A stretch of DNA of 64,000 nucleotides from Chryseobacterium sp. W4I1 (lineage in GTDB: Bacteria; Bacteroidota; Bacteroidia; Flavobacteriales; Weeksellaceae): contig NZ_JAUSXQ010000001.1 of assembly GCF_030816115.1 (NCBI RefSeq), positions 1,922,001 to 1,986,000 of the forward strand, in the 5' to 3' direction. The position numbers were made by a program, and so were the translations under genes. This document shows, piece after piece, positions 1 through 64,000 of this stretch (position 1 is the stretch's first letter; each line of letters begins with the position of its first letter). The notes under the pieces are model-generated. The model was not told the DNA's origin. It made no database searches and was given only the letters and a program-made list of their open reading frames with translations.

Positions 1-1544
1 AACTCTTCTGTCATAGCTGTAATATCACTACAATTGTACCCGAACTGCCCCAGCATATCAATTGCAGCCTGTCTTACGGCAATAGCAGCATTCTGCTGGT
101 TGGTGGTGGAAGTCGTTAAACTCAGTCCTTCTAAAAAGGCTCTGTCGGTTTTTTCTTTTCCTATTCTGTTATAAATTCTCATCAGTGCCGCAGACCAGAT
201 CTGAGCTTTATCATAATAGGATCCGGATCCCGGATAGGTCATTGTAGTATTGGTTATTCTGCCGGCCCAGAAGGGATTGTGCCCGTCCCAGTTAAACATC
301 CAGTGATATTCAGGATCTGATGGAGACCATTGATTTAAGCTTCTGCTGTAAGACTGTGCCCAGTAATCGCCACATCCCTCGCTCAGGCCGTCTGCATTGG
401 AAATTCCTCCTGCCAGCCAGTGATGGATTCCGTGGCCTAATTCATGGAGGATCACATCCGCATCTTCCGCGTCGTCTACCCCGCCCTCTCCAAATCCAAG
501 TGATTGATTTGCGGTAAGATAATGAGAATTATCCGTACCATTAAAACCATGGGGATCAAATCTTAAAACCCCATTATTCTGTGAAGGTTTACAGACAATT
601 CCTAAAGTTACGTTGATATATCTAAGACTGTTATCCAGGTGCCAGTAGGCATTCACTGCTTCAAATCCCTGATCGTTTCTGTTGAATAAAAACTGATTGG
701 TGGATTGTGTAAAAGGTCCTGAAACAGGTGCTTCTAATTCTTTAACTTCTGCATATGTTCCCTTCAAGGAATAAATTCCGCCTGTGAAATCAAGTTCAGG
801 AATGGTCACCAGCGTTCTTGCAGCATCCAGGCTTGCATTGGTTGCATCATTATTATCTACAAAGTTTCCTCCATAAGCTGATCCGGTTTTAGATAAAGGA
901 TCCGGCTGAAAAATATAGGCACTTCCTGTCACAAAAGCCTTCTTCGCATTTATTTTTTTATTTTTCTTAACAGGAGGATCATTTTTATCGTGGTGTTTTA
1001 CAGAAATATCTTTCACACTGATCACAGTACCGGTTTTTGCATCTACCATAGTTTCCCAACTGCCCGGGTTATTGAAAGAACTGGTCAGTACCCTGTAAAC
1101 CAGTTTTGTTTCTCCAGACTCTGTGCTGTAAACAAACAGCTTATTTTCCTCATAGGTAATTTCGCCTTTCGATCCGGAAGCTATGTGGGCTTTTTTAAGT
1201 GCTTCAGAAGCAGAAAAAGAAGGAGCCGTATCAATTTCCTTCAGGTTTTTTTTCAAGCTTTCTGTACTGGTGTAGCTTATTTTACCGTCTTTATTGAAAT
1301 GAATTACAATTTCAGACTCGAAAACAGGAACTTCTTTGATCATCTGCTGAAAACGAAGTGTTTCTCCTGTATTGCCTTTACGGACTGAGCTTAATGTAAG
1401 CCCGGTGAATCCCTGGATTCCTAAGTTTCTGGAATGATCTTTAATCCAACTTTTTGCAGGGGTTTCAAAGGATGATTCCTGAGCTGTCAATGCAGAACAG
1501 CATAATACACTGCCCAGAATGAGCGAAGTAATTTTTAGTTTCAT
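1..1544 (-). CDS. Secreted zinc metallopeptidase with FTP propeptide (M36/M4-like), 3' end outside window
   Basis: Secreted protease; about 514 residues lie in the window and the C-terminus is cut off by the left edge. The ATG at 1544 gives a signal peptide (MKLKITSLILGSVLCCSALTAQ, first 20 or so residues). It is followed by a fungalysin/thermolysin-type propeptide region (about residues 30-180) and a peptidase domain. The zinc-binding HELGH is at residues 367-371, within a stretch continuing GIHHW, and an E-containing SEGCGDYWA follows about 20 residues later as the likely third ligand. This arrangement fits the M36/M4 gluzincin families. In flavobacteria such enzymes often end in a type IX secretion signal, but that end is not visible here. 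A weak -7-like box (TATATTCG, 1577-1584) lies upstream. Confidence 0.85.
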   Translation of the reverse strand, partial: MKLKITSLILGSVLCCSALTAQESSFETPAKSWIKDHSRNLGIQGFTGLTLSSVRKGNTGETLRFQQMIKEVPVFESEIVIHFNKDGKISYTSTESLKKNLKEIDTAPSFSASEALKKAHIASGSKGEITYEENKLFVYSTESGETKLVYRVLTSSFNNPGSWETMVDAKTGTVISVKDISVKHHDKNDPPVKKNKKINAKKAFVTGSAYIFQPDPLSKTGSAYGGNFVDNNDATNASLDAARTLVTIPELDFTGGIYSLKGTYAEVKELEAPVSGPFTQSTNQFLFNRNDQGFEAVNAYWHLDNSLRYINVTLGIVCKPSQNNGVLRFDPHGFNGTDNSHYLTANQSLGFGEGGVDDAEDADVILHELGHGIHHWLAGGISNADGLSEGCGDYWAQSYSRSLNQWSPSDPEYHWMFNWDGHNPFWAGRITNTTMTYPGSGSYYDKAQIWSAALMRIYNRIGKEKTDRAFLEGLSLTTSTTNQQNAAIAVRQAAIDMLGQFGYNCSDITAMTEE

Positions 1545-1646
1545 TTAATTATATTTAAATTAGTGTGTTTTAATTACGAATATAAATAAATTTCTCTATA
1601 TTTTTCACCAACAAGTGTATAATTGTCAAAATTAATTATGCATAAT

Positions 1647-1675
1647 AAAAAACTCCATCCAAAGACAGAGTTTAA
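1647..1675 (-). terminator. Possible terminator after clpS
   Basis: AAACTC and GAGTTT arms face each other across a short interrupted stem. A run of A on the plus strand to the left corresponds to a U tract for minus-strand transcripts. The stem contains mismatches, so this is a weak call. Confidence 0.35.
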
Positions 1676-1678
1676 TTT

Positions 1679-1984
1679 TTATACTATTTCACTTGTTAAT
1701 TCCCTTGAAAGCAATTTTTCATGCATGGGCTTCAGGATATCCATTGAGCCCGTTTTTACTGTGCATTTGCCTTTGTAATGAACCAGAATGGTACATTGTT
1801 CGGCCTGCTCCAGTGTATGCTTGCAGATCTCAATCAGAGAATCAATCACATAATCAAAAGTGTGAATATCATCATTATGGAGAACAAGCTTATATACTTC
1901 ATCGGTATCATCCAAAACGAGTACTTCTTCTTCATACTGACGTTTCGGATCTTCATAATCTTTTATACTATTATAAAAAAACAT
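1679..1984 (-). CDS. clpS: ATP-dependent Clp protease adaptor ClpS
   Basis: Adaptor that binds N-degron substrates and hands them to the ClpAP-type AAA+ unfoldase in the cytoplasm. The 101-residue length is normal. The core has the ClpS signature: a LVLHNDDIHTFDYVI segment (about residues 33-47) with the conserved NDD, then a helix and CTILVHYKGKC. The N-terminal extension is acidic, as in other Bacteroidota ClpS. The gene lies 11 bases after the start of the neighbouring CNNM/CBS gene's stop region, in the same direction, so the two may be co-transcribed. Confidence 0.93.
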   Translation of the reverse strand: MFFYNSIKDYEDPKRQYEEEVLVLDDTDEVYKLVLHNDDIHTFDYVIDSLIEICKHTLEQAEQCTILVHYKGKCTVKTGSMDILKPMHEKLLSRELTSEIV

Positions 1985-1995
1985 CCTAAACCTTT

Positions 1996-3354
1996 TTAAA
2001 CTTCACCTATTTTATCAGCCAGATCGTTGAGCACATTCGGGCCTTCATACACTAGTTCTACGAGTTCTACACTCTTATTATTCATTTTCAGGATCTTGAA
2101 ATGATAATTTTCCAAATCAAATTCCTCATTTTCTTCCGGGATATCTTCCAATGCATGCAGAATGAAACCTGCAAGTGAATTGTATTCGCTTTCTTCGGAA
2201 AGTGGCAGTTTTTTAGGCAAATGCTCATTAATCTCATCCAATGGCTGTGTAGCCTGAACCCAATAAATATTGTCGCCTATTTTATCTACCAGCTTATCCT
2301 CGTCATCTTCTTCATCCTGTATTTCCCCTACTAATTCTTCAAGAATGTCTTCAAGGGTAATAATTCCTTCCGTCCCACCAAACTCATCAATAACGATCGC
2401 AAGATGTTGTTTTTTCTGCTGGAATATTTTCAATAGGTCTGAAATCTTTTTGCTTCCTACTACGAAGAAGGCATCACGCATCAGTTCTTTAAGGTCATCA
2501 TGATTGAGAACACCTTTTCTTTTAACAAATTCTCTGATAATCTCTTTTGTATAGAGAATTCCGATCACATTATCTATGGAATCAAGGTATACAGGAATAC
2601 GGGAATAACCGCTGTCCATGATCTTGTTGATAATTTCATTGATATCTTCTTCAAAGTCAATAGACGTGATATTCTGTCTTGGAACCATGATCTGCTTGGC
2701 AGAGTGATCTGTAAAATCAAATGCATTTTTAATGATCTCATAGTTTTCTTCTTCAATCTCTCCGCTGTCTGCACTCTGTTTTACCAGAAGCTGAAGCTCT
2801 TCAGTGGAGTGGATCTCCTGCTCTGAAGCGGGATGTATTTTTACCAATCTCAGGAATGTATTGGACATCAGGTTCATCAACCAGATAAATGGTTTGAAGA
2901 TGGTATAGAAAACTCTCAACGGAACTGCTGTAGCCATTGTAGTAGCTTCTGATTTTCTGATGGCAATAGATTTTGGAATCAATTCACCAAATACGATGTG
3001 CATCACGGTGATCAATACAAAACTGGTCACCACTGAAATAGTGGTAATGGTAGTCTGAGCCAATTCAACATTCAGGGAATGGAAAATACTTTCAACAACG
3101 TGGTGAAGTGCACTTTCACCTACCCAACCCAATGCAAGGGACGCCAATGTAATACCAAGCTGTGTAGCAGACAAATACTCATCAAGATGCTTGATAATAT
3201 GCTCTGCCTGTTTTGCCATAGAGTTACCTTCGGCGGCTTTTAACTGGATTTGTGAGTAACGAACTTTAACAATTGAAAATTCTGCGGCTACGAAAAAGCC
3301 ATTTAGTAAAACAAGAAATAAGGCTAGCAAAAGCCTGACTATGTCCGAGTCCAT
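1996..3354 (-). CDS. CNNM/CBS-domain membrane protein (hemolysin/CorC family)
   Basis: Integral membrane protein of the CNNM family, linked in other organisms to magnesium or cobalt transport. Residues 1-190 form the DUF21/CNNM transmembrane domain, opening with a hydrophobic helix and a NGFFVAAEFS motif typical of the family. Two CBS domains follow (about 205-330), including VIDEFGGTEGIITLEDILEE. A CorC_HlyC domain ends the protein (about 350-440). At 452 residues the length is normal. Flavobacterial GldE, a gliding lipoprotein partner, is a relative. Nothing here supports a gliding role, so only the family is assigned. Confidence 0.88.
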   Translation of the reverse strand: MDSDIVRLLLALFLVLLNGFFVAAEFSIVKVRYSQIQLKAAEGNSMAKQAEHIIKHLDEYLSATQLGITLASLALGWVGESALHHVVESIFHSLNVELAQTTITTISVVTSFVLITVMHIVFGELIPKSIAIRKSEATTMATAVPLRVFYTIFKPFIWLMNLMSNTFLRLVKIHPASEQEIHSTEELQLLVKQSADSGEIEEENYEIIKNAFDFTDHSAKQIMVPRQNITSIDFEEDINEIINKIMDSGYSRIPVYLDSIDNVIGILYTKEIIREFVKRKGVLNHDDLKELMRDAFFVVGSKKISDLLKIFQQKKQHLAIVIDEFGGTEGIITLEDILEELVGEIQDEEDDEDKLVDKIGDNIYWVQATQPLDEINEHLPKKLPLSEESEYNSLAGFILHALEDIPEENEEFDLENYHFKILKMNNKSVELVELVYEGPNVLNDLADKIGEV

Positions 3355-3402
3355 TTAGAAGTTGTATAATATTTTAGTTTACAAAGATAGAAAAAATAAA
3401 AA

Positions 3403-3436
3403 TAACAAAAAAAAGCATCGACTGTATCGATGCTTT
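3403..3436 (-). terminator. Terminator of the atp operon
   Basis: A perfect 10-bp stem AAGCATCGA-type (3412-3421 with 3427-3436) encloses a five-base loop. It is preceded on the plus strand by an A run that becomes the U tract for minus-strand transcripts. It follows atpG directly. Confidence 0.85.
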
Positions 3437-3458
3437 AATATTATGTTAAAATAATTCT

Positions 3459-4328
3459 TTATGAATTTTTCAAAGCTTCTGCTCCGGAAACGATCTCTAA
3501 GATCTCGTTGGTAATAGCAGCCTGTCTGGCTTTGTTATAATAAATAACCAAATCATTTTTCATAGACTGAGCGTTATCCGTTGCTTTATGCATTGCTGTC
3601 ATTCTGGCACCGTGCTCTGATGCTACAGAATCCAGAACACCTTTGAAAACCTGAGTTTTTATAGATTTTGGAATCAAATTATCTAAGATCTCTGCTCTGT
3701 TAGGCTCAAAAATGTAATCTGTTTCTACCTGAGATTCAGCTGCGTCAACTTCCGGCATATGAATTGGAAGAAGCTGTTCTGTAGTCACTTCCTGAGTAGC
3801 AGCATTAACGAATTTATTATAAATTAAATAAACTTCGTCAAATTTACCTTCTTTGAAACTACTCATTACGGCTTCTGTAAGATGAGAAACTGCATCAAAA
3901 GTCAAATTATCAAAAACAGAGCTTCCATTAGCATATACTGTACGGCTTTTTCTTACAGCATCATACGCTTTTTTACCAATTGTAAGAACTTCAACTTCGT
4001 ACTGGGCATTATTCTGAAACTGAATGTTTAGCTCTTTAACGATAGCTGAGTTAAAAGCACCTGCCAAACCTCTGTTTGAAGTAACAGCAATGAAAAGAAC
4101 TCTCTTTACTTCTCTTTTTTGAGCATAAATAGAAACCTGATCAGGATCTGAACTAGAATTTACATTCTGGATAATCTCCTGTAGTTTTTCAGAATAAGGT
4201 CTCAACATTACGATGGCATCCTGTGCTTTCTTTAGTTTCGCAGCGGAAACCATTTTCATAGCACGTGTGATTTGCATCGTAGATGAAATTGAACTGATTC
4301 TTCCTCGTATTTCTTTTAAGTTTGCCAT
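3459..4328 (-). CDS. atpG: ATP synthase F1 subunit gamma
   Basis: Central rotor shaft of F1, coupling Fo rotation to catalysis in the alpha/beta hexamer. The 289-residue protein has the conserved N-terminal helix (MANLKEIRGRISSISSTMQI) with ITRAMKMVSAAKL, and the C-terminal helix with SEHGARMTAMHKATDNA and NKARQAAITNEILEI. These two coiled helices make the shaft. It is the last gene of the operon here, ending at a strong terminator. The 86-bp gap to atpA is filled by a low-complexity repeat rather than the usual short spacer. Confidence 0.97.
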   Translation of the reverse strand: MANLKEIRGRISSISSTMQITRAMKMVSAAKLKKAQDAIVMLRPYSEKLQEIIQNVNSSSDPDQVSIYAQKREVKRVLFIAVTSNRGLAGAFNSAIVKELNIQFQNNAQYEVEVLTIGKKAYDAVRKSRTVYANGSSVFDNLTFDAVSHLTEAVMSSFKEGKFDEVYLIYNKFVNAATQEVTTEQLLPIHMPEVDAAESQVETDYIFEPNRAEILDNLIPKSIKTQVFKGVLDSVASEHGARMTAMHKATDNAQSMKNDLVIYYNKARQAAITNEILEIVSGAEALKNS

Positions 4329-4335
4329 ATTTTGG

Positions 4336-4410
4336 TTAGTTGTTGGTTGTCGGTTGTTGGTTGCTAGTTTTAGAAAATTCTGTCAACTATCAACCAAAAA
4401 CCATCAACTA
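4336..4410. repeat. Low-complexity inverted repeat in the atpA-atpG gap (locus A)
   Basis: The left arm (4336-4369) is built from GTTGGTTG-like units. The right arm (4384-4410) carries the complementary CAACCA units, so the two can pair in RNA. The element fills almost the whole gap between atpA and atpG and would be transcribed inside the atp message. Related elements occur at 19585, 24662, 37157 and 58883. Confidence 0.7.
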
Positions 4411-4414
4411 ATTT

Positions 4415-5992
4415 TTAGTTATATTTAGAAGCTAAATCATTAGCCGCCTGCTTAAGAACTGCTGTAATATCGTTGTCGATTTTTCCAGCTTTAAGAGCAG
4501 CCATTGTTTCAGGGTGCTTAGATCTTAAGAACTCGATATATTCAATCTGGAATTCTTTTACTTTTCTGATAGGAACGTTTCTCATTAAGTTTTCAGTACC
4601 AGCGTAAATCATTGCCACCTGACTGTCTACAGGAAGCGGAGAGTTTACCGGCTGCTTAAGAAGCTCTACGTTTCTTTCCCCTTTAGAGATAACCGCTAAA
4701 GTAGAAGCATCAAGATCAGAACCGAATTTAGCGAACGCCTCTAATTCTTTATATTGAGCCTGGTCTAATTTAAGAGTACCGGATACTTTTTTCATTGATT
4801 TGATCTGAGCGTTACCTCCTACTCTCGATACAGAGATCCCCACGTTGATTGCAGGACGAACCCCTGAGTTGAATAGATCAGACTCCAAGAAGATCTGTCC
4901 GTCAGTAATAGAGATTACGTTCGTTGGAATATACGCAGAAACGTCACCAGCCTGAGTTTCGATAATCGGAAGTGCCGTTAATGAACCTCCTCCTTTTACC
5001 AATGGTCTTAGAGATTCTGGTAAATCGTTCATCTGGCTAGCAATTTTATCATCAGCGATTACTTTTGCAGCTCTTTCCAATAATCTTGAGTGAAGATAGA
5101 AAACGTCTCCAGGATAAGCTTCACGGCCCGGTGGTCTTCTCAATAGTAGAGAAAGCTCACGGTAAGCAACAGCTTGTTTAGATAAATCATCATAAATGAT
5201 CAATGCCGGTCTACCAGTGTCTCTGAAGAACTCACCGATAGAAGCACCTGCCATTGCAGAATAAACCTGCATTGGAACCGGATCTGAAGCATTAGCTGCA
5301 ACGATTACGGTATAAGCTAAAGCTCCTTTATCAGAAAGGGTTTTAACGATTTGTGCTACAGTAGAAGCTTTCTGACCAATAGCAACATATATACAATATA
5401 CTGGCTGACCAGCATCAAAAAATTCTTTTTGGTTGATGATCGTATCGATAGCAACCGTAGTTTTACCTGTCTGTCTGTCACCGATGATCAATTCTCTCTG
5501 ACCTCTTCCTACAGGAATCATAGAGTCGATTGCAACGATACCTGTCTGTAAAGGTTCAGTTACCGGCTGTCTGAAGATAACTCCAGGAGCCTTTCTTTCC
5601 AATGGCATTTCATATAATTCGCCAGTGATAGGACCTTTACCGTCGATAGGGTTACCAAGAGTATCTACTACTCTTCCTAACATACCTTCTCCTACTTTGA
5701 TAGAAGAGATTCTGTTTGTTCTTCTTACTGTATCTCCTTCTCTTACTAATTTACTTTCCCCAAGTAGAGCAACACCTACGTTGTCTTCTTCAAGGTTAAG
5801 TACAATACCTTCTACATCACTAGAAAATTTCACCAACTCTCCGTATTGTACGTTTTCTAACCCGTATACACGAGCAATACCATCACCGATGGTTAAAACT
5901 GTACCTACTTCCTCAACGTTGGATTGAGTGTCGAAGTTGGCCAATTGCTGTTTTAAGATCGCAGATACTTCTGCCGGATTTATTTCTGCCAT
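4415..5992 (-). CDS. atpA: ATP synthase F1 subunit alpha
   Basis: Non-catalytic nucleotide-binding subunit of F1. The 525-residue length is normal. The Walker A loop GDRQTGKTT is at residues 171-179, and the downstream [20 protein letters not shown] segment with [21 protein letters not shown] is diagnostic. The N-terminus binds the delta subunit. It is separated from the upstream exported-protein gene by 18 bases, so translation is probably still coupled within one operon. The partner beta subunit (atpD) is not in this window, as is common in Bacteroidota where atpD-atpC sit elsewhere. Confidence 0.98.
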
Positions 5993-6010
5993 TGTATGGT
6001 TGTTTTTGTC

Positions 6011-6442
6011 TTATTTAAAAAGTTTAATTTTTAGATCTTCGTTAGAATATTTAGCTATAAACAAATCAATTTTTGATTCATCGGCATTTCCGTTTTCATC
6101 AAATATACCTGACTTGTAAATATTTTTAATTATATCTTTATCTGATAAATCTGTAACAAGTTCTTTATTATTTTTCAAAAATCTTACTGTATAAATTATT
6201 TTAGTCCAGTAAGGAGATTCGTTGGGATAAATAGGAGGTGTCTTACGTACTTCATAGGTAGACCCCAGTACAGAAACAATTCCATTATCCTTTGTGTCAG
6301 ACAGGATAAAATTATAATTATTGTTTTCAATATGATAGGTTTCTTTATCATCAATAAACACTTTATCTTTCTTAATTTTCACTTTTTGTCCAAAAGCTAA
6401 ACAAGAAAAAACAAGCATTGATATGTATAAACCCTTTTTCAT
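6011..6442 (-). CDS. Small exported protein of unknown function inside the atp operon
   Basis: I do not recognise a family. The 143-residue product starts with a clear signal peptide ending in LAFGQ (residue 19), a typical Chryseobacterium signal. A lysine- and asparagine-rich mature part follows with no visible motif, membrane segment or cysteine pair. The gene starts one base after the atpH stop and ends 18 bases before the atpA start, so it sits precisely in the operon without disturbing either neighbour. Its sequence is visibly more AT-rich than the atp genes, suggesting recent insertion. Whether it has any link to ATP synthase is unknown. A periplasmic or outer-membrane location is inferred from the signal peptide. 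Confidence 0.75.
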   Translation of the reverse strand: MKKGLYISMLVFSCLAFGQKVKIKKDKVFIDDKETYHIENNNYNFILSDTKDNGIVSVLGSTYEVRKTPPIYPNESPYWTKIIYTVRFLKNNKELVTDLSDKDIIKNIYKSGIFDENGNADESKIDLFIAKYSNEDLKIKLFK

Positions 6443-6443
6443 A

Positions 6444-6983
6444 TTAGTTTAACTGAAAATCTTTTTTAACCAGGTTCAATTTTGTCTTTACAGATGCATC
6501 TACCTGCTGATCACCTACTCTTAGAATGTAACCTCCTAAAATTTCAGGCTTCACATTTACCTTTAGGTCAAAGTTTGTACCTGCATTTACAAGATTGGTA
6601 GATCTTAGGATCTGATCAAGGTTTTCTTTAGAAAGCTGGGTTGCCGTAGTAAGAGTAATTCTCTGTACTCCGTTGATATCCTCTACTTTGTTGATGAATT
6701 CCTGAGCGATATTTTTCAGCTGGTTTTCACGTCCGTGCTTGATCACTAATCTGATCAGGTTTTGTGAAGACACTGAAAAACTTGTAAAGATCTGGTCTGC
6801 TACCTCTATTTTCTTTTTTGCATCAATGTAAGGCGTAAGGAAGAACTTGTTCAGATCTACAGATTGAGACATGATCTTCACTACATCTTTCATTTCAGAA
6901 AATACAGCAGCTGTCTGGCCTGATTCATTGGTGAAGTCAAGCAATCCTTGTGCGTATCTTTTAGCTACTTTAGATGTAAGCAT
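6444..6983 (-). CDS. atpH: ATP synthase F1 subunit delta
   Basis: Stator subunit linking the b subunit to the top of the alpha/beta hexamer. The 179-residue protein begins MLTSKVAKRYAQGLLDF, the usual N-terminal helix. It ends with the conserved ILGGYILRVGDQQVDASVK region near residues 148-166. It is preceded by atpF with a two-base gap and followed, after a single base, by the unexpected exported-protein gene. Confidence 0.95.
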   Translation of the reverse strand: MLTSKVAKRYAQGLLDFTNESGQTAAVFSEMKDVVKIMSQSVDLNKFFLTPYIDAKKKIEVADQIFTSFSVSSQNLIRLVIKHGRENQLKNIAQEFINKVEDINGVQRITLTTATQLSKENLDQILRSTNLVNAGTNFDLKVNVKPEILGGYILRVGDQQVDASVKTKLNLVKKDFQLN

Positions 6984-6985
6984 TC

Positions 6986-7483
6986 TTAGTTAAGGTTAGA
7001 TTTGTTTAAATAATTTTGAACTAATTCGTTTTGAGCTTCGTTGTTATCCAACTTCTGCTTAAGGATAGATTCAGCAATGTTTACAGATAAAGCACCGATT
7101 TGAGTTTTGATGTCTGCCATGGCAGCATTTTTCTCAGCAAGGATTGTTTGCTTAGCTGATTCGATCATTTTGTCTCCTTCATTTTTAGCAGCATCTTTAG
7201 CCTCACCTACGATTCTATCTTTAATTTCTCTAGCTTCTTTAAGGATAGCATCTCTTTCGATTTTAGCTTCACGAATAATTCTTTCGTTGTCCTCTTTTAG
7301 AGTCTCCATTTCTTTTCTTGCTAATTTAGCCTGATTAAGAGCATCAACAATAGAAGTTTCTCTGTCATTGATCGATTTTAAAATAGGTTTCCAAGCAAAT
7401 TTGCCTAACAAAAATAATAATGCTAGAAAAATAACAGACTGGATAATAAATAATCCTGATGAAAACTGGTGAATTAATTCCAT
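6986..7483 (-). CDS. atpF: ATP synthase Fo subunit b
   Basis: Peripheral stalk subunit. The 165-residue protein has one N-terminal membrane helix (about residues 8-28) followed by FAWKPILKSINDRE, the hallmark b-subunit junction. A long charged coiled coil then carries repeated A/K/E/R heptads to about residue 140. Two copies would dimerise in the stalk. It lies 82 bases downstream of atpE and is tightly linked to atpH. Confidence 0.96.
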   Translation of the reverse strand: MELIHQFSSGLFIIQSVIFLALLFLLGKFAWKPILKSINDRETSIVDALNQAKLARKEMETLKEDNERIIREAKIERDAILKEAREIKDRIVGEAKDAAKNEGDKMIESAKQTILAEKNAAMADIKTQIGALSVNIAESILKQKLDNNEAQNELVQNYLNKSNLN

Positions 7484-7565
7484 TATATAAATGTATAAAT
7501 AATTATTACTTTTTTAAATTAACATTGCTGCAGCCAACCGCTGCAACAATGTTTTTTTTGTTTGG

Positions 7566-7757
7566 TTATGATGCGAATAACGCAGCAAATGCAACACCTT
7601 CAACTAGTGCAGCTGCAATAAGCATAGCAGTTTGGATTTTTCCAGATTGCTCAGGCTGTCTAGCGATAGCTTCAAGAGCCGCAGCTCCGATTTTACCAAG
7701 GCCAATACCAACACCTAGTACGATAAGACCTCCACCAATGATTCTAGGGATTTCCAT
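7566..7757 (-). CDS. atpE: ATP synthase Fo subunit c
   Basis: Proteolipid that forms the rotating c-ring in the membrane. The 63-residue hairpin has helix 1 (IIGGGLIVLGVGIGLGKIG), the polar loop with ARQPE (residues 34-38), and helix 2 with the ion-binding glutamate in AALVEGVAF (near residue 53). The glutamate without an obvious extra sodium-ligand set suggests proton coupling, though this cannot be proven by eye. The short length is normal for flavobacteria. Confidence 0.96.
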   Translation of the reverse strand: MEIPRIIGGGLIVLGVGIGLGKIGAAALEAIARQPEQSGKIQTAMLIAAALVEGVAFAALFAS

Positions 7758-7812
7758 AATAAATATAATTTAAAAAATTGTTTTAATATTTTAAGTTTTT
7801 AAGCTTCTTTAA

Positions 7813-8913
7813 TTAGTGAGCAGCGTGATGTTCGTGCTCATGCTCTTCTACAGCCATTCCAATAAACAGAGCAGATAGCATAGTAAATATATAAGCCTGA
7901 AGGAATGCCACTAATACTTCAAGTATATAAATTACCAATGTTAAGAATGGAAACGCCACTCCTGCAATCCAGCTTTTGAAAATATAAATTGAACCAATCA
8001 GCGTCATTACTACGATGTGTCCCGCTGTCATGTTAGCAAAAAGACGAATCATCAATGCGAAAGGCTTAGTAATTGTTCCTAATAATTCGATTGGCAACAT
8101 AATGAACTTCATTGGAACCGGAACTCCTGGCATCCAGAAAATATGTTTCCAATAATCTTTATTAGCAGAGAATGTTGTAATTAAATAAGTAAGGATTGCA
8201 AGGAAGAATGTCATGGTAATATTACCTGTAACATTGATTCCGAAAGGCATTAAACCTAAAACATTTAAAAGCAAGATAAAGAAAAACACAGTTAATAAAT
8301 AACCCATAAATCTTTTATACTTATGTCCTATGTTCGGAATAGCAATCTCGTCTCTTACAAAGATAATTAATGGCTCTAAAAATCTTGCAGCTCCTGTAGG
8401 AACAACAGACTTTTTATATGATCTTGCCATTCCTGTAAATAACACAAGCATTACAAGCGCAACTAAGAAAATAATAAGCACACTTTTAGTAATTGAAAGA
8501 TCCAAAGGCTTCTCATTTGTAGGATGACCATCTTTATCAAGAGTTAAAGTTCCAGCTGCATCTGTTTTATAAATTTTCTCGTGGTGCAGCTTGTAGTAAG
8601 AACCATCAACTTCAGTTGTTTCCCCATGCATAAAGCCTTCTTTACCGTTGCTCATGAAAGCATGAAAGCCATTATCATAAAAAATAACAGGTAGAGGAAA
8701 ACCAATGTGGTGACCTTCCTTATCTACCATCAATGTAAAGTCATGAGCATCCAACAAGTGATGATTGATGAACTCCTTGTTTTCTTTACTTACTTTGTCT
8801 TTTTCTGAAAGCTCTTGAGCAGGAGCTGTTCCAGTAGTAGCCTCACCGTGCTGGGCAGATACTAAGTTTAATACAAAAATACTGTAGAATAAAACTGCGA
8901 ATTTCTTAAACAT
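7813..8913 (-). CDS. atpB: ATP synthase Fo subunit a
   Basis: Stator channel subunit next to the c-ring. The start at 8913 (MFKKFAVLFYSIFVLNLVSA) gives a signal peptide. An upstream in-frame TTG at 8937 overlaps a promoter box and was rejected. After an exported region of about 110 residues come several membrane helices. The essential arginine lies in ALMIRLFANMTAGH, and a LEVLVAFLQAYIFTMLSALF helix follows. A C-terminal His/Glu-rich tail (EEHEHEHHAAH) could bind metal. A signal peptide and long periplasmic N-terminus are usual for Bacteroidota AtpB. Confidence 0.95.
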   Translation of the reverse strand: MFKKFAVLFYSIFVLNLVSAQHGEATTGTAPAQELSEKDKVSKENKEFINHHLLDAHDFTLMVDKEGHHIGFPLPVIFYDNGFHAFMSNGKEGFMHGETTEVDGSYYKLHHEKIYKTDAAGTLTLDKDGHPTNEKPLDLSITKSVLIIFLVALVMLVLFTGMARSYKKSVVPTGAARFLEPLIIFVRDEIAIPNIGHKYKRFMGYLLTVFFFILLLNVLGLMPFGINVTGNITMTFFLAILTYLITTFSANKDYWKHIFWMPGVPVPMKFIMLPIELLGTITKPFALMIRLFANMTAGHIVVMTLIGSIYIFKSWIAGVAFPFLTLVIYILEVLVAFLQAYIFTMLSALFIGMAVEEHEHEHHAAH

Positions 8914-8934
8914 TGATAGGTTTTTTTCGTTGTG

Positions 8935-8963
8935 CAAAAATATAATAATTTTTCTAGTTTCAA
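8935..8963 (-). promoter_or_regulatory. Promoter upstream of atpB (TTG-N18-TATTTTTG)
   Basis: On the minus strand a TTG (8961-8963) is followed by 18 bases and then TATTTTTG (8935-8942), matching the Bacteroidota TAnnTTTG -7 box with a -33 TTG. It lies 21 bases before the atpB start. This suggests atpB and downstream genes can be transcribed without the upstream membrane-protein gene. Confidence 0.6.
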
Positions 8964-8972
8964 TAAATAATT

Positions 8973-9344
8973 TTACTGTTTTTTATCATGATTAATCAGC
9001 TTGATTGCATAGTACGTAAGCAGCGTTGTCAGGACAAAATAAGGGATGATAAAATGAAATTTATAGCCTGGAATCACTTCAAAGTTCAATTTCTTCCTGA
9101 TTAAGTACATCAAGCCGAATTTTAAAAGGATCAGGCCAATCACAGCCAAGCCTAAAAATTGTGGTACTACTCTATTAATTAAAATAACCAATGTAATCAT
9201 CAACATAAACATGACACTTAAAAAAAGATAAAATTTAACAATAATAATCTCATCTAAGTGAAAAACAAATTTCCAAAGGGAAAAATGAATCAAAAATGTT
9301 AAAAAAAATAATACCGTAACCAGGATATTAGGATTTACTTTCAT
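8973..9344 (-). CDS. Small membrane protein at the head of the atp operon (AtpI-like position)
   Basis: The ATG at 9344 gives a 123-residue protein with about four hydrophobic helices (residues 6-24, 33-55, 62-82 and 95-115) and few charges apart from the ends. Its position just before atpB matches where bacteria encode AtpI-type proteins that help assemble the c-ring. No sequence motif proves this. An in-frame TTG at 9377 upstream is a less likely start. Confidence 0.7.
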   Translation of the reverse strand: MKVNPNILVTVLFFLTFLIHFSLWKFVFHLDEIIIVKFYLFLSVMFMLMITLVILINRVVPQFLGLAVIGLILLKFGLMYLIRKKLNFEVIPGYKFHFIIPYFVLTTLLTYYAIKLINHDKKQ

Positions 9345-9396
9345 TATAAACTTGTTTTTGAACCTTGTCAACACCAAGGTTTATTTTAACTGATCG

Positions 9397-9404
9397 CAAA
9401 AATA
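9397..9404 (-). promoter_or_regulatory. -7 box for the atp operon leader gene
   Basis: TATTTTTG on the minus strand matches TAnnTTTG and lies about 53 bases before the 9344 start. No convincing -33 TTG is visible at the usual spacing. Confidence 0.45.
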
Positions 9405-9482
9405 GACTTTTTCTATCGTATATCCTTATGATTTGATTTTTATCATTTTTTCTATATATATAATATTACGTATCGTAAGACT

Positions 9483-9512
9483 TTGGATATGCCCAAAAAT
9501 TCCTTATTTTTG
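9483..9512 (+). promoter_or_regulatory. Promoter of ffh (TTG-N19-TATTTTTG)
   Basis: TTTGG at 9482-9486 followed by TATTTTTG at 9505-9512 fits both elements of the Bacteroidota primary sigma factor consensus. The ffh start codon is 23 bases downstream of the box. Confidence 0.65.
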
Positions 9513-9535
9513 CAAACCTATAATTTACAATACAT

Positions 9536-10897
9536 ATGTTTAATAGTTTACAGGATAAATTAGACAAGGCTCTACATAATATTTCCGGACGCGGAAAAAT
9601 CACAGAGATCAACGTAGCGGAAACCGTAAAGGAAATCCGTAGAGCGCTGGTAGATGCTGACGTTAACTATAAAGTTGCAAAAGATCTTACCAAAAGAGTT
9701 CAGGATAAAGCCTTAGGACAGAACGTTCTTACTTCCCTTACTCCGGGACAGCTGATGACGAAGATCGTTCATGACGAATTGGTAGATTTGATGGGAGGCT
9801 CTCAGGAAGGAATCAATCTTTCGGGAAAACCTTCTGTAATCCTTATTGCAGGTCTTCAGGGTTCGGGTAAAACCACTTTCTCCGGAAAACTGGCTCATTA
9901 TTTAAAAACAAAAAGAACTAAAAAGCCTTTATTGGTAGCTTGTGACGTTTATCGTCCGGCAGCAATTGACCAGCTTAAAGTACTGGGTGGCCAGATTGGA
10001 GTTCCGGTATTTACTGAAGAAGGCTCCACAAATCCTTCTACTATTGCTGAAAACGCAATCGCTTTTGCAAAGACAAACGGTCATGATGTAGTGATTGTCG
10101 ATACGGCAGGACGTCTTGCGATTGACGAGCAAATGATGAACGAGATCAAATCGGTACATTATTTCATTAAACCTAACGAAACTTTATTCGTAGTAGACTC
10201 CATGACGGGTCAGGATGCTGTAAATACGGCAAAAGCATTCAATGAGGCCTTAAATTTTGACGGTGTTGTTCTTACTAAACTAGACGGTGATACAAGAGGG
10301 GGTGCTGCTTTAACGATCCGTTCTGTAGTGGAGAAACCGATCAAGTTCATCTCTACCGGTGAGAAAATGGAAGCTTTGGATCTTTTCTATCCGGAAAGGA
10401 TGGCAGACAGAATCCTGGGAATGGGAGACGTTGTTTCCTTAGTAGAAAGAGCTCAAGAGCAGTTTGATGAAGAAGAAGCTAAAAAACTTCACAAGAAAAT
10501 TGCTAAAAACGAATTCGGTTTTGATGATTTCCTGAAGCAGATCAACCAGATCAAGAAGATGGGTAATATGAAAGATTTGATGGGGATGATTCCGGGAGTT
10601 GGAAAAGCAATCAAGGATGTTGAAATCAGTGATGATGCATTCAAACATATTGAAGCTATTATTTATTCTATGACTCCGGACGAGAGAAGAAGACCTTCTA
10701 TCATTAATTCTCAGAGAAAACAGAGAATTGCAAAAGGAGCAGGAAGAAAGATTGAAGATGTGAATCAGCTGATGAAACAGTTTGATCAGATGGGAAAAAT
10801 GATGAAGATGATGCAGGGACCACAGGGAAAACAGATGATGCAGATGATGAGCAAAATGCCAAACATGCCGGGAATGGGCGGAATGATGGGCAAATAA
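9536..10897 (+). CDS. ffh: Signal recognition particle protein Ffh
   Basis: GTPase of the signal recognition particle. It binds 4.5S RNA and signal sequences of nascent membrane proteins and docks with FtsY. The 453-residue protein has the N domain (1-90) and the NG GTPase with GLQGSGKTT at 106-114, DTAGR near 190 and TKLDGD near 247. It ends in a methionine-rich M domain (about 300-453, with MGGMMGK at the end). The SRP RNA gene is not in this window. It is transcribed alone and ends at a bidirectional terminator shared with the opposing beta-barrel gene. Confidence 0.98.
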   Translation: MFNSLQDKLDKALHNISGRGKITEINVAETVKEIRRALVDADVNYKVAKDLTKRVQDKALGQNVLTSLTPGQLMTKIVHDELVDLMGGSQEGINLSGKPSVILIAGLQGSGKTTFSGKLAHYLKTKRTKKPLLVACDVYRPAAIDQLKVLGGQIGVPVFTEEGSTNPSTIAENAIAFAKTNGHDVVIVDTAGRLAIDEQMMNEIKSVHYFIKPNETLFVVDSMTGQDAVNTAKAFNEALNFDGVVLTKLDGDTRGGAALTIRSVVEKPIKFISTGEKMEALDLFYPERMADRILGMGDVVSLVERAQEQFDEEEAKKLHKKIAKNEFGFDDFLKQINQIKKMGNMKDLMGMIPGVGKAIKDVEISDDAFKHIEAIIYSMTPDERRRPSIINSQRKQRIAKGAGRKIEDVNQLMKQFDQMGKMMKMMQGPQGKQMMQMMSKMPNMPGMGGMMGK

Positions 10898-10914
10898 TAT
10901 TACTTAAAATAAAG

Positions 10915-10945
10915 AAAACTCTCAGAATTTCTGAGAGTTTTTGTT
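10915..10945 (+). terminator. Bidirectional terminator between ffh and a beta-barrel gene
   Basis: AAAACTCTCAG (10915-10925) pairs perfectly with CTGAGAGTTTT (10931-10941) around a five-base loop. T-rich sequence follows, and A-rich sequence lies before it. It can serve both converging transcripts. Confidence 0.9.
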
Positions 10946-11599
10946 TTATTTGAATTTGTATCCTAATCCGATCTGGAAGAAATTCATCTTCAGTTTTTCG
11001 TCGTTCACAGGATCTTTAATCATATTCGTTAGTCCGAAACTGTAACGGGCATCTACAAATAATCCTTTGTATACGTTATAATCTGCCCCTAAAACCAAAC
11101 CGAATTCAGCAGACTTAAGGTTATCATCAAATGTCTTTTCCAGGAATTGCTCGCCTTCATTTACAGCCTGTGAATTTGCCATTCCTCCTGATACGTCAAT
11201 ATTTACTTTCGTGTTTGTTCTAAAACTCACAAAAGGTCCTGCGTATACCCCAAGTTCAGGAGTAGCATAATATCTTGCAGTTACAGGAACTACAATTCTG
11301 TTGAAATTGAATTTTTCTGTAACGGTAACTCCCATTGTTGAAACTTCAGCTTTTCCACCCAGATTTGCGTACTGAACTTCTCCCTGTACGGCAAATTTAT
11401 TATTGAATTGATGTTCTACCAAAGCGCCTACATAGAAACCTGATTTAGATTTCAAACCTCCGCTTACCCCCTCAAATGCATCAAGATCGTCATTTGAATT
11501 TAGTTTTGATAATGCATATCCTGCTTTTACACCGAATTTTGTCTGTGCATTGATTCCTGCGCAAAAAGCAAGAGCTGATGCTAATAAGATTTTTTTCAT
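10946..11599 (-). CDS. Outer-membrane beta-barrel protein, porin-like (OMP_b-brl_2 type)
   Basis: A 217-residue exported protein. A signal peptide (residues 1-18, ending INAQ) precedes TKFGVKAGYALSKL, the typical opening of the small beta-barrel family. Alternating hydrophobic strands follow, and the end FFQIGLGYKFK resembles an outer-membrane insertion signal with a terminal aromatic residue. It is clearly related to the 13425-14090 gene (same GVKAGY start, GALVEH, FALQGEV-like and LxVGxGxKF end). No specific substrate can be assigned. Confidence 0.85.
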   Translation of the reverse strand: MKKILLASALAFCAGINAQTKFGVKAGYALSKLNSNDDLDAFEGVSGGLKSKSGFYVGALVEHQFNNKFAVQGEVQYANLGGKAEVSTMGVTVTEKFNFNRIVVPVTARYYATPELGVYAGPFVSFRTNTKVNIDVSGGMANSQAVNEGEQFLEKTFDDNLKSAEFGLVLGADYNVYKGLFVDARYSFGLTNMIKDPVNDEKLKMNFFQIGLGYKFK

Positions 11600-11633
11600 G
11601 ATTATTTTTTTAAAATTGTTTTTAAAGATAAAA

Positions 11634-11656
11634 AAGCCCTAAAATAATTAGGGCTT
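11634..11656 (-). terminator. Terminator of the 11682-12332 gene
   Basis: AAGCCCTAA (11634-11642) pairs with TTAGGGCTT (11648-11656). A plus-strand A run to the left provides the U tract for minus-strand RNA. Confidence 0.8.
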
Positions 11657-11681
11657 CTATGTTTACAAATGTGTTTGTTAA

Positions 11682-12332
11682 TTACTTAGCAAATACATAT
11701 TTAACTCCGAAATTTACAGCTGATAAGTTCAAACCGAACTTGTAGTTGTTTACACTTTTAGCACCATCAGTATCAAATTTAGAAGTGTTGTATCCAAATT
11801 CACCAATAGTAGCTTCAATGCTCCAGTTTTTGTTCAAGAAATAATCCAAACCTGGCTTAACGTTAACTCCGATTGAAGTATAGTTAGCTTTTGTAGATGT
11901 AGAAGCAGTAGTAGTTGTACCACCGATAGTTGTAGTTGAAGTACCTTCTTCTTTAACTTGACCAAACTCCATTGGAACTTCTAATTGACCGAAGATATAT
12001 AATTTGTCAGCAATAGTCCAGTATTTTCTTACGAATGGAGCTACAACAAATGCAGATTCAGTATTTTTAACTTCAGAAACAATCAGAGAATTATTTGTAG
12101 TTTCTGTAGTTTTGTCACTTTTATAACCAACACCTAAACCAACAGCTAAGTTAGTTCCTACAAAATATCCTACAGTTGGAAGAACTTTAAAGCTTTCAAC
12201 TTTAGAATCGTCATTATTGTTCTCTTTTTGAGAATAACCTACTTGTCCTGAAATATAAGTTGTTCCTTTTGCAATCTGAGCATTAGATAAACCGAAAAGT
12301 GCTACAGCACCAGCTAATACTAATTTTTTCAT
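11682..12332 (-). CDS. Outer-membrane beta-barrel protein
   Basis: A 216-residue exported protein: signal peptide ending LSNAQ (residue 19), then an opening strand TTYISGQVGYSQ. Beta-strand repeats follow, along with a serine/threonine-rich loop near residues 130-150 (TSTTTIGGTTTTASTST), which would be surface exposed. It ends in VNFGVKYVFAK. It resembles the other three barrels here only in architecture. The -7 box TAAATTTG at 12362-12369 lies about 30 bases upstream of the start. Confidence 0.82.
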   Translation of the reverse strand: MKKLVLAGAVALFGLSNAQIAKGTTYISGQVGYSQKENNNDDSKVESFKVLPTVGYFVGTNLAVGLGVGYKSDKTTETTNNSLIVSEVKNTESAFVVAPFVRKYWTIADKLYIFGQLEVPMEFGQVKEEGTSTTTIGGTTTTASTSTKANYTSIGVNVKPGLDYFLNKNWSIEATIGEFGYNTSKFDTDGAKSVNNYKFGLNLSAVNFGVKYVFAK

Positions 12333-12361
12333 TTTATAATAATTTTAATACTTTCTGAGGG

Positions 12362-12369
12362 CAAATTTA
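12362..12369 (-). promoter_or_regulatory. -7 box for the 11682-12332 beta-barrel gene
   Basis: TAAATTTG on the minus strand, an exact TAnnTTTG match, lies 29 bases before the start codon. No clear -33 element is visible. Confidence 0.5.
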
Positions 12370-12745
12370 CAGTGGGTTCTGCGAATATTAAAATTTGTTA
12401 ATGTGATTAATATCATTGATGAACATTGAGTTTTTTCGGAAATAAAATGCAGCAATAACGACATTTTGATTATTTCACAATATTTAGAATCAAAAAACTA
12501 CAATTTATCAACAGGAGCGAAATATACTTAACTTTTTAAATTTAACGTTTTTTACAAATTTCTAATTATATAGTCATTATTATTAATCTTTACATCTTAA
12601 AACGTTAATATTTAAGGAATTAGTCTTAAAATTAAACATTTATTTATAAATTGAGATAATTATTCTCCTCTCCTTTATTAAACATACTGATCTATCTAAA
12701 ATATCCTATCGGATCAGATATTTATTTAAGATAATATATACAAAA
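12370..12745. other. AT-rich intergenic stretch without a gene
   Basis: About 375 bases of very AT-rich sequence between two beta-barrel genes. It contains no reading frame of credible length. A CTGATC/GATCAG inverted pair near 12690-12717 flanks a 20-base spacer and is the only structured feature. It probably contains the upstream control region of the left gene. Confidence 0.5.
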
Positions 12746-12767
12746 ACTCCGGCCAAAAAGCCGGAGT
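12746..12767 (-). terminator. Terminator of the 12792-13289 gene
   Basis: ACTCCGGC (12746-12753) pairs perfectly with GCCGGAGT (12760-12767) around a six-base loop. It is preceded by AAAAA on the plus strand, which becomes the U tract of minus-strand RNA. Confidence 0.88.
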
Positions 12768-12791
12768 CCAGTGTATTATTTTATGATCTTT

Positions 12792-13289
12792 TTATTTCAG
12801 GAAGAAATTGTAGCCAATATTTACTGCTCCAACATTCCAGCTTACTCTGTAAGGTCCAAAATCACGCTTGTTACTGATCGTCTGATATCCTAAATAAAGT
12901 TCACCTTTAGACATTTGGTATCCAAATTTAGGCTGAGCGTAGAAACCACCGTCTACTCCATCTTTTGTGGAAATTCCGTATCCAAGGTCTAAACCTACAA
13001 AAATAGGCGCTCCAGAAAATCTGTATTTTCCGGAAACTGCTACAGGAATAAATCCGAAATCATCAAAATTATCTTTTCCGAAGAAATGAGAATATCCAGT
13101 GGTAACCCCAAGATCCAATCCTTTTGTAATATTCCACATGTAGGCAGCATCCACTCCTAATGTAAACGAAGAAGCATCACCAGCATCACCAACAGGAATA
13201 CCAATATGTCCACCTAATTTAAACCCTTCCTGCGCTTGTGCCGCACCACCTAATAGCGCAAAAGCACCTAGTAAAAATAGTTTTTTCAT
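12792..13289 (-). CDS. Small outer-membrane beta-barrel protein
   Basis: A 165-residue exported protein when started at the ATG at 13289. The signal peptide MKKLFLLGAFALLGGAAQAQ precedes a glycine- and aromatic-rich barrel of about eight strands, ending VNIGYNFFLK. A TTG start at 13316 would place the start inside a TAATTTTG -7 box (13316-13323), so the ATG is preferred. It has an OmpW- or lipid-A-deacylase-like size, but no catalytic motif is visible. Confidence 0.8.
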   Translation of the reverse strand: MKKLFLLGAFALLGGAAQAQEGFKLGGHIGIPVGDAGDASSFTLGVDAAYMWNITKGLDLGVTTGYSHFFGKDNFDDFGFIPVAVSGKYRFSGAPIFVGLDLGYGISTKDGVDGGFYAQPKFGYQMSKGELYLGYQTISNKRDFGPYRVSWNVGAVNIGYNFFLK

Positions 13290-13380
13290 TATTTTAAATA
13301 GTTTGATTGATACCACAAAATTACTAATTATTTTATTATTAACATAAAATTAACAATGCACATTTACAATAACAAAAAAA

Positions 13381-13398
13381 CGGGACAAAATTGCCCCG
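13381..13398 (-). terminator. Terminator of the 13425-14090 gene
   Basis: CGGGACAA pairs with TTGCCCCG with one internal mismatch. It is preceded by an A run on the plus strand that gives a U tract on minus-strand RNA. Confidence 0.65.
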
Positions 13399-13424
13399 CT
13401 GTATTTTTATAAGTTCTTAAAGAA

Positions 13425-14090
13425 TTAGTTTCCTCCGAATTTAAAACCAACACCTACCTGAAGGAAGCTGTTAGTCAGTTTTCCGTCTCCGGAATCCTTA
13501 GCTAAATTAGAAACTCCCATATTGTATCTTGCATCAAAGAACAAGCCGTTTTCCAATGCATATTCTGCACCAAGGAAAGGAGCTATATTTAATGTATTTG
13601 TCTGATCTTTGATATCTCTTTCATCATCCGCAGAAATTTCAAATCCAGGAATCATTCCTAATCCAAGATCTGCTACCGTCTTCGTTTTTGCAGAAATAAT
13701 AAGTCCGAAACTTGCCCCTGCAGAAACTGATAAGGCTTCAGTAATAAAGTATTTAGCAGAAACCGGAATTAAAATAGTTCCGAAAGTCGTTTTATTCTTA
13801 ATATTAAAGAATGTACCTGCATCGTCCTCATCTTCTACTCTTTCATTAATCTTACCTCCTAGTGGTGAGTATAAAACTTCCCCCTGAAGAGCAAATTTAT
13901 CACTTAGCTTATGCTCTACTAAAGCACCTGCATAAAAAGTGTGTGAAGGATCTGTACTTTCAGAATTCCCTCCGTCTTTAAATTTCAAAGTAGAAAGTGA
14001 GTAACCGGCTTTAACCCCGAATCTTGTTTCTTGAGCGCTGAGATTTGCGCTTACAACAGCCGCTGCTGCAATAAGTAGAATTTTTTTCAT
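13425..14090 (-). CDS. Outer-membrane beta-barrel protein, porin-like (OMP_b-brl_2 type)
   Basis: A 221-residue exported protein: signal peptide ending LSAQ (residue 19), then ETRFGVKAGYSLSTL. Strands and acidic loops (EDEDDAG near 95, SADDERDIKD near 160) alternate, and the end is LQVGVGFKFGGN. It is the closest paralogue in the window of 10946-11599, sharing the GVKAGY opening, a GALVEHKL strand, FALQGEVLYSPLGGK and a FFDARYN strand. A -7 box TAGTTTTG lies at 14112-14119. Confidence 0.85.
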   Translation of the reverse strand: MKKILLIAAAAVVSANLSAQETRFGVKAGYSLSTLKFKDGGNSESTDPSHTFYAGALVEHKLSDKFALQGEVLYSPLGGKINERVEDEDDAGTFFNIKNKTTFGTILIPVSAKYFITEALSVSAGASFGLIISAKTKTVADLGLGMIPGFEISADDERDIKDQTNTLNIAPFLGAEYALENGLFFDARYNMGVSNLAKDSGDGKLTNSFLQVGVGFKFGGN

Positions 14091-14209
14091 GATTTTCTTT
14101 TAGTTCGGCCACAAAACTAAGCCTTTTTTTCAAAATACCAAATTTTCATGAAATTAATTCTCACAAGAAAGAAGTTCTCTGCTACTTATTTATAATCAGG
14201 AATAAAAGT

Positions 14210-15166
14210 TTAATCTTTCAGTCTCTTATCTTCCTCGTTATACGCTAAAATAATCTTCTTTACAACAGGATGTCTTACAACATCTTCTTCTGTAAGGTGT
14301 ACAAATCCGATTTCTTTAACATCTTTTAAAATTCTCATGGCTTCTTTCAAACCCGACTGTTGTTTTGGCGGTAAATCGATCTGAGTCGGGTCACCTGTAA
14401 TAATGAACTTTGCATTCATTCCCATTCTGGTGAGAAACATTTTCATCTGAGCATGTGTTGTATTTTGAGCTTCATCAAGAATTACAAAGGCATCATCCAG
14501 TGTACGTCCTCTCATAAAGGCAAGCGGAGCCACTTCAATAACCTTTTTCTCCATAAAACCTTCGAGTTTTTCATGAGGGATCATATCTCTTAAGGCATCG
14601 TAAAGAGGCTGTAAATAAGGATCCAGCTTTTCCTTCAGGTCTCCGGGAAGAAATCCTAAACTCTCCCCTGCTTCCACGGCTGGTCTTGTCAGTACAATTC
14701 TCTTAACCTCTTTATCTCTCAAAGCTCTGGCAGCCAAAGCCACACTCGTATATGTTTTCCCAGTTCCCGCAGGTCCGATGGCAAAAACCATATCTTTTTT
14801 CTCCGTTTCTTTAACCAGTCTTTTAAGGTTGGTTGTTTTGGCTTTGATGATCTTGCCATTGACTCCTTTTACAATAATATCCTGATCGAAAATCAGATGT
14901 TTTTCATTCTCATCCTTGATATTAAGGACATTTTCAACATCTTTCAGAGCAATAGAATTGTTTTCAGAGATGAATTTTACAATATCATCCAGTTTTAGTT
15001 TAAATATATCCAAAGCCTCCTGATTACCCATCGCAAAGATAAAATGATCTCTTCCGGTGATCTTAAGCGTAGGAAAGCTTGATTTTAATAGATTGAAATA
15101 TTGATTATTAACGCCATAGAAGGTCTTTACATCGACATCTTCCAAATCATATGTTAATTCGAACAT
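14210..15166 (-). CDS. phoH: PhoH family ATPase
   Basis: PhoH/YbeZ-type cytoplasmic ATPase, thought to act in RNA metabolism with the endoribonuclease YbeY in other bacteria. The 318-residue protein has a KH-like N-terminal part (1-110) and an ATPase domain with GPAGTGKTYTS (131-141). It also has the LTRPAVEAGESLGFLPGD segment, the Walker B DEAQN near 232 and the sensor TGDPTQIDLP near 258. No ybeY is adjacent here. The start at 15166 is the only good ATG. Confidence 0.95.
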   Translation of the reverse strand: MFELTYDLEDVDVKTFYGVNNQYFNLLKSSFPTLKITGRDHFIFAMGNQEALDIFKLKLDDIVKFISENNSIALKDVENVLNIKDENEKHLIFDQDIIVKGVNGKIIKAKTTNLKRLVKETEKKDMVFAIGPAGTGKTYTSVALAARALRDKEVKRIVLTRPAVEAGESLGFLPGDLKEKLDPYLQPLYDALRDMIPHEKLEGFMEKKVIEVAPLAFMRGRTLDDAFVILDEAQNTTHAQMKMFLTRMGMNAKFIITGDPTQIDLPPKQQSGLKEAMRILKDVKEIGFVHLTEEDVVRHPVVKKIILAYNEEDKRLKD

Positions 15167-15264
15167 GCAGTACTTTATTTTTATTAGATTTTAAAATTAA
15201 AGCTTTTTTTCAAATTTAGATCAATTCTTTTCTACAATCTTTCGGGCTTTCTTTTTATTTTAAA

Positions 15265-15272
15265 TAACTTTG
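15265..15272 (+). promoter_or_regulatory. -7 box upstream of the DUF62 gene
   Basis: TAACTTTG matches TAnnTTTG exactly, 31 bases before the start codon. It sits in the short region divergent from phoH. Confidence 0.5.
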
Positions 15273-15303
15273 CAGTAAACACTATTTATTCTACCATCAA
15301 TTC

Positions 15304-16131
15304 ATGTCAATTATTACCCTTACTTCGGATTTCGGAAATTTAGATTACAGAGTAGCCGCTGTGAAAGGCAAGATTCTGTCTCTAAATCCGGAGGTAAATA
15401 TTGTTGATATAACCCATGATATCCCGGCATTCAATCTTATACAGACCTCTTATATTGTTCGGAATGCATATAAATATTTCCCTAAAGGTACTATTCACAT
15501 CCTGTCTGTAGACAGTTTTTACCATAGATCCAGAAAAAATATACTTTACAAAGCAGACGGCTATTATTTTCTGGCAGCCGATAACGGCCTTTTAAGCCTT
15601 CTGTTTTTTGATATAAAACCTGAAGCTATTTACGAGATCACTTTAAACAGCCGTTTTGATGATGTAGTCAACTTTACGTCAACCGATGTTTTTGTTCCTG
15701 CAGCTGTGCATCTGGCCAACGGTGGGCTTCCGGAAGTTATAGGAAGGAAAATAGATCATGTAAAACAGCTTTTGTTTCCAAAACCGGTTTTCAATGAATC
15801 TGAAAAGATGATCATTGGCGAAGTAACCTATATTGATAATTTCGGAAATATAATCTCAAATATCAGTAAAGACTTTTTTGAAAGCAGTGGTAAAGGCAAT
15901 GAAGGTTTTACTATAAAATTCAGAAATTTAACACTTTCAAGAGTATTTTCAAGTCATACGGAAGTAGTTTCTGACTGGGACAGGGAAACAGAATTCCACG
16001 GACAGTCTGCAGCGATCTTCAATGACAGTCAGCTATTGGAGCTTACCATTTATAAAGGAAGCAAGAAAAACGGGGCTAAAAGCCTGTTTGGGCTCAATGT
16101 AGGCGAGAATATTTACGTTGAATTCGTCTAA
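15304..16131 (+). CDS. SAM hydroxide adenosyltransferase (DUF62)
   Basis: This family hydrolyses S-adenosylmethionine to adenosine and methionine using a water-derived hydroxide. The 275-residue protein opens with TLTSDFGNLDYRVAAVKG (residues 5-22), the family's nucleotide-binding start. It contains VDITHDIPAFN, LAADNGLLS and a second domain with GEVTYIDNFGNIISNI (near 178). These signatures identify the family, but its physiological purpose is unclear in most bacteria. It is monocistronic and divergent from phoH. Confidence 0.92.
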   Translation: MSIITLTSDFGNLDYRVAAVKGKILSLNPEVNIVDITHDIPAFNLIQTSYIVRNAYKYFPKGTIHILSVDSFYHRSRKNILYKADGYYFLAADNGLLSLLFFDIKPEAIYEITLNSRFDDVVNFTSTDVFVPAAVHLANGGLPEVIGRKIDHVKQLLFPKPVFNESEKMIIGEVTYIDNFGNIISNISKDFFESSGKGNEGFTIKFRNLTLSRVFSSHTEVVSDWDRETEFHGQSAAIFNDSQLLELTIYKGSKKNGAKSLFGLNVGENIYVEFV

Positions 16132-16166
16132 GATTATATATTTCATAAAAAAACCGATTTTTTTTA

Positions 16167-16174
16167 TATATTTG
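16167..16174 (+). promoter_or_regulatory. -7 box upstream of the E2 acyltransferase gene
   Basis: TATATTTG, an exact TAnnTTTG match, lies 20 bases before the start codon at 16195. Confidence 0.5.
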
Positions 16175-16194
16175 TCAAAATCTAAAAATTAAAA

Positions 16195-17514
16195 ATGGCA
16201 GAATACAAATTATTGCTTCCTTCCATGGGAGAAGGTGTTATGGAAGCGACAATTATCACTTGGTTATTTAATGAAGGTGATAATGTAAAAGAGGATGATT
16301 CCGTAGTAGAAATTGCAACAGATAAGGTAGATTCAGACGTTCCGACACCAGTTTCGGGGAAAATTGTAAAGATCCTGAAACAGAAGGACGAAGTTGCTAA
16401 AGTGGGTGAAGCCATTGCTATTTTAGAAATTGAAGGAGAAGGCGGAAATACAGCTTCTGAAGAAGTGAAAACTGAAACTCCTGCTTCATCTCCGGATGCC
16501 GATACATTAAAAGCCATCGAAGAGCCTCTAAACCCTACGGCTACTTCACATGTAGAATTTTCAGGAGACCTTTACCTATCACCTCTTGTAAAATCTATTG
16601 CTCAGCAGGAAAACATTTCTGAAACTGAACTGAAATCTATTAAAGGAAGCGGTTTAGAAGGAAGAATTACAAAAGAAGATATATTAGCCTACGTTTCCAG
16701 TAGAGGAAACCAACCGGCTCAACAAGCGGTTTCTACACAAGCAGCAGCTCCTGTAGCCGCAAAAACTCCGGTTTCAGCACCAGCTTCTACCGTTTCTGTG
16801 GCAGCAGGTGACGAGATCATCCCGATGGACAGAATGAGGAAGATCATTGCTGAAAACATGGTGAAAGCAAAACAAATTGCTCCACACGTGACCTCTTTCA
16901 TTGAAACAGACGTTACCAACGTTGTAAAATGGAGAAACAAGCATAAAGATATCTTCGAAAAACGTGAGGGCGAAAAACTTACTTTCATGCCGATTTTCGT
17001 GAAAGCTATTGTGAAAGCTATTCAGGATTTCCCAATGATCAATGTTTCTTTAAATGGGGACAACATTATTAAAAAGAAAAACATCAATATCGGTATGGCA
17101 ACTGCTTTACCAGATGGAAACCTAATCGTTCCAGTTATTAAAAATGCTGACCAATTGTCACTTTCAGGTCTTGCAAAAGCTATTAACGATTTGGCTTACA
17201 GAGCAAGAAATAAAAAACTAAGACCGGAAGATACTCAGGGAGCAACGTATACGATCTCTAATGTAGGAAGCTTCGGAAACCTTATGGGTACGCCAATTAT
17301 TCCTCAACCTCAGGTGGCAATTATAGCAATCGGAGCGATCGTTAAAAAACCTGCAGTTCTTGAAACTAAAGATGGTGATGTAATTGCTATCCGTCAGCTG
17401 ATGTTTATGTCTCACTCTTATGACCACAGAGTGGTAGATGGATCTTTAGGCGGAATGATGCTGAAACATGTTCACGATTATCTTCAGAACTGGGATCTGA
17501 ATACAGAAATATAA
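16195..17514 (+). CDS. Dihydrolipoamide acyltransferase (E2) of a 2-oxo acid dehydrogenase, probably branched-chain type
   Basis: Core E2 subunit that carries lipoyl-bound acyl groups to CoA. The 439-residue protein has a lipoyl domain (1-80) with the lipoylated lysine in EIATDKVDSDVPT (near residue 43). A peripheral-subunit-binding domain follows (about 122-160, SPLVKSIAQQ...GRITKEDIL), then an Ala/Pro linker. The catalytic domain has SHSYDHRVVDG near 409. The complete opening MGEGVMEATIITWL with DSDVPTP resembles branched-chain or general E2 proteins rather than OdhB, which lies at 31784. E1 and E3 genes are not next to it. Confidence 0.88.
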   Translation: MAEYKLLLPSMGEGVMEATIITWLFNEGDNVKEDDSVVEIATDKVDSDVPTPVSGKIVKILKQKDEVAKVGEAIAILEIEGEGGNTASEEVKTETPASSPDADTLKAIEEPLNPTATSHVEFSGDLYLSPLVKSIAQQENISETELKSIKGSGLEGRITKEDILAYVSSRGNQPAQQAVSTQAAAPVAAKTPVSAPASTVSVAAGDEIIPMDRMRKIIAENMVKAKQIAPHVTSFIETDVTNVVKWRNKHKDIFEKREGEKLTFMPIFVKAIVKAIQDFPMINVSLNGDNIIKKKNINIGMATALPDGNLIVPVIKNADQLSLSGLAKAINDLAYRARNKKLRPEDTQGATYTISNVGSFGNLMGTPIIPQPQVAIIAIGAIVKKPAVLETKDGDVIAIRQLMFMSHSYDHRVVDGSLGGMMLKHVHDYLQNWDLNTEI

Positions 17515-17541
17515 CAACATTAACCAATAATCTAAATAAGG

Positions 17542-17733
17542 ATGAAAAACGCAACATTACTTGCTATAATTTCTCTTGGAGCTATTATCCTAATAGATCT
17601 TATTCAGATTATTATGAGTTTTTTCGATTTCTATTCGATGAACTTATTTAGATTATTTGGTGTTTTGAACCTGATTGCTTTTATTGGTTTAGTACCATTC
17701 TTTGTGACCTTATACAATAAGCAGAAAGAATGA
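17542..17733 (+). CDS. Tiny two-helix membrane protein of unknown function
   Basis: A 63-residue protein with two hydrophobic helices (about residues 5-27 and 34-57) and a basic tail (YNKQKE). No family recognised. It starts 27 bases after the E2 gene and its stop overlaps the start of the next gene (ATGA), so the three are probably co-transcribed and the two small genes translationally coupled. Confidence 0.65.
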   Translation: MKNATLLAIISLGAIILIDLIQIIMSFFDFYSMNLFRLFGVLNLIAFIGLVPFFVTLYNKQKE

Positions 17734-18092
17734 ATTCCGAACTGAGAGAGCTGTTCGAGATCAAACAGGACGACGGCAAAAAAAAGATCAGTAAACCTGA
17801 TCCAGGTGATCAAAATGTAAAAAAACACATCACGAATCGTCTTGCTGTTTTTATACTTGGCACAATCTGTTTTGTTATTGCAATAAATACAGGAAAGGGC
17901 AGCTGGGAAGAAGTGGCATTCCTTATATTTATGGCGATATTTCATGCGATCTGGCTACTTTTCATTATCATTGAAGCAGTGGTTCTGCAGAGCAAGAAGA
18001 AGTTTGCCTTAAGGAATATTAACCTTATTTTTATCCTTATTCTATTATTAACTTACTTTATCAGCGGTATTTTCCTTTTTGGATTTGCCTGA
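17730..18092 (+). CDS. Small membrane protein of unknown function
   Basis: A 120-residue protein: a charged cytosolic-looking N-terminus (1-35) is followed by three hydrophobic segments (about 38-54, 62-85 and 98-118). No family motif is recognised. It overlaps the upstream 63-residue gene by four bases (ATGA), a strong sign of paired expression, and is followed by a good terminator. It may form a complex with its partner, but that is inference. Confidence 0.7.
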   Translation: MNSELRELFEIKQDDGKKKISKPDPGDQNVKKHITNRLAVFILGTICFVIAINTGKGSWEEVAFLIFMAIFHAIWLLFIIIEAVVLQSKKKFALRNINLIFILILLLTYFISGIFLFGFA

Positions 18093-18113
18093 TATTTTAT
18101 CAATACAATATAG

Positions 18114-18138
18114 AAAGCTTCCTGTGGGAAGCTTTTTT
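18114..18138 (+). terminator. Terminator after the E2/small membrane protein operon
   Basis: AAAGCTTCC (18114-18122) pairs with GGAAGCTTT (18127-18135) around a four-base loop and is followed by a T run. Confidence 0.88.
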
Positions 18139-18231
18139 CTTTTCCGTATCTCAACTTTGTATCTTTCTTGAACATAATTTTTAAATACCATCTAATTTTT
18201 ATATTTTTCAGATAAATTTCAAAGTCCACAA

Positions 18232-19584
18232 ATGCTGAAAATTTTCTTTCTTCTCCAAAAAGGCCTTAAAAAGTCTTTTGATAACATCCGCAATGAGCAG
18301 CTGAAAAACAATCTGCTGCAGGCGATTCCTTTCTGGATAGGATCTGTGATCACAGGTTTCTTTGCGGTCATGTATGCCAAAGTATTTGCCTGGGGAGAGC
18401 ATCTGCTGAATTTTATTATGAATTGGCATGCCTGGATGATCTTTATCATTGCCCCAATAGGTTTTGTCTTTTCGTGGTGGCTGGTAAAAGAATTTGCCCC
18501 GTATGCCAAAGGCAGCGGTATACCACAGGTAATGGCAGCTGTAGAACTGGCCAATCCAAAGGAACATACTAAGATCAGAAGTCTTCTCAGTTTAAAAATT
18601 ATCATTTTTAAGATCTTGTCATCCGTTATTTTGGTTATTGGAGGCGGAGCTGTCGGACGTGAAGGACCCACCATCCAGATTGCCGGTTCTGTATTCAGAA
18701 AAGTAAATGAGTACCTTCCTCACTGGTGGCCGAAAATATCAAAGAAAAACATGATTATGACGGGTGCAGCAGCTGGCCTTGCAGCAGCATTTAATACCCC
18801 TTTGGGTGGAATCGTGTTTGCTGTAGAGGAGCTTTCTAAAACCCACATTAATTATTTCAAGACGGCTTTATTTACCGCAGTAATCATTGCGGGTTTAACG
18901 GCTCAAACTTTAGCAGGATCATATTTATACTTAGGATATCCAAAAACGAATGATGTTTCTTTAATGGTGATGTTTCCTATTATTCTTGTTGCCGGAATTG
19001 CCGGAATCCTTGCCAGTCAGCTTTCCGTAACCATGCTCAAGATGAATGACTGGAAGAAAAGAAAACTTAAAACTGATAAGGCGAATGTTATTTTCCTGAT
19101 ATTATGTGCCCTATTGATTGCTTCTATTGCTTATTTCATCAACAGGGAAATCCTTGGATCCGGAAAAGAAATTATGGAAAGGGTTCTTTTTACCAGGGAT
19201 AAGCATGAAGATTGGTATGTTCCGGTGTTAAGGATGCTTGGCCCTGCCCTTTCTTTCACTTCAGGAGGTGCGGGTGGGATTTTTGCTCCTGCCCTTTCAG
19301 CCGGTGCGAGCATAGGATCTGTCATTTCCGGAGCGATTCATTTAACGCCTAATGAAACCAATGTAGTTGTTCTTGCAGGAATGGTCGCTTTTCTTACCGG
19401 AATTACCAGAGCTCCCTTTACATCTGCTATTATTGTACTGGAAATGACGGACAGACATTCATTGATATTTCATCTGATGCTGGCAGGAATGGTTTCTTCC
19501 ATTGCTTCTATTCTGGTGAGCAGACATTCTTTATATGATGTGATTAAAGTAAATTTCCTGACTGAAATCAGAGATAAGGATTAA
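18232..19584 (+). CDS. ClC family chloride channel or H+/Cl- antiporter
   Basis: Polytopic membrane protein of the ClC family. The 450-residue protein has all three selectivity signatures: GSGIPQV (94-100), GREGPTIQI (142-150, including the gating glutamate) and GGIFAPAL near 352. A long N-terminal helix precedes the first membrane segment, and there are no C-terminal CBS domains. The retained gating glutamate fits either a channel or an exchanger. A short helix-rich reverse frame over the same bases is a shadow. Confidence 0.94.
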   Translation: MLKIFFLLQKGLKKSFDNIRNEQLKNNLLQAIPFWIGSVITGFFAVMYAKVFAWGEHLLNFIMNWHAWMIFIIAPIGFVFSWWLVKEFAPYAKGSGIPQVMAAVELANPKEHTKIRSLLSLKIIIFKILSSVILVIGGGAVGREGPTIQIAGSVFRKVNEYLPHWWPKISKKNMIMTGAAAGLAAAFNTPLGGIVFAVEELSKTHINYFKTALFTAVIIAGLTAQTLAGSYLYLGYPKTNDVSLMVMFPIILVAGIAGILASQLSVTMLKMNDWKKRKLKTDKANVIFLILCALLIASIAYFINREILGSGKEIMERVLFTRDKHEDWYVPVLRMLGPALSFTSGGAGGIFAPALSAGASIGSVISGAIHLTPNETNVVVLAGMVAFLTGITRAPFTSAIIVLEMTDRHSLIFHLMLAGMVSSIASILVSRHSLYDVIKVNFLTEIRDKD

Positions 19585-19718
19585 CTATTGCTAGTTTCTG
19601 GTTACCCGTTTGAATTACAAAACAAAGTAGCAGTGATTTGAAAATGCTCCTTTTTGAGTTTTAAAGACCCGCTTTGAATTAAAAGACTATCAATCAGCAA
19701 CCGACAACTGGCAACTAT
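19585..19718. repeat. Low-complexity inverted repeat between the ClC gene and rpsF (locus B)
   Basis: The left arm (19585-19606) reads CTATTGCTAGTTTCTGG. The right arm (19686-19718) has the opposing CAACCGACAACTGGCAACTAT sequence in 20-base or shorter blocks. In the middle, TGATTTGAAAATGC (near 19634) is shared with the complement of locus C at 24741-24773. The units (GTTG-type) resemble locus A inside the atp operon. Confidence 0.6.
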
Positions 19719-19731
19719 TTCCCCGTAACTA

Positions 19732-19762
19732 TTGCATATTATAAATATATTCTCTAATTTTG
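19732..19762 (+). promoter_or_regulatory. Promoter of rpsF (TTG-N20-TAATTTTG)
   Basis: TTG at 19732-19734 and TAATTTTG at 19755-19762 match the -33 and -7 elements of Bacteroidota promoters. The start of rpsF is 34 bases beyond the box. Confidence 0.65.
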
Positions 19763-19796
19763 CACCTCGAAATAATTAACAAATTCATTTAACATT

Positions 19797-20138
19797 ATGA
19801 ACAATTACGAAACTGTTTTCATTTTAACTCCCGTTCTATCTGACGCTCAGGTAGAGGAAGCAGTGAAAAAATTTGAAGATCTTTTAAAAGAAAAGAACTG
19901 TGAAATCGTTGCCAAAGAGAACTGGGGATTAAAAAAACTAGCTTATCCGATTCAATTAAAAAAGAACGGATTCTACACTTTAATCGAGTTTAAAGGGGAA
20001 GGTACTGTAGTTGCTGATTTAGAATTAGCATTCAAACGTGACGAAAGAGTAATCCGTTACCTGACTACAAAACTTGACAAGCATGCTGTTGAGTACGCTG
20101 TAACTAGAAGAACTAAAATCAAAGCGGCTAGAGCTTAA
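19797..20138 (+). CDS. rpsF: 30S ribosomal protein S6
   Basis: Component of the small-subunit platform, pairing with S18. The 113-residue protein begins [16 protein letters not shown] and has [20 protein letters not shown] in the middle and [12 protein letters not shown] near residue 85, all S6 hallmarks. It leads the rpsF-rpsR-rplI cluster. Compared with many bacteria there is no ssb gene between rpsF and rpsR, as is usual in Bacteroidota. Confidence 0.98.
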
Positions 20139-20170
20139 TTATTAACCCTATTTTTTAAAAAAGACAAGAC

Positions 20171-20473
20171 ATGGCAATAGACGAAATGGCTAAACAAGCC
20201 TCAGCTGGAGGAGAATCAGAAGTAAAATTCCTTACTCCACTTGACATCAATACAAAATCTGAAAAGAAATATTGTAGATTCAAAAAATACGGAATTAAGC
20301 ACGTTGATTACAAAGACGCTGACTTCTTATTACAGTTCGTAAACGAGCAAGGTAAAATCTTACCAAGAAGATACACTGGAACTTCTTTAAAATATCAAAG
20401 AAAAGTTTCTGCTGCTATCAAAAGAGCAAGACACCTTTCTTTACTACCTTACGTAGCTGACTTATTGAAATAA
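20171..20473 (+). CDS. rpsR: 30S ribosomal protein S18
   Basis: Small-subunit platform protein that pairs with S6. The 100-residue protein has a flavobacterial N-terminal extension (residues 1-25, [13 protein letters not shown]). The S18 core follows: [37 protein letters not shown] and [12 protein letters not shown]. It lies 32 bases after rpsF and is followed by a hairpin that partly separates it from rplI. Confidence 0.98.
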
Positions 20474-20490
20474 GACAAAAAAATAAATAA

Positions 20491-20515
20491 AAGAAGAGGG
20501 CAACCTCTTCTTTTG
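20491..20515 (+). terminator. Terminator or attenuator between rpsR and rplI
   Basis: AAGAAGAGG (20491-20499) pairs with CCTCTTCTT (20504-20512) around GCAA, followed by TTTTGTT. A GNRA-like loop and a T run fit an intrinsic terminator, so rplI may be expressed partly independently. Confidence 0.8.
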
Positions 20516-20612
20516 TTGCTGAATAAATAATTTAATTCTAACGATTTTTAGATAAAAGATAAAGACATATCATCTTGATTCTTCACTCTAAAACTAAAAA
20601 CGGACAACAACA

Positions 20613-21131
20613 ATGGACATTATTCTAAAAAAAGACGTAGAAAACTTAGGTCTTGAATTCGATACAGTAAGCGTAAAGCCAGGTTATGCTAGAAACTTCT
20701 TACTTCCTCAAGGAATTGCACTTTTAGCGACTCCTAAAAACAAAGCAGCTCTAGAAGCTACTTTAGAAGCTAGAAAAGAAGAAGAAGCTAAATTAATCGC
20801 TGCTGCTAACGGTGTAGTAGATCAATTAAAGAAAACTTCTATCACTATTCCTGCAAAAGTAGGTTCTGGTGACAAGTTATTCGGATCTATCAACAATGCA
20901 GATCTTTCTGCTGCTCTTGCTAAAGCTGGAGTTTCTGTTGAGAAGAAATACATCAAAATTCCAGGAAACACTATTAAGAGAACTGGTAAAGTAACTGCAA
21001 ACATCAGATTACACAGAAATGTTGAGTACAACTTCGAATTCGACATCGTATCTGACGCTCCGGTAGAAGCTCCTAAGCCAGCTGCTCCTAAAGCTAAAGT
21101 AGTAGAAGAAACTCCTTCTGAAGAAGCTTAA
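20613..21131 (+). CDS. rplI: 50S ribosomal protein L9
   Basis: Large-subunit protein with two globular domains joined by a long helix. The 172-residue protein starts MDIILKKDVENLGLEFDTV, with GYARNFLLPQGIALLAT near residues 25-40. The connecting helix is about 45-75, and the C-terminal domain is near 75-150. It ends in an Ala/Pro/Glu-rich tail (VEAPKPAAPKAKVVEETPSE) that extends beyond the usual bacterial length of about 150, as in other Chryseobacterium-like genomes. Confidence 0.97.
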   Translation: MDIILKKDVENLGLEFDTVSVKPGYARNFLLPQGIALLATPKNKAALEATLEARKEEEAKLIAAANGVVDQLKKTSITIPAKVGSGDKLFGSINNADLSAALAKAGVSVEKKYIKIPGNTIKRTGKVTANIRLHRNVEYNFEFDIVSDAPVEAPKPAAPKAKVVEETPSEEA

Positions 21132-21157
21132 GATTCTAAAGAGATTTTCTCAAATAT

Positions 21158-21188
21158 ATAAACCACTTCTTTTGAAGTGGTTTTTTTG
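21158..21188 (+). terminator. Terminator of rplI
   Basis: AAACCACTTC (21158-21167) pairs with GAAGTGGTTT (21172-21181) around TTTT, followed by a run of T. Confidence 0.92.
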
Positions 21189-21200
21189 TTTATGAAAAGC

Positions 21201-21282
21201 TTAATCCCGCTATCCACTCATACTCCTCGCGCAGCCGCTTAGCCAACGTTTACTGCGGGTAACCGTTTCTATCGGGGCTAAG
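21201..21282 (-). ncRNA. Structured dispersed intergenic element (AGCCCCG...AGCGGGA type; Flavo-1-like)
   Basis: Read on the minus strand, this begins CTTAGCCCCGAT and ends GGATAGCGGGATTAAG. These ends can pair (CTTA with TAAG, CCCG with CGGG), with further GC-rich pairing inside. It is far more GC-rich than the flanking intergenic sequence. The same opening and closing blocks recur as intergenic elements in many flavobacteria. I believe they correspond to the Rfam Flavo-1 RNA motif, but I cannot check the name. No reading frame is present. Confidence 0.5.
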
Positions 21283-21332
21283 ATAGTAGTCAAAAAAATG
21301 GGTGACTGAGGCTCCGAAGTCACCAATACAAT

Positions 21333-22199
21333 CTACTCTCCCCCTCTCAATTTCTGCTGATACTCACTAGGCGGCACTCCGATTACTTTTTTAAAGATAT
21401 TACTGAAGGAAGACAGGCTATTGTAGCCTACCATCATGGCTATTTCGTACATGTTGTATTTCCCTTCCAGCATTAATTCTAATGAACGTGTGATCCTTAA
21501 TGCACGCAAAAAACGAACGTAGTTCATGCCTAAAATCTCTTTAAATTTCCGGGAAAGGGTTCTCGTGCTCATTCCGAATTCTTTCGCTGTAGATTCAATT
21601 GTCAATGGCTTTTCCAGATTGTCATGGATATACTTTGCGATCCTCAGAAGAGTTTCATCTTTTGGAAATGGGTGCTGTACCGGGAATGCCAGCTTTTTAT
21701 CTCTTTTTTCCGGGAGAATTCCTTTTAAAGCTTTAAGAAAATAATATTTAGAACCGTCATTTTTTGTGATTTTCCCATCCCAGTCTTTAGTGTATAAAAT
21801 CATTTCCCTGAGAAGATGACTGACAGAATAGATATTAATTTCATCAAAAAAGCCATTTTCATTTTCTTCTTTTTTGAAATAAAAATTATAAAGATCTACC
21901 TTGGGACTGGTCGAAAACAGATAATGCGGTGTTCCAGCCGGAATCCACATAAAACATCTTGCGGGAAGATACCAATGCTTGAGGTCTGTAAAAACATGAA
22001 CAATTCCTCCCTCTGCGTAGACTAACTGGGCAGAACTGTGATGGTGAACATCTGTTGTGACATCTCCTGTGAGCACATTGTACACATAAAATTCAGCATC
22101 ATCATCTTCTACTGCTTTAAAATGACTGTCATTCATCAAATAAAGGTATGAAGAAAATTCTGAATTGGCGTAAATGAGCAAATCTTTTTCTGTTTTCAC
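21333..22199 (-). CDS. AraC family transcriptional regulator, likely controlling the adjacent efflux genes
   Basis: A 288-residue regulator. The N-terminal cupin-like sensing domain (about residues 40-150) has a DVHHHSSAQLVYAEGG metal-cupin-like His cluster and WIPAGTPHYL. The C-terminal AraC helix-turn-helix pair (about 190-285) contains STRTLSRKFKEILGMNYVRF and VGYNSLSSFSNIFKKVIGVPPSEY. The start used is GTG at 22199, which is uncommon in this phylum. An ATG about 20 codons downstream is an alternative. The gene is divergent from the tolC-hlyD-MFS cassette, the classic layout for a local regulator. Confidence 0.88.
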   Translation of the reverse strand: MKTEKDLLIYANSEFSSYLYLMNDSHFKAVEDDDAEFYVYNVLTGDVTTDVHHHSSAQLVYAEGGIVHVFTDLKHWYLPARCFMWIPAGTPHYLFSTSPKVDLYNFYFKKEENENGFFDEINIYSVSHLLREMILYTKDWDGKITKNDGSKYYFLKALKGILPEKRDKKLAFPVQHPFPKDETLLRIAKYIHDNLEKPLTIESTAKEFGMSTRTLSRKFKEILGMNYVRFLRALRITRSLELMLEGKYNMYEIAMMVGYNSLSSFSNIFKKVIGVPPSEYQQKLRGGE

Positions 22200-22224
22200 A
22201 AATCAGCTCCGACTGTGTGCGCCG

Positions 22225-22232
22225 TAACTTTG
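22225..22232 (+). promoter_or_regulatory. -7 box of the efflux cassette
   Basis: TAACTTTG, an exact TAnnTTTG match, lies 41 bases before the TolC-like start and in the 74-base divergent region. The AraC regulator would bind here or close by. Confidence 0.55.
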
Positions 22233-22273
22233 CAACATTAAAATCAATCTAGCAAAAATTCTTTAATTAAATT

Positions 22274-23611
22274 ATGAATATGATATTTAACGCTTGCGCA
22301 TATCAGTGCATGGCGTTGTGCTTACTGCTTAGCGGCAGTTTTTTACACTCACAGATGATCGATTATCAGCATCTTGGCCTTCAACAGGCAATAGAGACCG
22401 GTTTAAAAAACAACAAAAACATTCAGATCAGTCATTTAAAACAGGAAATGGCGGTCACTAAAGAGAAGGATCTTGCAATGGAAAAACTTCCGGATGTTGA
22501 GTTCCACACAAGTTACAACCAGATAACCAATCTTTTCCAGCATCAGAACGGCTTTTTCAATAAAGCCACAAAGTATGATGTTATCAATGGAATGTACGAT
22601 TTTACACTGTCGGCGTCCATTCCGGTGTATATGGGTGGGAAAATTAAAAATACAGAGAAAAAAGCAGCCATTGACACTGAAATCTCCACATTGAGAACCC
22701 ATCTGGATGAAAGACAACTGAAAATGGAGATCATTACAGCCTTTCTGCAGATCCATCATTTAAAAGAGCAGCAGAGCCTTATTGATGATAAAATGAAGGA
22801 AGACTCTGTTAATATCAAACAGGTAAAATCTTTAAAAGCGAATGGCGTTGTCACTGTAAATGAAGTTCTAAGAACGTCTTTACAGCTTTCCAATCATAAA
22901 ATGAGCTGGACGGAACTGGATAATGACATCCAGATTGCGGAACATCAGCTGAAAACTATTCTTTCTCTTCCTGAAAACCAGGAAATGCATGTGGATACAG
23001 AAGATCTGATCTCAGACAAGGCATCAGTTCCTTATATCGATGAATTAACGGAAACTGCTTTAAATAAAAATGAATCTGTTGATATGACGCATAAAAATCT
23101 TTCATTAAAAGTATTAGATCAGAAAATCACGAAAGCAAATTATTTACCGAAAATTACAGCTGGCGGAGAATATTTCATCAAGTACCCGAATATGATGTTT
23201 TTCCCTCCCGAGCCTTATGCCTACCGTTTGGGAATGCTGGGTATAAATCTTACCTATCCTATCGAAAACCTGTATAAAAACAAGTACAAAATGCAGGAAG
23301 CCAGGGAAAATATTGACCTGGCAAAACTTCAGATTGAGGAAAACGAAGAGAAAGTAAGACACAGCGTGTACGAAGCCTACAAAAAGTTTGAAGAAACCGA
23401 TCAGAAAGTAAAAATCGCCGAAGAAGCAATTGGCCAGGCCAAAGAAAACTACCGTATTGTAAAAACAAAATACGCCAATAAACTAAGCCTTATCACGGAA
23501 CTCATCGATGCAGATAATGCTTATCTGGAGGCAGAATCCAATCTTATCTCTGTAAAAATAAACCGACAACTAAAATATTACCAACTCCAGTACACGATTG
23601 GAAACTTATAA
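22274..23611 (+). CDS. TolC family outer-membrane efflux protein
   Basis: Outer-membrane channel of a tripartite pump. The 445-residue protein has a signal peptide (ending near residue 28, SGSFLHS) and the family's YQHLGLQQAIETGLKNNKNIQIS opening in blocks. Two OEP repeats follow, the first around 40-220 and the second around 245-440. Long amphipathic helices (for example EENEEKVRHSVYEAYKKF) are present. It is followed by the HlyD-type adaptor after five bases, so the pair is clearly an operon. Confidence 0.92.
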   Translation: MNMIFNACAYQCMALCLLLSGSFLHSQMIDYQHLGLQQAIETGLKNNKNIQISHLKQEMAVTKEKDLAMEKLPDVEFHTSYNQITNLFQHQNGFFNKATKYDVINGMYDFTLSASIPVYMGGKIKNTEKKAAIDTEISTLRTHLDERQLKMEIITAFLQIHHLKEQQSLIDDKMKEDSVNIKQVKSLKANGVVTVNEVLRTSLQLSNHKMSWTELDNDIQIAEHQLKTILSLPENQEMHVDTEDLISDKASVPYIDELTETALNKNESVDMTHKNLSLKVLDQKITKANYLPKITAGGEYFIKYPNMMFFPPEPYAYRLGMLGINLTYPIENLYKNKYKMQEARENIDLAKLQIEENEEKVRHSVYEAYKKFEETDQKVKIAEEAIGQAKENYRIVKTKYANKLSLITELIDADNAYLEAESNLISVKINRQLKYYQLQYTIGNL

Positions 23612-23616
23612 AAACT

Positions 23617-24663
23617 ATGGCAAAGAAACAACTGACACAAAAGGAAAAAAGAATCAACAAAACGATCACGCTGCTGGCCTGGATCCTGATCATCAGCGGC
23701 ATCACGGGAATGGTAAGTTTCTATCTATTCTCAAGAAAAAATGTTACTACAAATGATGCGCAGATCGAGCAGTATATCACCCCTGTTTCCAGTAAAGTTT
23801 CCGGATTTATCAAAACTATAAGGTTTGAGGAAAATCAGTTTGTTCATGAAGGGGACACACTGATCGTAATAGACAACAGGGAATTCGTCAATCAGGTGAA
23901 AATGGCTGAGGCAGGACTTCATGCAAATGCTGAAAATATTACCACTATACAAAGCAGCGTCAATACAAAGGAAAGCGATACAAAAATCATCGATGCCAAA
24001 ATTGCTTCCGCAAAAATTGATATATGGAGAACGGAACAGGATTTTAAAAGATATAAAAACCTGGTTTCTGAAGATGCAGCAACGGAACAGCAGTTTGAAA
24101 ACGTACAGGCTTCTTATGAACAGGCAAAAGCCAACCTTTTAGCTTTGGAACAGCAGAAAAATGCAGTAAGAGCAGGTGCCAGCGAACAGCAAACTAAAAT
24201 TGCACCGGTCAAAAGCCAGATCCAGCAGAGTTCTGCAGGCCTGAATAATGCTCAACTTTTTCTTTCCTATACTGTAATTACTGCCCCCTATGACGGCTGG
24301 GTCGGGAAAAAGACCATCCAGGAAGGACAGCTGATCAAAGAAGGTCAGGCGCTTGTACAGATTGTGAGCAAAGAAAAATGGATCATTGCCAATTATAAAG
24401 AAACTCAACTCGGACAGATAGACTCAAAACAGGAAGTTACGATCACGGCAGATGCTTATCCTGACATTAAATTTAAAGGAAAAGTAGTTTCGGTTTCGCC
24501 TGCTTCAGGTTCTCAGTTTTCATTGGTAAAACCGGATAATGCAACAGGAAATTTTGTCAAAATCGAACAGAGATTCCCAGTAAAAATTATTCTGGACAAC
24601 AATCAACATAACGAAAAACTGCTTTCCGGAATGAATGTTCTGGTAAGCGCAAAAAAGATATAG
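23617..24663 (+). CDS. HlyD/EmrA family membrane-fusion protein
   Basis: Periplasmic adaptor anchored in the inner membrane. The 348-residue protein has one N-terminal membrane helix (about 17-38). A lipoyl-like half (TNDAQIEQYITPVSSKVSGF, 50-70) and a coiled-coil hairpin (about 110-205) follow, then the second lipoyl half and beta-barrel (TAPYDGWVGKKTIQEGQLI near 225). The layout is EmrA-like, the kind that pairs with major-facilitator pumps, which agrees with the MFS gene downstream. Confidence 0.93.
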   Translation: MAKKQLTQKEKRINKTITLLAWILIISGITGMVSFYLFSRKNVTTNDAQIEQYITPVSSKVSGFIKTIRFEENQFVHEGDTLIVIDNREFVNQVKMAEAGLHANAENITTIQSSVNTKESDTKIIDAKIASAKIDIWRTEQDFKRYKNLVSEDAATEQQFENVQASYEQAKANLLALEQQKNAVRAGASEQQTKIAPVKSQIQQSSAGLNNAQLFLSYTVITAPYDGWVGKKTIQEGQLIKEGQALVQIVSKEKWIIANYKETQLGQIDSKQEVTITADAYPDIKFKGKVVSVSPASGSQFSLVKPDNATGNFVKIEQRFPVKIILDNNQHNEKLLSGMNVLVSAKKI

Positions 24664-24773
24664 TGTGAATGTTTTGAGTTAGAAAGTGTGAGGGTGTGAA
24701 CCTATTAGAATCGAGAGATATGAATGAAGAAGTTACTTTAATAATCACACCAGCGCATTTTCAAATCATACAT
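24662..24773. repeat. Low-complexity inverted repeat in the hlyD-MFS gap (locus C)
   Basis: The left arm (24662-24700) has GTGTGAGGGTGTGAA-type units. The right arm (24741-24773) has AATCACACCAGCGCATTTTC and AAATCATAC in opposing sense. The remainder of the 300-base gap up to 24964 is AT-rich with no gene. A shared TGATTTGAAAATGC word links it with locus B. Confidence 0.6.
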
Positions 24774-24964
24774 CATAAAAATTGCCAGATTAGATTATTT
24801 AGCGGAAAGACATAACTGCAGAGACAAACTATCGTTTATACTTTAGTATTTGTCATTTTACCTTTTACTCTTTTTACAACCTGTGCTTTTGTCTTTTCGC
24901 ATTTTATTTCTCAAAAAACATATACATACATCTTCTATACAAATGATTACACTTACAGATCCTT

Positions 24965-26527
24965 ATGCAGCATAATACAGTTTATCATAAATGGGTTCCC
25001 CAGTGGCTGAAACTGCCACTTCTGGTGCTGGCCTTATTTCCACACCTGATGTTGTTATCCATTTTGCACTCCAACAGTGCCTTCACCTCTTCTTTTATGG
25101 ATGTAGATTCGGATGACATTCAGTATTTAATGATTTTGATGTACGGAACCTTTGTGGTCACCTTGTTGGTTATACAGCGTTTTATGGCTTATTTCAGCGT
25201 GAAATATTACATTCTTCTGATGTCCTCCATTTCTGTGATCATTCTTTATGCTTTATCGGTAACCAATAATTATCAGGTTATTCTGGTTATACGCTTTCTG
25301 GAAGGTATTTTCGGGCTTATGGAAGGTGCGATCTTCCTTCCACTGATCATTGCTGAGTTAAAAACAAAGCATGCAAAAGTAATCGCTTATCTTTTCATGT
25401 ATACGATCATGTTGACCGGTGGAACTGTCACCACATCATTACTGAAATCCAGCATTGAAAACTATGATTTCCAGCACATGATTTTAATGATGGTGTACTT
25501 TCACATTTTTGTCCTTATCATCGGGATTGCTCTGTTCAATACCAACAGATTTTTTCCTAAGATGCCTCTTTACCAGTTAGACATTACAAGCTGGTTCCTG
25601 TTGTGGGCAAGTCTTCAGTCTGGAGGTTATGCCATTATTTATGGGAAAAGACTGATGTGGTTTGAGTCTGACACCATTATTCTGTGCCTTTTTATTTTCC
25701 TTCTCTCAGGAGGATTATTTATGCTTAAACAGAGAAACTCCAAAAGACCGATCTTTCATTTTGAAGTATTCAGCTCAAAAAATGTTGTTGCCGGAATGAT
25801 CCTGTTCTTTATTTTTTATCTCATCCGCTCGGGATTGAATAATGTGTACAGTATTATGGCAATTGTCTGGAAATGGCCCTGGGATTATATTGTGAATATT
25901 CAATACTGGAATGTAGCCGGGACTTTGCTGGGTGTGGTGCTTTCCGGAATATGTCTGATGAAAGGTGTTTCCTCAAGAATGGTATTCTTTACAGGGTTTC
26001 TGTTGCTGGCGGTAGATTGTGCATGGTTTACTTATACTTTTTATCCTGATACTACCCTTTCTACGATCTGCCCACCTCTTTTTCTTCAGGGAATTGCCCA
26101 GGGATTGCTGTTTACCCCTTTGGTTTTCTTTTTAATCTCGGGAATGCCGGAGCAATATGTTGCCAATGCTACAGCCTTAGGAACTACCACCCGATTCTGG
26201 ACCACAGCCATTGGGTATGCTTTGATGCAGAATCTGATGTTGTTTTTAACATTAAAACATTCTGATACTTTAAGCTTTAATTTAACGGATACAAATCCCA
26301 TTTTCTACAGCCAGTGGAATCAGATTTTTGGCAGTAATTTATCTAAACTTCCCGTCAATGAATCCTTATTCATTACGGCAGGTGCTTTTAAAGCTAAAAT
26401 AACAGCGCAGTCCATTCTCCTTTCCAATATGGAAATTTTCACCGGATTATTCTGGCTGGCATTAATTACAGCGTTTGCTTTACTGCTGTATCATCCCGTA
26501 AAAATTGCGGTGAGAAATATTATGTGA
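24965..26527 (+). CDS. Multidrug efflux MFS transporter (EmrB-like, 14-helix type)
   Basis: Inner-membrane pump of the cassette. The 520-residue protein is hydrophobic throughout, with about 13-14 predicted helices. It begins WVPQWLKLPLLVLALFPHLM, and an RFLEGIFGLMEGAIFLPLI helix near 115 resembles motif C of drug antiporters. Its identity to known EmrB is low by eye, so the drug class cannot be named. It is separated from hlyD by 300 bases carrying a repeat, so it may have its own promoter. Confidence 0.85.
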   Translation: MQHNTVYHKWVPQWLKLPLLVLALFPHLMLLSILHSNSAFTSSFMDVDSDDIQYLMILMYGTFVVTLLVIQRFMAYFSVKYYILLMSSISVIILYALSVTNNYQVILVIRFLEGIFGLMEGAIFLPLIIAELKTKHAKVIAYLFMYTIMLTGGTVTTSLLKSSIENYDFQHMILMMVYFHIFVLIIGIALFNTNRFFPKMPLYQLDITSWFLLWASLQSGGYAIIYGKRLMWFESDTIILCLFIFLLSGGLFMLKQRNSKRPIFHFEVFSSKNVVAGMILFFIFYLIRSGLNNVYSIMAIVWKWPWDYIVNIQYWNVAGTLLGVVLSGICLMKGVSSRMVFFTGFLLLAVDCAWFTYTFYPDTTLSTICPPLFLQGIAQGLLFTPLVFFLISGMPEQYVANATALGTTTRFWTTAIGYALMQNLMLFLTLKHSDTLSFNLTDTNPIFYSQWNQIFGSNLSKLPVNESLFITAGAFKAKITAQSILLSNMEIFTGLFWLALITAFALLLYHPVKIAVRNIM

Positions 26528-26569
26528 TTTTAGGCCGAAAATTTGCTGTACTTCATGAAATTTGATTTT

Positions 26570-27931
26570 ATGGAAATTCAGGAAGTTGTCTCCAGTCAGA
26601 AAGCATTTTTCAAAACCCATCAGACAAAGAATATCAAGTTCAGAAAAATGTATCTTGAAAAACTGCGGGATCTTATTATAAAAAATGAAGATCTCATGTG
26701 TGAAGCTATTCACCAGGATTTTGGCAAGTCTAAATTTGATACTTTTACCACAGAACTTTCTTTTGTTCTGAATGATATTGATTATTATCTTAAAAATATA
26801 AACTCACTTTCAAAATCTAAAAGTGTAAGAACCAATCTATCCACCCAGATTGGGAAAAGCAGTATCCATCCGGAACCTTTAGGCTGTGTTTTGGTTATCG
26901 GTGCATGGAATTATCCTTATCAACTATCACTTTCTCCCATGATTGCTGCATTAGCAGCCGGAAACTGCTGTATTTTAAAGCCAAGCGAAATTGCAGAAAA
27001 TACCATGAAAGTGATGTCAAAACTTATCAATGAGAACTTTCCTCCCGAATACCTGTATGTTTATGAAGGTGGTATTGATGAGACTACGGAACTTTTAAAA
27101 CTAAAATTTGACAAAATATTTTTCACCGGTAGCACAAAAGTTGGAAAGTTCATTTATAAAGCTGCTGCAGAACATTTAACGCCCGTTGTTCTTGAATTGG
27201 GTGGAAAATCTCCTGCTATTGTCACCAAAGATGCAGATCTTGAAATAGCTGCCAAGAGAATCGTATGGGGCAAATTTTTAAATGCCGGACAAACCTGCGT
27301 AGCTCCAGATTATCTGCTTGTTGAAGAATCAATACATGAGCAGTTTTTGGAAATGGTGAGAAAATATATAACAGAATTTCAATACAGCCCGGATGCTGAA
27401 CACTATACAAGAATTATCAACCGTAGAAATTTCGACAGACTCCTGAAACTTATCGATAAGGAGAAAATCTATTTTGGTGGAAATTCGGATGAAAATAAAT
27501 TATATATAGAGCCTACTCTTCTGAATAATATAAGCTGGGAAGATGATATCATGCAGGAAGAAATTTTCGGTCCCATACTTCCGGTCATTGGTTTTACAAA
27601 TTTCAATCTGGTTTTAAACAGTATTTTGGAGCAGGAAAAACCACTTGCTGCTTATCTTTTCACAAGGAATTCTGAGGAAAAAGAAGCTTTCACCGCAAAA
27701 CTTTCTTTCGGTGGCGGATGTATCAATGACGTCATTATGCATTTGGGCAACGACAGGCTTCCATTTGGAGGAGTTGGAGCTTCCGGTATGGGAAATTACC
27801 ATGGAAAATATGGCTTTGAGGCTTTTTCCCATCAAAAATCTATTCTGGAAAAAGCGACCTGGGGTGAACCTAATATCAAATATCCTCCGTATTCTGAAAA
27901 AAAATTAAGCTGGATCAGGAAACTGTTGTAA
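26570..27931 (+). CDS. NAD(P)-dependent aldehyde dehydrogenase
   Basis: Oxidises aldehydes to acids in the cytosol. Started at the ATG at 26570 (MEIQEVVSSQKAF) the protein has 454 residues. An upstream ATG (26555) and a TTG (26543) give only short additions and look less like the family. The catalytic cysteine is C243 in NAGQTCV and the base E209 in VVLELGGKSP. Also visible are GAWNYPYQLSL (112-122) and IFFTGSTKVGKFI near 184. The size and sequence style match the aldehyde dehydrogenase class 3 (coniferyl/fatty aldehyde) subfamily. It may be co-transcribed with the MFS gene. Confidence 0.92.
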   Translation: MEIQEVVSSQKAFFKTHQTKNIKFRKMYLEKLRDLIIKNEDLMCEAIHQDFGKSKFDTFTTELSFVLNDIDYYLKNINSLSKSKSVRTNLSTQIGKSSIHPEPLGCVLVIGAWNYPYQLSLSPMIAALAAGNCCILKPSEIAENTMKVMSKLINENFPPEYLYVYEGGIDETTELLKLKFDKIFFTGSTKVGKFIYKAAAEHLTPVVLELGGKSPAIVTKDADLEIAAKRIVWGKFLNAGQTCVAPDYLLVEESIHEQFLEMVRKYITEFQYSPDAEHYTRIINRRNFDRLLKLIDKEKIYFGGNSDENKLYIEPTLLNNISWEDDIMQEEIFGPILPVIGFTNFNLVLNSILEQEKPLAAYLFTRNSEEKEAFTAKLSFGGGCINDVIMHLGNDRLPFGGVGASGMGNYHGKYGFEAFSHQKSILEKATWGEPNIKYPPYSEKKLSWIRKLL

Positions 27932-27935
27932 ATAA

Positions 27936-27960
27936 AAAACCGGGAATTTTTCCCGGTTTT
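27936..27960. terminator. Bidirectional terminator between aldehyde dehydrogenase and thioredoxin-like genes
   Basis: AAAACCGGGAA (27936-27946) pairs with TTCCCGGTTTT (27950-27960). The two genes converge on it. Confidence 0.9.
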
Positions 27961-27964
27961 ACTT

Positions 27965-28537
27965 TTATGACTTAGGAGCCCATTGATTAAAGAACTCTTG
28001 TACTTTTTCCTTACTGTATCCTTTTCCTTCTTCAAGAACTGAACTGTCTTTTAAGACATGAACTATTTTTCCGTTTTGATCTAAAACAATGAAAAAAGGA
28101 TAACCCACCTTTTCATTAATATCTATATACTTAGCAAAAACTTTTTCATTCTTATTATCCGGCGAATAATTCAGGTGATAATATAAATAGTTTTTATTTA
28201 CGGTTTCCTTCAATTCTGGAGTACTCTGTACAAAATTATTAAAACGGAGACACCAGATACACCAGTTTCCACCAGCTTGTATCATAATGTTCTTTCCTTC
28301 TTTTTTAGCCTGAGCAATCAGTTTATTGATATCAGCTTCGGCATTGGCTTTCGGATCATAAGGTTTAGGAAGTTTTGACTTTTCCTCACCTGCTTTCTTC
28401 TTCGCATCCAGTTCTGCATGATCGGTTTTTACCAGCAAAGCATTATCTTTTTTTCTTGCTTCCGGCTGATTTTTGGTTTCCTGGGCAAAAGCAAGTACGC
28501 TTAATCCCAAAAAGGCTATGATCGACAATTTTTTCAT
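27965..28537 (-). CDS. Exported thioredoxin-like protein
   Basis: A 190-residue protein with a signal peptide (MKKLSIIAFLGLSVLAFAQ) and a linker rich in Lys and Ala. The thioredoxin fold carries the active site C93-I-W-C96 in GGNWCIWCLRF, followed by a typical cis-proline region (GYPFFIVLD). The CIWC motif and fold fit the thioredoxin-7/DsbD-gamma-like group acting in the periplasm. The substrate is not evident. Confidence 0.86.
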   Translation of the reverse strand: MKKLSIIAFLGLSVLAFAQETKNQPEARKKDNALLVKTDHAELDAKKKAGEEKSKLPKPYDPKANAEADINKLIAQAKKEGKNIMIQAGGNWCIWCLRFNNFVQSTPELKETVNKNYLYYHLNYSPDNKNEKVFAKYIDINEKVGYPFFIVLDQNGKIVHVLKDSSVLEEGKGYSKEKVQEFFNQWAPKS

Positions 28538-28572
28538 AACATAAAAATAAAAAAAATATTACTTATTGCAAG

Positions 28573-28609
28573 CAAAAATAGAACCATAATTTTATTATCA
28601 CTAAATTTG
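28573..28609. promoter_or_regulatory. Divergent promoter region for thioredoxin-like and lipid A acyltransferase genes
   Basis: On the minus strand TATTTTTG (28573-28580) precedes the thioredoxin-like gene. On the plus strand TAAATTTG (28602-28609) lies eight bases before the acyltransferase ATG at 28618, which would leave almost no leader. Confidence 0.5.
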
Positions 28610-28617
28610 CATGTTTT

Positions 28618-29502
28618 ATGAATTTCCTAATCAAAATATTATATTTCATTTCTAAGCTTCCGCTCAAAGTATTGTATATTTTTTCGGACGTTATCTTTTT
28701 CCTAAATTATTTTCTGGTAGGATATAGAAAGAAAGTGATCACACAAAATTTAAAAAACTCTTTTCCTGAAAAATCGGATGAAGAGATTAGAATAATAAGA
28801 AAGAAATTTTATCTTAATTTTTCTGACTATCTTGTAGAAACCATTAAATCTTTCAGTATTTCTGAAACCGAATCAAGGGTCAGAATGCAGCACATCAACC
28901 AGGAAGTCTTCCATGATGCTAAAGCAGAAGGTAAAAATATTATTATGCTGGCTGGCCATGTTTTCAATTGGGAGTGGATGAATGCTTTCGCAAAAATTAT
29001 TCCCCAGAAACACTGTCATCCGGTATACAGAAAGGTCAACAACGACTTCTGGGAAAACCAAATGAAGATCGTAAGAAACAAATTCGGAAATGAAGCTCTG
29101 GAGGCCAATGAAGTGATCATGAATATCTTCAGGTCTAAAAATGACGGGGAATCAGCTTATATGTTTGTAGCAGATCAAACTCCGCATGTAGCTCATGTTA
29201 ATTACGGATTAGAATTTCTAAATCAAAAAACTCCGGCTTTTATAGGCTATGATAAGCTGGCAACCAGAATGGATCTTGCTTTTATTTACTGCGAAATGAA
29301 GAAAGTAAAACGGGGCTATTACCAGGTAAATTATCACAGAATTTATCCGGATGGTGAAAAGTTTACAGAACATGAAGTCGTAAGAAAATTCCACAAGCTT
29401 CTGGAAAATACTTTACATAAGCACCCGGACAATTATCTCTGGTCACACAGAAAGTGGAAATACCAGGATTCCATCAAAACTTTTGATGCTGCCAAAATAT
29501 AA
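28618..29502 (+). CDS. Lipid A biosynthesis acyltransferase (LpxL/LpxM/HtrB family)
   Basis: Inner-membrane-associated enzyme adding secondary acyl chains to lipid A precursors. The 294-residue protein has an N-terminal membrane anchor (residues 8-35) and the catalytic HX4E motif at H114-E119 (LAGHVFNWEW). The acceptor site region is FVADQTPH near 183. It is followed by a glycosyltransferase with a six-base gap, which suggests a cell-envelope operon. Length is normal for the family in Bacteroidota. Confidence 0.9.
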   Translation: MNFLIKILYFISKLPLKVLYIFSDVIFFLNYFLVGYRKKVITQNLKNSFPEKSDEEIRIIRKKFYLNFSDYLVETIKSFSISETESRVRMQHINQEVFHDAKAEGKNIIMLAGHVFNWEWMNAFAKIIPQKHCHPVYRKVNNDFWENQMKIVRNKFGNEALEANEVIMNIFRSKNDGESAYMFVADQTPHVAHVNYGLEFLNQKTPAFIGYDKLATRMDLAFIYCEMKKVKRGYYQVNYHRIYPDGEKFTEHEVVRKFHKLLENTLHKHPDNYLWSHRKWKYQDSIKTFDAAKI

Positions 29503-29508
29503 ATTCAG

Positions 29509-30486
29509 ATGTCTAAAAAATTAGCAGTTGCCATCTTAAACTGGAACGGTAAAAACTGGCTTGAGAAATTTCTTCCAGATGTTGTCTGCTTTTCTCAGGA
29601 GGCGGATATTTATGTGATCGACAATGGTTCTACCGATGATTCTGTAGAATTTCTGGGAATTCATTTTCCTACGGTAAAAATTATTCAAAACAGTCAGAAT
29701 TACGGTTTTGCGGGCGGATATAATGAAGGTTTAAAGGAGATCAAAAATGAATTCTATTGTCTTCTCAACTCTGATGTAGAAGTTACCGCGAACTGGATCA
29801 GTCCCGTATTGGATTTACTAGAGAATAATCCTTCCATCGCAGCTGTACAGCCTAAGATTCTTTCTTTCAATAATAAAAAATATTTTGAATTTGCCGGAGC
29901 TGCCGGCGGGTTTATTGATAATTTAGGTTATCCATACTGCCGAGGACGTATCTTTGATGATCTGGAGGAAGATAGAGGGCAATATGATGATGAAACAGAG
30001 ATTTTCTGGGCTTCAGGGTGTTGTTTTTTTATCCGTTCAAAAGATTTTTGGGAACAAAATGGCTTTGATGAAAGATTCTTTGCCCATCAGGAAGAAATAG
30101 ATCTCTGCTGGAGACTGATCAATTCAGGAAGAAAAATTTTCTACACCGGAAAATCTAAAGTTTATCATGTAGGCGGCGGAACTCTGAATAAGCAAAGTGC
30201 TCAGAAGACCTATCTGAATATCAGGAATAATCTTTCGATGATGCTGAAAAACCTTCCATTTCCAAGACTGATCTGGCTGATTTTTTTCAGACTTTGCCTG
30301 GATGGAATTGCGGGAATTTATTTTGCCTTTAAAAATGGTTTTCCTCATTTATGGGCTGTTGTAAGGGCACATTTCGGATTTTATGCCCAGCTACCCGGAA
30401 CATGGAAATTGCGCCAAAAAGATCAGAAAGTTCACTTCTACCAATCAAAATGGTTGATCTTTAAGCATTTTTTAGGTGGAAAATAG
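29509..30486 (+). CDS. Glycosyltransferase family 2
   Basis: A 325-residue GT-A fold enzyme of the rhamnosyltransferase (WbbL-like) group. It has AILNWNGKNWLEKF (8-21), DNGSTDDSVEF near 38, a SDV metal-binding motif near 88 (LLNSDVEVT), and HQEEIDLCWRL near 194, which suits the acceptor end of the site. A hydrophobic C-terminal helix (about 250-270) may anchor it to the membrane. The neighbouring acyltransferase points to lipopolysaccharide or capsule assembly. Confidence 0.9.
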   Translation: MSKKLAVAILNWNGKNWLEKFLPDVVCFSQEADIYVIDNGSTDDSVEFLGIHFPTVKIIQNSQNYGFAGGYNEGLKEIKNEFYCLLNSDVEVTANWISPVLDLLENNPSIAAVQPKILSFNNKKYFEFAGAAGGFIDNLGYPYCRGRIFDDLEEDRGQYDDETEIFWASGCCFFIRSKDFWEQNGFDERFFAHQEEIDLCWRLINSGRKIFYTGKSKVYHVGGGTLNKQSAQKTYLNIRNNLSMMLKNLPFPRLIWLIFFRLCLDGIAGIYFAFKNGFPHLWAVVRAHFGFYAQLPGTWKLRQKDQKVHFYQSKWLIFKHFLGGK

Positions 30487-30654
30487 CTCACCTTTAAAGA
30501 AAGGATTTATATTTATCCAACGAATAAAGAGTAAATTATATCTTTTATATTCAAAAAAATAATAACTTACATCTAATTCGCTTTAAATTGTATATTTAAA
30601 GCGAACAACTAAAAATATTCATCATTCATAAACTTAAACTCATCAGTATTTACA

Positions 30655-31212
30655 ATGGATTTCTGCGCAATAGATTTTGAAACGGCAACTCACGAAAAAA
30701 ATTCGGCCTGCGAAATGGGTATCTGCATTGTTCAGGATTCTAAAATCGTAGAAACCAAGACCTGGCTGATTAAACCGCCGAGCTTTCCTTATTTCAGCAG
30801 ATTTAATATTGATATCCATGGAATAAAACCGGAAGATGTAAAGGATGCTCCTACTTTTGATGAGATCTGGTATGAAGCTGAAGAAATGATGTACGGATCA
30901 CTGATGATTGCCCACAATGCAAGCTTTGATGCAGGGGTTTTAAGAGGATGTTTTGAGCATTATGGCATGTTTGCTCCCAATCTGAATTATCTTTGTAGTA
31001 TTCAATTAGCCAAAAAATCATGGAATTATCTACCAAAATACGGATTGAAACATTTGGCAGAACATCACCAGATCAGTCTAAATCATCATAGGGCCGGAGA
31101 CGATGCTGAAGCCTGTGCCAAAATTTCACTCCTGGCTTTTGAAAAATTGATCATGACTGAAAATTACGAAATTCATGAATCATTTTTAAATAAATATATT
31201 AAAAAGCTATAA
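30655..31212 (+). CDS. DnaQ-like 3'-5' exonuclease
   Basis: A 185-residue RNase H-fold exonuclease of the DEDD group. The first acidic pair is in AIDFETATH (D7, E9), the second aspartate is in HNASFDAG near 92, and the last motif is HHRAGDDAEAC near 140 (H and D). This is the DEDDh arrangement of the DNA polymerase III epsilon family. The protein is freestanding and not fused to a polymerase, so its role may be RNA or DNA trimming. Confidence 0.9.
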   Translation: MDFCAIDFETATHEKNSACEMGICIVQDSKIVETKTWLIKPPSFPYFSRFNIDIHGIKPEDVKDAPTFDEIWYEAEEMMYGSLMIAHNASFDAGVLRGCFEHYGMFAPNLNYLCSIQLAKKSWNYLPKYGLKHLAEHHQISLNHHRAGDDAEACAKISLLAFEKLIMTENYEIHESFLNKYIKKL

Positions 31213-31313
31213 CTAAAGAAATAAAATTACATTCTCTTGTCATAGCTTTTTTTGCCTTAACTCTTAAATTAATTTAAAAGGAATAAGCAAGCGTTTATTT
31301 ATTAAAGGTCTTA

Positions 31314-31703
31314 TCAATTGCTTAACACTTCAGACAGCAGGTTGAACTTCGGGATCTCAATCTCAAAGGTTTCCTGGGTATCCATGTTTTTAACAAGGTA
31401 TCTCCCACTCATATTTCCTACTCCCGATCGAAGCATGACGTTGGAAAAATAAGCGAAATTATCGCTTGTAGGAATCTCTGGTGTTAATCCTATTACACCA
31501 TCACCTGTAATCTCAGTGTATCCAAAACCTACGTCGAAGATCAGCCATTTTCTTTTAAGAATTTTAATAGGAAAGCTGCCATCGTTTTCAATCGTAATAT
31601 TATACTTGAAGACGTAACGGTTTTCAGATGGATAACTGTTTTTACTATCATATTCAGGTATTACTGAAACTTTGATATTGGAAGTCATTTTTGAGAACAT
31701 CAT
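31314..31703 (-). CDS. apaG: ApaG domain protein
   Basis: A small all-beta ApaG (DUF525) protein. The 129-residue length is normal and includes YVFKYNITIENDGSFPIKI, KRKWLIFD and GVGNMSGRYLVKNMDTQET. ApaG is associated with cobalt or magnesium tolerance in Enterobacteria, but its biochemistry is unsettled. It stands alone between the exonuclease gene and odhB, with a terminator for odhB just before it. Confidence 0.93.
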   Translation of the reverse strand: MMFSKMTSNIKVSVIPEYDSKNSYPSENRYVFKYNITIENDGSFPIKILKRKWLIFDVGFGYTEITGDGVIGLTPEIPTSDNFAYFSNVMLRSGVGNMSGRYLVKNMDTQETFEIEIPKFNLLSEVLSN

Positions 31704-31730
31704 CTTAGTATTTCTTTAACAGATACAAAA

Positions 31731-31754
31731 ATCTCGCCTTTTTTAAGGCGAGAT
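31731..31754 (-). terminator. Terminator of odhB/odhA
   Basis: ATCTCGCCTT (31731-31740) and AAGGCGAGAT (31745-31754) form a perfect ten-base stem around TTTT. An A run to its left becomes a U tract in the minus-strand RNA. Confidence 0.92.
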
Positions 31755-31783
31755 CGTAAGTTATATTATAATTTTATTAAAAT

Positions 31784-33041
31784 TTATAATCCAAGGCCTT
31801 TTCTTTCATCCCCTCCCAGTAGAATTTCAACAGGATTATCGATCCCTTCTTTTACCGCTACAAGGAATCCTACAGATTCTTTTCCATCGATAATTCTGTG
31901 GTCATAAGACATAGCCACATACATCATTGGTCTGATGACCACCTGTCCGTCTACTGCTACCGGTCTCTGGATAATATTGTGCATTCCTAAGATTGCAGAT
32001 TGTGGTGGGTTGATAATCGGTGTAGATAACATAGATCCGAAAGTACCACCGTTTGTAATGGTAAATGTACCGCCAGTCATTTCATCAACCGTAATTTTAC
32101 CGTCTCTTACTTTGGTAGCAAGATCTTTGATATTAGCTTCTACTCCACTGAAAGACATATTCTCAGCATTTCTCAATACCGGAACCATCAATCCTTTAGG
32201 GCCTGAAACCGCAATAGAAATATCACAGAAATCATAATTGATCTTGAAATCTCCGTCAATAGATGCATTTACATCAGGATACATTTGTAGAGCTCTTGTA
32301 ACCGCTTTGGTAAAGAAAGACATAAAGCCTAATCCTACGCCGTGTTTCTGAGCAAATTCTTCTTTATATAACTTTCTTAATCTGAAGATTTCAGACATAT
32401 CAACTTCGTTGAAAGTAGTTAACATTGCTGTTTCGTTCTTTACAGAAACCAATCTTGAAGCAATTTTTCTTCTTAGAACCGAAAGTTTAGTTGTTGTCGT
32501 TGTTACGTGCTCCTGTTGCAGTAGATGGAGTTCCTCCCAAAGCAGGAACTGCAGCCAATTCTGCATCAGTTTTAGTGATTCTTCCGTCTCTTCCGCTTCC
32601 TGAAACCTGTCCAGCTTCAACCCCTTTCTCATCCAGGATCTTTTTAGCTGCAGGAGATGGAGCTCCTGTTGCATAAGTCTGTGGAGCAGCTACCGGAGCA
32701 GCTGGTTTTGGAGCTTCTTGTTTAGCCGGTTCAGCAGCCTTCGGAGCTTCTTCCTGTTTAGGAGCTTCAGCAGCAGGTGTGCTTCCGCCTGCCGGTTTAG
32801 GAGCATCCACATCAATTAAACAAACTACCTGGCCAACCTGTACTACATCACCCTCTTCTGCTTTTAATGTGATTACACCGCTTTGTTCAGCAGGTAATTC
32901 AAGAGTTGCTTTATCTGAGTCTACTTCTGCGATGGGCTGATCTTTTTCTACATAATCACCATCTTTCACAAGCCAAGTTGCAATTTCAACTTCTGTAATG
33001 GATTCTCCCGGTGAAGGAACTTTCATTTCTAAAACTGACAT
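31784..33041 (-). pseudogene. odhB: odhB: dihydrolipoamide succinyltransferase (E2o) with apparent one-base frameshift
   Basis: E2 of 2-oxoglutarate dehydrogenase, transferring succinyl to CoA. The first frame (33041 to 32487) carries the lipoyl domain (residues 1-77, lipoyl lysine in DSDKATLELP), a Pro/Ala linker, and the subunit-binding domain ([15 protein letters not shown]). It then stops at 32487-32489. The second frame (from about 32520 to 31784) carries the catalytic domain ([17 protein letters not shown], active site [13 protein letters not shown]). The total of 1258 bases is 3 x 419 + 1, so one extra base is enough to explain the break. The break is in an AAC-type triplet repeat (32490-32505, CAACGACAACAAC on the minus strand). 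Sequencing error, a real null allele, or an unusual shift are all possible. Confidence 0.85.
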
Positions 33042-33082
33042 ATTGAGTATTTTTTATTTTTTTAATTGGGTATTATTCTTAA

Positions 33083-35902
33083 TTACACTGTAACGGGTCT
33101 TTTTGCAGGAGCATCATCTCTGTCGAAAACTCTGTTGATCACTGCATTCTGGCTCTTCTCAAACATTTTGTGGCTTCCTGGAGCCGGAGCACCACTTGGT
33201 ACCGGAGCTACCACCTGGATTCCTGTATCTCTGAAGTTTCTCAGGATATAAGACCATGCTCCCATGTTTTCAGGTTCTTCCTGAGCCCAGATCAGCTGTG
33301 TTCTGCTGTCATATTTGCTGAAGATAGCTTCTATAGCCTCTGTGTGAAGCGGGTATAGCTGCTCGAATCTTACCAAAGCAATATTTTCACAGTTAAGTTC
33401 TTCTTTCTTCGTTAATAACTCAAAGTACAGTTTCCCTGAACAAAGCACTAATTTCTCAACTTTTTTAGGATCTGCTGTAGGATCGTCCAATACCGGCTGG
33501 AATGAACCGTTTGCAAAATCTTCCAACGGAGAAACCACTTTAGGGTGTCTCAACAGAGATTTAGGGCTCATTACAATCAGAGGTTTTCTGAAAGTCCATT
33601 TAAGCTGTCTTCTTAATAAGTGGAAATAGTTTGCTGGTGAAGTAACATTTGCTACTACCATATTTTCATTCGCACAAAGCGTTAAGAATCTTTCTAATCT
33701 TGCTGAAGAGTGTTCTGCTCCCTGACCTTCTGAACCATGAGGCAATAGCATCACCAATCCGTCCTGGATCTTCCATTTTTCTTCTGCAGCAGCCAGATAC
33801 TGATCTACGATGATCTGCGCTCCGTTGACAAAGTCTCCGAACTGCGCCTCCCAAATCGTTAATGTATTAGGAGAAGCCATTGCGTATCCGTAGTCGAAAC
33901 CTAAAACACCATATTCAGAAAGATGAGAGTTGAATACATCAAATCTGCTTTCTGATACATGTCTTAACGGGATATATTCTTCTTCTGTATCTTCAGTTTT
34001 CACCACCGCATGTCTGTGTGAGAATGTTCCTCTTTCCACATCTTCTCCGGAAATTCTTACATTATGACCTTCCACAAGCAGTGTAGCATACGCCAACCAC
34101 TCTCCAAGAGCCCAGTCTAATGAATTTCCTTCAATAGCTTTAACACGGTTATCAAACAGTCTTGTAATTTTATTGATGAACTTTTTATCAGCAGGAAGAG
34201 ATGACATTTTAATTGCCAGTTCTTTAAGCTTTTCTAAGTCATATTTTGTATCTACAGGAATCTGTACTGCACCTCTTTTTCCGATTGGATAGTTAGTCCA
34301 GTCGTCTGCCATGAACAGATCCATTACATTTTTTTCAATCTCTTTGGAAGCATCAAAGTCTTTATCTAAAAGTGCTTTGAAATCTGATTCCATTTTTGCA
34401 ATCACATCATTGGAAGTGATGCTGTCCTTAAGTAATTTATCTTTATAAATTTCTCTTGGGTTAGGATGTTTTGAAATTAATTTATATAAGTTAGGTTGCG
34501 TGAATCTAGGTTCATCACCTTCGTTGTGGCCATATTTTCTGTATCCTAATAGATCAATATAAACGTCTTTCCCAAACTTCGCTCTGAAATCTGCAGCAAA
34601 ATGCATTGCATGAACTACAGCTTCAGCATCGTCAGCATTAACGTGCATTACAGGAGACTCAGTTACTTTTGCAATATCTGTACAGTAGGTTGAAGATCTG
34701 GCATCTGCATAGTTGGTTGTAAATGAAACCTGGTTATTGACAACGATATGAACTGTACCGCCAGTTTTGTATCCTTCCAAAGTCATCATTTGGGCAACTT
34801 CATAAGCAATACCCTGACCGGCTAATGCACCGTCACCGTGAATAACGATTGGTAAGATTTTAGAACCGTCACCTTTATATTTATCATCAATCTTGGCACG
34901 GCAGATTCCTTCTACAAGAGCTGCTACCGTTTCCAGGTGAGATGGGTTCGGCGTAAGGTTGATCGCTACTTCTTCTCCTGAAGCTGTTTTAACTACTTTG
35001 GATGATCCTAAGTGATACTTAACGTCACCGGAAAATACATCTTCTTCAAATTCTTTCCCTTCAAATTCTGAGAAGATTTGCTTGTACGATTTCCCGAAAA
35101 TATTTGTGAGCACATTCAGTCTTCCTCTGTGAGCCATACCAAGAACCACTTCATCAACTCCCAGCTGAGAAGATCTTGAAATCAATTGATCCAACGCAGG
35201 GATCAATGTTTCACCTCCCTCAAGAGAGAATCTTTTTTGTCCGACAAATTTGGTGTGAAGATAATTTTCAAAAGCTACAGCCTGATTCAACTTCAATAAA
35301 ATATCAGTTTTCTCGTTAGCTGAAAGACTTGGGTGATTTTCGTTCACCTGAAGCCATTTTTTGATGAAATCTTTTTCTTCAACGTTGTTGATGTAGGTAT
35401 ATTCTACCCCGATAGAATCGCAGTAGATACTTTCTAAGTGCTTGATAAGGTCCTGTAGTGTTGCAGGTTCTTTCATCCCTGTTTCAACAGCACAGTTGAA
35501 TTTTGTATTTAAATCCTCCTTGCTAAGACCAAAGTTCTCGATATCTAAAGTAGGCGTGTAATGTCTTCTTTCTCTTACAGGGTTTGTTTTGGTGAACAAG
35601 TGCCCCCTCGTTCTGTAAGCCTCAATAAGGTTTACTACTTTGAATTCTTTTTTGATGTGCTCAGGAACTTCTCCTCCGGCTACTGCCTGAGAAATCTGCT
35701 GTACTGCTGCAGGAGCAGCGCTGGCCGGAGCCTGGATGTATTGGATGTTATCGTCATCTCCATAGTTCTCCAAAGCAAAATCAAAGCCTTGAAAGAAGGC
35801 TTTCCATGATGGCTCTAAAGAATCCGGGAATTTTAAGTATTGTTGGTATAAATCCTCAATTAACTGAGAATGAGCTGCGTTTAGGAATGAAAATCTGTCC
35901 AT
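33083..35902 (-). CDS. odhA: 2-oxoglutarate dehydrogenase E1 component
   Basis: Thiamine-diphosphate enzyme of the TCA cycle, decarboxylating 2-oxoglutarate and loading succinyl onto OdhB. The 939-residue length is normal. The N-terminal arm is FLNAAHSQLIEDLYQQYLK. The thiamine-binding region is VIHGDGALAGQGIAYE with downstream VNNQVSFTTN near residues 360-400. VLGMAHRGRLNVLTN is near 255, and the C-terminal pyrimidine-binding region follows. odhB starts 41 bases beyond its stop, forming the usual odhAB operon. A functional complex depends on odhB being intact. Confidence 0.97.
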   Translation of the reverse strand: MDRFSFLNAAHSQLIEDLYQQYLKFPDSLEPSWKAFFQGFDFALENYGDDDNIQYIQAPASAAPAAVQQISQAVAGGEVPEHIKKEFKVVNLIEAYRTRGHLFTKTNPVRERRHYTPTLDIENFGLSKEDLNTKFNCAVETGMKEPATLQDLIKHLESIYCDSIGVEYTYINNVEEKDFIKKWLQVNENHPSLSANEKTDILLKLNQAVAFENYLHTKFVGQKRFSLEGGETLIPALDQLISRSSQLGVDEVVLGMAHRGRLNVLTNIFGKSYKQIFSEFEGKEFEEDVFSGDVKYHLGSSKVVKTASGEEVAINLTPNPSHLETVAALVEGICRAKIDDKYKGDGSKILPIVIHGDGALAGQGIAYEVAQMMTLEGYKTGGTVHIVVNNQVSFTTNYADARSSTYCTDIAKVTESPVMHVNADDAEAVVHAMHFAADFRAKFGKDVYIDLLGYRKYGHNEGDEPRFTQPNLYKLISKHPNPREIYKDKLLKDSITSNDVIAKMESDFKALLDKDFDASKEIEKNVMDLFMADDWTNYPIGKRGAVQIPVDTKYDLEKLKELAIKMSSLPADKKFINKITRLFDNRVKAIEGNSLDWALGEWLAYATLLVEGHNVRISGEDVERGTFSHRHAVVKTEDTEEEYIPLRHVSESRFDVFNSHLSEYGVLGFDYGYAMASPNTLTIWEAQFGDFVNGAQIIVDQYLAAAEEKWKIQDGLVMLLPHGSEGQGAEHSSARLERFLTLCANENMVVANVTSPANYFHLLRRQLKWTFRKPLIVMSPKSLLRHPKVVSPLEDFANGSFQPVLDDPTADPKKVEKLVLCSGKLYFELLTKKEELNCENIALVRFEQLYPLHTEAIEAIFSKYDSRTQLIWAQEEPENMGAWSYILRNFRDTGIQVVAPVPSGAPAPGSHKMFEKSQNAVINRVFDRDDAPAKRPVTV

Positions 35903-36026
35903 TATTACAGTTTATCTATTATTAAAATTTATTTGTAGAATTAATCTTCAAATTTAATAAAAAAAACCGAGTTAGGACAGTCTGAAACCGTTAAAAAGTA
36001 TTAAGAAAAAAATCTTTTAAAAAAAA

Positions 36027-37067
36027 TCACTTAAACACTGATAATGAGAGCTTCATGTTTACCTCCTGCCCTTCAGCCGGACGCTCAATAAAGGTCTGAC
36101 GGATATCTCCAAAGCGCATCTCATCTTTTTTGGCCTTCTGAATGAGCTGCTGAACCGCCTTTATTCTGCCTTCATAGCTTCCTTTGTAGTACATCACATA
36201 ATTTTGAGACGGATTCACTGTTCGGAAATTAAAATTATTATCTGTGACTCCAAACTTCTTGGAAAGAGGAATTCCCAGGAAATAGGACACTTCTTTGTCT
36301 TTGTAATTATCCGCATCGGTAATCATCACCGGGAAACCGAATTCATCGTCTTTTTTGCCTAAATCCATGGTTACATAGTTATAAATTTTACTGTAATTCA
36401 TAACAATGTTTTTATAGAGTGATTCTTTTTTGTTGGATGCACTTACATTGATTCCTAAAAGTAATTTATCTTCTTCGTTTTCCACCATTAAGCTGTCGTA
36501 TTTGATAGAAGCCATCTGGTTATCTTTTTCTACTTTATTCCCGAGCACATTTTTCAGGTTGATCATGCTTTTATTGACATTTTCAGCAAACCGGTCTTCT
36601 GTCCAGAAGTTTTCTACTCTTCTCAGTACAGAAAGTTTTGGGGTATGTACATTCCAGGTAATTTTTGTTTTTTCTGCTGAAACGGCTTTAAACTGAACAT
36701 CAACCACAGTAGGATTTTCATTCCTGTCTTCAAAAAGCTGGTAACGTAAGCTTTTCCCCGGATTTTCGTAACGGATGAACATTTCACCATCGGTATCTTT
36801 TTGGGGATCTACATAGCTTATAGCACCGCCCTGACCTTCGTAAGGGGTGTAATAATCTATATCGATAGATTTCGAACTTGTAAAAAAATTGTTCCAGCGG
36901 GTAAAATGCTGCAGATTATTGAACTGGGAAAAGACTTTATCTAAGGGATAATCTATTTCTTTTTCTATCTTAAAATCCTTGTTTTCATCCACAAAATAGT
37001 ACATGGAAGCAGCATAAGCTCCTACCAGCAAAACAAGAATTACGGCTATTATTTTAAAAAAACGCAT
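36027..37067 (-). CDS. SRPBCC-fold protein with GyrI-like C-terminus
   Basis: Predicted membrane-anchored protein of about 346 residues when started at the ATG at 37067 (MRFFKIIAVILVLL). One N-terminal membrane helix (residues 3-22) is followed by an SRPBCC/polyketide-cyclase-like domain (about 30-190). The C-terminal part (about 205-340) has the strand pattern of GyrI-like effector-binding domains (for example YVMYYKGSYEGRIKAVQQ). No substrate is known for such fusions. A TACTTTTG box directly precedes the ATG, which would leave no leader. Confidence 0.7.
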   Translation of the reverse strand: MRFFKIIAVILVLLVGAYAASMYYFVDENKDFKIEKEIDYPLDKVFSQFNNLQHFTRWNNFFTSSKSIDIDYYTPYEGQGGAISYVDPQKDTDGEMFIRYENPGKSLRYQLFEDRNENPTVVDVQFKAVSAEKTKITWNVHTPKLSVLRRVENFWTEDRFAENVNKSMINLKNVLGNKVEKDNQMASIKYDSLMVENEEDKLLLGINVSASNKKESLYKNIVMNYSKIYNYVTMDLGKKDDEFGFPVMITDADNYKDKEVSYFLGIPLSKKFGVTDNNFNFRTVNPSQNYVMYYKGSYEGRIKAVQQLIQKAKKDEMRFGDIRQTFIERPAEGQEVNMKLSLSVFK

Positions 37068-37156
37068 CGCACAAAAGTAATACAAATAAAAAAAGTGACC
37101 AATATCCTGATCACCCCAGTTTTATGTTTAACACTAATTAACCTGAACGAGATTAA

Positions 37157-37315
37157 AGGCAGGAAGTTGGATGAAGGAAGATAGAAGTTACTGTTTGGAA
37201 TTTTAATAGCCGACAGTCTTTTTATTTGACTTTTAACTTATTAAAAAAACAGTGAGCACGAGTTAAGCTACTCTTTCATCTGCAAAACTTCCTTCATCCA
37301 ACTTCTACCTTCTTC
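37157..37315. repeat. Low-complexity inverted repeat between the SRPBCC gene and glgC (locus D)
   Basis: The left arm (37157-37189) contains GGAAGTTGGATGAAGGAAG followed by ATAGAAGTT. The right arm (37286-37315) carries the opposing AACTTCCTTCATCCAACTTC. The arms can pair over about 20 bases, and the spacer of about 95 bases is ordinary. It has the same architecture as loci A-C and E but a different repeat unit. Confidence 0.65.
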
Positions 37316-37320
37316 TTTTG

Positions 37321-38589
37321 TTAACCAATATGTGTTCCCGAAGGAAGTACAGCTCCTTTTTTCACGACAACAATTCCATCCTGAACGGAATGGGTACCGT
37401 AATCACCATCCGGAATGTGTTTTCCACCGATGATCTTTACATTATCTCCAATGTAACAGTTTTTATCAAGGATTGCTTTTTCAATATAACAGTATTTTCC
37501 GATTCCCATATTGGGACGTCCGCTTCTGTCATTCATGACAATTTCTGTAGTATTTTGATAGAAATCAGCGCCCATCACGTAAGAATTGACAATGGTGCTT
37601 CCTTTATCTATTCTTGTTCTGTTTCCAATCACGGAATTCTCTATTTTATCAGCCATAATGATGCATCCGTCTCCAAAAACAGCTTTGCTTACATAAGAAC
37701 CGTTGATTTTTGACGGCGGAAGCATTCTTGCTCTTGTGTAAATAGGTGAAGAAGAAAACAGGTTAAACTGTGGAAGATCCAGACAAAGATCCAGATTCGC
37801 TTCGTAAAATGATTCTATGGTTCCAATATCAGTCCAGTAACCTTCGTACTGGTAACTCAATGTTTTATATTTTCCGATTGAGTTTGGAATGATATCTTTC
37901 CCAAAATCATCACCCGCACCGTCTTCAAACATTTTTTTTAGGATGGTTCTCGTGAAAATATAAATTCCCATTGAGGCCAGATATTCTTTTCCTTTATGCT
38001 TATTTTCCTCTGAAACTTCAGATTTTAAGCCATCCAGGATATCATATTCCGGTTTTTCATAGAAAGAGGTGATATTACCGTCATCATCGGACTTTAAGAT
38101 ACCAAAACCTGTGGCATCTTTTGCCACTACGGGAATGGTCGCAATGGTCACGTCGCCTCCGTTTGCAATGTGAAAATCGAGCATCTCTCTGAAGTCCATC
38201 TGGTAAAGCTGGTCACCGGAAAGGATCAGGATATAGTCATAATCATACTTTTCCAGATGCTTCATAGACTGGCGGACAGCATCTGCCGTTCCCTGGTACC
38301 AGCTGTCATTTTCCACATTCTGCTCGGCTGCGAGGATATCTACAAATCCTTTGCTGAAAATATCAAAGTGATAGGAATTCTTGATATGTGAATTTAAAGA
38401 AGCTGAATTGAACTGTGTTAAAACCAGGATCTTATTCAGTCCCGAGTTCAGGCAGTTGGAAATAGGAATATCTACCAGCCTGTATTTTCCTGCAATAGGA
38501 ACTGCCGGTTTTGATCTTGAATATGTTAACGGGAATAATCTTGTCCCTCTGCCGCCTCCCAAAACAATGGAGATTACATTTCGTTTCAT
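37321..38589 (-). CDS. glgC: Glucose-1-phosphate adenylyltransferase
   Basis: Makes ADP-glucose from glucose-1-phosphate and ATP, the committed step of glycogen synthesis. The 422-residue protein has the sugar-nucleotidyltransferase start VLGGGRGTRLFPLT (8-21) and SKPAVPIAGKYRLVDIPISN. It also has the ADP-glucose-type GTADAVRQ near 98, and left-handed beta-helix repeats at the C-terminus (about 290-420). It is the last gene of the glg operon, with the lipoprotein gene between it and glgA. Confidence 0.97.
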   Translation of the reverse strand: MKRNVISIVLGGGRGTRLFPLTYSRSKPAVPIAGKYRLVDIPISNCLNSGLNKILVLTQFNSASLNSHIKNSYHFDIFSKGFVDILAAEQNVENDSWYQGTADAVRQSMKHLEKYDYDYILILSGDQLYQMDFREMLDFHIANGGDVTIATIPVVAKDATGFGILKSDDDGNITSFYEKPEYDILDGLKSEVSEENKHKGKEYLASMGIYIFTRTILKKMFEDGAGDDFGKDIIPNSIGKYKTLSYQYEGYWTDIGTIESFYEANLDLCLDLPQFNLFSSSPIYTRARMLPPSKINGSYVSKAVFGDGCIIMADKIENSVIGNRTRIDKGSTIVNSYVMGADFYQNTTEIVMNDRSGRPNMGIGKYCYIEKAILDKNCYIGDNVKIIGGKHIPDGDYGTHSVQDGIVVVKKGAVLPSGTHIG

Positions 38590-38602
38590 AGGTATCTTGC
38601 GT

Positions 38603-39139
38603 TTATTGAATTAAATTTACTGTTCTTTCTTTTGTATTCACGGCTACTCTAAAGCATTCTTTATTTTCGTATTGAAGTTCATTATTGTAAACAATGACCT
38701 TAAATTCGTCTTCATTATTAAGTTCAAATACTTCTTTGTCTACATTATAGATCTCTATATAATGCTTTTTAAGCTCGTTCCTGAATAATTTATTCGTAAT
38801 CAGAACATCCATGACATCCACCTTTTTCATCAAGAAATCATCGATATCCTTATTGTATTTTTCTTTCCAGCCTTTGCCCAATTTTCTTTCAATAGCTGCA
38901 TAGGTCTTTTGGTTTTCGGAATTTACCTTATTTATCATTTTCTGATCAATCATACATCCTGAAACACTTTGGTATTTAATTTTCCATTTTTCGGAAATCC
39001 CATCTGCCGCTTCATAAAAATCCATTCTTGGATATCCATAAGTATAAATCCAATAATAGCCTCCAAGATAATTCCCTTTATCTTCTTTACACGAAAAAAG
39101 AGTGACCACTATGATCAAAAGAAATCCGGCAACTTTCAT
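38603..39139 (-). CDS. Putative lipoprotein of unknown function within the glg operon
   Basis: I do not recognise a family. The 178-residue protein starts with a short signal and lipobox-like cysteine (LLIIVVTLFSC, cysteine at 17) followed by charged residues, so a lipid-anchored envelope protein is likely. The mature part is rich in Lys, Asn and Tyr with no repeat. It ends four bases before glgA's stop codon and 13 bases after the glgC start, so it is fully embedded in the operon. A link to glycogen metabolism is not evident. Confidence 0.75.
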   Translation of the reverse strand: MKVAGFLLIIVVTLFSCKEDKGNYLGGYYWIYTYGYPRMDFYEAADGISEKWKIKYQSVSGCMIDQKMINKVNSENQKTYAAIERKLGKGWKEKYNKDIDDFLMKKVDVMDVLITNKLFRNELKKHYIEIYNVDKEVFELNNEDEFKVIVYNNELQYENKECFRVAVNTKERTVNLIQ

Positions 39140-39143
39140 GATA

Positions 39144-40550
39144 TCAGCTATTATATAAAGCTATATATTTTTCTGCAGATTTCTCCCATGCAAAATCAAA
39201 ATTCATATTCGCATGAATAAGATCTTTCATAACGCCCTTCTGATTATAAATTCCGAGGGCCCTGTTTATCGCATGCACAATATCATCTACACCGGGATAG
39301 GTAAAATTCAGTCCTGCCCCCCCGGTAGAAATATCTTCTACTGTATCTCTAAGTCCCCCGGTATACCTTACAACGGGAACCGTCCCATATCTCATAGAAT
39401 ACATCTGGTTCAGACCGCATGGCTCTACTCTTGACGGCATGAGCAGAAAGTCTGCTGAGGCATAGATCTTATGGGAAAGATATTCTTTATAACCAAGATC
39501 CAAAGCAAAATTGCTGTAGATGTATTCGTATTCTTTCAGTTTGTTTTCAATATAGCTGTTTCCTGAACCCAGGATCATAATATTCAATGCTCCGTAGCTC
39601 TGCTTGATGCTTTTCCAAACTACATCCGGAAGGAAATCTGCTCCTTTTTCCGTTGCAAATCTTCCAATAAAGGCAAACAATGGAAGTTCAGGCTTCAACC
39701 CGTATTCTTTACAGAGTTTTTCTTTGTTTTTCTTCTTTTGGGCCACCGCATTTTTAATATTGAAATTAAAATCCAGCATCGGATCAGTTTCAGGATCCCA
39801 AACTTCGGTATCAATTCCATTGATGATGCCGTATGCTTTTCCGAACTCCTGACGCACCAGGCTTTCCAATCCACGGAAGCTTATAAAAAGCTCTTCCAGA
39901 TACCCTTCAGAAACTGTTGTGAAGGCATGGGAACATTTGATCATACTCGCCAGTGGATTAATGAGCCCGTTCCAGTCCATCAGTCCCCATTTGTAGGAAT
40001 CAAAAGAAGGCAAATAATTGGCCATATTCCAGCTCATCATTCCCTGGTACTCCCCGTTATGGATTGTTCCTATTGTTTTTACTCCTTTTAAAAATTCAAA
40101 TTCAGGACAATGCTGGGTCATAAATGGCACCAGTCCTGTATGATAATCGTGGCAGTGCAGAACATCCGGACGAATCTTCATAGCGCTCAACCAATGGAGC
40201 ACACCGTGTTGAAAAGCGATAAACTGAAAACTTTCATCCTGATAACCGTAAGGATTTTCTCTGTCTAAAAGCCCCGGAATTTTTACCATATAAAGCTCAA
40301 ATCCCAAAACATCGGATTTCTCCTTCATGACCTGCACCTGGAGCATATCCGGACCCTGATGAATAAAACCATCAAAAACTATGTCAAACTCATGATCATG
40401 AACAAAAGATTTGTTGTACCATGGCATAACTACCTTAGCATCTACTCCTTTTATTTTATTCTGGTACTTAGGTAATGCTCCCACAACATCCGCAAGACCT
40501 CCTACCTTCGCAATGGGATAACATTCTGTACTCAAGTGATATATTACCAT
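39144..40550 (-). CDS. glgA: Glycogen synthase
   Basis: ADP-glucose-dependent GT5 enzyme extending glycogen chains. The 468-residue protein has the KVGGLADVVGALPKY motif (15-29) that binds ADP-glucose. It also has the C-terminal GT-B nucleotide-binding half, with IGRFATEKGADFLPDV near 303 and MPSRVEPCGLNQMYSMRYG near 385. All key residues seem present. Bacteroidota also use related glucosyltransferases, but these motifs support glgA. Confidence 0.96.
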   Translation of the reverse strand: MVIYHLSTECYPIAKVGGLADVVGALPKYQNKIKGVDAKVVMPWYNKSFVHDHEFDIVFDGFIHQGPDMLQVQVMKEKSDVLGFELYMVKIPGLLDRENPYGYQDESFQFIAFQHGVLHWLSAMKIRPDVLHCHDYHTGLVPFMTQHCPEFEFLKGVKTIGTIHNGEYQGMMSWNMANYLPSFDSYKWGLMDWNGLINPLASMIKCSHAFTTVSEGYLEELFISFRGLESLVRQEFGKAYGIINGIDTEVWDPETDPMLDFNFNIKNAVAQKKKNKEKLCKEYGLKPELPLFAFIGRFATEKGADFLPDVVWKSIKQSYGALNIMILGSGNSYIENKLKEYEYIYSNFALDLGYKEYLSHKIYASADFLLMPSRVEPCGLNQMYSMRYGTVPVVRYTGGLRDTVEDISTGGAGLNFTYPGVDDIVHAINRALGIYNQKGVMKDLIHANMNFDFAWEKSAEKYIALYNS

Positions 40551-40601
40551 AATTTCAATGTCATTTGTATTTTTTCATGCTTCTTTTAGCCTTCAGCAGC
40601 A

Positions 40602-42554
40602 TTATAATTTATTTTTAAGTTTTATTCTATGTAATTTATATTTTTTATCTTTTTTCTGTCTTAAAATAATTCCCGCCAATGGTGGAAGTTTTATTGTAAG
40701 AGATTTCGGGTGTCGCATCCATTCTTCATTTTTTTCATTTAAAATTTCAGCATCAACACCGCTTCCGTTATATTGCTGTTCATCGGAATTAAAGATTACT
40801 TCCCAATGGGTTCCTGAATTCACTCCAATTTTATAGTCTAAAACATTCGGGGTAAGATTCAAAATCACCATTAAAATATCATCTCTTTTTTTTCCTTTTC
40901 TAAGATACACATACACAGAATTCTCCAGATCATCAGCTTCCACCCATTCAAAACCGTTTTTATTGAACTGATTTTCGTAAAATGCAGTTTCATCACGGTA
41001 GAGATGATTAAGATCTTTTATAAGAGTCTGTGTTCCTTTGTGAACAGGATACTGTAGCAGGTGCCAGTCCAGGCTCCTGGTGAAATTCCATTCTCCTGTC
41101 TGAGCAAATTCATCTCCCATAAAGAGAAGCTTTGCGCCCGGGTGTGTAAACATATACACGTAAAGGGCCCGGAGATTGGCGAATTTCTGCCATTCGTCAC
41201 CGGGCATTTTATAGATAAGACTTGCTTTTCCGTGGACCACTTCATCATGCGACAGCGGCATCATATAATTTTCATTATACATATAGACAGATGCAAAAGT
41301 GATTTTGTGGTGATGGTATTTCCTGTTTTCCGGAGCTTCTTTAAAATAATCAAGCGTATCATGCATCCATCCCATCATCCATTTCATTCCAAAGCCTACC
41401 CCACCTGCATGAACGGGTTTGGTAAGTAGTGGAAAATCTGAACTTTCTTCCGCTATCGTGATAATACTGTTGCCAAATTCTTTATAAACTGCGGTATTGA
41501 ATTCCTGCAGGAAAGCTTTGGCTTCAAGATTGACGTTTCCTCCTTCTATATTATGTTCCCACTCGCCTTCATTCCTTGAATAATCGAGATGAAGCATTGA
41601 GGTAACAGCATCCACACGAAGCCCGTCGGCATGGTAACGTTCCAGCCAGAACATCGCATTGGAGATCAGAAAAGATTTAACCTCATTCCTGCCGTAGTTA
41701 AAAATATAGGATTTCCAATCCGGATGAAAACCTTTTCTCGGATCTTCATGTTCATATAAATAAGAGCCGTCAAAACGGTGAAGCCCATTGGCATCGCCGG
41801 GAAAATGAGACGGTACCCAATCTAAAATAACTCCGATTTCATTTTTATGAAGCTCATCAATCAGAAACATGAGATCCTGTGGTGAACCAAAACGGGAAGT
41901 AGCCGCATAGAATCCTGTAATCTGGTATCCCCAGCTCGGATCATAAGGATATTCCATAACCGGCATGAATTCTACATGTGTAAAGCCCATTTCCTTTGTA
42001 TAAGGGACTAATTTCTCAGCAATATCCCTGTAATTTAAATACTTGTCCGGAGCATCATCCTGTCTTACCCATGAACCTAAATGGAGTTCGTAAACGGATA
42101 TCGGAGCATCAAGACTGTTCTTTTTCCAGCGGCCTTCCATCCATTCTTTATCATTCCATTCATACCATGTGGTGGAAACCAACGATGCGGCCTGTAGGTT
42201 CTGTTCCCAGCTTAAGGCATAAGGATCACTTTTTTCCAGTATTTCACCTCTTGCCGTTTCTATAGCATATTTATATAAAGTACCCCAGTTGAGTCCTTCA
42301 ATAAAGCCTTCCCAGATCCCGGATCCGTCCCATCTCGGGAACAGAATATGATCTTTATGATTCCAGTTATTGAAATTTCCTATGACAGAAACTTTTTTTG
42401 CATTGGGAGCCCAAACCGAAAAATAAACGCCTTTTACCCCATCTTTTTCAGCAGCATGCGCTCCAAATTTCCCATACAGCTTATAATGCCGGCCTTCTTT
42501 AAAAAGGTAGACATCGTGGTCAGTGAACAGTGTATAGGTTTTAACAGAATTCAT
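40602..42554 (-). CDS. glgB: 1,4-alpha-glucan branching enzyme
   Basis: Transfers alpha-1,4 chain ends to alpha-1,6 positions. The 650-residue protein (ATG at 42554) has an N-terminal CBM48 (residues 25-115, with GNFNNWNHKDH). The GH13 barrel has region motifs DWVPSHFP, LRVDAVTSMLH (catalytic Asp), IAEESSDFP (catalytic Glu) and PLSHDEVVHG. It is the first gene of the glg operon and divergent from a CBM-bearing esterase, so a shared control region is plausible. Confidence 0.96.
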   Translation of the reverse strand: MNSVKTYTLFTDHDVYLFKEGRHYKLYGKFGAHAAEKDGVKGVYFSVWAPNAKKVSVIGNFNNWNHKDHILFPRWDGSGIWEGFIEGLNWGTLYKYAIETARGEILEKSDPYALSWEQNLQAASLVSTTWYEWNDKEWMEGRWKKNSLDAPISVYELHLGSWVRQDDAPDKYLNYRDIAEKLVPYTKEMGFTHVEFMPVMEYPYDPSWGYQITGFYAATSRFGSPQDLMFLIDELHKNEIGVILDWVPSHFPGDANGLHRFDGSYLYEHEDPRKGFHPDWKSYIFNYGRNEVKSFLISNAMFWLERYHADGLRVDAVTSMLHLDYSRNEGEWEHNIEGGNVNLEAKAFLQEFNTAVYKEFGNSIITIAEESSDFPLLTKPVHAGGVGFGMKWMMGWMHDTLDYFKEAPENRKYHHHKITFASVYMYNENYMMPLSHDEVVHGKASLIYKMPGDEWQKFANLRALYVYMFTHPGAKLLFMGDEFAQTGEWNFTRSLDWHLLQYPVHKGTQTLIKDLNHLYRDETAFYENQFNKNGFEWVEADDLENSVYVYLRKGKKRDDILMVILNLTPNVLDYKIGVNSGTHWEVIFNSDEQQYNGSGVDAEILNEKNEEWMRHPKSLTIKLPPLAGIILRQKKDKKYKLHRIKLKNKL

Positions 42555-42757
42555 CAAGATATTGTTGTACTTTATTTTTCCCTGAAACTACGAAAATTCC
42601 CAGCAATAACGTTTAAATTATTAATCAAATAATTATTATGTTAACTACTTTCTTTTTAGCGTATTGATCAAATATATTATTTTTTTCATTCATTTTTTTA
42701 TGATTTTAGAACAAACTTTTTTATAAATTTAGCTTTCAATTATATTAAACACAAATA

Positions 42758-43879
42758 ATGAGGTTTGAACTTTATACTGAAGAAAGCGATGACAGAACGG
42801 TGTATATCACCGGAAATTTCAACAACTGGAATCCCAGAGATTCCAATTATCAGCTTAAACAGCTGGATCCGCACAATTATTTTATAGAGATCGGGAACGA
42901 AATCCTTCCGGATATTGTGGAATACAAATTCACCAAAGGAGGCTGGGAAAACGTTGAACTCGATAAGTACGGAAATATCACCCCCAACCGTAAAGCTGAA
43001 AAAACTGCCGGGAAAACATCTGATACTATAGAGAAATGGCGACTCAACTGGGGACCTTTCAAAAAGGAATTCTTCCCTATTGCAGAAGTTATTTCAGAGG
43101 AATTTTATATTCCACAGCTCGACCGTTACCGTAAAATATGGGCAGTTCTGCCATTTGATTATTATGTCTCTGATAAACGATATCCTGTACTTTACCTTCA
43201 GGATGCCCAAAATCTTTTCAATGAAGGAAGCGGGTATGGAAACTGGGAAATCGACAAAAAGCTTTCCATTCTTGCAGAATACGGCCGTGGCGACGTCATT
43301 ATCATTGCGATAGAACATGGAAGCGAAGAGCGCATCAAGGAATATATTTTTGACAATGACAATATAGCCAACGGATCAGAAGGTAAAAAATACATCCGTT
43401 TCATTACAGATACATTAAAACCTTTTGTGGATGAACATTACCGTACCCATAAAGACCGTGACAATACAGGTATTGGGGGAAGTTCTTTAGGTGCTCTGAT
43501 CAGTATTTACAGTGGGTTTCTTTATCCCGAGGTCTATTCTAAACTGCTGATCTTCTCCCCTTCACTTTGGGTGGAACCTAACAATAACTTTCCGATGATG
43601 AACTTCAGGGTTCCTTTTAAAACAAAAATTTATCTTTATGGCGGCGGTCAGGAAGGTTCTAAAATGGTAAAAAGAATTCATGTTTTTGAAGAATATTTAA
43701 AACGCTGGGAAAAGAAGAACCTTTTTGATTTTGAATTCAAAACCAGCATCAATCCGGAAGGAACGCATAGCGAATTTTACTGGTCACAGGAATTCCCAAG
43801 AGCAATTGAATGGCTTTTCTATGACAATACTGAAAATCCGGTAGAAGTAAAACCACAACAACAGAGCATTAAATTATGA
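42758..43879 (+). CDS. Carbohydrate-binding-module/esterase fusion (Fes-like)
   Basis: A 373-residue fusion. The N-terminal part (1-85) resembles a CBM48/AMPK glycogen-binding module (TVYITGNFNNWNPRD), the same kind as in glgB next door. The C-terminal part (about 105-350) is an esterase of the enterochelin-esterase-like/esterase D family, with nucleophile S243 in GIGGSSLGAL and a likely catalytic His in GTHSEFYW near 340. It overlaps the M17 gene by four bases (ATGA). The binding module suggests glycogen or another glucan as anchor. The substrate of the esterase is unknown. No signal peptide is visible. Confidence 0.85.
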   Translation: MRFELYTEESDDRTVYITGNFNNWNPRDSNYQLKQLDPHNYFIEIGNEILPDIVEYKFTKGGWENVELDKYGNITPNRKAEKTAGKTSDTIEKWRLNWGPFKKEFFPIAEVISEEFYIPQLDRYRKIWAVLPFDYYVSDKRYPVLYLQDAQNLFNEGSGYGNWEIDKKLSILAEYGRGDVIIIAIEHGSEERIKEYIFDNDNIANGSEGKKYIRFITDTLKPFVDEHYRTHKDRDNTGIGGSSLGALISIYSGFLYPEVYSKLLIFSPSLWVEPNNNFPMMNFRVPFKTKIYLYGGGQEGSKMVKRIHVFEEYLKRWEKKNLFDFEFKTSINPEGTHSEFYWSQEFPRAIEWLFYDNTENPVEVKPQQQSIKL

Positions 43880-45291
43880 GATTAATTAATAAAAAAAATA
43901 AAAGCTATAGCCAGATTTTCCAACTTTTCACCGAGGAAGAATGGACAAAATCCAGCAAAAATTATAATAAAAATGTTTCCTCTTTTTTTTCGGGAAAGAA
44001 ATATGAGGTATTCATCCATACCGACGAAGAAAGTGTTACTTATCTTATTGGTTTAGGAAAATCTGCACTACAAAATTTCGAAGTACAGCAAGTTGCTGTT
44101 AAATTCACCCAAACCCAGAAAGAAAAGCTTCAGGCTGCTTCTACTCTTGTTTTAGCAGACTTCCTTAGTGAACGACAGTTTGAAGAATTTGTAAAAGGCT
44201 TACTTTTAGGAACATATAGTTATCCATTCAATAAAAAACATGTATTCTGGAACACTAAATTTGAAATTCACTTTGAAAATTTCAGCCAAAAAAAACTAGA
44301 TACCATCTGTTCAAAAGCCGAAGCGCTGGCCAACGGACAAACTGCCTGCCAGGAATGGCTGAATAAGCCGGCTAATCTAAAGAAACCGGAAATCCTAAGT
44401 GCCTATCTTAAAGGTTTAGCGAAGAAATATGAATTAAAATATACGGCGTTCAACAGGAAAAAGTGCGAGGAGCTTGGATTGGGCGCTTATCTCTCAGTTA
44501 ATCAAGGAAGTGCTTATGACGCTGCTTTTACGATCATCGAATATAAAACTACGGTTAAAAATGCCAAAACATTAGGCCTGGTAGGAAAATGTGTCCTTTT
44601 TGATACGGGAGGTGTTTCCTTGAAGGATCATAACAATATGCATTATATGAAATCTGATATGGGCGGTGCTACAGCCGTTATCGGAACACTGATCTACGCT
44701 GCAGAAATGAAACTTCCGGTGAACATCGTTGCTGTACTTCCTATCACGGACAATGCTATTTCTGAGAATGCTTTTCTTCCAAGCGATGTCATTACAGCCT
44801 ATAACGGAAAAACCATCGAGGTGCTTAATACAGATGCAGAAGGAAGAATGATCCTTGCTGACGGTCTTTCTTATCTGGCTAAGAATTATAAAACAGATTT
44901 CCTTATTGATCTTGCCACTTTGACCGGAAGTTCTGTGAGGATGTTTGGTGATACTTGTGGGGCCTTATTTTCCAATAATGAGAAACTGAAGGATCTTCTG
45001 ATAAAAACTGGAGATATCACTAACCAAAGACTTTGGAATCTTCCTTTATGGGACGTTTGGAAAGATGATATTCAGTCTGATGTGGCAGACCTTAAAAATA
45101 TATCAATGAAACCGATCGGTGACTGTATTATAGCAGCAAAATTCTTAGAACAGTTCATTGAAAATCATCCAAAATGGGCACATCTTGATATCGCAGGGGT
45201 TGCTTTTGGAAGTACAGGATATGCAAAAGAAAAAGCAGCAACCGGCTTTGGAGTGCAGTTACTGGCCGATTTAATTGAAAATTATCATTAA
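43876..45291 (+). CDS. M17 leucyl aminopeptidase
   Basis: Two-metal aminopeptidase removing N-terminal residues from peptides. The 471-residue protein has a distinctive N-terminal domain (1-160) and the M17 metal-binding catalytic core: K238 in VGKCVLFDTGG, D243, D261 in MKSDMGGATA, then NTDAEGR with D320 and E322 plus the bicarbonate-site arginine R324. All canonical ligands appear present. Its start codon overlaps the preceding esterase stop. M17 peptidases are frequent companions of amide-ligase gene clusters. Confidence 0.93.
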   Translation: MRLINKKNKSYSQIFQLFTEEEWTKSSKNYNKNVSSFFSGKKYEVFIHTDEESVTYLIGLGKSALQNFEVQQVAVKFTQTQKEKLQAASTLVLADFLSERQFEEFVKGLLLGTYSYPFNKKHVFWNTKFEIHFENFSQKKLDTICSKAEALANGQTACQEWLNKPANLKKPEILSAYLKGLAKKYELKYTAFNRKKCEELGLGAYLSVNQGSAYDAAFTIIEYKTTVKNAKTLGLVGKCVLFDTGGVSLKDHNNMHYMKSDMGGATAVIGTLIYAAEMKLPVNIVAVLPITDNAISENAFLPSDVITAYNGKTIEVLNTDAEGRMILADGLSYLAKNYKTDFLIDLATLTGSSVRMFGDTCGALFSNNEKLKDLLIKTGDITNQRLWNLPLWDVWKDDIQSDVADLKNISMKPIGDCIIAAKFLEQFIENHPKWAHLDIAGVAFGSTGYAKEKAATGFGVQLLADLIENYH

Positions 45292-45318
45292 AAATTAGTT
45301 TTTTTCAAAATTTCTCTG

Positions 45319-45387
45319 TATACTTGAGTATAGATTCTCAAAAACGCAGTTTATTTCTATTTTTAACATTAAATAATCAATAGAAAT
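45319..45387. promoter_or_regulatory. Two inverted-repeat sites upstream of the ATP-grasp operon
   Basis: TATACTTGAGTATA (45319-45332) is a palindrome with six-base arms. ATTTCTATT (45353-45361) and AATAGAAAT (45379-45387) form a nine-base inverted pair straddling where the -33 region would be. Both are candidate operators, though AT-richness makes chance matches possible. Confidence 0.4.
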
Positions 45388-45394
45388 TTACTTT

Positions 45395-45402
45395 TATATT
45401 TG
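45395..45402 (+). promoter_or_regulatory. -7 box of the ATP-grasp/GCS2 operon
   Basis: TATATTTG, an exact TAnnTTTG match, lies 29 bases before the ATG of the first ATP-grasp gene at 45432. No good -33 TTG is visible. Confidence 0.5.
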
Positions 45403-45431
45403 ATAATTTACTAAAAATATAAAAACATTAT

Positions 45432-46643
45432 ATGGAGGAGAAAACTATAGTATGTATTTCGTGCTATTACAAGGGCTATGACTTCATGGATGAAATGAAA
45501 AAGCTCGGTAACAAAATTATCTTAGTAACATCGGAGAGTCTTAAGGAGAAAAACTGGCCATGGCAAGCCATAGATGAAGTATTCTATATGCCTGAGTTAA
45601 AACCGTCGGTCTGGAACCTGGAACATCTGGTTCAGGGTTTTTCGCACCTGATGAAAACCAGGAAAATAGATGCTGTTGTCGCTCTTGATGATTATGACGT
45701 AGAAAAAGCAGCACTGATCAGAGAAACCTTTCGTATTCCCGGAATGGGACAGACCACACACCGGTATTTTAGAGACAAACTGGCCATGCGTCAAAAAGCT
45801 AAAGATTCAGGAATTAATGTTCCTGAGTTTACAGCAGTTTTTAATAATGATGAGGTCAATCGTTTTATAGAAAAAGTTCCTGGTCCCTGGGTATTAAAGC
45901 CCCGCTCGGAAGCATCAGCATCAGGCATCAAAAAATTATCCTCCAAAGAAGAGCTTTGGAACGAACTGGATGCTCTTGGAGAAGAGCGCCATCTGTTTTT
46001 ATTGGAAAGCTTTAAGCCCGGTGATGTTTATCATGTGGACAGCCTCACTTTTAATAAAGAAATTGTATTCACTTCTGCATCCAAATATCTTGCTCCTCCC
46101 ATGCAGGTTTCTCATGAAGGCGGTGTATTCAGATCGAAAACATTGGGACGATATTCGGAAGAATTTAAAGCCCTTGATGAGGTAAATGGAAAGGTTCTTT
46201 CCAGTTTTGGACTTCTCAACGGAGCTACCCATACTGAATTTATCCGGGGAAAGGCAGACGGAAAATGGTATTTCCTTGAAACCTCTTCCAGGGTTGGTGG
46301 TGCACACATTCCGGATCTGGTAGAAGCTTCCAGCAATATTAATATCTGGCGTGAATGGGCAAAAATTGAAGATGCCTTATTACGTGGAAAGAGCTACGAA
46401 GCCTCAAAACCCACCGGTTATTATTCAGGTCTCATCATTGCTTTGATCAAAGATAAACATCCTGATTACAGTGCTTTTGAAAGTGAAGAAGCTGTAAAAT
46501 TCCTTCCGATCGACCATCACGTTGGAATTGTCTACAAATCCAGCGATCCGGAGATTATACAGGAAAGATTGGATAGCGCTGCAGAAAAGATCCAGGCAGA
46601 AATGTTAAACATCCTTCCTCCAAAAAGCAAATTGACAAGCTAA
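45432..46643 (+). CDS. ATP-grasp ligase, unassigned substrate
   Basis: A 403-residue carboxylate-amine ligase of the ATP-grasp superfamily. The N-terminal preATP-grasp part (1-110) is followed by YFRDKLAMRQKAKDSGI near 115, the phosphate-binding WVLKPRSEASASGI near 150, and the metal-binding region LETSSRVGGAHI near 292. In the last motif the usual E-x-N asparagine is replaced by Ser, which is unusual. It heads a tight operon with an esterase, a second ATP-grasp and a GCS2 ligase. Such enzymes join a carboxylate to an amine through an acyl-phosphate; substrates cannot be read from the sequence. Confidence 0.9.
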   Translation: MEEKTIVCISCYYKGYDFMDEMKKLGNKIILVTSESLKEKNWPWQAIDEVFYMPELKPSVWNLEHLVQGFSHLMKTRKIDAVVALDDYDVEKAALIRETFRIPGMGQTTHRYFRDKLAMRQKAKDSGINVPEFTAVFNNDEVNRFIEKVPGPWVLKPRSEASASGIKKLSSKEELWNELDALGEERHLFLLESFKPGDVYHVDSLTFNKEIVFTSASKYLAPPMQVSHEGGVFRSKTLGRYSEEFKALDEVNGKVLSSFGLLNGATHTEFIRGKADGKWYFLETSSRVGGAHIPDLVEASSNINIWREWAKIEDALLRGKSYEASKPTGYYSGLIIALIKDKHPDYSAFESEEAVKFLPIDHHVGIVYKSSDPEIIQERLDSAAEKIQAEMLNILPPKSKLTS

Positions 46644-46665
46644 ACACAATAAAAGAAATTTATCA

Positions 46666-47379
46666 ATGCCGCATATAGAACATACAGATTATTATTCAAA
46701 TATATTAGGAACAAGCCTTAAAGTAGAAGTTACCGGACATTATGGACACCCGATCATCATGTTTCCAACTTCTCAGGGCCAGTATACCCAAAACCATGAT
46801 TTTCATCTAAACGGAAGTATCAACTGGTTCATAGAACAGGGAAAAGTAAAGCTATACAACGTTCAGACCATTGATGCATGGAGTTTTTATGATGAAACGA
46901 TTTCTCCTCAAAAAAGAATAAAGAATTATGAGCTGTACATGCAGTTCCTGATCCAGGAATTTATACCGTATATCCAAAAGATCCACAAAACACACCGTGT
47001 AGCAGTGGCTGGGGCAAGTTTTGGAGGTTATCATGCCGCTAACTTTGCCTTCAGGTTTCCGGATGTGGTCTCTCATCTGTTCTGTCTTTCAGGAGCTTTC
47101 AGCATCAGGAATTTCATGGACGGATATTCGGATGAACTGGTTTATTTTAACTGTCCGAAAGAGTTCGTAAAGAATGATGAAGCCTGGAAATATAAGCACA
47201 TGCACATCGTACTGAGCACCTCTGATCAGGATATCTGCAGGGATAAAAACATTGAAATGGCTGACATTTTAAGATCAAAAGGAATAGATTTCTGGTATGA
47301 TGAGAGAAAATGGATCAATCACGACTGGCCATTATGGAGGATGGTTTTTCCAACATTTATAGGTGCGTTTTTTTCCTAG
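46666..47379 (+). CDS. Esterase of the alpha/beta hydrolase fold
   Basis: A 237-residue cytoplasmic hydrolase. A GASFGGYH nucleophile elbow (S118), an aspartate in STSDQDICRD near 188 and a histidine in NHDWPLW near 222 make a plausible triad. The family resembles COG4947 esterases. It starts 22 bases after the first ATP-grasp gene and is followed by the second. In an amide-ligase operon a hydrolase of this kind could release or edit an ester or amide intermediate, but this is inference. Confidence 0.88.
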   Translation: MPHIEHTDYYSNILGTSLKVEVTGHYGHPIIMFPTSQGQYTQNHDFHLNGSINWFIEQGKVKLYNVQTIDAWSFYDETISPQKRIKNYELYMQFLIQEFIPYIQKIHKTHRVAVAGASFGGYHAANFAFRFPDVVSHLFCLSGAFSIRNFMDGYSDELVYFNCPKEFVKNDEAWKYKHMHIVLSTSDQDICRDKNIEMADILRSKGIDFWYDERKWINHDWPLWRMVFPTFIGAFFS

Positions 47380-47438
47380 AAAACCGTACATTTAAGAAGA
47401 TAAAATAGTAAAATATACACCAATTAAAAACAGAAATT

Positions 47439-48392
47439 ATGGCAAAAAAAGTGGGAATTCTATTCGGTATGGAAGATACGTTTCCTTGGGCATTTATCGA
47501 CAAGGTAAATGAATTGGGCGGCGGAGAGATCATTGCTGAACCGGTAACTATTGACAAACTGGAACAGGGTGCTGATTATGGTTATGCAGTCATTATTGAT
47601 AGAATTTCGCAGGATGTTCCTTTCTACAGAGCTTATTTAAAAAATGCAGCACTGAACGGAACTTATGTAATCAATAATCCGTTTTGGTGGAGTGCCGATG
47701 AAAAATTCTTCAACAATGCATTGATGTCAAAACTGGGTATTCCTCTGCCTAAAACGGTACTGCTTCCTTCGCACGAAAGACCGACTAACACTTCAGAAAC
47801 CTCATTCAGGAACCTGAAATTTCCCCACGACTGGGAATATATTTTTGATTATGTAGGGTTTCCTGCTTATATGAAACCTCATGATGGTGGCGGATGGAAA
47901 AGTGTATACAGAGTGGAAAATCCTGACGATCTTTGGAATAAATTGAGCGAAACAGAGCAGTTGGTCATGATGGTGCAGGAGGAAATTATTTTCGATGATT
48001 ACTACAGGGTGTATTGCCTGGGTAAAAAATACGTTCATATTATGCCTTACGAGCCCCGGAATGCTCCTCATTTAAGATATGCAACAACGCATCAGACGCA
48101 AGGAGAAGAGCTGGAAAAATTATTAAAAACCATTCATGATTACACGATTACCATGAATGAGGCGCTGGGCTATGATTTCAATACGGTAGAATTTGCGATC
48201 AGAGATGGAATTCCCTATGCTATAGATTTCTGTAATCCGGCTCCTGATGCAGACAGAAATGCTGTAGGGGAAGAAAATTTCGCATGGATTGTAGAGCATT
48301 CTGCTAAGCTGGCTATTGAAAAAGCCAAAGAATATGTTCCGGGAAAAACCAATATTTCATGGGGAACTTTTGTAAAAGATTCAGCCAGATAA
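47439..48392 (+). CDS. ATP-grasp ligase, RimK-like
   Basis: A 317-residue ATP-grasp protein. The ATP-binding lysine is in AYMKPHDGGGWKSVYRV (near 145). The central region is YYRVYCLGKKYVHIMPYEPR, and the metal-binding end is VEFAIRDGIPYAIDFCNPAPDADR (in blocks, near 244-266). The IDFCNPAPDAD stretch keeps an acidic residue and the Asn of the usual E-x-N. It differs from the first ATP-grasp protein in architecture, so the two probably catalyse different couplings. It starts 59 bases after the esterase. Confidence 0.88.
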   Translation: MAKKVGILFGMEDTFPWAFIDKVNELGGGEIIAEPVTIDKLEQGADYGYAVIIDRISQDVPFYRAYLKNAALNGTYVINNPFWWSADEKFFNNALMSKLGIPLPKTVLLPSHERPTNTSETSFRNLKFPHDWEYIFDYVGFPAYMKPHDGGGWKSVYRVENPDDLWNKLSETEQLVMMVQEEIIFDDYYRVYCLGKKYVHIMPYEPRNAPHLRYATTHQTQGEELEKLLKTIHDYTITMNEALGYDFNTVEFAIRDGIPYAIDFCNPAPDADRNAVGEENFAWIVEHSAKLAIEKAKEYVPGKTNISWGTFVKDSAR

Positions 48393-48421
48393 ACTTAAAA
48401 AAATAAAAAACACGAAAAGAA

Positions 48422-49540
48422 ATGCATCAGTTTACTATAGGAATCGAAGAAGAATATCAGATCATTGATGTTGAGAGCAGAGACTTAATATCTCATGTTT
48501 CCAAGATCATCGAAGGTGGAAAAGCCGTTTTAAGTGAAAATTTAAAACATGAGATGCACGAATCCATGATTGAAATGGAAACGAGAATCTGCCAGAATAT
48601 CCAGGAAGCACAAGCCGAATTAACAAATTTAAGAAGGCACCTTATCAACACTGCTCACGAACAGGGCTTGCGTGTATCCGGTGGTGGAACACATCCTTTT
48701 TCAAATTGGGAACATAACACAATCACCAATGGGGAACGTTACAACAAAATTGTAGACGATATGGGCGATGTTGCCCGTGGTAATCTTATTTTCGGACTGC
48801 ATGTACACATCGGGATTCCGAGCCGTGAAGAAGGAGTAAGAATTCAGAATGTCATGCGCTATTTCCTGCCTCATGTTTACGCCTTATCGGTTAATTCTCC
48901 ATTTTGGATTGGTAGAAATACAGGATTCAAATCTTACAGACAGGAAATCTTCGTGAAATTTCCGAGGACGGGAATTCCAAGTTATTTTAATTCCCTTGCA
49001 GAATTTGACAGTTATGTTGATCTTCTGGTAAAAACAGGAACAATTGACAATGCAAAGAAAATATGGTGGGATCTGAGGGTTCATCCGTTCTACCCTACTA
49101 TTGAATTCAGAATCTGTGATATGCCTTTAAGAATAGAAGAAACAGTCTGTCTTGCCGCTATCATGCAGAGTTTAGTAGCTAAAATCTACAAATTGCATCA
49201 GCAAAATTTAAGTTTCAGAAGCTACAGAAGATTATTGCTTAATGAAAATAAATGGAGGGCTTCCAAAGATGGAATACATTCCCATTTAATTGATTTCGGT
49301 AAAGAAGAATCTGTTCCCTATCCTGATCTGTTAAAAGAATTGCTGGAATTTATTGATGATGTAGTAGATGAATTAGGATGCAGAAAAGAAGTTGAATACG
49401 CATGGACTATTTTGAAAAACGGAACCGGAGCCGACAGACAGCTTAAAGTATATGAGGAAACAGGTGATTTAACAAAAGTGGTAGACTATATGATCTCTGA
49501 AACAGAGTATAGCATAACACATGGCGAAACGGCTTCATAA
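48422..49540 (+). CDS. GCS2 family carboxylate-amine ligase (YbdK-like)
   Basis: ATP-dependent ligase of the glutamate-cysteine ligase type 2 family. The 372-residue protein opens FTIGIEEEYQIIDVESRDLI, with the metal-binding Glu cluster. It contains HEMHESMIEMETRIC, a GLHVHIGIPSREEGV segment near 125, and WWDLRVHPFYPTIEFRICD near 217. Relatives ligate cysteine to glutamate, or unknown amino acids. The genetic context (two ATP-grasp ligases, an esterase, a glutamine amidotransferase) argues for a special metabolite rather than glutathione. Confidence 0.93.
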   Translation: MHQFTIGIEEEYQIIDVESRDLISHVSKIIEGGKAVLSENLKHEMHESMIEMETRICQNIQEAQAELTNLRRHLINTAHEQGLRVSGGGTHPFSNWEHNTITNGERYNKIVDDMGDVARGNLIFGLHVHIGIPSREEGVRIQNVMRYFLPHVYALSVNSPFWIGRNTGFKSYRQEIFVKFPRTGIPSYFNSLAEFDSYVDLLVKTGTIDNAKKIWWDLRVHPFYPTIEFRICDMPLRIEETVCLAAIMQSLVAKIYKLHQQNLSFRSYRRLLLNENKWRASKDGIHSHLIDFGKEESVPYPDLLKELLEFIDDVVDELGCRKEVEYAWTILKNGTGADRQLKVYEETGDLTKVVDYMISETEYSITHGETAS

Positions 49541-49549
49541 TATTTTCGG

Positions 49550-49557
49550 TAACTTTG
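49550..49557 (+). promoter_or_regulatory. Internal -7 box before the glutamine amidotransferase gene
   Basis: TAACTTTG, an exact TAnnTTTG match, sits in the 35-base gap after the GCS2 stop and 18 bases before the next start. An internal promoter is possible. Confidence 0.4.
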
Positions 49558-49575
49558 TAAAAAATATGAAGTAGT

Positions 49576-50409
49576 ATGAAAGATATTCGAATTGCTTTGG
49601 TAGACATGAACAACAATCATGTAAATCAGGGCTTTAGAAATATTAAAGAAATTTCGGAAGCATTCCAAAAGAGCTGTGAAGAAAACGTTATCATCAAAAC
49701 ATTTGATGTAAGGTTTAAGGATGAAATACCGGACATTAAGGATTTTGACATCTTTATTTCTTCAGGCGGGCCGGGAAATCCTCACAGGGAAGGTCTGGAA
49801 TGGGAAGAAAGATATGCCCATTTCCTGGATTCCGTTTTGGAGCACAACCAATATAATGAAGATAAAAAATATCTTTTCCTGATATGCCACTCATTCCAAC
49901 TGGCAAGCATTCATTGGAAACTGGGTAATATCTGTAAAAGACGATCATATTCATTTGGGGTAATGCCCATTCATAAAACAGAAGACGGGGAGCAGGAATT
50001 TTTATTCAAAAATCTCCAGGACCCTTTCTATGCAGTAGATTCAAGAGCTTACCAGTTCATTGAACCAGATATGGATCGTTTTGATGAATTAGGAATGAAA
50101 ATCACGGCTATTGAAAAATCCAGACCGCACATCAACCTTGAAAGAGCGGTAATGGCAGTCCGTTTCTCAGATGAAATATTCGGAACACAGTTCCATCCTG
50201 AAGCTGATCCAAAAGGTATGATTGAAAACCTGAAAGATGAGAAGAACAAATTAGCGATGATCGAAAACTTCGGAATGGAAAAATATCTTGAAACGGTAGA
50301 CAGAATAGATGATGAAGACAAGATCATTCTCACCAGAAGCCAAATCCTGCCAAGATTCCTTCAGTCAGCAAAAAAAAACATTTTGAAAGAAAGTGAAGCT
50401 TTAGCTTAA
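49576..50409 (+). CDS. Class I glutamine amidotransferase-like protein
   Basis: A 277-residue GATase1-fold protein. The oxyanion loop is SSGGPGNP (62-69), the nucleophile C104 lies in FLICHSFQLA, and the His/Glu dyad is in FGTQFHPEAD near 213. The complete triad suggests a working ammonia-producing domain, or a hydrolase acting on gamma-glutamyl amides. It follows the GCS2 gene in the same direction. The unusually acidic N-terminus and C-terminal extension (about 225-277) are not shared with GMP synthase. Confidence 0.88.
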   Translation: MKDIRIALVDMNNNHVNQGFRNIKEISEAFQKSCEENVIIKTFDVRFKDEIPDIKDFDIFISSGGPGNPHREGLEWEERYAHFLDSVLEHNQYNEDKKYLFLICHSFQLASIHWKLGNICKRRSYSFGVMPIHKTEDGEQEFLFKNLQDPFYAVDSRAYQFIEPDMDRFDELGMKITAIEKSRPHINLERAVMAVRFSDEIFGTQFHPEADPKGMIENLKDEKNKLAMIENFGMEKYLETVDRIDDEDKIILTRSQILPRFLQSAKKNILKESEALA

Positions 50410-50430
50410 ACATTTTTGAAATAGTAATAT

Positions 50431-50499
50431 ACTTCGACTTCGGTCAGCATGACATTCTAATACAATCTGTCTTTTTGAACCGTCACGAAGTCAAAGCAT
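50431..50499. repeat. Degenerate dispersed repeat (TTCGACTTCGG...CAGCATGACA type)
   Basis: The left arm (50431-50456) holds ACTTCGACTTCGGTCAGCAT. The right arm (50477-50499) holds CCGTCACGAAGTCAAAG, an imperfect complement. This motif recurs in intergenic DNA of many Bacteroidota. Its function is unknown. Confidence 0.5.
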
Positions 50500-50572
50500 A
50501 CACGCAAAATTATCAATCACTAAATCGGGCAGGAATGCTCGATTTTTTAAAATCAAATCACAAAGAAAAAAT

Positions 50573-51751
50573 ATGATCCCAAAATACAGAAAACAGTTCA
50601 ATCAGGAGTTTTCCCAGGAAAAATACGAACAGCTTAAAGGTATTCTTACACATAAAGGCGGCATGGAACCGGGCTTCAGAATTTCAGAAAGCCCCATTTT
50701 CCTCTCAAAAGAATTTAAGAATAAACTTCTTGATGCCAGTGAAAGTATAATTGACCAGATCAAGGAAATTCCGGAAGAAGTCCTTTATAAAGCGGTCCCG
50801 GATAATTGCAAGGTTCCTAATGACACAAAGCAACCTCACTTTTTTACGATAGATTTTGGGATCTGCCGAAGTGAAAACGGAGAAATAGAGCCGCAGCTGA
50901 TCGAGCTACAGGCTTTTCCCTCACTGTATGCTTTTCAAAAGACTTTTGAAGAAACCTTTTGTGAGGTCTACCCTTTTCTGTCTGAGATTAAAAACAAAAT
51001 GCCCAATGATGAATTTAAAAATCACTTAAAAGAACTTATCGTAGGAGACGAGAATCCTGAGAATGTTATTTTGCTTGAGATATTTCCAGAGAAGCAGAAA
51101 ACAGCAATAGATTTTGCATTAACAGAAAAGTTACTGGGAATAAAAACAGTATGCCTGACGAAAGTAAAGAAAGAAGGCAGAAAATTGTTTTACGAGAACA
51201 GTGGAGAGTCCGTTGAAATAAAAAGGATCTACAACCGTGTTATCTTTGATGAATTAGATAGAATCCCGGATTTAAAAACCGGATTTGATTTCCGTGAAGA
51301 TGTTGATGTAAAATGGATCACTCACCCCAACTGGTTCTTTAAGATCTCAAAGTTTCTTCTTCCTATGCTGAAACATCAGTTTGTTCCTAAAAGTTACTTC
51401 CTGCACGAGTTTCCGGAGCATGAAAGTTTAGAAAATTTTGTTCTGAAACCTTTATTTTCATTTGCAGGAAGCGGAGTGAATTTAGATCCGACAAAAGAAA
51501 TTACAGAAGCTATTGAAGATAAAGAAAACTATATTCTACAGCGGAAAGTAACTTATGAACCTATTTTTGAAGATATTAACGGAGACTTTTCAAAAGCAGA
51601 AATAAGGCTTCTTTATATCTGGCACGAAAATGCAGATCGTCCTATTCTGCTGGAAAATCTGGGAAGAATGACCAAAGCTGCCATGGTGAATGTAGACTTT
51701 AATAAGAAAGATGCGATTTGGATTGGGAGTTCTAATGCATTCTTTGAATAA
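50573..51751 (+). CDS. ATP-grasp-like protein of unknown function
   Basis: A 392-residue protein that I can only place by fold. The C-terminal third has ATP-grasp-like pieces: NFVLKPLFSFAGSGVNLD near 288, YILQRKVTYEPIF near 322, and NVDFNKKDAIWIGSSNAFFE at the end, where a metal-ligand block would lie. The N-terminal half (IDFGICRSENGEIEPQLIELQAF) resembles circularly permuted ATP-grasp proteins of the glutathionylspermidine-synthase group. It is 163 bases after the amidotransferase gene, from which it is separated by a repeat, and 16 bases before the next amidotransferase-like gene. Confidence 0.7.
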   Translation: MIPKYRKQFNQEFSQEKYEQLKGILTHKGGMEPGFRISESPIFLSKEFKNKLLDASESIIDQIKEIPEEVLYKAVPDNCKVPNDTKQPHFFTIDFGICRSENGEIEPQLIELQAFPSLYAFQKTFEETFCEVYPFLSEIKNKMPNDEFKNHLKELIVGDENPENVILLEIFPEKQKTAIDFALTEKLLGIKTVCLTKVKKEGRKLFYENSGESVEIKRIYNRVIFDELDRIPDLKTGFDFREDVDVKWITHPNWFFKISKFLLPMLKHQFVPKSYFLHEFPEHESLENFVLKPLFSFAGSGVNLDPTKEITEAIEDKENYILQRKVTYEPIFEDINGDFSKAEIRLLYIWHENADRPILLENLGRMTKAAMVNVDFNKKDAIWIGSSNAFFE

Positions 51752-51767
51752 AAAAACAAATGAACAA

Positions 51768-52469
51768 ATGATAGAAAAAATAGCGATTTTAGGTGATTTT
51801 AATCCTGCACATTACACTTTACACCAATTAAATAACACAACGAGGGATGTCCAGAAAGTCTTAAAAAAAGAGATTCAATTTGATTGGATCGCCACCGATA
51901 TTTTTGATTCAAAAATTGTATTTGAAAAACAAAACTATAAAGGTTTATGGGTAGCACCCGGAAGTCCGTATAAGGATAGGAATGGTGTACTTAATGCCAT
52001 CCACTATGCAAGGGAAAACAGGATTCCAACTTTTGGAAATTGTGGAGGATTCCAACACATGATTATAGAATTCGCCCAGAATGTATGTGGTATACAAAAT
52101 GCCGGCAATGAAGAAACAGACCCTACAAGCCCAGATCTTCTGATAAAAAAATTAGCATGTTCCTTAAGAGGTGAGGAAGAAATTCTTAATATCACTGAAA
52201 AAAACAGCTTTCTGTACCAAATCTTAAAACAGGATACACTTTTAGGAAAATACAACTGCAGCTATGGACTTAACGATCTATATATTAATAAATTAAGAGA
52301 TCATGGAATGGTATTCACATCGATTTCTAAGGATGGAAATTACAGATCATTTGAAATTACAGATCATCCTTTTTTTGTTGGAACATTATTCCAACCCGCT
52401 TTGACTTTTACCCTTGAAGCCCCAAACCCATTAATCATTGAGTTTGTAAAGAAGTCATTGAATCTTTAA
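51768..52469 (+). CDS. CTP-synthase C-terminal-like glutamine amidotransferase, catalytic dyad degenerate
   Basis: A 233-residue GATase1-like protein when started at the ATG at 51768; a longer start would overlap the upstream gene. The nucleophile C92 is in TFGNCGGFQHMI. Where GATases have F-H-P-E, this protein reads TLFQPAL, so the usual His and Glu are missing. This matches the family annotated as CTP synthase C-terminal region-related proteins. It is either catalytically altered or acts as a binding domain. Confidence 0.8.
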   Translation: MIEKIAILGDFNPAHYTLHQLNNTTRDVQKVLKKEIQFDWIATDIFDSKIVFEKQNYKGLWVAPGSPYKDRNGVLNAIHYARENRIPTFGNCGGFQHMIIEFAQNVCGIQNAGNEETDPTSPDLLIKKLACSLRGEEEILNITEKNSFLYQILKQDTLLGKYNCSYGLNDLYINKLRDHGMVFTSISKDGNYRSFEITDHPFFVGTLFQPALTFTLEAPNPLIIEFVKKSLNL

Positions 52470-52692
52470 ATACTTCAGTAAAATAGTATAAACAAGAGTT
52501 GAATTCATAATGAAATCAACTCTTATTATAGCTATAAACTTAAGGCCAATAAAGTGAAACAAGATAATACGCTCATTTTTTTGTAATTTGTTTTTTGGAT
52601 ATAAATAATAACTTAACAATAAGCTTTTTGCTTTATAGAAACTTTACTGTATTAGAAGATAACTCTTATACAGTAAATAAAAATGATTTTAT

Positions 52693-53187
52693 ATGCATCT
52701 TAAAAATGTTGATGAACTAATTTTTCAGCCGCTTGGGTTGAAACTTTTAAATATGGAAGAAGATAGAGAATCCAGTGAATATTCGGGCTGCAGTTTTATG
52801 TTAGACCGCTTGAATATTAAATTCCGTACATCTAAAATAACGCCGACCAAGACCGGGCAGTTCGTCACCATCTGGAAGCGGGATGAAAACGGAGAAACGG
52901 CTCCTTTTGATTCAGATGATCCTTATGATTTCTATCTGATTTCAGGATCCAGAGACAATAATAGAGGTATTTTCATATTTCCTAAAGAGATTCTGGTAGA
53001 AAAAGGAATTCTGTCTCATGGGAAAAAAAAGGGAAAAAGAGGAATCCGGGTTTATCCAAGTTGGGATCCTGCAGAAAGCAAACAGGCCATGGCGACTCAA
53101 AAATGGCAGACAGCCTATTTTCTTGATCTATCTCAGGATGAAGAATCATATCTTTCAAAAGCTAAGTTATTATTTAATTTACAATAA
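52693..53187 (+). CDS. MepB family protein
   Basis: A 164-residue protein of the MepB family, named after a gene in the MepR-MepA multidrug efflux locus of Staphylococcus. The family core is visible: YSGCSFMLDRLNIKFRTSKITPTKTGQFVTIWKR (in blocks) and KGKRGIRVYPSWD near 118, then TQKWQTAYFLDLS. The biochemical role is unknown. It is monocistronic, with 220 bases of AT-rich intergenic sequence on its left. Confidence 0.88.
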   Translation: MHLKNVDELIFQPLGLKLLNMEEDRESSEYSGCSFMLDRLNIKFRTSKITPTKTGQFVTIWKRDENGETAPFDSDDPYDFYLISGSRDNNRGIFIFPKEILVEKGILSHGKKKGKRGIRVYPSWDPAESKQAMATQKWQTAYFLDLSQDEESYLSKAKLLFNLQ

Positions 53188-53323
53188 GAACAGCTTAGCG
53201 ATTAGTGAGGCACTGGATAAAGCTGAAGAAGAGATATAAATTGAAATCAAGCAGGGATAATTTTATAAATTTCCGATACAAAAAGATTAGAAGCAATCCT
53301 ATGCAACCATTAATCTATACAAT

Positions 53324-54190
53324 ATGCAAAAACATGACAGCATACAACAGCACGATAAGTCAGGCATACAATTCAACTCAACTGAAAACCCTTATCTATC
53401 TGCTGATATCCAACAAAAAATTCTTCAGCCTCGTAAGTTGTCTTCATATTTTATTGTGTTAATTGAAAGTGGCTCCATCAAATATAAATTGGACTTGCAG
53501 GACATTACCCTAACAGCCGGACAATTGCTTTTTGCAATACCTAATCAGATTTTTATACCTCCGGATAAGGCAGATCATCTTAAATATTTTAAGGTACTGT
53601 TTGATGAAAACACTTTGGCATTGCTTCCACAACAATTTTCTTTTTTAGTTAACCCTTTAAACAGACAAAAAATAATTCTTGACGATTTCACAAGGCAACG
53701 TGTACAAAAAGTTTTTGAAATTTTAAATCAATTACTTCAAACAGATAAAAACCAACCAGACACAGAAATAGTATTGGCTTATTTGAACTCATTATTGGCA
53801 GAATTAAATAGCGCTTATTTCAAAAACAAAGAGCCCATAAATATTTTAAACACCAACTTGTCAAAATTTATTGAGTTTAAATTGGTTGTAGAAACACATC
53901 TCATTGAGCAACCGTCTATCCATACAATTGCTGAAAAATTAGCTCTGACCACTAATAGCCTATATCGTATTGTAAAAGAATATTCAGGAGTTTCCCCCAA
54001 GAATTTTTTTACCAGCCGTTTGATGATAGAAGCACAACGAAAACTGCATTATTCAAACCTTTCGGTAAAAGAATTGGCTTACGAATTAGGATTTAATGAC
54101 GCTGATTATTTTTCTAAACTTTTCAAAAAATGTACAGGGCAAAGCGTAACTGAATTTTTAGGAAACACTCAGGATTTGTCGGGTAAATAA
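53324..54190 (+). CDS. AraC family transcriptional regulator
   Basis: A 288-residue regulator with a short low-complexity N-terminus, a cupin-like sensor part (about 45-140) and the AraC-type DNA-binding region (about 195-285). The latter shows IHTIAEKLALTTNSLYRIVKEYSGVSP (in blocks) and VKELAYELGFNDADYFSKLFKKCTGQS. It is 67 bases before the SDR gene and points toward it, so it is probably its regulator, as in many AraC/SDR pairs. Codon usage and gene style look somewhat different from the neighbours, hinting at transfer. Confidence 0.85.
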   Translation: MQKHDSIQQHDKSGIQFNSTENPYLSADIQQKILQPRKLSSYFIVLIESGSIKYKLDLQDITLTAGQLLFAIPNQIFIPPDKADHLKYFKVLFDENTLALLPQQFSFLVNPLNRQKIILDDFTRQRVQKVFEILNQLLQTDKNQPDTEIVLAYLNSLLAELNSAYFKNKEPINILNTNLSKFIEFKLVVETHLIEQPSIHTIAEKLALTTNSLYRIVKEYSGVSPKNFFTSRLMIEAQRKLHYSNLSVKELAYELGFNDADYFSKLFKKCTGQSVTEFLGNTQDLSGK

Positions 54191-54257
54191 AGTGATTTGT
54201 CCATCTCCCTTCTTATTGAGCACGATACATTTGCTTCATTAATTTTAAAACAAAAAA

Positions 54258-54995
54258 ATGAAAACAGCATTAGTAACAGGAGCTAACAAAAGCATTGGCT
54301 TTGAAGTTGTAAAGCAACTTGTTCAAAAAGGAATTTATGTTTACCTCGGCAGTCGTAACTTACAAAACGGTGTGGAAGCCATTGATCAATTGAAAGCTGA
54401 GGGGCTAAACAATGTAGAAGCTATTCAGCTTGACATTACGGATGATGAATCAGTGAAAAATGCCCGCCTAGAAATAGGCAAAAAAACAAAAGTACTGGAC
54501 ATACTTATCAATAATGCGGGTATTTATGGTGGTTACCCACAAACTGTTCTCGATGCAACTATTGACCAGTTTAAGGCAACTTATGATGCAAATGTTTATG
54601 GCGTAGTAAGAGTTACGCAGGCATTTATTGATTTACTTAAGAAGTCGTCAGAACCCCGTATTGTAAATGTAAGCTCAAGCCAAGGGTCAATTACCCTGCA
54701 CAGCGACCCAGCATATAAATACTACGATTACAAAGGTGTTGTATATCTTTCTTCAAAATCAGCTATGAATATGATTACCGCTGTTTTGGCTTATGAACTA
54801 AAAGATACCGCTTTCAAAATAAATGCAGTTTGTCCCGGATATACCAAAACAGATTTCAACGGTCATCGTGGGCCAGGAAGTATCGAAGATGCTGGAAAAC
54901 GAATTGTAAAATATGCTTTGATTGACAAAGACGGAGCCACAGGTAAATTTTTTAGTGAAGAAAATAATCCTGAAACTGGTGAAATACCCTGGTAA
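54258..54995 (+). CDS. Short-chain dehydrogenase/reductase
   Basis: A 245-residue NAD(P)-dependent SDR. The nucleotide loop is in TGANKSIGFEV (7-17), the NNAG motif is at INNAGIYGG near 78, the catalytic Ser is in VSSSQGS near 140, and Tyr and Lys lie in VYLSSKSAMNM (here YLSSK) near 163. The arrangement fits an enzyme reducing carbonyl groups with NADPH. Preceded by an AraC gene in the same direction. The substrate is unknown. Confidence 0.9.
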   Translation: MKTALVTGANKSIGFEVVKQLVQKGIYVYLGSRNLQNGVEAIDQLKAEGLNNVEAIQLDITDDESVKNARLEIGKKTKVLDILINNAGIYGGYPQTVLDATIDQFKATYDANVYGVVRVTQAFIDLLKKSSEPRIVNVSSSQGSITLHSDPAYKYYDYKGVVYLSSKSAMNMITAVLAYELKDTAFKINAVCPGYTKTDFNGHRGPGSIEDAGKRIVKYALIDKDGATGKFFSEENNPETGEIPW

Positions 54996-55108
54996 AAACC
55001 AATACAACAGAATTATTTACTACATTAAAATGAGTAACATTTTCACAAAGAACTGAAACACAAAAGGTATTCATAAAACATTGCATTTAAACTATTTAAA
55101 ACAAAAAA

Positions 55109-55130
55109 AACGGCTGAAAGTTCAGCCGTT
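55109..55130 (-). terminator. Terminator of cphA
   Basis: AACGGCTGAA (55109-55118) pairs perfectly with TTCAGCCGTT (55121-55130) around AG. An A run on the left is the U tract of minus-strand RNA. Confidence 0.88.
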
Positions 55131-55151
55131 TCTATATAAATTATGTATTCT

Positions 55152-57782
55152 TTATAAATTTTTATCATCTTCCATAAGCTCACGAGTTTGATACTCCTGT
55201 ACAAGGTCGATCGCATTAGATATCACATCACTTAAAGCGGTAATAAAAGTCCCGTCTTCAGCCATTCCCATAGCGTGTTTTAAGGCTTCAATCTCTTTAG
55301 GAATAATTTCATAGCTCACATCTCTTCCTGCTTCATTGATCCCATCGATGATCAGTCCATTAATCTCTTCTTCAGTTCTTCCTCTAAGATGCTTTTCATT
55401 TCTAATAATAATATAGTCGAACATTCTTCCTGCAATTTTCCCACACTCCCTGATATCATTGTCTCGTCTGTCACCTACGCCGGAAATAATACCTATTTTT
55501 TTTGTAGACTCCACATTTTTAAGATAATCTTCGATCGCTTCATAGCCTGAAGGATTATGAGCAAAATCAATCAGCACTTTGAAGCTTTTGAATTTAAAAA
55601 CATTCAGTCTTCCCGGTGTAAGCTGGGCACTCGGAATAAAAGTTCTCAGAGAATTGGAAATATCTTCAATGGCAAAACCGTAAAGATAACTAGCCAAACT
55701 GGCTGCCAGAACATTTTCAATCATAAATCTGGCCTTCCCCTCCATTGTAATCGGGAAGTCTTTGGCTTTTCCTATTCTGATCTTCCAGTCGCCCTTTTTA
55801 ATGGTTACAAAACCCTCCTCGTAAACACAGGTAATTCTTCCTTCTTTAGCAAATTTTACAATGTGAGGATTATTTTCATCCATACTGAAAATGGCAACTT
55901 TGCTGTCAAGATCATTGATGATCTTCATAGAATATTCGTTGTCTGCATTCAGGACGCTCCAGCCGTTTTTCTTTACACTGTCCAGAACAACTCTCTTTAC
56001 CTTAGTAAGGTCTTTCAGGTTATGAATATCATTCATTCCCAAATGATCTTCTTCAATATTGGTTAAAACTCCGATATCACATTGTGAATATCCTAAACCT
56101 GAACGCAGGATTCCGCCTCTGGCAGTTTCCAGAACAGCAAATTCTACAGTAGGATCTTTTAGTACGAACTCAGCAGAAAGCGGCCCTGTCGTATCTCCTT
56201 TTGAGAGCATCGTATTTTGGATATAAATCCCGTCAGAAGTAGTGAAACCTACTCTATAACCGTTGCTTTTTACAATATGGGAAATCAGCCTCGTTGTTGT
56301 TGTTTTCCCATTCGTACCTGTTACGGCAATAATCGGAATTGTGTAAGGTTTTCCGGGAGGATACAGCATATCCACTACCGGCGCAGCTACATTCCTTGGA
56401 AGACCTTCACTTGGTGCCAGGTGCATTCTGAATCCAGGCGCAGCATTTACTTCTATGATCGCTGCTCCGCTCTCTTTTAATGGTTGTGTAAGGTTTTCAG
56501 CCATAATATCAATACCGCAGACATCCAAACCTATAATTTTGGACACTCTTTCAGCCATTGTTATATTTTCCGGATGCACCATATCTGTAACGTCTATGGA
56601 GGTTCCTCCTGTAGAAAGATTAGCCGTTGACTTCAGATAAACAACTTCTCCTTTTTGAGGAACTGTTTCAAGGGTATACTGAAGCTTTTCAAGAAGTTCC
56701 GAGGTATCCTTGTCTACTTCTATTTCAGTAAGGACATTTTCATGACCATAGCCTCTTCTCGGATCACTGTTTTCTTTATCGATCAGCTGCTGAAGATTAA
56801 GTTCTCCGTCACCTACTACATGAGCCGGAACCCGCCTTGCGGCAGCAACCATTTTATTATTGATGACCAAAACCCTGAAATCATATCCGGTAATGTATTT
56901 TTCTACAATTACTTTTCTTGAATATTTTTGGGCATGTTCCAGTCCTATTTTTGCGGCTTCCCAATCATTTACATTGATGGAAGAACCTTTTCCGTGGTTT
57001 CCGTCCAATGGCTTTAAAACGATAGGATAACCTATTTTTCTTATAATCTCTGTTAAACCTTCCTCATCTACAACCAGATCTCCAATAGGAACAGGAATAG
57101 CAGCATCATGAAGCATTTTTTTTGTCAGTTCCTTATTGCATGCAATATCCACTGCAATAGAACTTGTTTTTCCGGTAATTGTAGCCTGAAAACGTTGTTG
57201 ATTCACACCATAACCTAACTGTACCAAAGAATTGGTCCCTAATCTGATCCAAGGGATTCTTCTGGAAACAGCTTCCTCTACAATACTTCCCGTAGAAGGC
57301 CCAAGGCGGACACGTTCCCTGATTTCTTTTAATTTATGAATACAGGCCTGAATATCATATTCCTTATTTTCAATAAGAGCTTCTGCTATTTTCACCGCTT
57401 CTTCAGCAGCATAGATTCCGGCATTTTCTTCAATATAATTAAAGACTACATTATATATTCCGGGTGTTTTTGTTTCCCTGGTTCTTCCGAAACCTACATC
57501 CATACCCGCCAGAGTCTGTATCTCCAATGCTATATGTTCAATCACATGTCCCATCCAGGTTCCTGTTTCAATCCTGTGAAAAAAACCACCTTCTACTCCT
57601 TCTGAACATCTGTGGGTAAACAGGGATGGAATCAGTTTTTCTATTCTTTCACGGAAGCCGTCTATCTTATTGGTAGGATAATTTTCCATTTCTTCCAGGT
57701 CCAGTCTCATCTGTATCAGCTTCTTTCTTCTGATACTCCAGATATTTGGTCCACGCAGTGCCTGTATCTTCTCAATTTTCAT
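55152..57782 (-). CDS. cphA: Cyanophycin synthetase
   Basis: ATP-dependent enzyme that polymerises aspartate and arginine into cyanophycin. The 876-residue protein has the CphA1 layout. A N-terminal domain (1-160) precedes an ATP-grasp domain (about 210-470, VLKPLDGNHGKGSSINV at 255-271, EVNAAPGFRMH at 444-454). A Mur-ligase-like domain follows, with the P-loop VTGTNGKTTTTRL at 487-499 and RLNVFKFKSFKVLIDFAHNP near 716. All motifs look intact. It is divergent from cphB; the region between them carries an unusual symmetric inverted repeat. Confidence 0.97.
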   Translation of the reverse strand: MKIEKIQALRGPNIWSIRRKKLIQMRLDLEEMENYPTNKIDGFRERIEKLIPSLFTHRCSEGVEGGFFHRIETGTWMGHVIEHIALEIQTLAGMDVGFGRTRETKTPGIYNVVFNYIEENAGIYAAEEAVKIAEALIENKEYDIQACIHKLKEIRERVRLGPSTGSIVEEAVSRRIPWIRLGTNSLVQLGYGVNQQRFQATITGKTSSIAVDIACNKELTKKMLHDAAIPVPIGDLVVDEEGLTEIIRKIGYPIVLKPLDGNHGKGSSINVNDWEAAKIGLEHAQKYSRKVIVEKYITGYDFRVLVINNKMVAAARRVPAHVVGDGELNLQQLIDKENSDPRRGYGHENVLTEIEVDKDTSELLEKLQYTLETVPQKGEVVYLKSTANLSTGGTSIDVTDMVHPENITMAERVSKIIGLDVCGIDIMAENLTQPLKESGAAIIEVNAAPGFRMHLAPSEGLPRNVAAPVVDMLYPPGKPYTIPIIAVTGTNGKTTTTRLISHIVKSNGYRVGFTTSDGIYIQNTMLSKGDTTGPLSAEFVLKDPTVEFAVLETARGGILRSGLGYSQCDIGVLTNIEEDHLGMNDIHNLKDLTKVKRVVLDSVKKNGWSVLNADNEYSMKIINDLDSKVAIFSMDENNPHIVKFAKEGRITCVYEEGFVTIKKGDWKIRIGKAKDFPITMEGKARFMIENVLAASLASYLYGFAIEDISNSLRTFIPSAQLTPGRLNVFKFKSFKVLIDFAHNPSGYEAIEDYLKNVESTKKIGIISGVGDRRDNDIRECGKIAGRMFDYIIIRNEKHLRGRTEEEINGLIIDGINEAGRDVSYEIIPKEIEALKHAMGMAEDGTFITALSDVISNAIDLVQEYQTRELMEDDKNL

Positions 57783-57827
57783 AATCTGTTTGCATTTTTA
57801 TCAGTTAACAATAACTCCTTCAAAAAT

Positions 57828-57835
57828 CAAAGATA
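57828..57835 (-). promoter_or_regulatory. -7 box of cphA
   Basis: TATCTTTG on the minus strand matches TAnnTTTG, 45 bases before the cphA ATG. A TTTC at 57852-57855 sits near the -33 position. Confidence 0.5.
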
Positions 57836-57857
57836 ATGTAAAAGCCTAAATGAAACT

Positions 57858-57940
57858 ATACCACATTTAAAGATTTCTCAAAAAAAATTTAAAAAAAATT
57901 AACTATTCTAAAACATTAAAAATCAATTTAAATGTGGTAT
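57858..57940. promoter_or_regulatory. Perfect 14-bp inverted repeat between cphA and cphB, likely shared operator
   Basis: ATACCACATTTAAA (57858-57871) and TTTAAATGTGGTAT (57927-57940) are exact reverse complements separated by 55 AT-rich bases. Each arm lies just upstream of its own promoter, 22 bases from the cphA -7 box and 27 bases from the cphB one. This symmetric position suits an activator or dimeric repressor that controls both divergent transcripts. Confidence 0.6.
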
Positions 57941-57967
57941 TAATTTCGTCAAATATTAATTATTTTT

Positions 57968-57975
57968 TAAATTTG
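57968..57975 (+). promoter_or_regulatory. -7 box of cphB
   Basis: TAAATTTG, an exact TAnnTTTG match, ends six bases before the ATG at 57982, which would leave a nearly leaderless message. Confidence 0.55.
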
Positions 57976-57981
57976 TACCCT

Positions 57982-58872
57982 ATGATGAAACCCGTTGGAA
58001 AATTAATAGTTATCGGAGGCGCTGTAAACAAAGGAAGTTTTGCAGAAACCGATTTCGACCAGAATATTGAAAAAAATCTTAACTTTTTTGAAAGAGGAAT
58101 TTTGCGAAAGATTATAAATGAATCCAAGCATAAGGAAAATTCAGTCATTGAAGTAGTCACTACAGCATCCCAGATCCCCCAGATCGTAGGTACGGAATAT
58201 AAAAAAGCTTTTGAATTTTTAGGAGCCAAAAATGTGAATATTCTTGATATTCATAACCGTGAGGAAGCTAATTCTGATGCTATGGTGGCCAGAGCCAATG
58301 CTGCAGATGTAATGATGTTTACCGGCGGTGATCAGTTGAGATTAACCTCTATTCTGGGTGGTACAAGATTTCATGATACCATTTTATTAAAATACCAAGA
58401 GCAGGATTTTATCTATTCCGGAACGTCTGCAGGTGCTGCAGCTGCCTCTGAAAATATGATCTACCAGGGAAGCAGCTCTGAAGCTCTTCTGAAAGGCGAG
58501 ATCAAAACAACACAGGGACTTGGCCTTATAGATAATGTCATCATCGATACGCATTTCGTGCAGAGAGGAAGAATCGGGCGTCTTTTTCAGGCAGTTGTCA
58601 ACAATCCGAGAACATTAGGAATCGGACTTGGAGAAGATACCGGACTTTTTATCCATAATGATGTAATGACTGCCGTAGGTTCCGGTCTGGTGATCCTTGT
58701 GGACGGAAGATTCATTAAAGATACCAACCTTACGAACATCAACCTCGGCGAGCCTATTTCAATTGATAATCTAACGGTACATGTAATGTCTATGAATGAT
58801 CATTATGATCTTACCACGAAAAAATTAACCATCGAGAATTCTCAGTTTAACCCGATACCGCAGGATAAATAA
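57982..58872 (+). CDS. cphB: Cyanophycinase
   Basis: Serine exopeptidase (S51) releasing beta-Asp-Arg dipeptides from cyanophycin. Start at the ATG at 57982 (MMKPVGKLIVIGG); the longer frame begins upstream of the promoter. Catalytic S149 is in GTSAGAAAAS, the family elbow. Other features are MFTGGDQLRLTSILGGT near 113 and DTHFVQRGRIGRLFQ near 195, with a C-terminal beta-rich part. The 296-residue length is normal. A signal peptide is absent, so the enzyme is intracellular. Confidence 0.95.
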   Translation: MMKPVGKLIVIGGAVNKGSFAETDFDQNIEKNLNFFERGILRKIINESKHKENSVIEVVTTASQIPQIVGTEYKKAFEFLGAKNVNILDIHNREEANSDAMVARANAADVMMFTGGDQLRLTSILGGTRFHDTILLKYQEQDFIYSGTSAGAAAASENMIYQGSSSEALLKGEIKTTQGLGLIDNVIIDTHFVQRGRIGRLFQAVVNNPRTLGIGLGEDTGLFIHNDVMTAVGSGLVILVDGRFIKDTNLTNINLGEPISIDNLTVHVMSMNDHYDLTTKKLTIENSQFNPIPQDK

Positions 58873-58882
58873 AAAGTAAAAT

Positions 58883-58965
58883 AGTTAATGGTAAATTGTA
58901 AATTCATTAGCCATAGTTCTATACTTAACTTTAAAAATTGACCATCGACTTTTCACAATTGACAA
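58883..58965. repeat. Low-complexity inverted repeat between cphB and the isoaspartyl peptidase gene (locus E)
   Basis: The left arm (58883-58907) reads AGTTAATGGTAAATTGTAAA. The right arm (58934-58965) carries AATTGACCATCGACTTTTCA and CAATTGACAA in opposing sense. It is placed inside the cphB-iaaA transcription unit and belongs to the family at 4336, 19585, 24662 and 37157. Confidence 0.6.
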
Positions 58966-58975
58966 ATACAATATT

Positions 58976-59818
58976 ATGAAAATAATCATCCACGGCGGTT
59001 TTTTCTCAGAAAGCGACCAAAGCCATGAAATTAAAACTGCAAAACAGGACTCTTTAAAACAAATAGTACAGAAATCTTTTGAATATCTTCAGACAAATTC
59101 GGCCTTTGATACTGCAGCCTATGCAGTCTCGCTTCTGGAAAATGATCCGCTTTACAATGCAGGAGTCGGCTCGCAGATCCAAAGTGATGGCGTAATTCGT
59201 ATGAGCGCAGCTATCATGGATGGGCAAACACAGAAGTTAAGCGGTGTGATCAATCTTCAGGATGTGAAAAATCCAGTTTTTGTAGCGAAAGAACTGATTA
59301 AAGAAGATGACCGGGTTTTAGGTGGAAAAGGAGCCAAGATCTATGCAACTGAACATGGTTTTGAAAATTTTTCTACTGAAATTCCACAAAGAAGAAGTGA
59401 ATATGAGGCTAAGCTGAATAACGGCGGAAAAGGAACCGTAGGCTGTGTAGCTTTCGACAAAGAGGGAAAACTGGCTGTAGCAACATCTACCGGTGGAAAA
59501 GGTTTTGAAATCCCGGGAAGAATTTCAGATTCGGCCACGGTAGCAGGAAATTATGCCAATGCTTTCTGTGCAGTAAGCTGTACAGGGGTTGGAGAGGATA
59601 TTGTAAGCAATGCCACAGCCGCAAAAATAGTGACCCGAACTACAGACGGCATGAGTCTGGAACAAGCTTTTAGCAAGACATTTGAAGAACTTAAAACAAT
59701 AGATGGATTTGCCGGAGCTATCGCAATCGATAAGGATGGAAATATCTATCATCAGGATTCTTATCCTACAATGGTCTTTGCAAGTTTTGATGGAGATCAT
59801 TTTGAAGTTTTTCAATAA
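58976..59818 (+). CDS. iaaA: Isoaspartyl peptidase/L-asparaginase (Ntn hydrolase)
   Basis: Ntn-type hydrolase cleaving beta-aspartyl peptides, the right activity to finish the breakdown of beta-Asp-Arg from cyanophycinase. The 280-residue precursor self-cleaves before T154 in GGKGTVGCVAF, the plant-type asparaginase signature, followed by STGGKGFEIPGRISDSA (175-193 region) and GDSA-like loops. It starts 103 bases after cphB in the same direction, forming a breakdown operon. Full-length IaaA is often near 310 residues, so this is a compact version. A signal peptide is absent. Confidence 0.92.
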   Translation: MKIIIHGGFFSESDQSHEIKTAKQDSLKQIVQKSFEYLQTNSAFDTAAYAVSLLENDPLYNAGVGSQIQSDGVIRMSAAIMDGQTQKLSGVINLQDVKNPVFVAKELIKEDDRVLGGKGAKIYATEHGFENFSTEIPQRRSEYEAKLNNGGKGTVGCVAFDKEGKLAVATSTGGKGFEIPGRISDSATVAGNYANAFCAVSCTGVGEDIVSNATAAKIVTRTTDGMSLEQAFSKTFEELKTIDGFAGAIAIDKDGNIYHQDSYPTMVFASFDGDHFEVFQ

Positions 59819-59851
59819 TTTTAACATTTATTTATCATCTGATTGAATTTT

Positions 59852-59868
59852 TTGGCACGTATTTTACA
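59852..59868 (+). promoter_or_regulatory. Sigma-54-like promoter (TTGGCACG-N4-TTACA)
   Basis: TTGGCACG followed by four bases and TTACA is close to the -24/-12 consensus TGGCACG-N4-TTGCA. The -12 part differs at one of the important positions (A instead of G). It lies 46 bases before the YtxH-like start. Confidence 0.45.
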
Positions 59869-59914
59869 TGTTTAATAATAACAAATTTTAATACAACATT
59901 TAAAAATAGAAATC

Positions 59915-60151
59915 ATGGGAAATAAGACAAAAGGATTATTAGCTTTATTAGGTATCGGTGCATTAGCATTCTGGAAATACAAAAATTCAACTCCGGAAGA
60001 GCAGCAGGCAGTAAAAGATAAAATCAATAATGCTAAAGACAATCTAAACAAATGGGGAAGTGATATTAAAAGCAAAGCCAATGACGTTGCTTCACAGGTT
60101 CAAAATAAAGTAGACGATGCTAAAACAAAAGCTGAGGATTCTTTAAGCTAA
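59915..60151 (+). CDS. YtxH-like small stress protein
   Basis: A 78-residue protein with one N-terminal membrane helix (about residues 7-20, GLLALLGIGALAFW). An amphipathic lysine- and asparagine-rich tail with A/K/D heptads follows, as in YtxH/late-embryogenesis-like stress proteins. It is transcribed alone, from a sigma-54-like site to a strong terminator. A reverse frame over the same bases is a shadow. Confidence 0.8.
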   Translation: MGNKTKGLLALLGIGALAFWKYKNSTPEEQQAVKDKINNAKDNLNKWGSDIKSKANDVASQVQNKVDDAKTKAEDSLS

Positions 60152-60184
60152 AAGCAAATTAGTTTTTTTAACATTCATATATAG

Positions 60185-60217
60185 AAAGTCATCATAGTCT
60201 TAGATTATGATGACTTT
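60185..60217 (+). terminator. Terminator of the YtxH-like gene
   Basis: AAAGTCATCATA (60185-60196) pairs perfectly with TATGATGACTTT (60206-60217), followed by a T run. Confidence 0.92.
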
Positions 60218-60301
60218 TTTGTATTACAATCTAATATTTTAATACATACTTTATTAATAGTAAACTTTAATTTTTGAACTAATAATATTCACATTTTAAT
60301 T

Positions 60302-61093
60302 TTACTTCTTTGTCCCTTTTAAACTATAAACCAGAGGCATTTTATTGCCTAGTTTAGAAATTCTCCATTTCCCTTTTTCAAACTCCTCCACATGACTGAA
60401 ACAAGGATATGGCGACCAGTCAAACTCCTGGAAGACTTCAAGAACAATATTATTGTCTATCAGATTCTGCAAAACTTCGGCTAATGAATGATTCCACATC
60501 ACATATTCCTGAACGATATCCGCCGCCTTATCTGCATAGGTTCCTTCATAAGTTTCCACAATAGGCTTTTTATTAAAATAACTGTAAGCTATTTTTGTAA
60601 AATCATCGTCAAACATCCAGACAGCAGGATGAAATTCTGCCATTATAAATTGACCGCCCGGCTTCAGAAAATGACTGATGACTCCCGCCCATTTATTAAG
60701 ATCAGGAAGCCAGCCGATGGTACCATAACTTGTATAAACAATGTCAAACTTCTGATCAAGAATATCAGGCAGGCTATAAACATCTGAACAGATAAATTTT
60801 GTACTGGTCCCGCATTTATCGGTAAGACCTTGCGCAGCCTCAATAGCTTTATCTGATAAATCTGCACCTATAACTTCTGCCCCTAATCTTGAAAGCGAAA
60901 TAGAATCCTGTCCAAAATGACACTGCAAATGCAGAATATTCTTGCCTTTTATCTCTCCAAGAAGCTCAAGCTCTATAGAATTTAGTGAACTTCGACCTTC
61001 CAAAAATTCATTTACAAAATAGAAATCTGATTTCAGATGTGGATCTACTTTGGCATTCCATGAGTTTTTATTGATTTCCAGATAGTTTTCCAT
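60302..61093 (-). CDS. SAM-dependent methyltransferase (class I)
   Basis: A 263-residue Rossmann methyltransferase. The SAM-binding motif I lies at NILHLQCHFGQDSISLSRLG (about 50-69), with motif II VIGADLSDKAIEAA near 74, and DIVYTSYGTIGWLPDL near 120 as motif IV. The N-terminus contains SWNAKVDPHLKSDFYF, shared with small-molecule methyltransferases of the UbiE/tellurite-resistance kind. The substrate is unknown. The start at 61093 is clean. Confidence 0.9.
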   Translation of the reverse strand: MENYLEINKNSWNAKVDPHLKSDFYFVNEFLEGRSSLNSIELELLGEIKGKNILHLQCHFGQDSISLSRLGAEVIGADLSDKAIEAAQGLTDKCGTSTKFICSDVYSLPDILDQKFDIVYTSYGTIGWLPDLNKWAGVISHFLKPGGQFIMAEFHPAVWMFDDDFTKIAYSYFNKKPIVETYEGTYADKAADIVQEYVMWNHSLAEVLQNLIDNNIVLEVFQEFDWSPYPCFSHVEEFEKGKWRISKLGNKMPLVYSLKGTKK

Positions 61094-61184
61094 GGTTGTT
61101 ATTTTCGTTGATAAAATAGAGTTTTTAATTTTTTTTGAGATTAATTATGATGCTTGGATTGATAAATAGTTTGTATTTTACTGA

Positions 61185-61832
61185 TCAATCATTTTCAGTA
61201 ATAACAATTGAAGTGTACAGGCTGTAGAGTTTCCATCCCATTTTTTCATAGACTGCCTTTCCCTGTTCTGTTGCCACCAGAAAATTATTGGAAATACCTT
61301 TTGACAAAGCAATTTTTTCAAGCTCTCTTATTAAAAAGCCAGCGAGACCTTTTCTTCGGTAAGCTTCTTCCGTTACAATTCTGTCGTAAACAGCTAGATC
61401 ATCTAGCAGCACAATACGGCCAATGGAAGCCTGCTCACCACTTTCAGCAATGATTTTGACTACCGTTGTGGAATTATATTCTTCATGTTCGATTCGATAA
61501 TCTTCACAAAGACTTGTACCAGAGCTTTTCATCGGCCTGAAACAGTACATCATATAACCTTGAGGCTGTACGATCCATTTTTCCGATACCTTACCTTTTA
61601 CCTCATCAGGAGAACTGCAGACTTTGAGATAAATCCAGGGATCATTAATCTGTTCTGAAAGTTCAACAAAGTCATCATTGAGTTCAGAAAAAACATATCT
61701 TATTTTTTGCTTTTCCTCTCCTACTTCTATTTTAAAACCTGATTTATATCTAACGGGCATTGGCAGTTTCCTGGACAACGACCAAGCTTTCAGCCATTTT
61801 TCTACCATATCACGGGATATTTTGGTTTCCAT
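61185..61832 (-). CDS. GNAT family N-acetyltransferase
   Basis: A 215-residue protein with a GNAT fold in its C-terminal half. An acetyl-CoA pocket strand (RIVLLDDLAVYDRIVTEEAYRRKGLAGFLIR in blocks, about 140-170) includes the family's R-R-K-G-L-A signature. The N-terminal half (1-110) is unassigned and may bind the substrate. It is followed by the zinc-ribbon paralogues in the same direction, 24 bases away. Confidence 0.88.
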   Translation of the reverse strand: METKISRDMVEKWLKAWSLSRKLPMPVRYKSGFKIEVGEEKQKIRYVFSELNDDFVELSEQINDPWIYLKVCSSPDEVKGKVSEKWIVQPQGYMMYCFRPMKSSGTSLCEDYRIEHEEYNSTTVVKIIAESGEQASIGRIVLLDDLAVYDRIVTEEAYRRKGLAGFLIRELEKIALSKGISNNFLVATEQGKAVYEKMGWKLYSLYTSIVITEND

Positions 61833-61855
61833 GCTTTTGCCGTTCTATTTATGAA

Positions 61856-62701
61856 TTATGAAAGCTGATCCAGCAATTTCTTTTTCTGTTCTGCAAATTC
61901 TTCTTCAGTCAAAATTCCGTTTTCCCTTAATTTACCCAGTTTTTCAAGCTGTTCAAAAATAAGACCGGAGGCTTCTTCCTTTGCCGGAGCTGTCTGCTGT
62001 TGAATTTTTTTCTGATTATAAATTTTATTGATAAATCCATAAAACCTTTCTGCATCCAGCCTGTCATAGAAACATTCAAATTCAATCACTCTATCTTTTG
62101 TATGGAGTTTGATTACCGGGGATATAGAACTGCTTACAAAACTCACTTCTGTGATCGTTTCGTTAGGGTATTCGTTCACCTTTACCGGTGAGAACATAGC
62201 TTTTGAGACAGAAACGATTCTTTTCGGGGTTACCAATAAAATTCCGGCATCTACAGTCTTCAAGAACTGCGCGTCCGTAGCAGCAAGAATTACTTCATCT
62301 ATGGCAAGAATACGGGGTAGTTCTTTGATTTCTCCTTTTGTAAACATAGACAGATTGGCCCCTACCTGCTCCAGCTGATATTTTATTTCCTTCAATCTTC
62401 TTTTATAAAGATCATGAGGCATATCGTTGGACTCTGTAAACTGAACCAGACTTTCGATCTTCACTACCTCTGCTTTTTGTTTGGTCTGTAGCGTCTCCGA
62501 TTCAATTTTTCCTGTTTGCACAATATTTTTGATATCATTGATACTGAAAGCATTCAGATTATACAGAAGTTCCTGATGAATGTTACTTACTTTATCCAGG
62601 CATTTATTGCATAGATTACCTCCATCCGAAAGTTTATTTTCTCCTAGCAGGGTATCTATTGAAGTCAGCTCGGCATTACATAATGCACAGGTATTGCTCA
62701 T
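61856..62701 (-). CDS. Zinc-ribbon/PH-like/SHOCT protein, paralogue 1
   Basis: A 281-residue protein with three parts. The N-terminal zinc ribbon (CALC at 5-8 and CNKC at 31-34) precedes a helical linker and a bacterial PH-like domain (about 125-225, TPKRIVSVSKAMFSPVKV). A C-terminal SHOCT helix follows (LIFEQLEKLGKLRENGILTE in blocks, about 247-275). Function unknown. It is the first of three tandem paralogues reading leftward from the right edge; each shares the same ends and overall plan. Confidence 0.8.
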   Translation of the reverse strand: MSNTCALCNAELTSIDTLLGENKLSDGGNLCNKCLDKVSNIHQELLYNLNAFSINDIKNIVQTGKIESETLQTKQKAEVVKIESLVQFTESNDMPHDLYKRRLKEIKYQLEQVGANLSMFTKGEIKELPRILAIDEVILAATDAQFLKTVDAGILLVTPKRIVSVSKAMFSPVKVNEYPNETITEVSFVSSSISPVIKLHTKDRVIEFECFYDRLDAERFYGFINKIYNQKKIQQQTAPAKEEASGLIFEQLEKLGKLRENGILTEEEFAEQKKKLLDQLS

Positions 62702-62714
62702 CTTTTATAATATT

Positions 62715-63611
62715 TTAAAGTTTAGCCAGCAGCTTTTTCTTTTGTTCTGCAAATTCTTCTTCCGTCAGTACACCCATTTCCCGTAGCTTCCCCAATTTTT
62801 CAAGCTGTTCAAAAATTACGGCAGAATCTTCTTTCTGTTCAGAAACCGGATGAATAGGTGGAGGCTGTATTGTTTGCTGTTGTTGTATCTTAGCTTGGAT
62901 TTGATCTTCAGGACGGCCGATGTAGTCCTGTATGGCATCAAAGAAGTTTTTTGCTGCACTTTTTATATACAGTTTAAACTCAGCAGTAAAACCCGGCGTG
63001 TACACCTTTAAGGTAGAAGACATCAGACTGGTGTCATGCTGTACTGAACTGACTTTATGAAGCGGAAATTCGTTTTCAAACACACCTCCAAAAAACTTTT
63101 TATCAACGAAAATAATCCTTCTTTCTGTTGAAACTACAATTCCGTCCAGATTATTATGAAGATATTTTCCTTCTGCAATCGCAATAAGTTTTTCATCTTT
63201 ATCAAGGACATTCGCCAACTCCTCTACTTCACTGTTCACTAAAAGGCTAAGTTTAGCACCTGTGGCTACAATTTGGTCTTTGATTTCATCAAGTCTGGAA
63301 GGTTCATCAGGCGTGTATGTGAATTGAATACTTTGAGACGGAGTCTCAACAATCCGGGGATGGGCAATTTGTATGGTTTGAAATTGTTCAGTTTCGATAG
63401 CCAATTCCTGTTCTAGGCCTTCATTAAGTAGCATATTTCTTATTTGGGTAATATTATAATTTCCAAGGTCAGATACAAGATCTTTATTGATATTGGTGGT
63501 TTTATTCAAGCATTTATTACAGAGAATTCCTCCATCTGAAAGCTTATTTTCGCCTAACAGCGTATCCATAGAGGTAAGCGGAGTTCCGCATAAAGAACAT
63601 TCAGTGCTCAT
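62715..63611 (-). CDS. Zinc-ribbon/PH-like/SHOCT protein, paralogue 2
   Basis: A 298-residue paralogue. The zinc ribbon (CSLC at 5-8, CNKC near 32) is close in sequence to the first copy, including TSMDTLLGENKLSDGG. A PH-like domain (VVSTERRIIFVDKKFFGGVF near 160) and a C-terminal SHOCT (VIFEQLEKLGKLREMGVLTE) follow. A 13-base gap separates it from the first copy. The tandem copies differ mainly in the middle, as expected from duplication and divergence. Confidence 0.8.
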   Translation of the reverse strand: MSTECSLCGTPLTSMDTLLGENKLSDGGILCNKCLNKTTNINKDLVSDLGNYNITQIRNMLLNEGLEQELAIETEQFQTIQIAHPRIVETPSQSIQFTYTPDEPSRLDEIKDQIVATGAKLSLLVNSEVEELANVLDKDEKLIAIAEGKYLHNNLDGIVVSTERRIIFVDKKFFGGVFENEFPLHKVSSVQHDTSLMSSTLKVYTPGFTAEFKLYIKSAAKNFFDAIQDYIGRPEDQIQAKIQQQQTIQPPPIHPVSEQKEDSAVIFEQLEKLGKLREMGVLTEEEFAEQKKKLLAKL

Positions 63612-63698
63612 TTGGTTTTATGTTTAATAGTTTAGTAATTAATGCCAGGTATTTGCATTAATCCAAATTACAAATTTGTACTTACAATAAAGCTCATA

Positions 63699-64000
63699 TT
63701 ACAATTTTTCAAGTATTTTTTTCTTTTGTAAAGAAAATTCTTCGTCTGTTAAAATTCCACTTTCCTTTAATCTTCCCAACTGTTCCAATTGATCTAAGGC
63801 TGTAGGTTCAGATTGATTTTGAAAATATTCTTTAGGGCGAGCCATAAAATCCCTTACTTTTTCACAGAATAATTCGGCATAATATTTTCCAACACCATCA
63901 ATCTCCAGAATATTATCAGAAATATGAATGTCTATTGAGGCCAGCATCAAAGACTTTTCATACTGTATGGAACTTACTTTATCATAAGAAAAATCTTCTA
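63699..64000 (-). CDS. SHOCT protein, paralogue 3, 5' end outside window
   Basis: The reading frame runs off the right edge. The visible 100 residues contain the end of a PH-like domain (SYDKVSSIQYEKSLMLASIDIHI) and a C-terminal SHOCT (TALDQLEQLGRLKESGILTD). An in-frame TTG near 63950 is not the start, because the frame remains open upstream and aligns with the other paralogues. The N-terminal zinc ribbon is presumably outside. Confidence 0.75.
   Translation of the reverse strand, partial: EDFSYDKVSSIQYEKSLMLASIDIHISDNILEIDGVGKYYAELFCEKVRDFMARPKEYFQNQSEPTALDQLEQLGRLKESGILTDEEFSLQKKKILEKL

What the first reader, a model, noticed from the sequence alone, without database searches (positions are those of the whole stretch)
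42758..52469. Ten-kilobase amide-ligase gene cluster: candidate undescribed biosynthetic system
Nine genes on the plus strand combine an esterase with a glucan-binding module, an M17 aminopeptidase, two clear ATP-grasp ligases plus a third ATP-grasp-like protein, a second esterase, a GCS2 ligase, and two class-I amidotransferase-like proteins. Such mixtures of ATP-grasp and GCS2 ligases with hydrolases are known in outline from comparative genomics of amidoligases (Iyer, Aravind and colleagues). No product of this exact set is known to me. The likely logic is stepwise amide or peptide-bond formation on a carboxylate scaffold, amidation using glutamine nitrogen, and trimming by the hydrolase and peptidase. 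Sitting next to glycogen and cyanophycin genes, it could make a storage or protective peptide-like compound.
Basis: partly seen in the sequence, partly recalled or inferred. Interest (0 to 1): 0.8.

Follow-up and report, generated by a model that had tools for sequence, protein, structure and literature searches.

The report
Conserved amide-ligase gene set in Bacteroidota
A block of genes that this bacterium shares with many distant relatives looks like a small assembly line for joining amino-acid-like pieces with amide bonds, resembling in outline how cells make glutathione and its polyamine conjugates, but its product is unknown.

Summary
A five-gene core, esterase–ATP-grasp–GCS2–class-I GAT–ATP-grasp (g4–g8), occurs in that exact order in 69 of 80 named Bacteroidota loci, the closest by g5, and in 15 of 71 loci from unselected genomes. 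In 198 genomes the families are gained and lost together, also within families and often unlinked. Corrections: the cluster is two modules. The second (g1–g3) is variable: elsewhere g3 has g2 beside it in 10 of 36 loci, six with g1 too. g9 is a strain-specific insertion. The cyanophycin gene does not track g5. Parts are sharper: g3 resembles L-amino-acid dipeptide ligases, g5 has the RimK fold, g6 is YbdK-type GCS2, and g8, without a Pfam family above cutoff, has the glutathionylspermidine-synthetase/eukaryotic glutathione-synthetase fold. Best reading: an NRPS-independent pathway that builds and trims a gamma-glutamyl-type small peptide amide, with glutathionylspermidine-like logic; product and substrates unknown.

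The parts
42758..43879 (+). g1: PF00756 esterase with a weak N-terminal glycogen-binding-like (CBM48/AMPK1) region; module B
   Evidence: Pfam; best PDB relatives are feruloyl esterases/CE1 over the esterase part; beside g2-g3 in L110-L114 and L128
43876..45291 (+). g2: M17 aminopeptidase; K238 D243 K250 D261 D320 E322 R324 invariant in 13 sequences; the only M17 match of this genome; module B
   Evidence: Pfam, alignment, own-genome family search; role of the residues recalled
45432..46643 (+). g3: ATP-grasp ligase of the L-amino-acid alpha-ligase kind; module B
   Evidence: profile of 12 sequences hits L-amino acid ligase 4wd3 E 2.4e-23, BL00235 3vot 2.9e-12, BacD 5.6e-7
46666..47379 (+). 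g4: small PF00756 alpha/beta hydrolase, GxSxG Ser118 in 16 of 18 aligned (by eye), invariant D189; core module A
   Evidence: alignment; match in 77 of 80 named loci
47439..48392 (+). g5: ATP-grasp ligase of RimK/LysX/ArgX fold; anchor of core module A
48422..49540 (+). g6: GCS2, YbdK-type carboxylate-amine ligase; core module A
   Evidence: NF010039 533 bits over cutoff 371; YbdK 1r8g E 7.7e-65
49576..50409 (+). g7: class-I glutamine-amidotransferase-like hydrolase with conserved Cys104-His207-Glu209; core module A
   Evidence: at least 97% of 35 sequences and all of 25
50573..51751 (+). g8: ATP-grasp ligase of glutathionylspermidine synthetase / eukaryotic glutathione synthetase fold; core module A
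51768..52469 (+). g9: CTP-synthase-C-terminal-related GAT-fold protein; strain-specific insertion, not part of the conserved system
   Evidence: no match in any of 80 and 71 related loci

Best explanation
Two gene modules encode a pathway, independent of ribosome and NRPS, that builds a small peptide-like amide from amino acids and probably an amine. Shown: the genes, their families and predicted folds, their conserved order and co-inheritance. Inferred: GCS2 (g6) makes a gamma-glutamyl bond; the RimK-fold ligase (g5) and, where present, the L-amino-acid-ligase-like g3 add amino-acid units; the GspS/GSS-fold ligase (g8) caps the C-terminal carboxylate with an amine or amino acid; the GAT-fold g7 hydrolyses a gamma-glutamyl amide (or glutamine); and the esterases (g4, g1) and aminopeptidase (g2) trim or recycle the product. 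This works like glutathione/glutathionylspermidine metabolism. The product is unknown and the order of steps is a guess.
Against: The set is not fixed. G037, G064, G158 and G178 have g5, g7 and g8 but no g6. Family f23 and others have g5, g6 and g8 without g7. Eight loci (families f17, f20, f28) have a different ATP-grasp-like protein after g5 and no g8. G154 has g6-g8 but no g5 match. Away from module A, g3 has no g2 match beside it in 26 of 36 loci. g2 is the genome's only M17, so it may be the housekeeping enzyme. A YgiC-like fold need not mean glutathionylspermidine synthesis: PMC12506659 states that YgiC does not have the same activity as Gsp (passage). By eye, the Arg of the R-x-D motif quoted for Cp1B is not conserved in g8 and the Asn is Gln113. 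The g5 model is only moderately confident, and RimK stands only 3 to 4 Z units above other ATP-grasp folds. In 16 of 80 named loci, none of the 71 others, a class-III aminotransferase lies near g8, which this scheme does not use. No substrate is identified.
Confidence: 0.4

Rival explanations
1. The ligases modify the C-terminus or side chain of a cellular protein (as RimK does to ribosomal protein S6) rather than making a free metabolite; the hydrolases reverse the tag.
For: g5 has the RimK/LysX/ArgX fold, and RimK and LysX/ArgX act on protein carboxylates (RimK: passages; LysX/ArgX recalled); hydrolases with conserved catalytic residues sit beside the ligases.
Against: No conserved small target or carrier protein was found within 800 nt of the core. 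g3, g6 and g8 resemble small-molecule ligases, although GspS-like enzymes can use peptides.
Confidence: 0.15
2. A catabolic or salvage route: gamma-glutamylation protects an amine or amino acid during breakdown (as PuuA/PuuD do for putrescine, recalled) and the GAT-fold g7 removes the glutamyl group.
For: A GCS2 ligase with a GAT-fold hydrolase and esterases in one operon fits put-on/take-off logic. In 16 of 80 named loci, all Cytophagales-type records, a class-III aminotransferase (best NCBIfam matches argD and putrescine aminotransferase, all below cutoff, one representative scanned) lies near g8, and an ammonium-transporter-like gene (by eye) lies in 12 of 80.
Against: Those neighbours are lineage-limited: the aminotransferase is in none and the transporter in one of the 71 unselected-genome loci. 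No other metabolic gene recurs in 9 or more of the 71. Two or three further ATP-grasp ligases are more than such a route needs.
Confidence: 0.2
3. The first reader's storage or protective peptide linked to glycogen and cyanophycin.
For: glgC-glgA-glgB, cphA, cphB and a beta-aspartyl-peptidase-like gene (below cutoff) flank the cluster here and in close relatives; g1 has a weak glycogen-binding-like region; a homologue of the peptidase gene also lies near g3 in L089, L093 and L094.
Against: cphA is found in 21 of 198 genomes and overlaps g5 no more than chance (10, Fisher p 0.34). Among named loci the glg operon adjoins only in Chryseobacterium and close genera; distant glgA homologues lie near g3 in two of 36 loci.
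Confidence: 0.08

Closest known systems
Glutathione / glutathionylspermidine pathway (GCL, GSS/GspS, YgiC/YjfC)
   Same: A GCS2-family ligase together with a GspS/GSS-fold ligase
   Different: g6 is YbdK-type, not an established GCL; g8 is about 10-16% identical to the solved structures; extra RimK-fold and L-amino-acid-ligase-like enzymes; no amidase domain fused to g8 (392 aa)
Standalone ATP-grasp pseudo-peptide pathways (E-64 Cp1B, dapdiamide, tabtoxin TabS, bacilysin BacD)
   Different: No adenylating amide-bond synthetase or warhead oxygenase was recognised among the recurrent neighbours; g5 is held by 72 of 198 genomes of the phylum rather than by a few strains
Amidoligase neighbourhoods predicted by Iyer, Abhiman, Burroughs and Aravind 2009
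   Same: Predicted gene sets joining diverse amide ligases with peptidases (recalled)
   Different: The paper is not held, so whether this exact set was drawn there could not be checked
RimK / LysX / ArgX
   Same: Fold of g5
   Different: TIGR00768 33.9 bits against cutoff 143.4; no carrier-like small gene found beside the core

Membership tests
YbdK-type GCS2 carboxylate-amine ligase (g6) | Score over the NCBIfam cutoffs NF010039 and TIGR02050 | tested here: met
   533 bits vs 371; 302.2 bits vs 176.4
YbdK-type GCS2 carboxylate-amine ligase (g6) | ATP-dependent gamma-glutamyl-amide formation | not testable with these tools
   needs an assay
Glutathionylspermidine synthetase/eukaryotic GSS fold (g8) | Whole-length fold match standing above other ATP-grasp folds | tested here: met
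Glutathionylspermidine synthetase (g8) | Pfam PF03738 gathering score | tested here: not met
   17.2 bits vs 29.3
Glutathionylspermidine synthetase (g8) | R-x-D ... E-x-N active-site residues (as quoted for Cp1B) | tested here: inconclusive
   D94 and E111 invariant in 53 sequences; Arg seems replaced and Asn is Gln113, but the placement is by eye, not by a structural alignment
RimK (g5) | TIGR00768 trusted score | tested here: not met
   33.9 vs 143.4 bits; fold alone agrees
L-amino-acid alpha-ligase (g3) | Best profile relatives are L-amino acid ligases | tested here: met
   4wd3 2.4e-23, 3vot 2.9e-12, 30vh 7.5e-9, BacD 5.6e-7; 4dim, a phosphoribosylglycinamide synthetase, lies between at 7.1e-11
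L-amino-acid alpha-ligase (g3) | Dipeptide formation from free L-amino acids | not testable with these tools
   needs an assay
Class-I glutamine amidotransferase (g7) | Cys-His-Glu triad | tested here: met
   C104, H207, E209 in at least 97% of 35 and all of 25 sequences
Class-I glutamine amidotransferase (g9) | Cys-His-Glu triad | tested here: not met
   Cys present, H-P-E read as Q-P-A (by eye, translation)
Graspetide / carrier-protein ligase systems | Conserved precursor or carrier peptide gene beside the ligases | tested here: not met
   1397 small ORFs of 25-89 aa within 800 nt of the core in 80 loci; representatives of the 12 largest recurrent sets lie over or antisense to larger genes

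The most novel reading that the evidence does not exclude
Many Bacteroidota make a previously undescribed gamma-glutamyl peptide–polyamine conjugate, possibly a second low-molecular-weight thiol beside bacillithiol, with its own synthetases (g6, g5, g8, with g3), S-acyl or ester hydrolases (g4 and the second esterase) and gamma-glutamyl hydrolase (g7). The DinB/mycothiol-S-transferase domain fused to the second esterase in two Hymenobacter loci (L224, L227; a homologue in L044) would be its transferase.
Probability: 0.12. Interest if true: 0.85.

Novelty: new variant of a known kind. Interest (0 to 1): 0.57.

Why it matters
Of 198 sampled Bacteroidota genomes 72 hold g5, and 58 of those 72 also hold g6 and 58 hold g8. 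A pathway this widely kept, made of recognisable amide ligases but with no known product, is a directly testable gap in the metabolism of a major bacterial phylum. The enzymes would be candidate biocatalysts for amide bonds. If the product is a glutathionylspermidine-like conjugate, it would be a new small-molecule protectant or thiol system.

Tried and rejected
Cyanophycin link: no association beyond the genus group. Replacement of the main thiol: the bshC (bacillithiol) family was found in 196 of 198 genomes, so there is no anti-correlation to exploit and the set is not the sole thiol system. RiPP/graspetide or LysW-like carrier: none found. Defence system: no PADLOC match at 1e-5 for 10 of 10 proteins. 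Bacteroidota-type promoter pattern (recalled consensus): no hit in 42000-53500. DinB: a search with the L224 and L227 domains at 1e-3 found only L224, L227, L044 and one separate ORF in L212; the ORFs of 71 unselected-genome loci, of 55 named loci and of 42 loci around g3 were given, not those of the 25 named loci of the Chryseobacterium group. Published description: none seen in nine answered paper searches, which cover only open-licence PMC papers. Passages only were read of PMC4431377, PMC12568646, PMC12506659, PMC11036162 and PMC6920838. PMC11036162 reports an induced RimK-type ATP-grasp protein in a Maribacter polysaccharide locus; it was not compared with g5. Plant GGP1/LAP1 papers were seen as a listing only.

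Rows dropped before counts: G175 for g8 (E 9.6e-4), G127 for g7 (4.5e-4), and g3 matches under 300 bits (43 of 53 matching genomes kept). Presence of g5 in G007 and G087 rests on 31 and 35% identity, in G160 on 41%. Of 72 genomes with g5, 71 regions were fetched besides the window's own. Of 43 genomes with g3, 36 regions away from module A were fetched. The within-family test used 85 genomes of 15 families, entered by hand from the tables; families with one genome or no variation were left out, as were some not listed. Contig breaks in draft assemblies can hide linkage.
Full report
What is there. The window is a 64-kb part of a single-contig 4.62-Mb genome whose nearest named relatives are Chryseobacterium. 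I call them g1 to g9. Gaps between neighbours are mostly short, as in an operon, with larger gaps before g3 (140 nt) and g8 (163 nt).

Co-occurrence. In 198 Bacteroidota genomes drawn evenly from the phylum, g5 is found in 72, and after dropping marginal rows g8 in 60, g6 in 62, g7 in 50 and g3 in 43. Presence is strongly correlated (phi 0.52 to 0.88 over ten pairs), and every genome counted for g3 has g5. Because relatives are not independent, I permuted presence within 15 families (85 genomes): for the five pairs tested none of 20,000 permutations reached the observed overlap. Examples are family f15, where seven genomes have all five families and eight have none, and f2, where fourteen of eighteen have none. 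The association does not need linkage: g6 is not within 10 kb of g5 in 19 of 58 genomes with both, g8 in 23 of 58, g7 in 16 of 49.

Gene order. In the 80 named loci closest in g5, g4-g5-g6-g7-g8 occur on one strand in exactly that order in 69, among them loci of Chryseobacterium, Elizabethkingia, Kaistella, Maribacter, Polaribacter, Winogradskyella, Dyadobacter, Spirosoma, Hymenobacter, Cyclobacteriaceae and Saprospiraceae. In 71 loci from the unselected genomes the figures are lower: 15 with all five, 27 with at least four.

Two modules. Of 36 loci taken around g3 where it lies away from module A, ten have g2 beside it (L110-L114, L118-L121, L128), six of them with g1 too; in the other 26 no g2 was matched, so module B is looser than module A. 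In 20 of 80 named loci, all Chryseobacterium and close genera, g1-g8 stand together as here; in L207, L212, L216 and L219 g2 and g3 lie near the full core with g2 on the other strand. Two different arrangements that bring the modules together support a functional tie. In 36 of 80 named loci a second esterase-like ORF is divergent from g4; the four of these scanned are PF00756.

What does not belong. No related locus has g9: none of 80 and none of 71. Compared with L150 (97% identical g5), the window carries about 0.9 kb extra between 51764 and 52675, which is g9. In the search of 198 genomes the next-best matches are at 36% identity or less and nearly all those listed lie in open frames of CTP-synthase size; the list was cut. 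The motif that should supply the catalytic His-Glu reads Q-P-A. The glg operon (NCBIfam) and cphA/cphB adjoin in Chryseobacterium and close genera, and cphA presence does not follow g5 (10 of 21, p 0.34).

Variation. Four genomes of family f5 have g5, g7 and g8 without g6. Seven of eight f23 genomes have g5, g6 and g8 without g7. Eight loci of families f17, f20 and f28 have a distinct ORF of about 455 aa after g5; the one scanned, L092_10, weakly matches circularly permuted ATP-grasp families PF14403 and PF04174, below cutoff. An extra esterase-related ORF follows g7 in L084, L092 and L097 (by clustering). In 16 of 80 named loci, none of 71 others, a class-III aminotransferase lies near g8. 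So g5 is the anchor and the other enzymes are exchangeable, as expected for related pathways with different products, but also compatible with something looser.

Mechanism. A GCS2-family ligase (g6) with a GspS/GSS-fold ligase (g8) is the kind of pair used for glutathione and its polyamine conjugates (general knowledge). YgiC and YjfC, the nearest structures of g8, are described as peptidylpolyamine synthetases in PMC12568646 (passages), which also describes E-64, built by the ATP-grasp ligase Cp1B followed by an amide-bond synthetase. PMC12506659 states that YgiC lacks the activity of Gsp (passage), so fold does not fix the substrate. I propose serial ligation (g6, g5, with g3 where present, then g8) and hydrolytic processing (g7, g4, g1, g2). 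Which carboxylate and amine are joined is not shown. g7 may be a glutaminase or a gamma-glutamyl hydrolase; plant gamma-glutamyl peptidase GGP1 and M17 dipeptidases in glutathione-conjugate processing are recalled analogies, not tests. Against: the seemingly altered motif of g8, the missing members in several lineages, the loose tie of g2, and g2 being the only M17 of the genome.

The thiol reading. The bshC family is present in 196 of 198 genomes, so the set cannot be a replacement for bacillithiol. Two Hymenobacter loci fuse the second esterase with a DinB_2/mycothiol-S-transferase domain, and L044 has a homologue of that fusion. This hint keeps the thiol reading alive but weak.

Known or new. 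The parts belong to known enzyme kinds; the assembled, co-inherited set and its two-module structure were not found described in nine answered literature searches of an open-licence library. I rate it a new variant of a known kind.

Noticed in passing
51764-52675: A strain-specific insertion carrying a CTP-synthase-C-terminal-related protein between g8 and the MepB-like gene; L150 and L156 keep g8 and the MepB-like gene without it.
   Followed up: partly
55152-59818: Cyanophycin set: cphA (minus), cyanophycinase and a beta-aspartyl-peptidase-like protein. A homologue of the last also lies near g3 in L089, L093 and L094.
   Followed up: partly
L224:7518-9077, L227:7563-9251: PF00756 esterase fused to a DinB_2/mycothiol-S-transferase domain, divergent from the core cluster, in Hymenobacter.
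   Followed up: partly
L084, L088, L089, L090, L092, L093, L094, L096: Variant cluster in which a different ORF of about 455 aa, weakly like circularly permuted ATP-grasp proteins (one scanned), follows g5.
   Followed up: partly
L183, L185, L186 and 13 further named loci: A class-III aminotransferase downstream of g8 in Cytophagales-type loci, absent from the 71 unselected-genome loci.
   Followed up: partly
50410-50572: The g7-g8 gap contains a hairpin followed by a T run that looks like a terminator (by eye); in relatives such as L175 g7 and g8 touch, with no such gap.
   Followed up: no
L148 (G154): g6-g7-g8 present but no g5 match in the genome although the contig continues: a natural case of the core without its anchor.
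   Followed up: no
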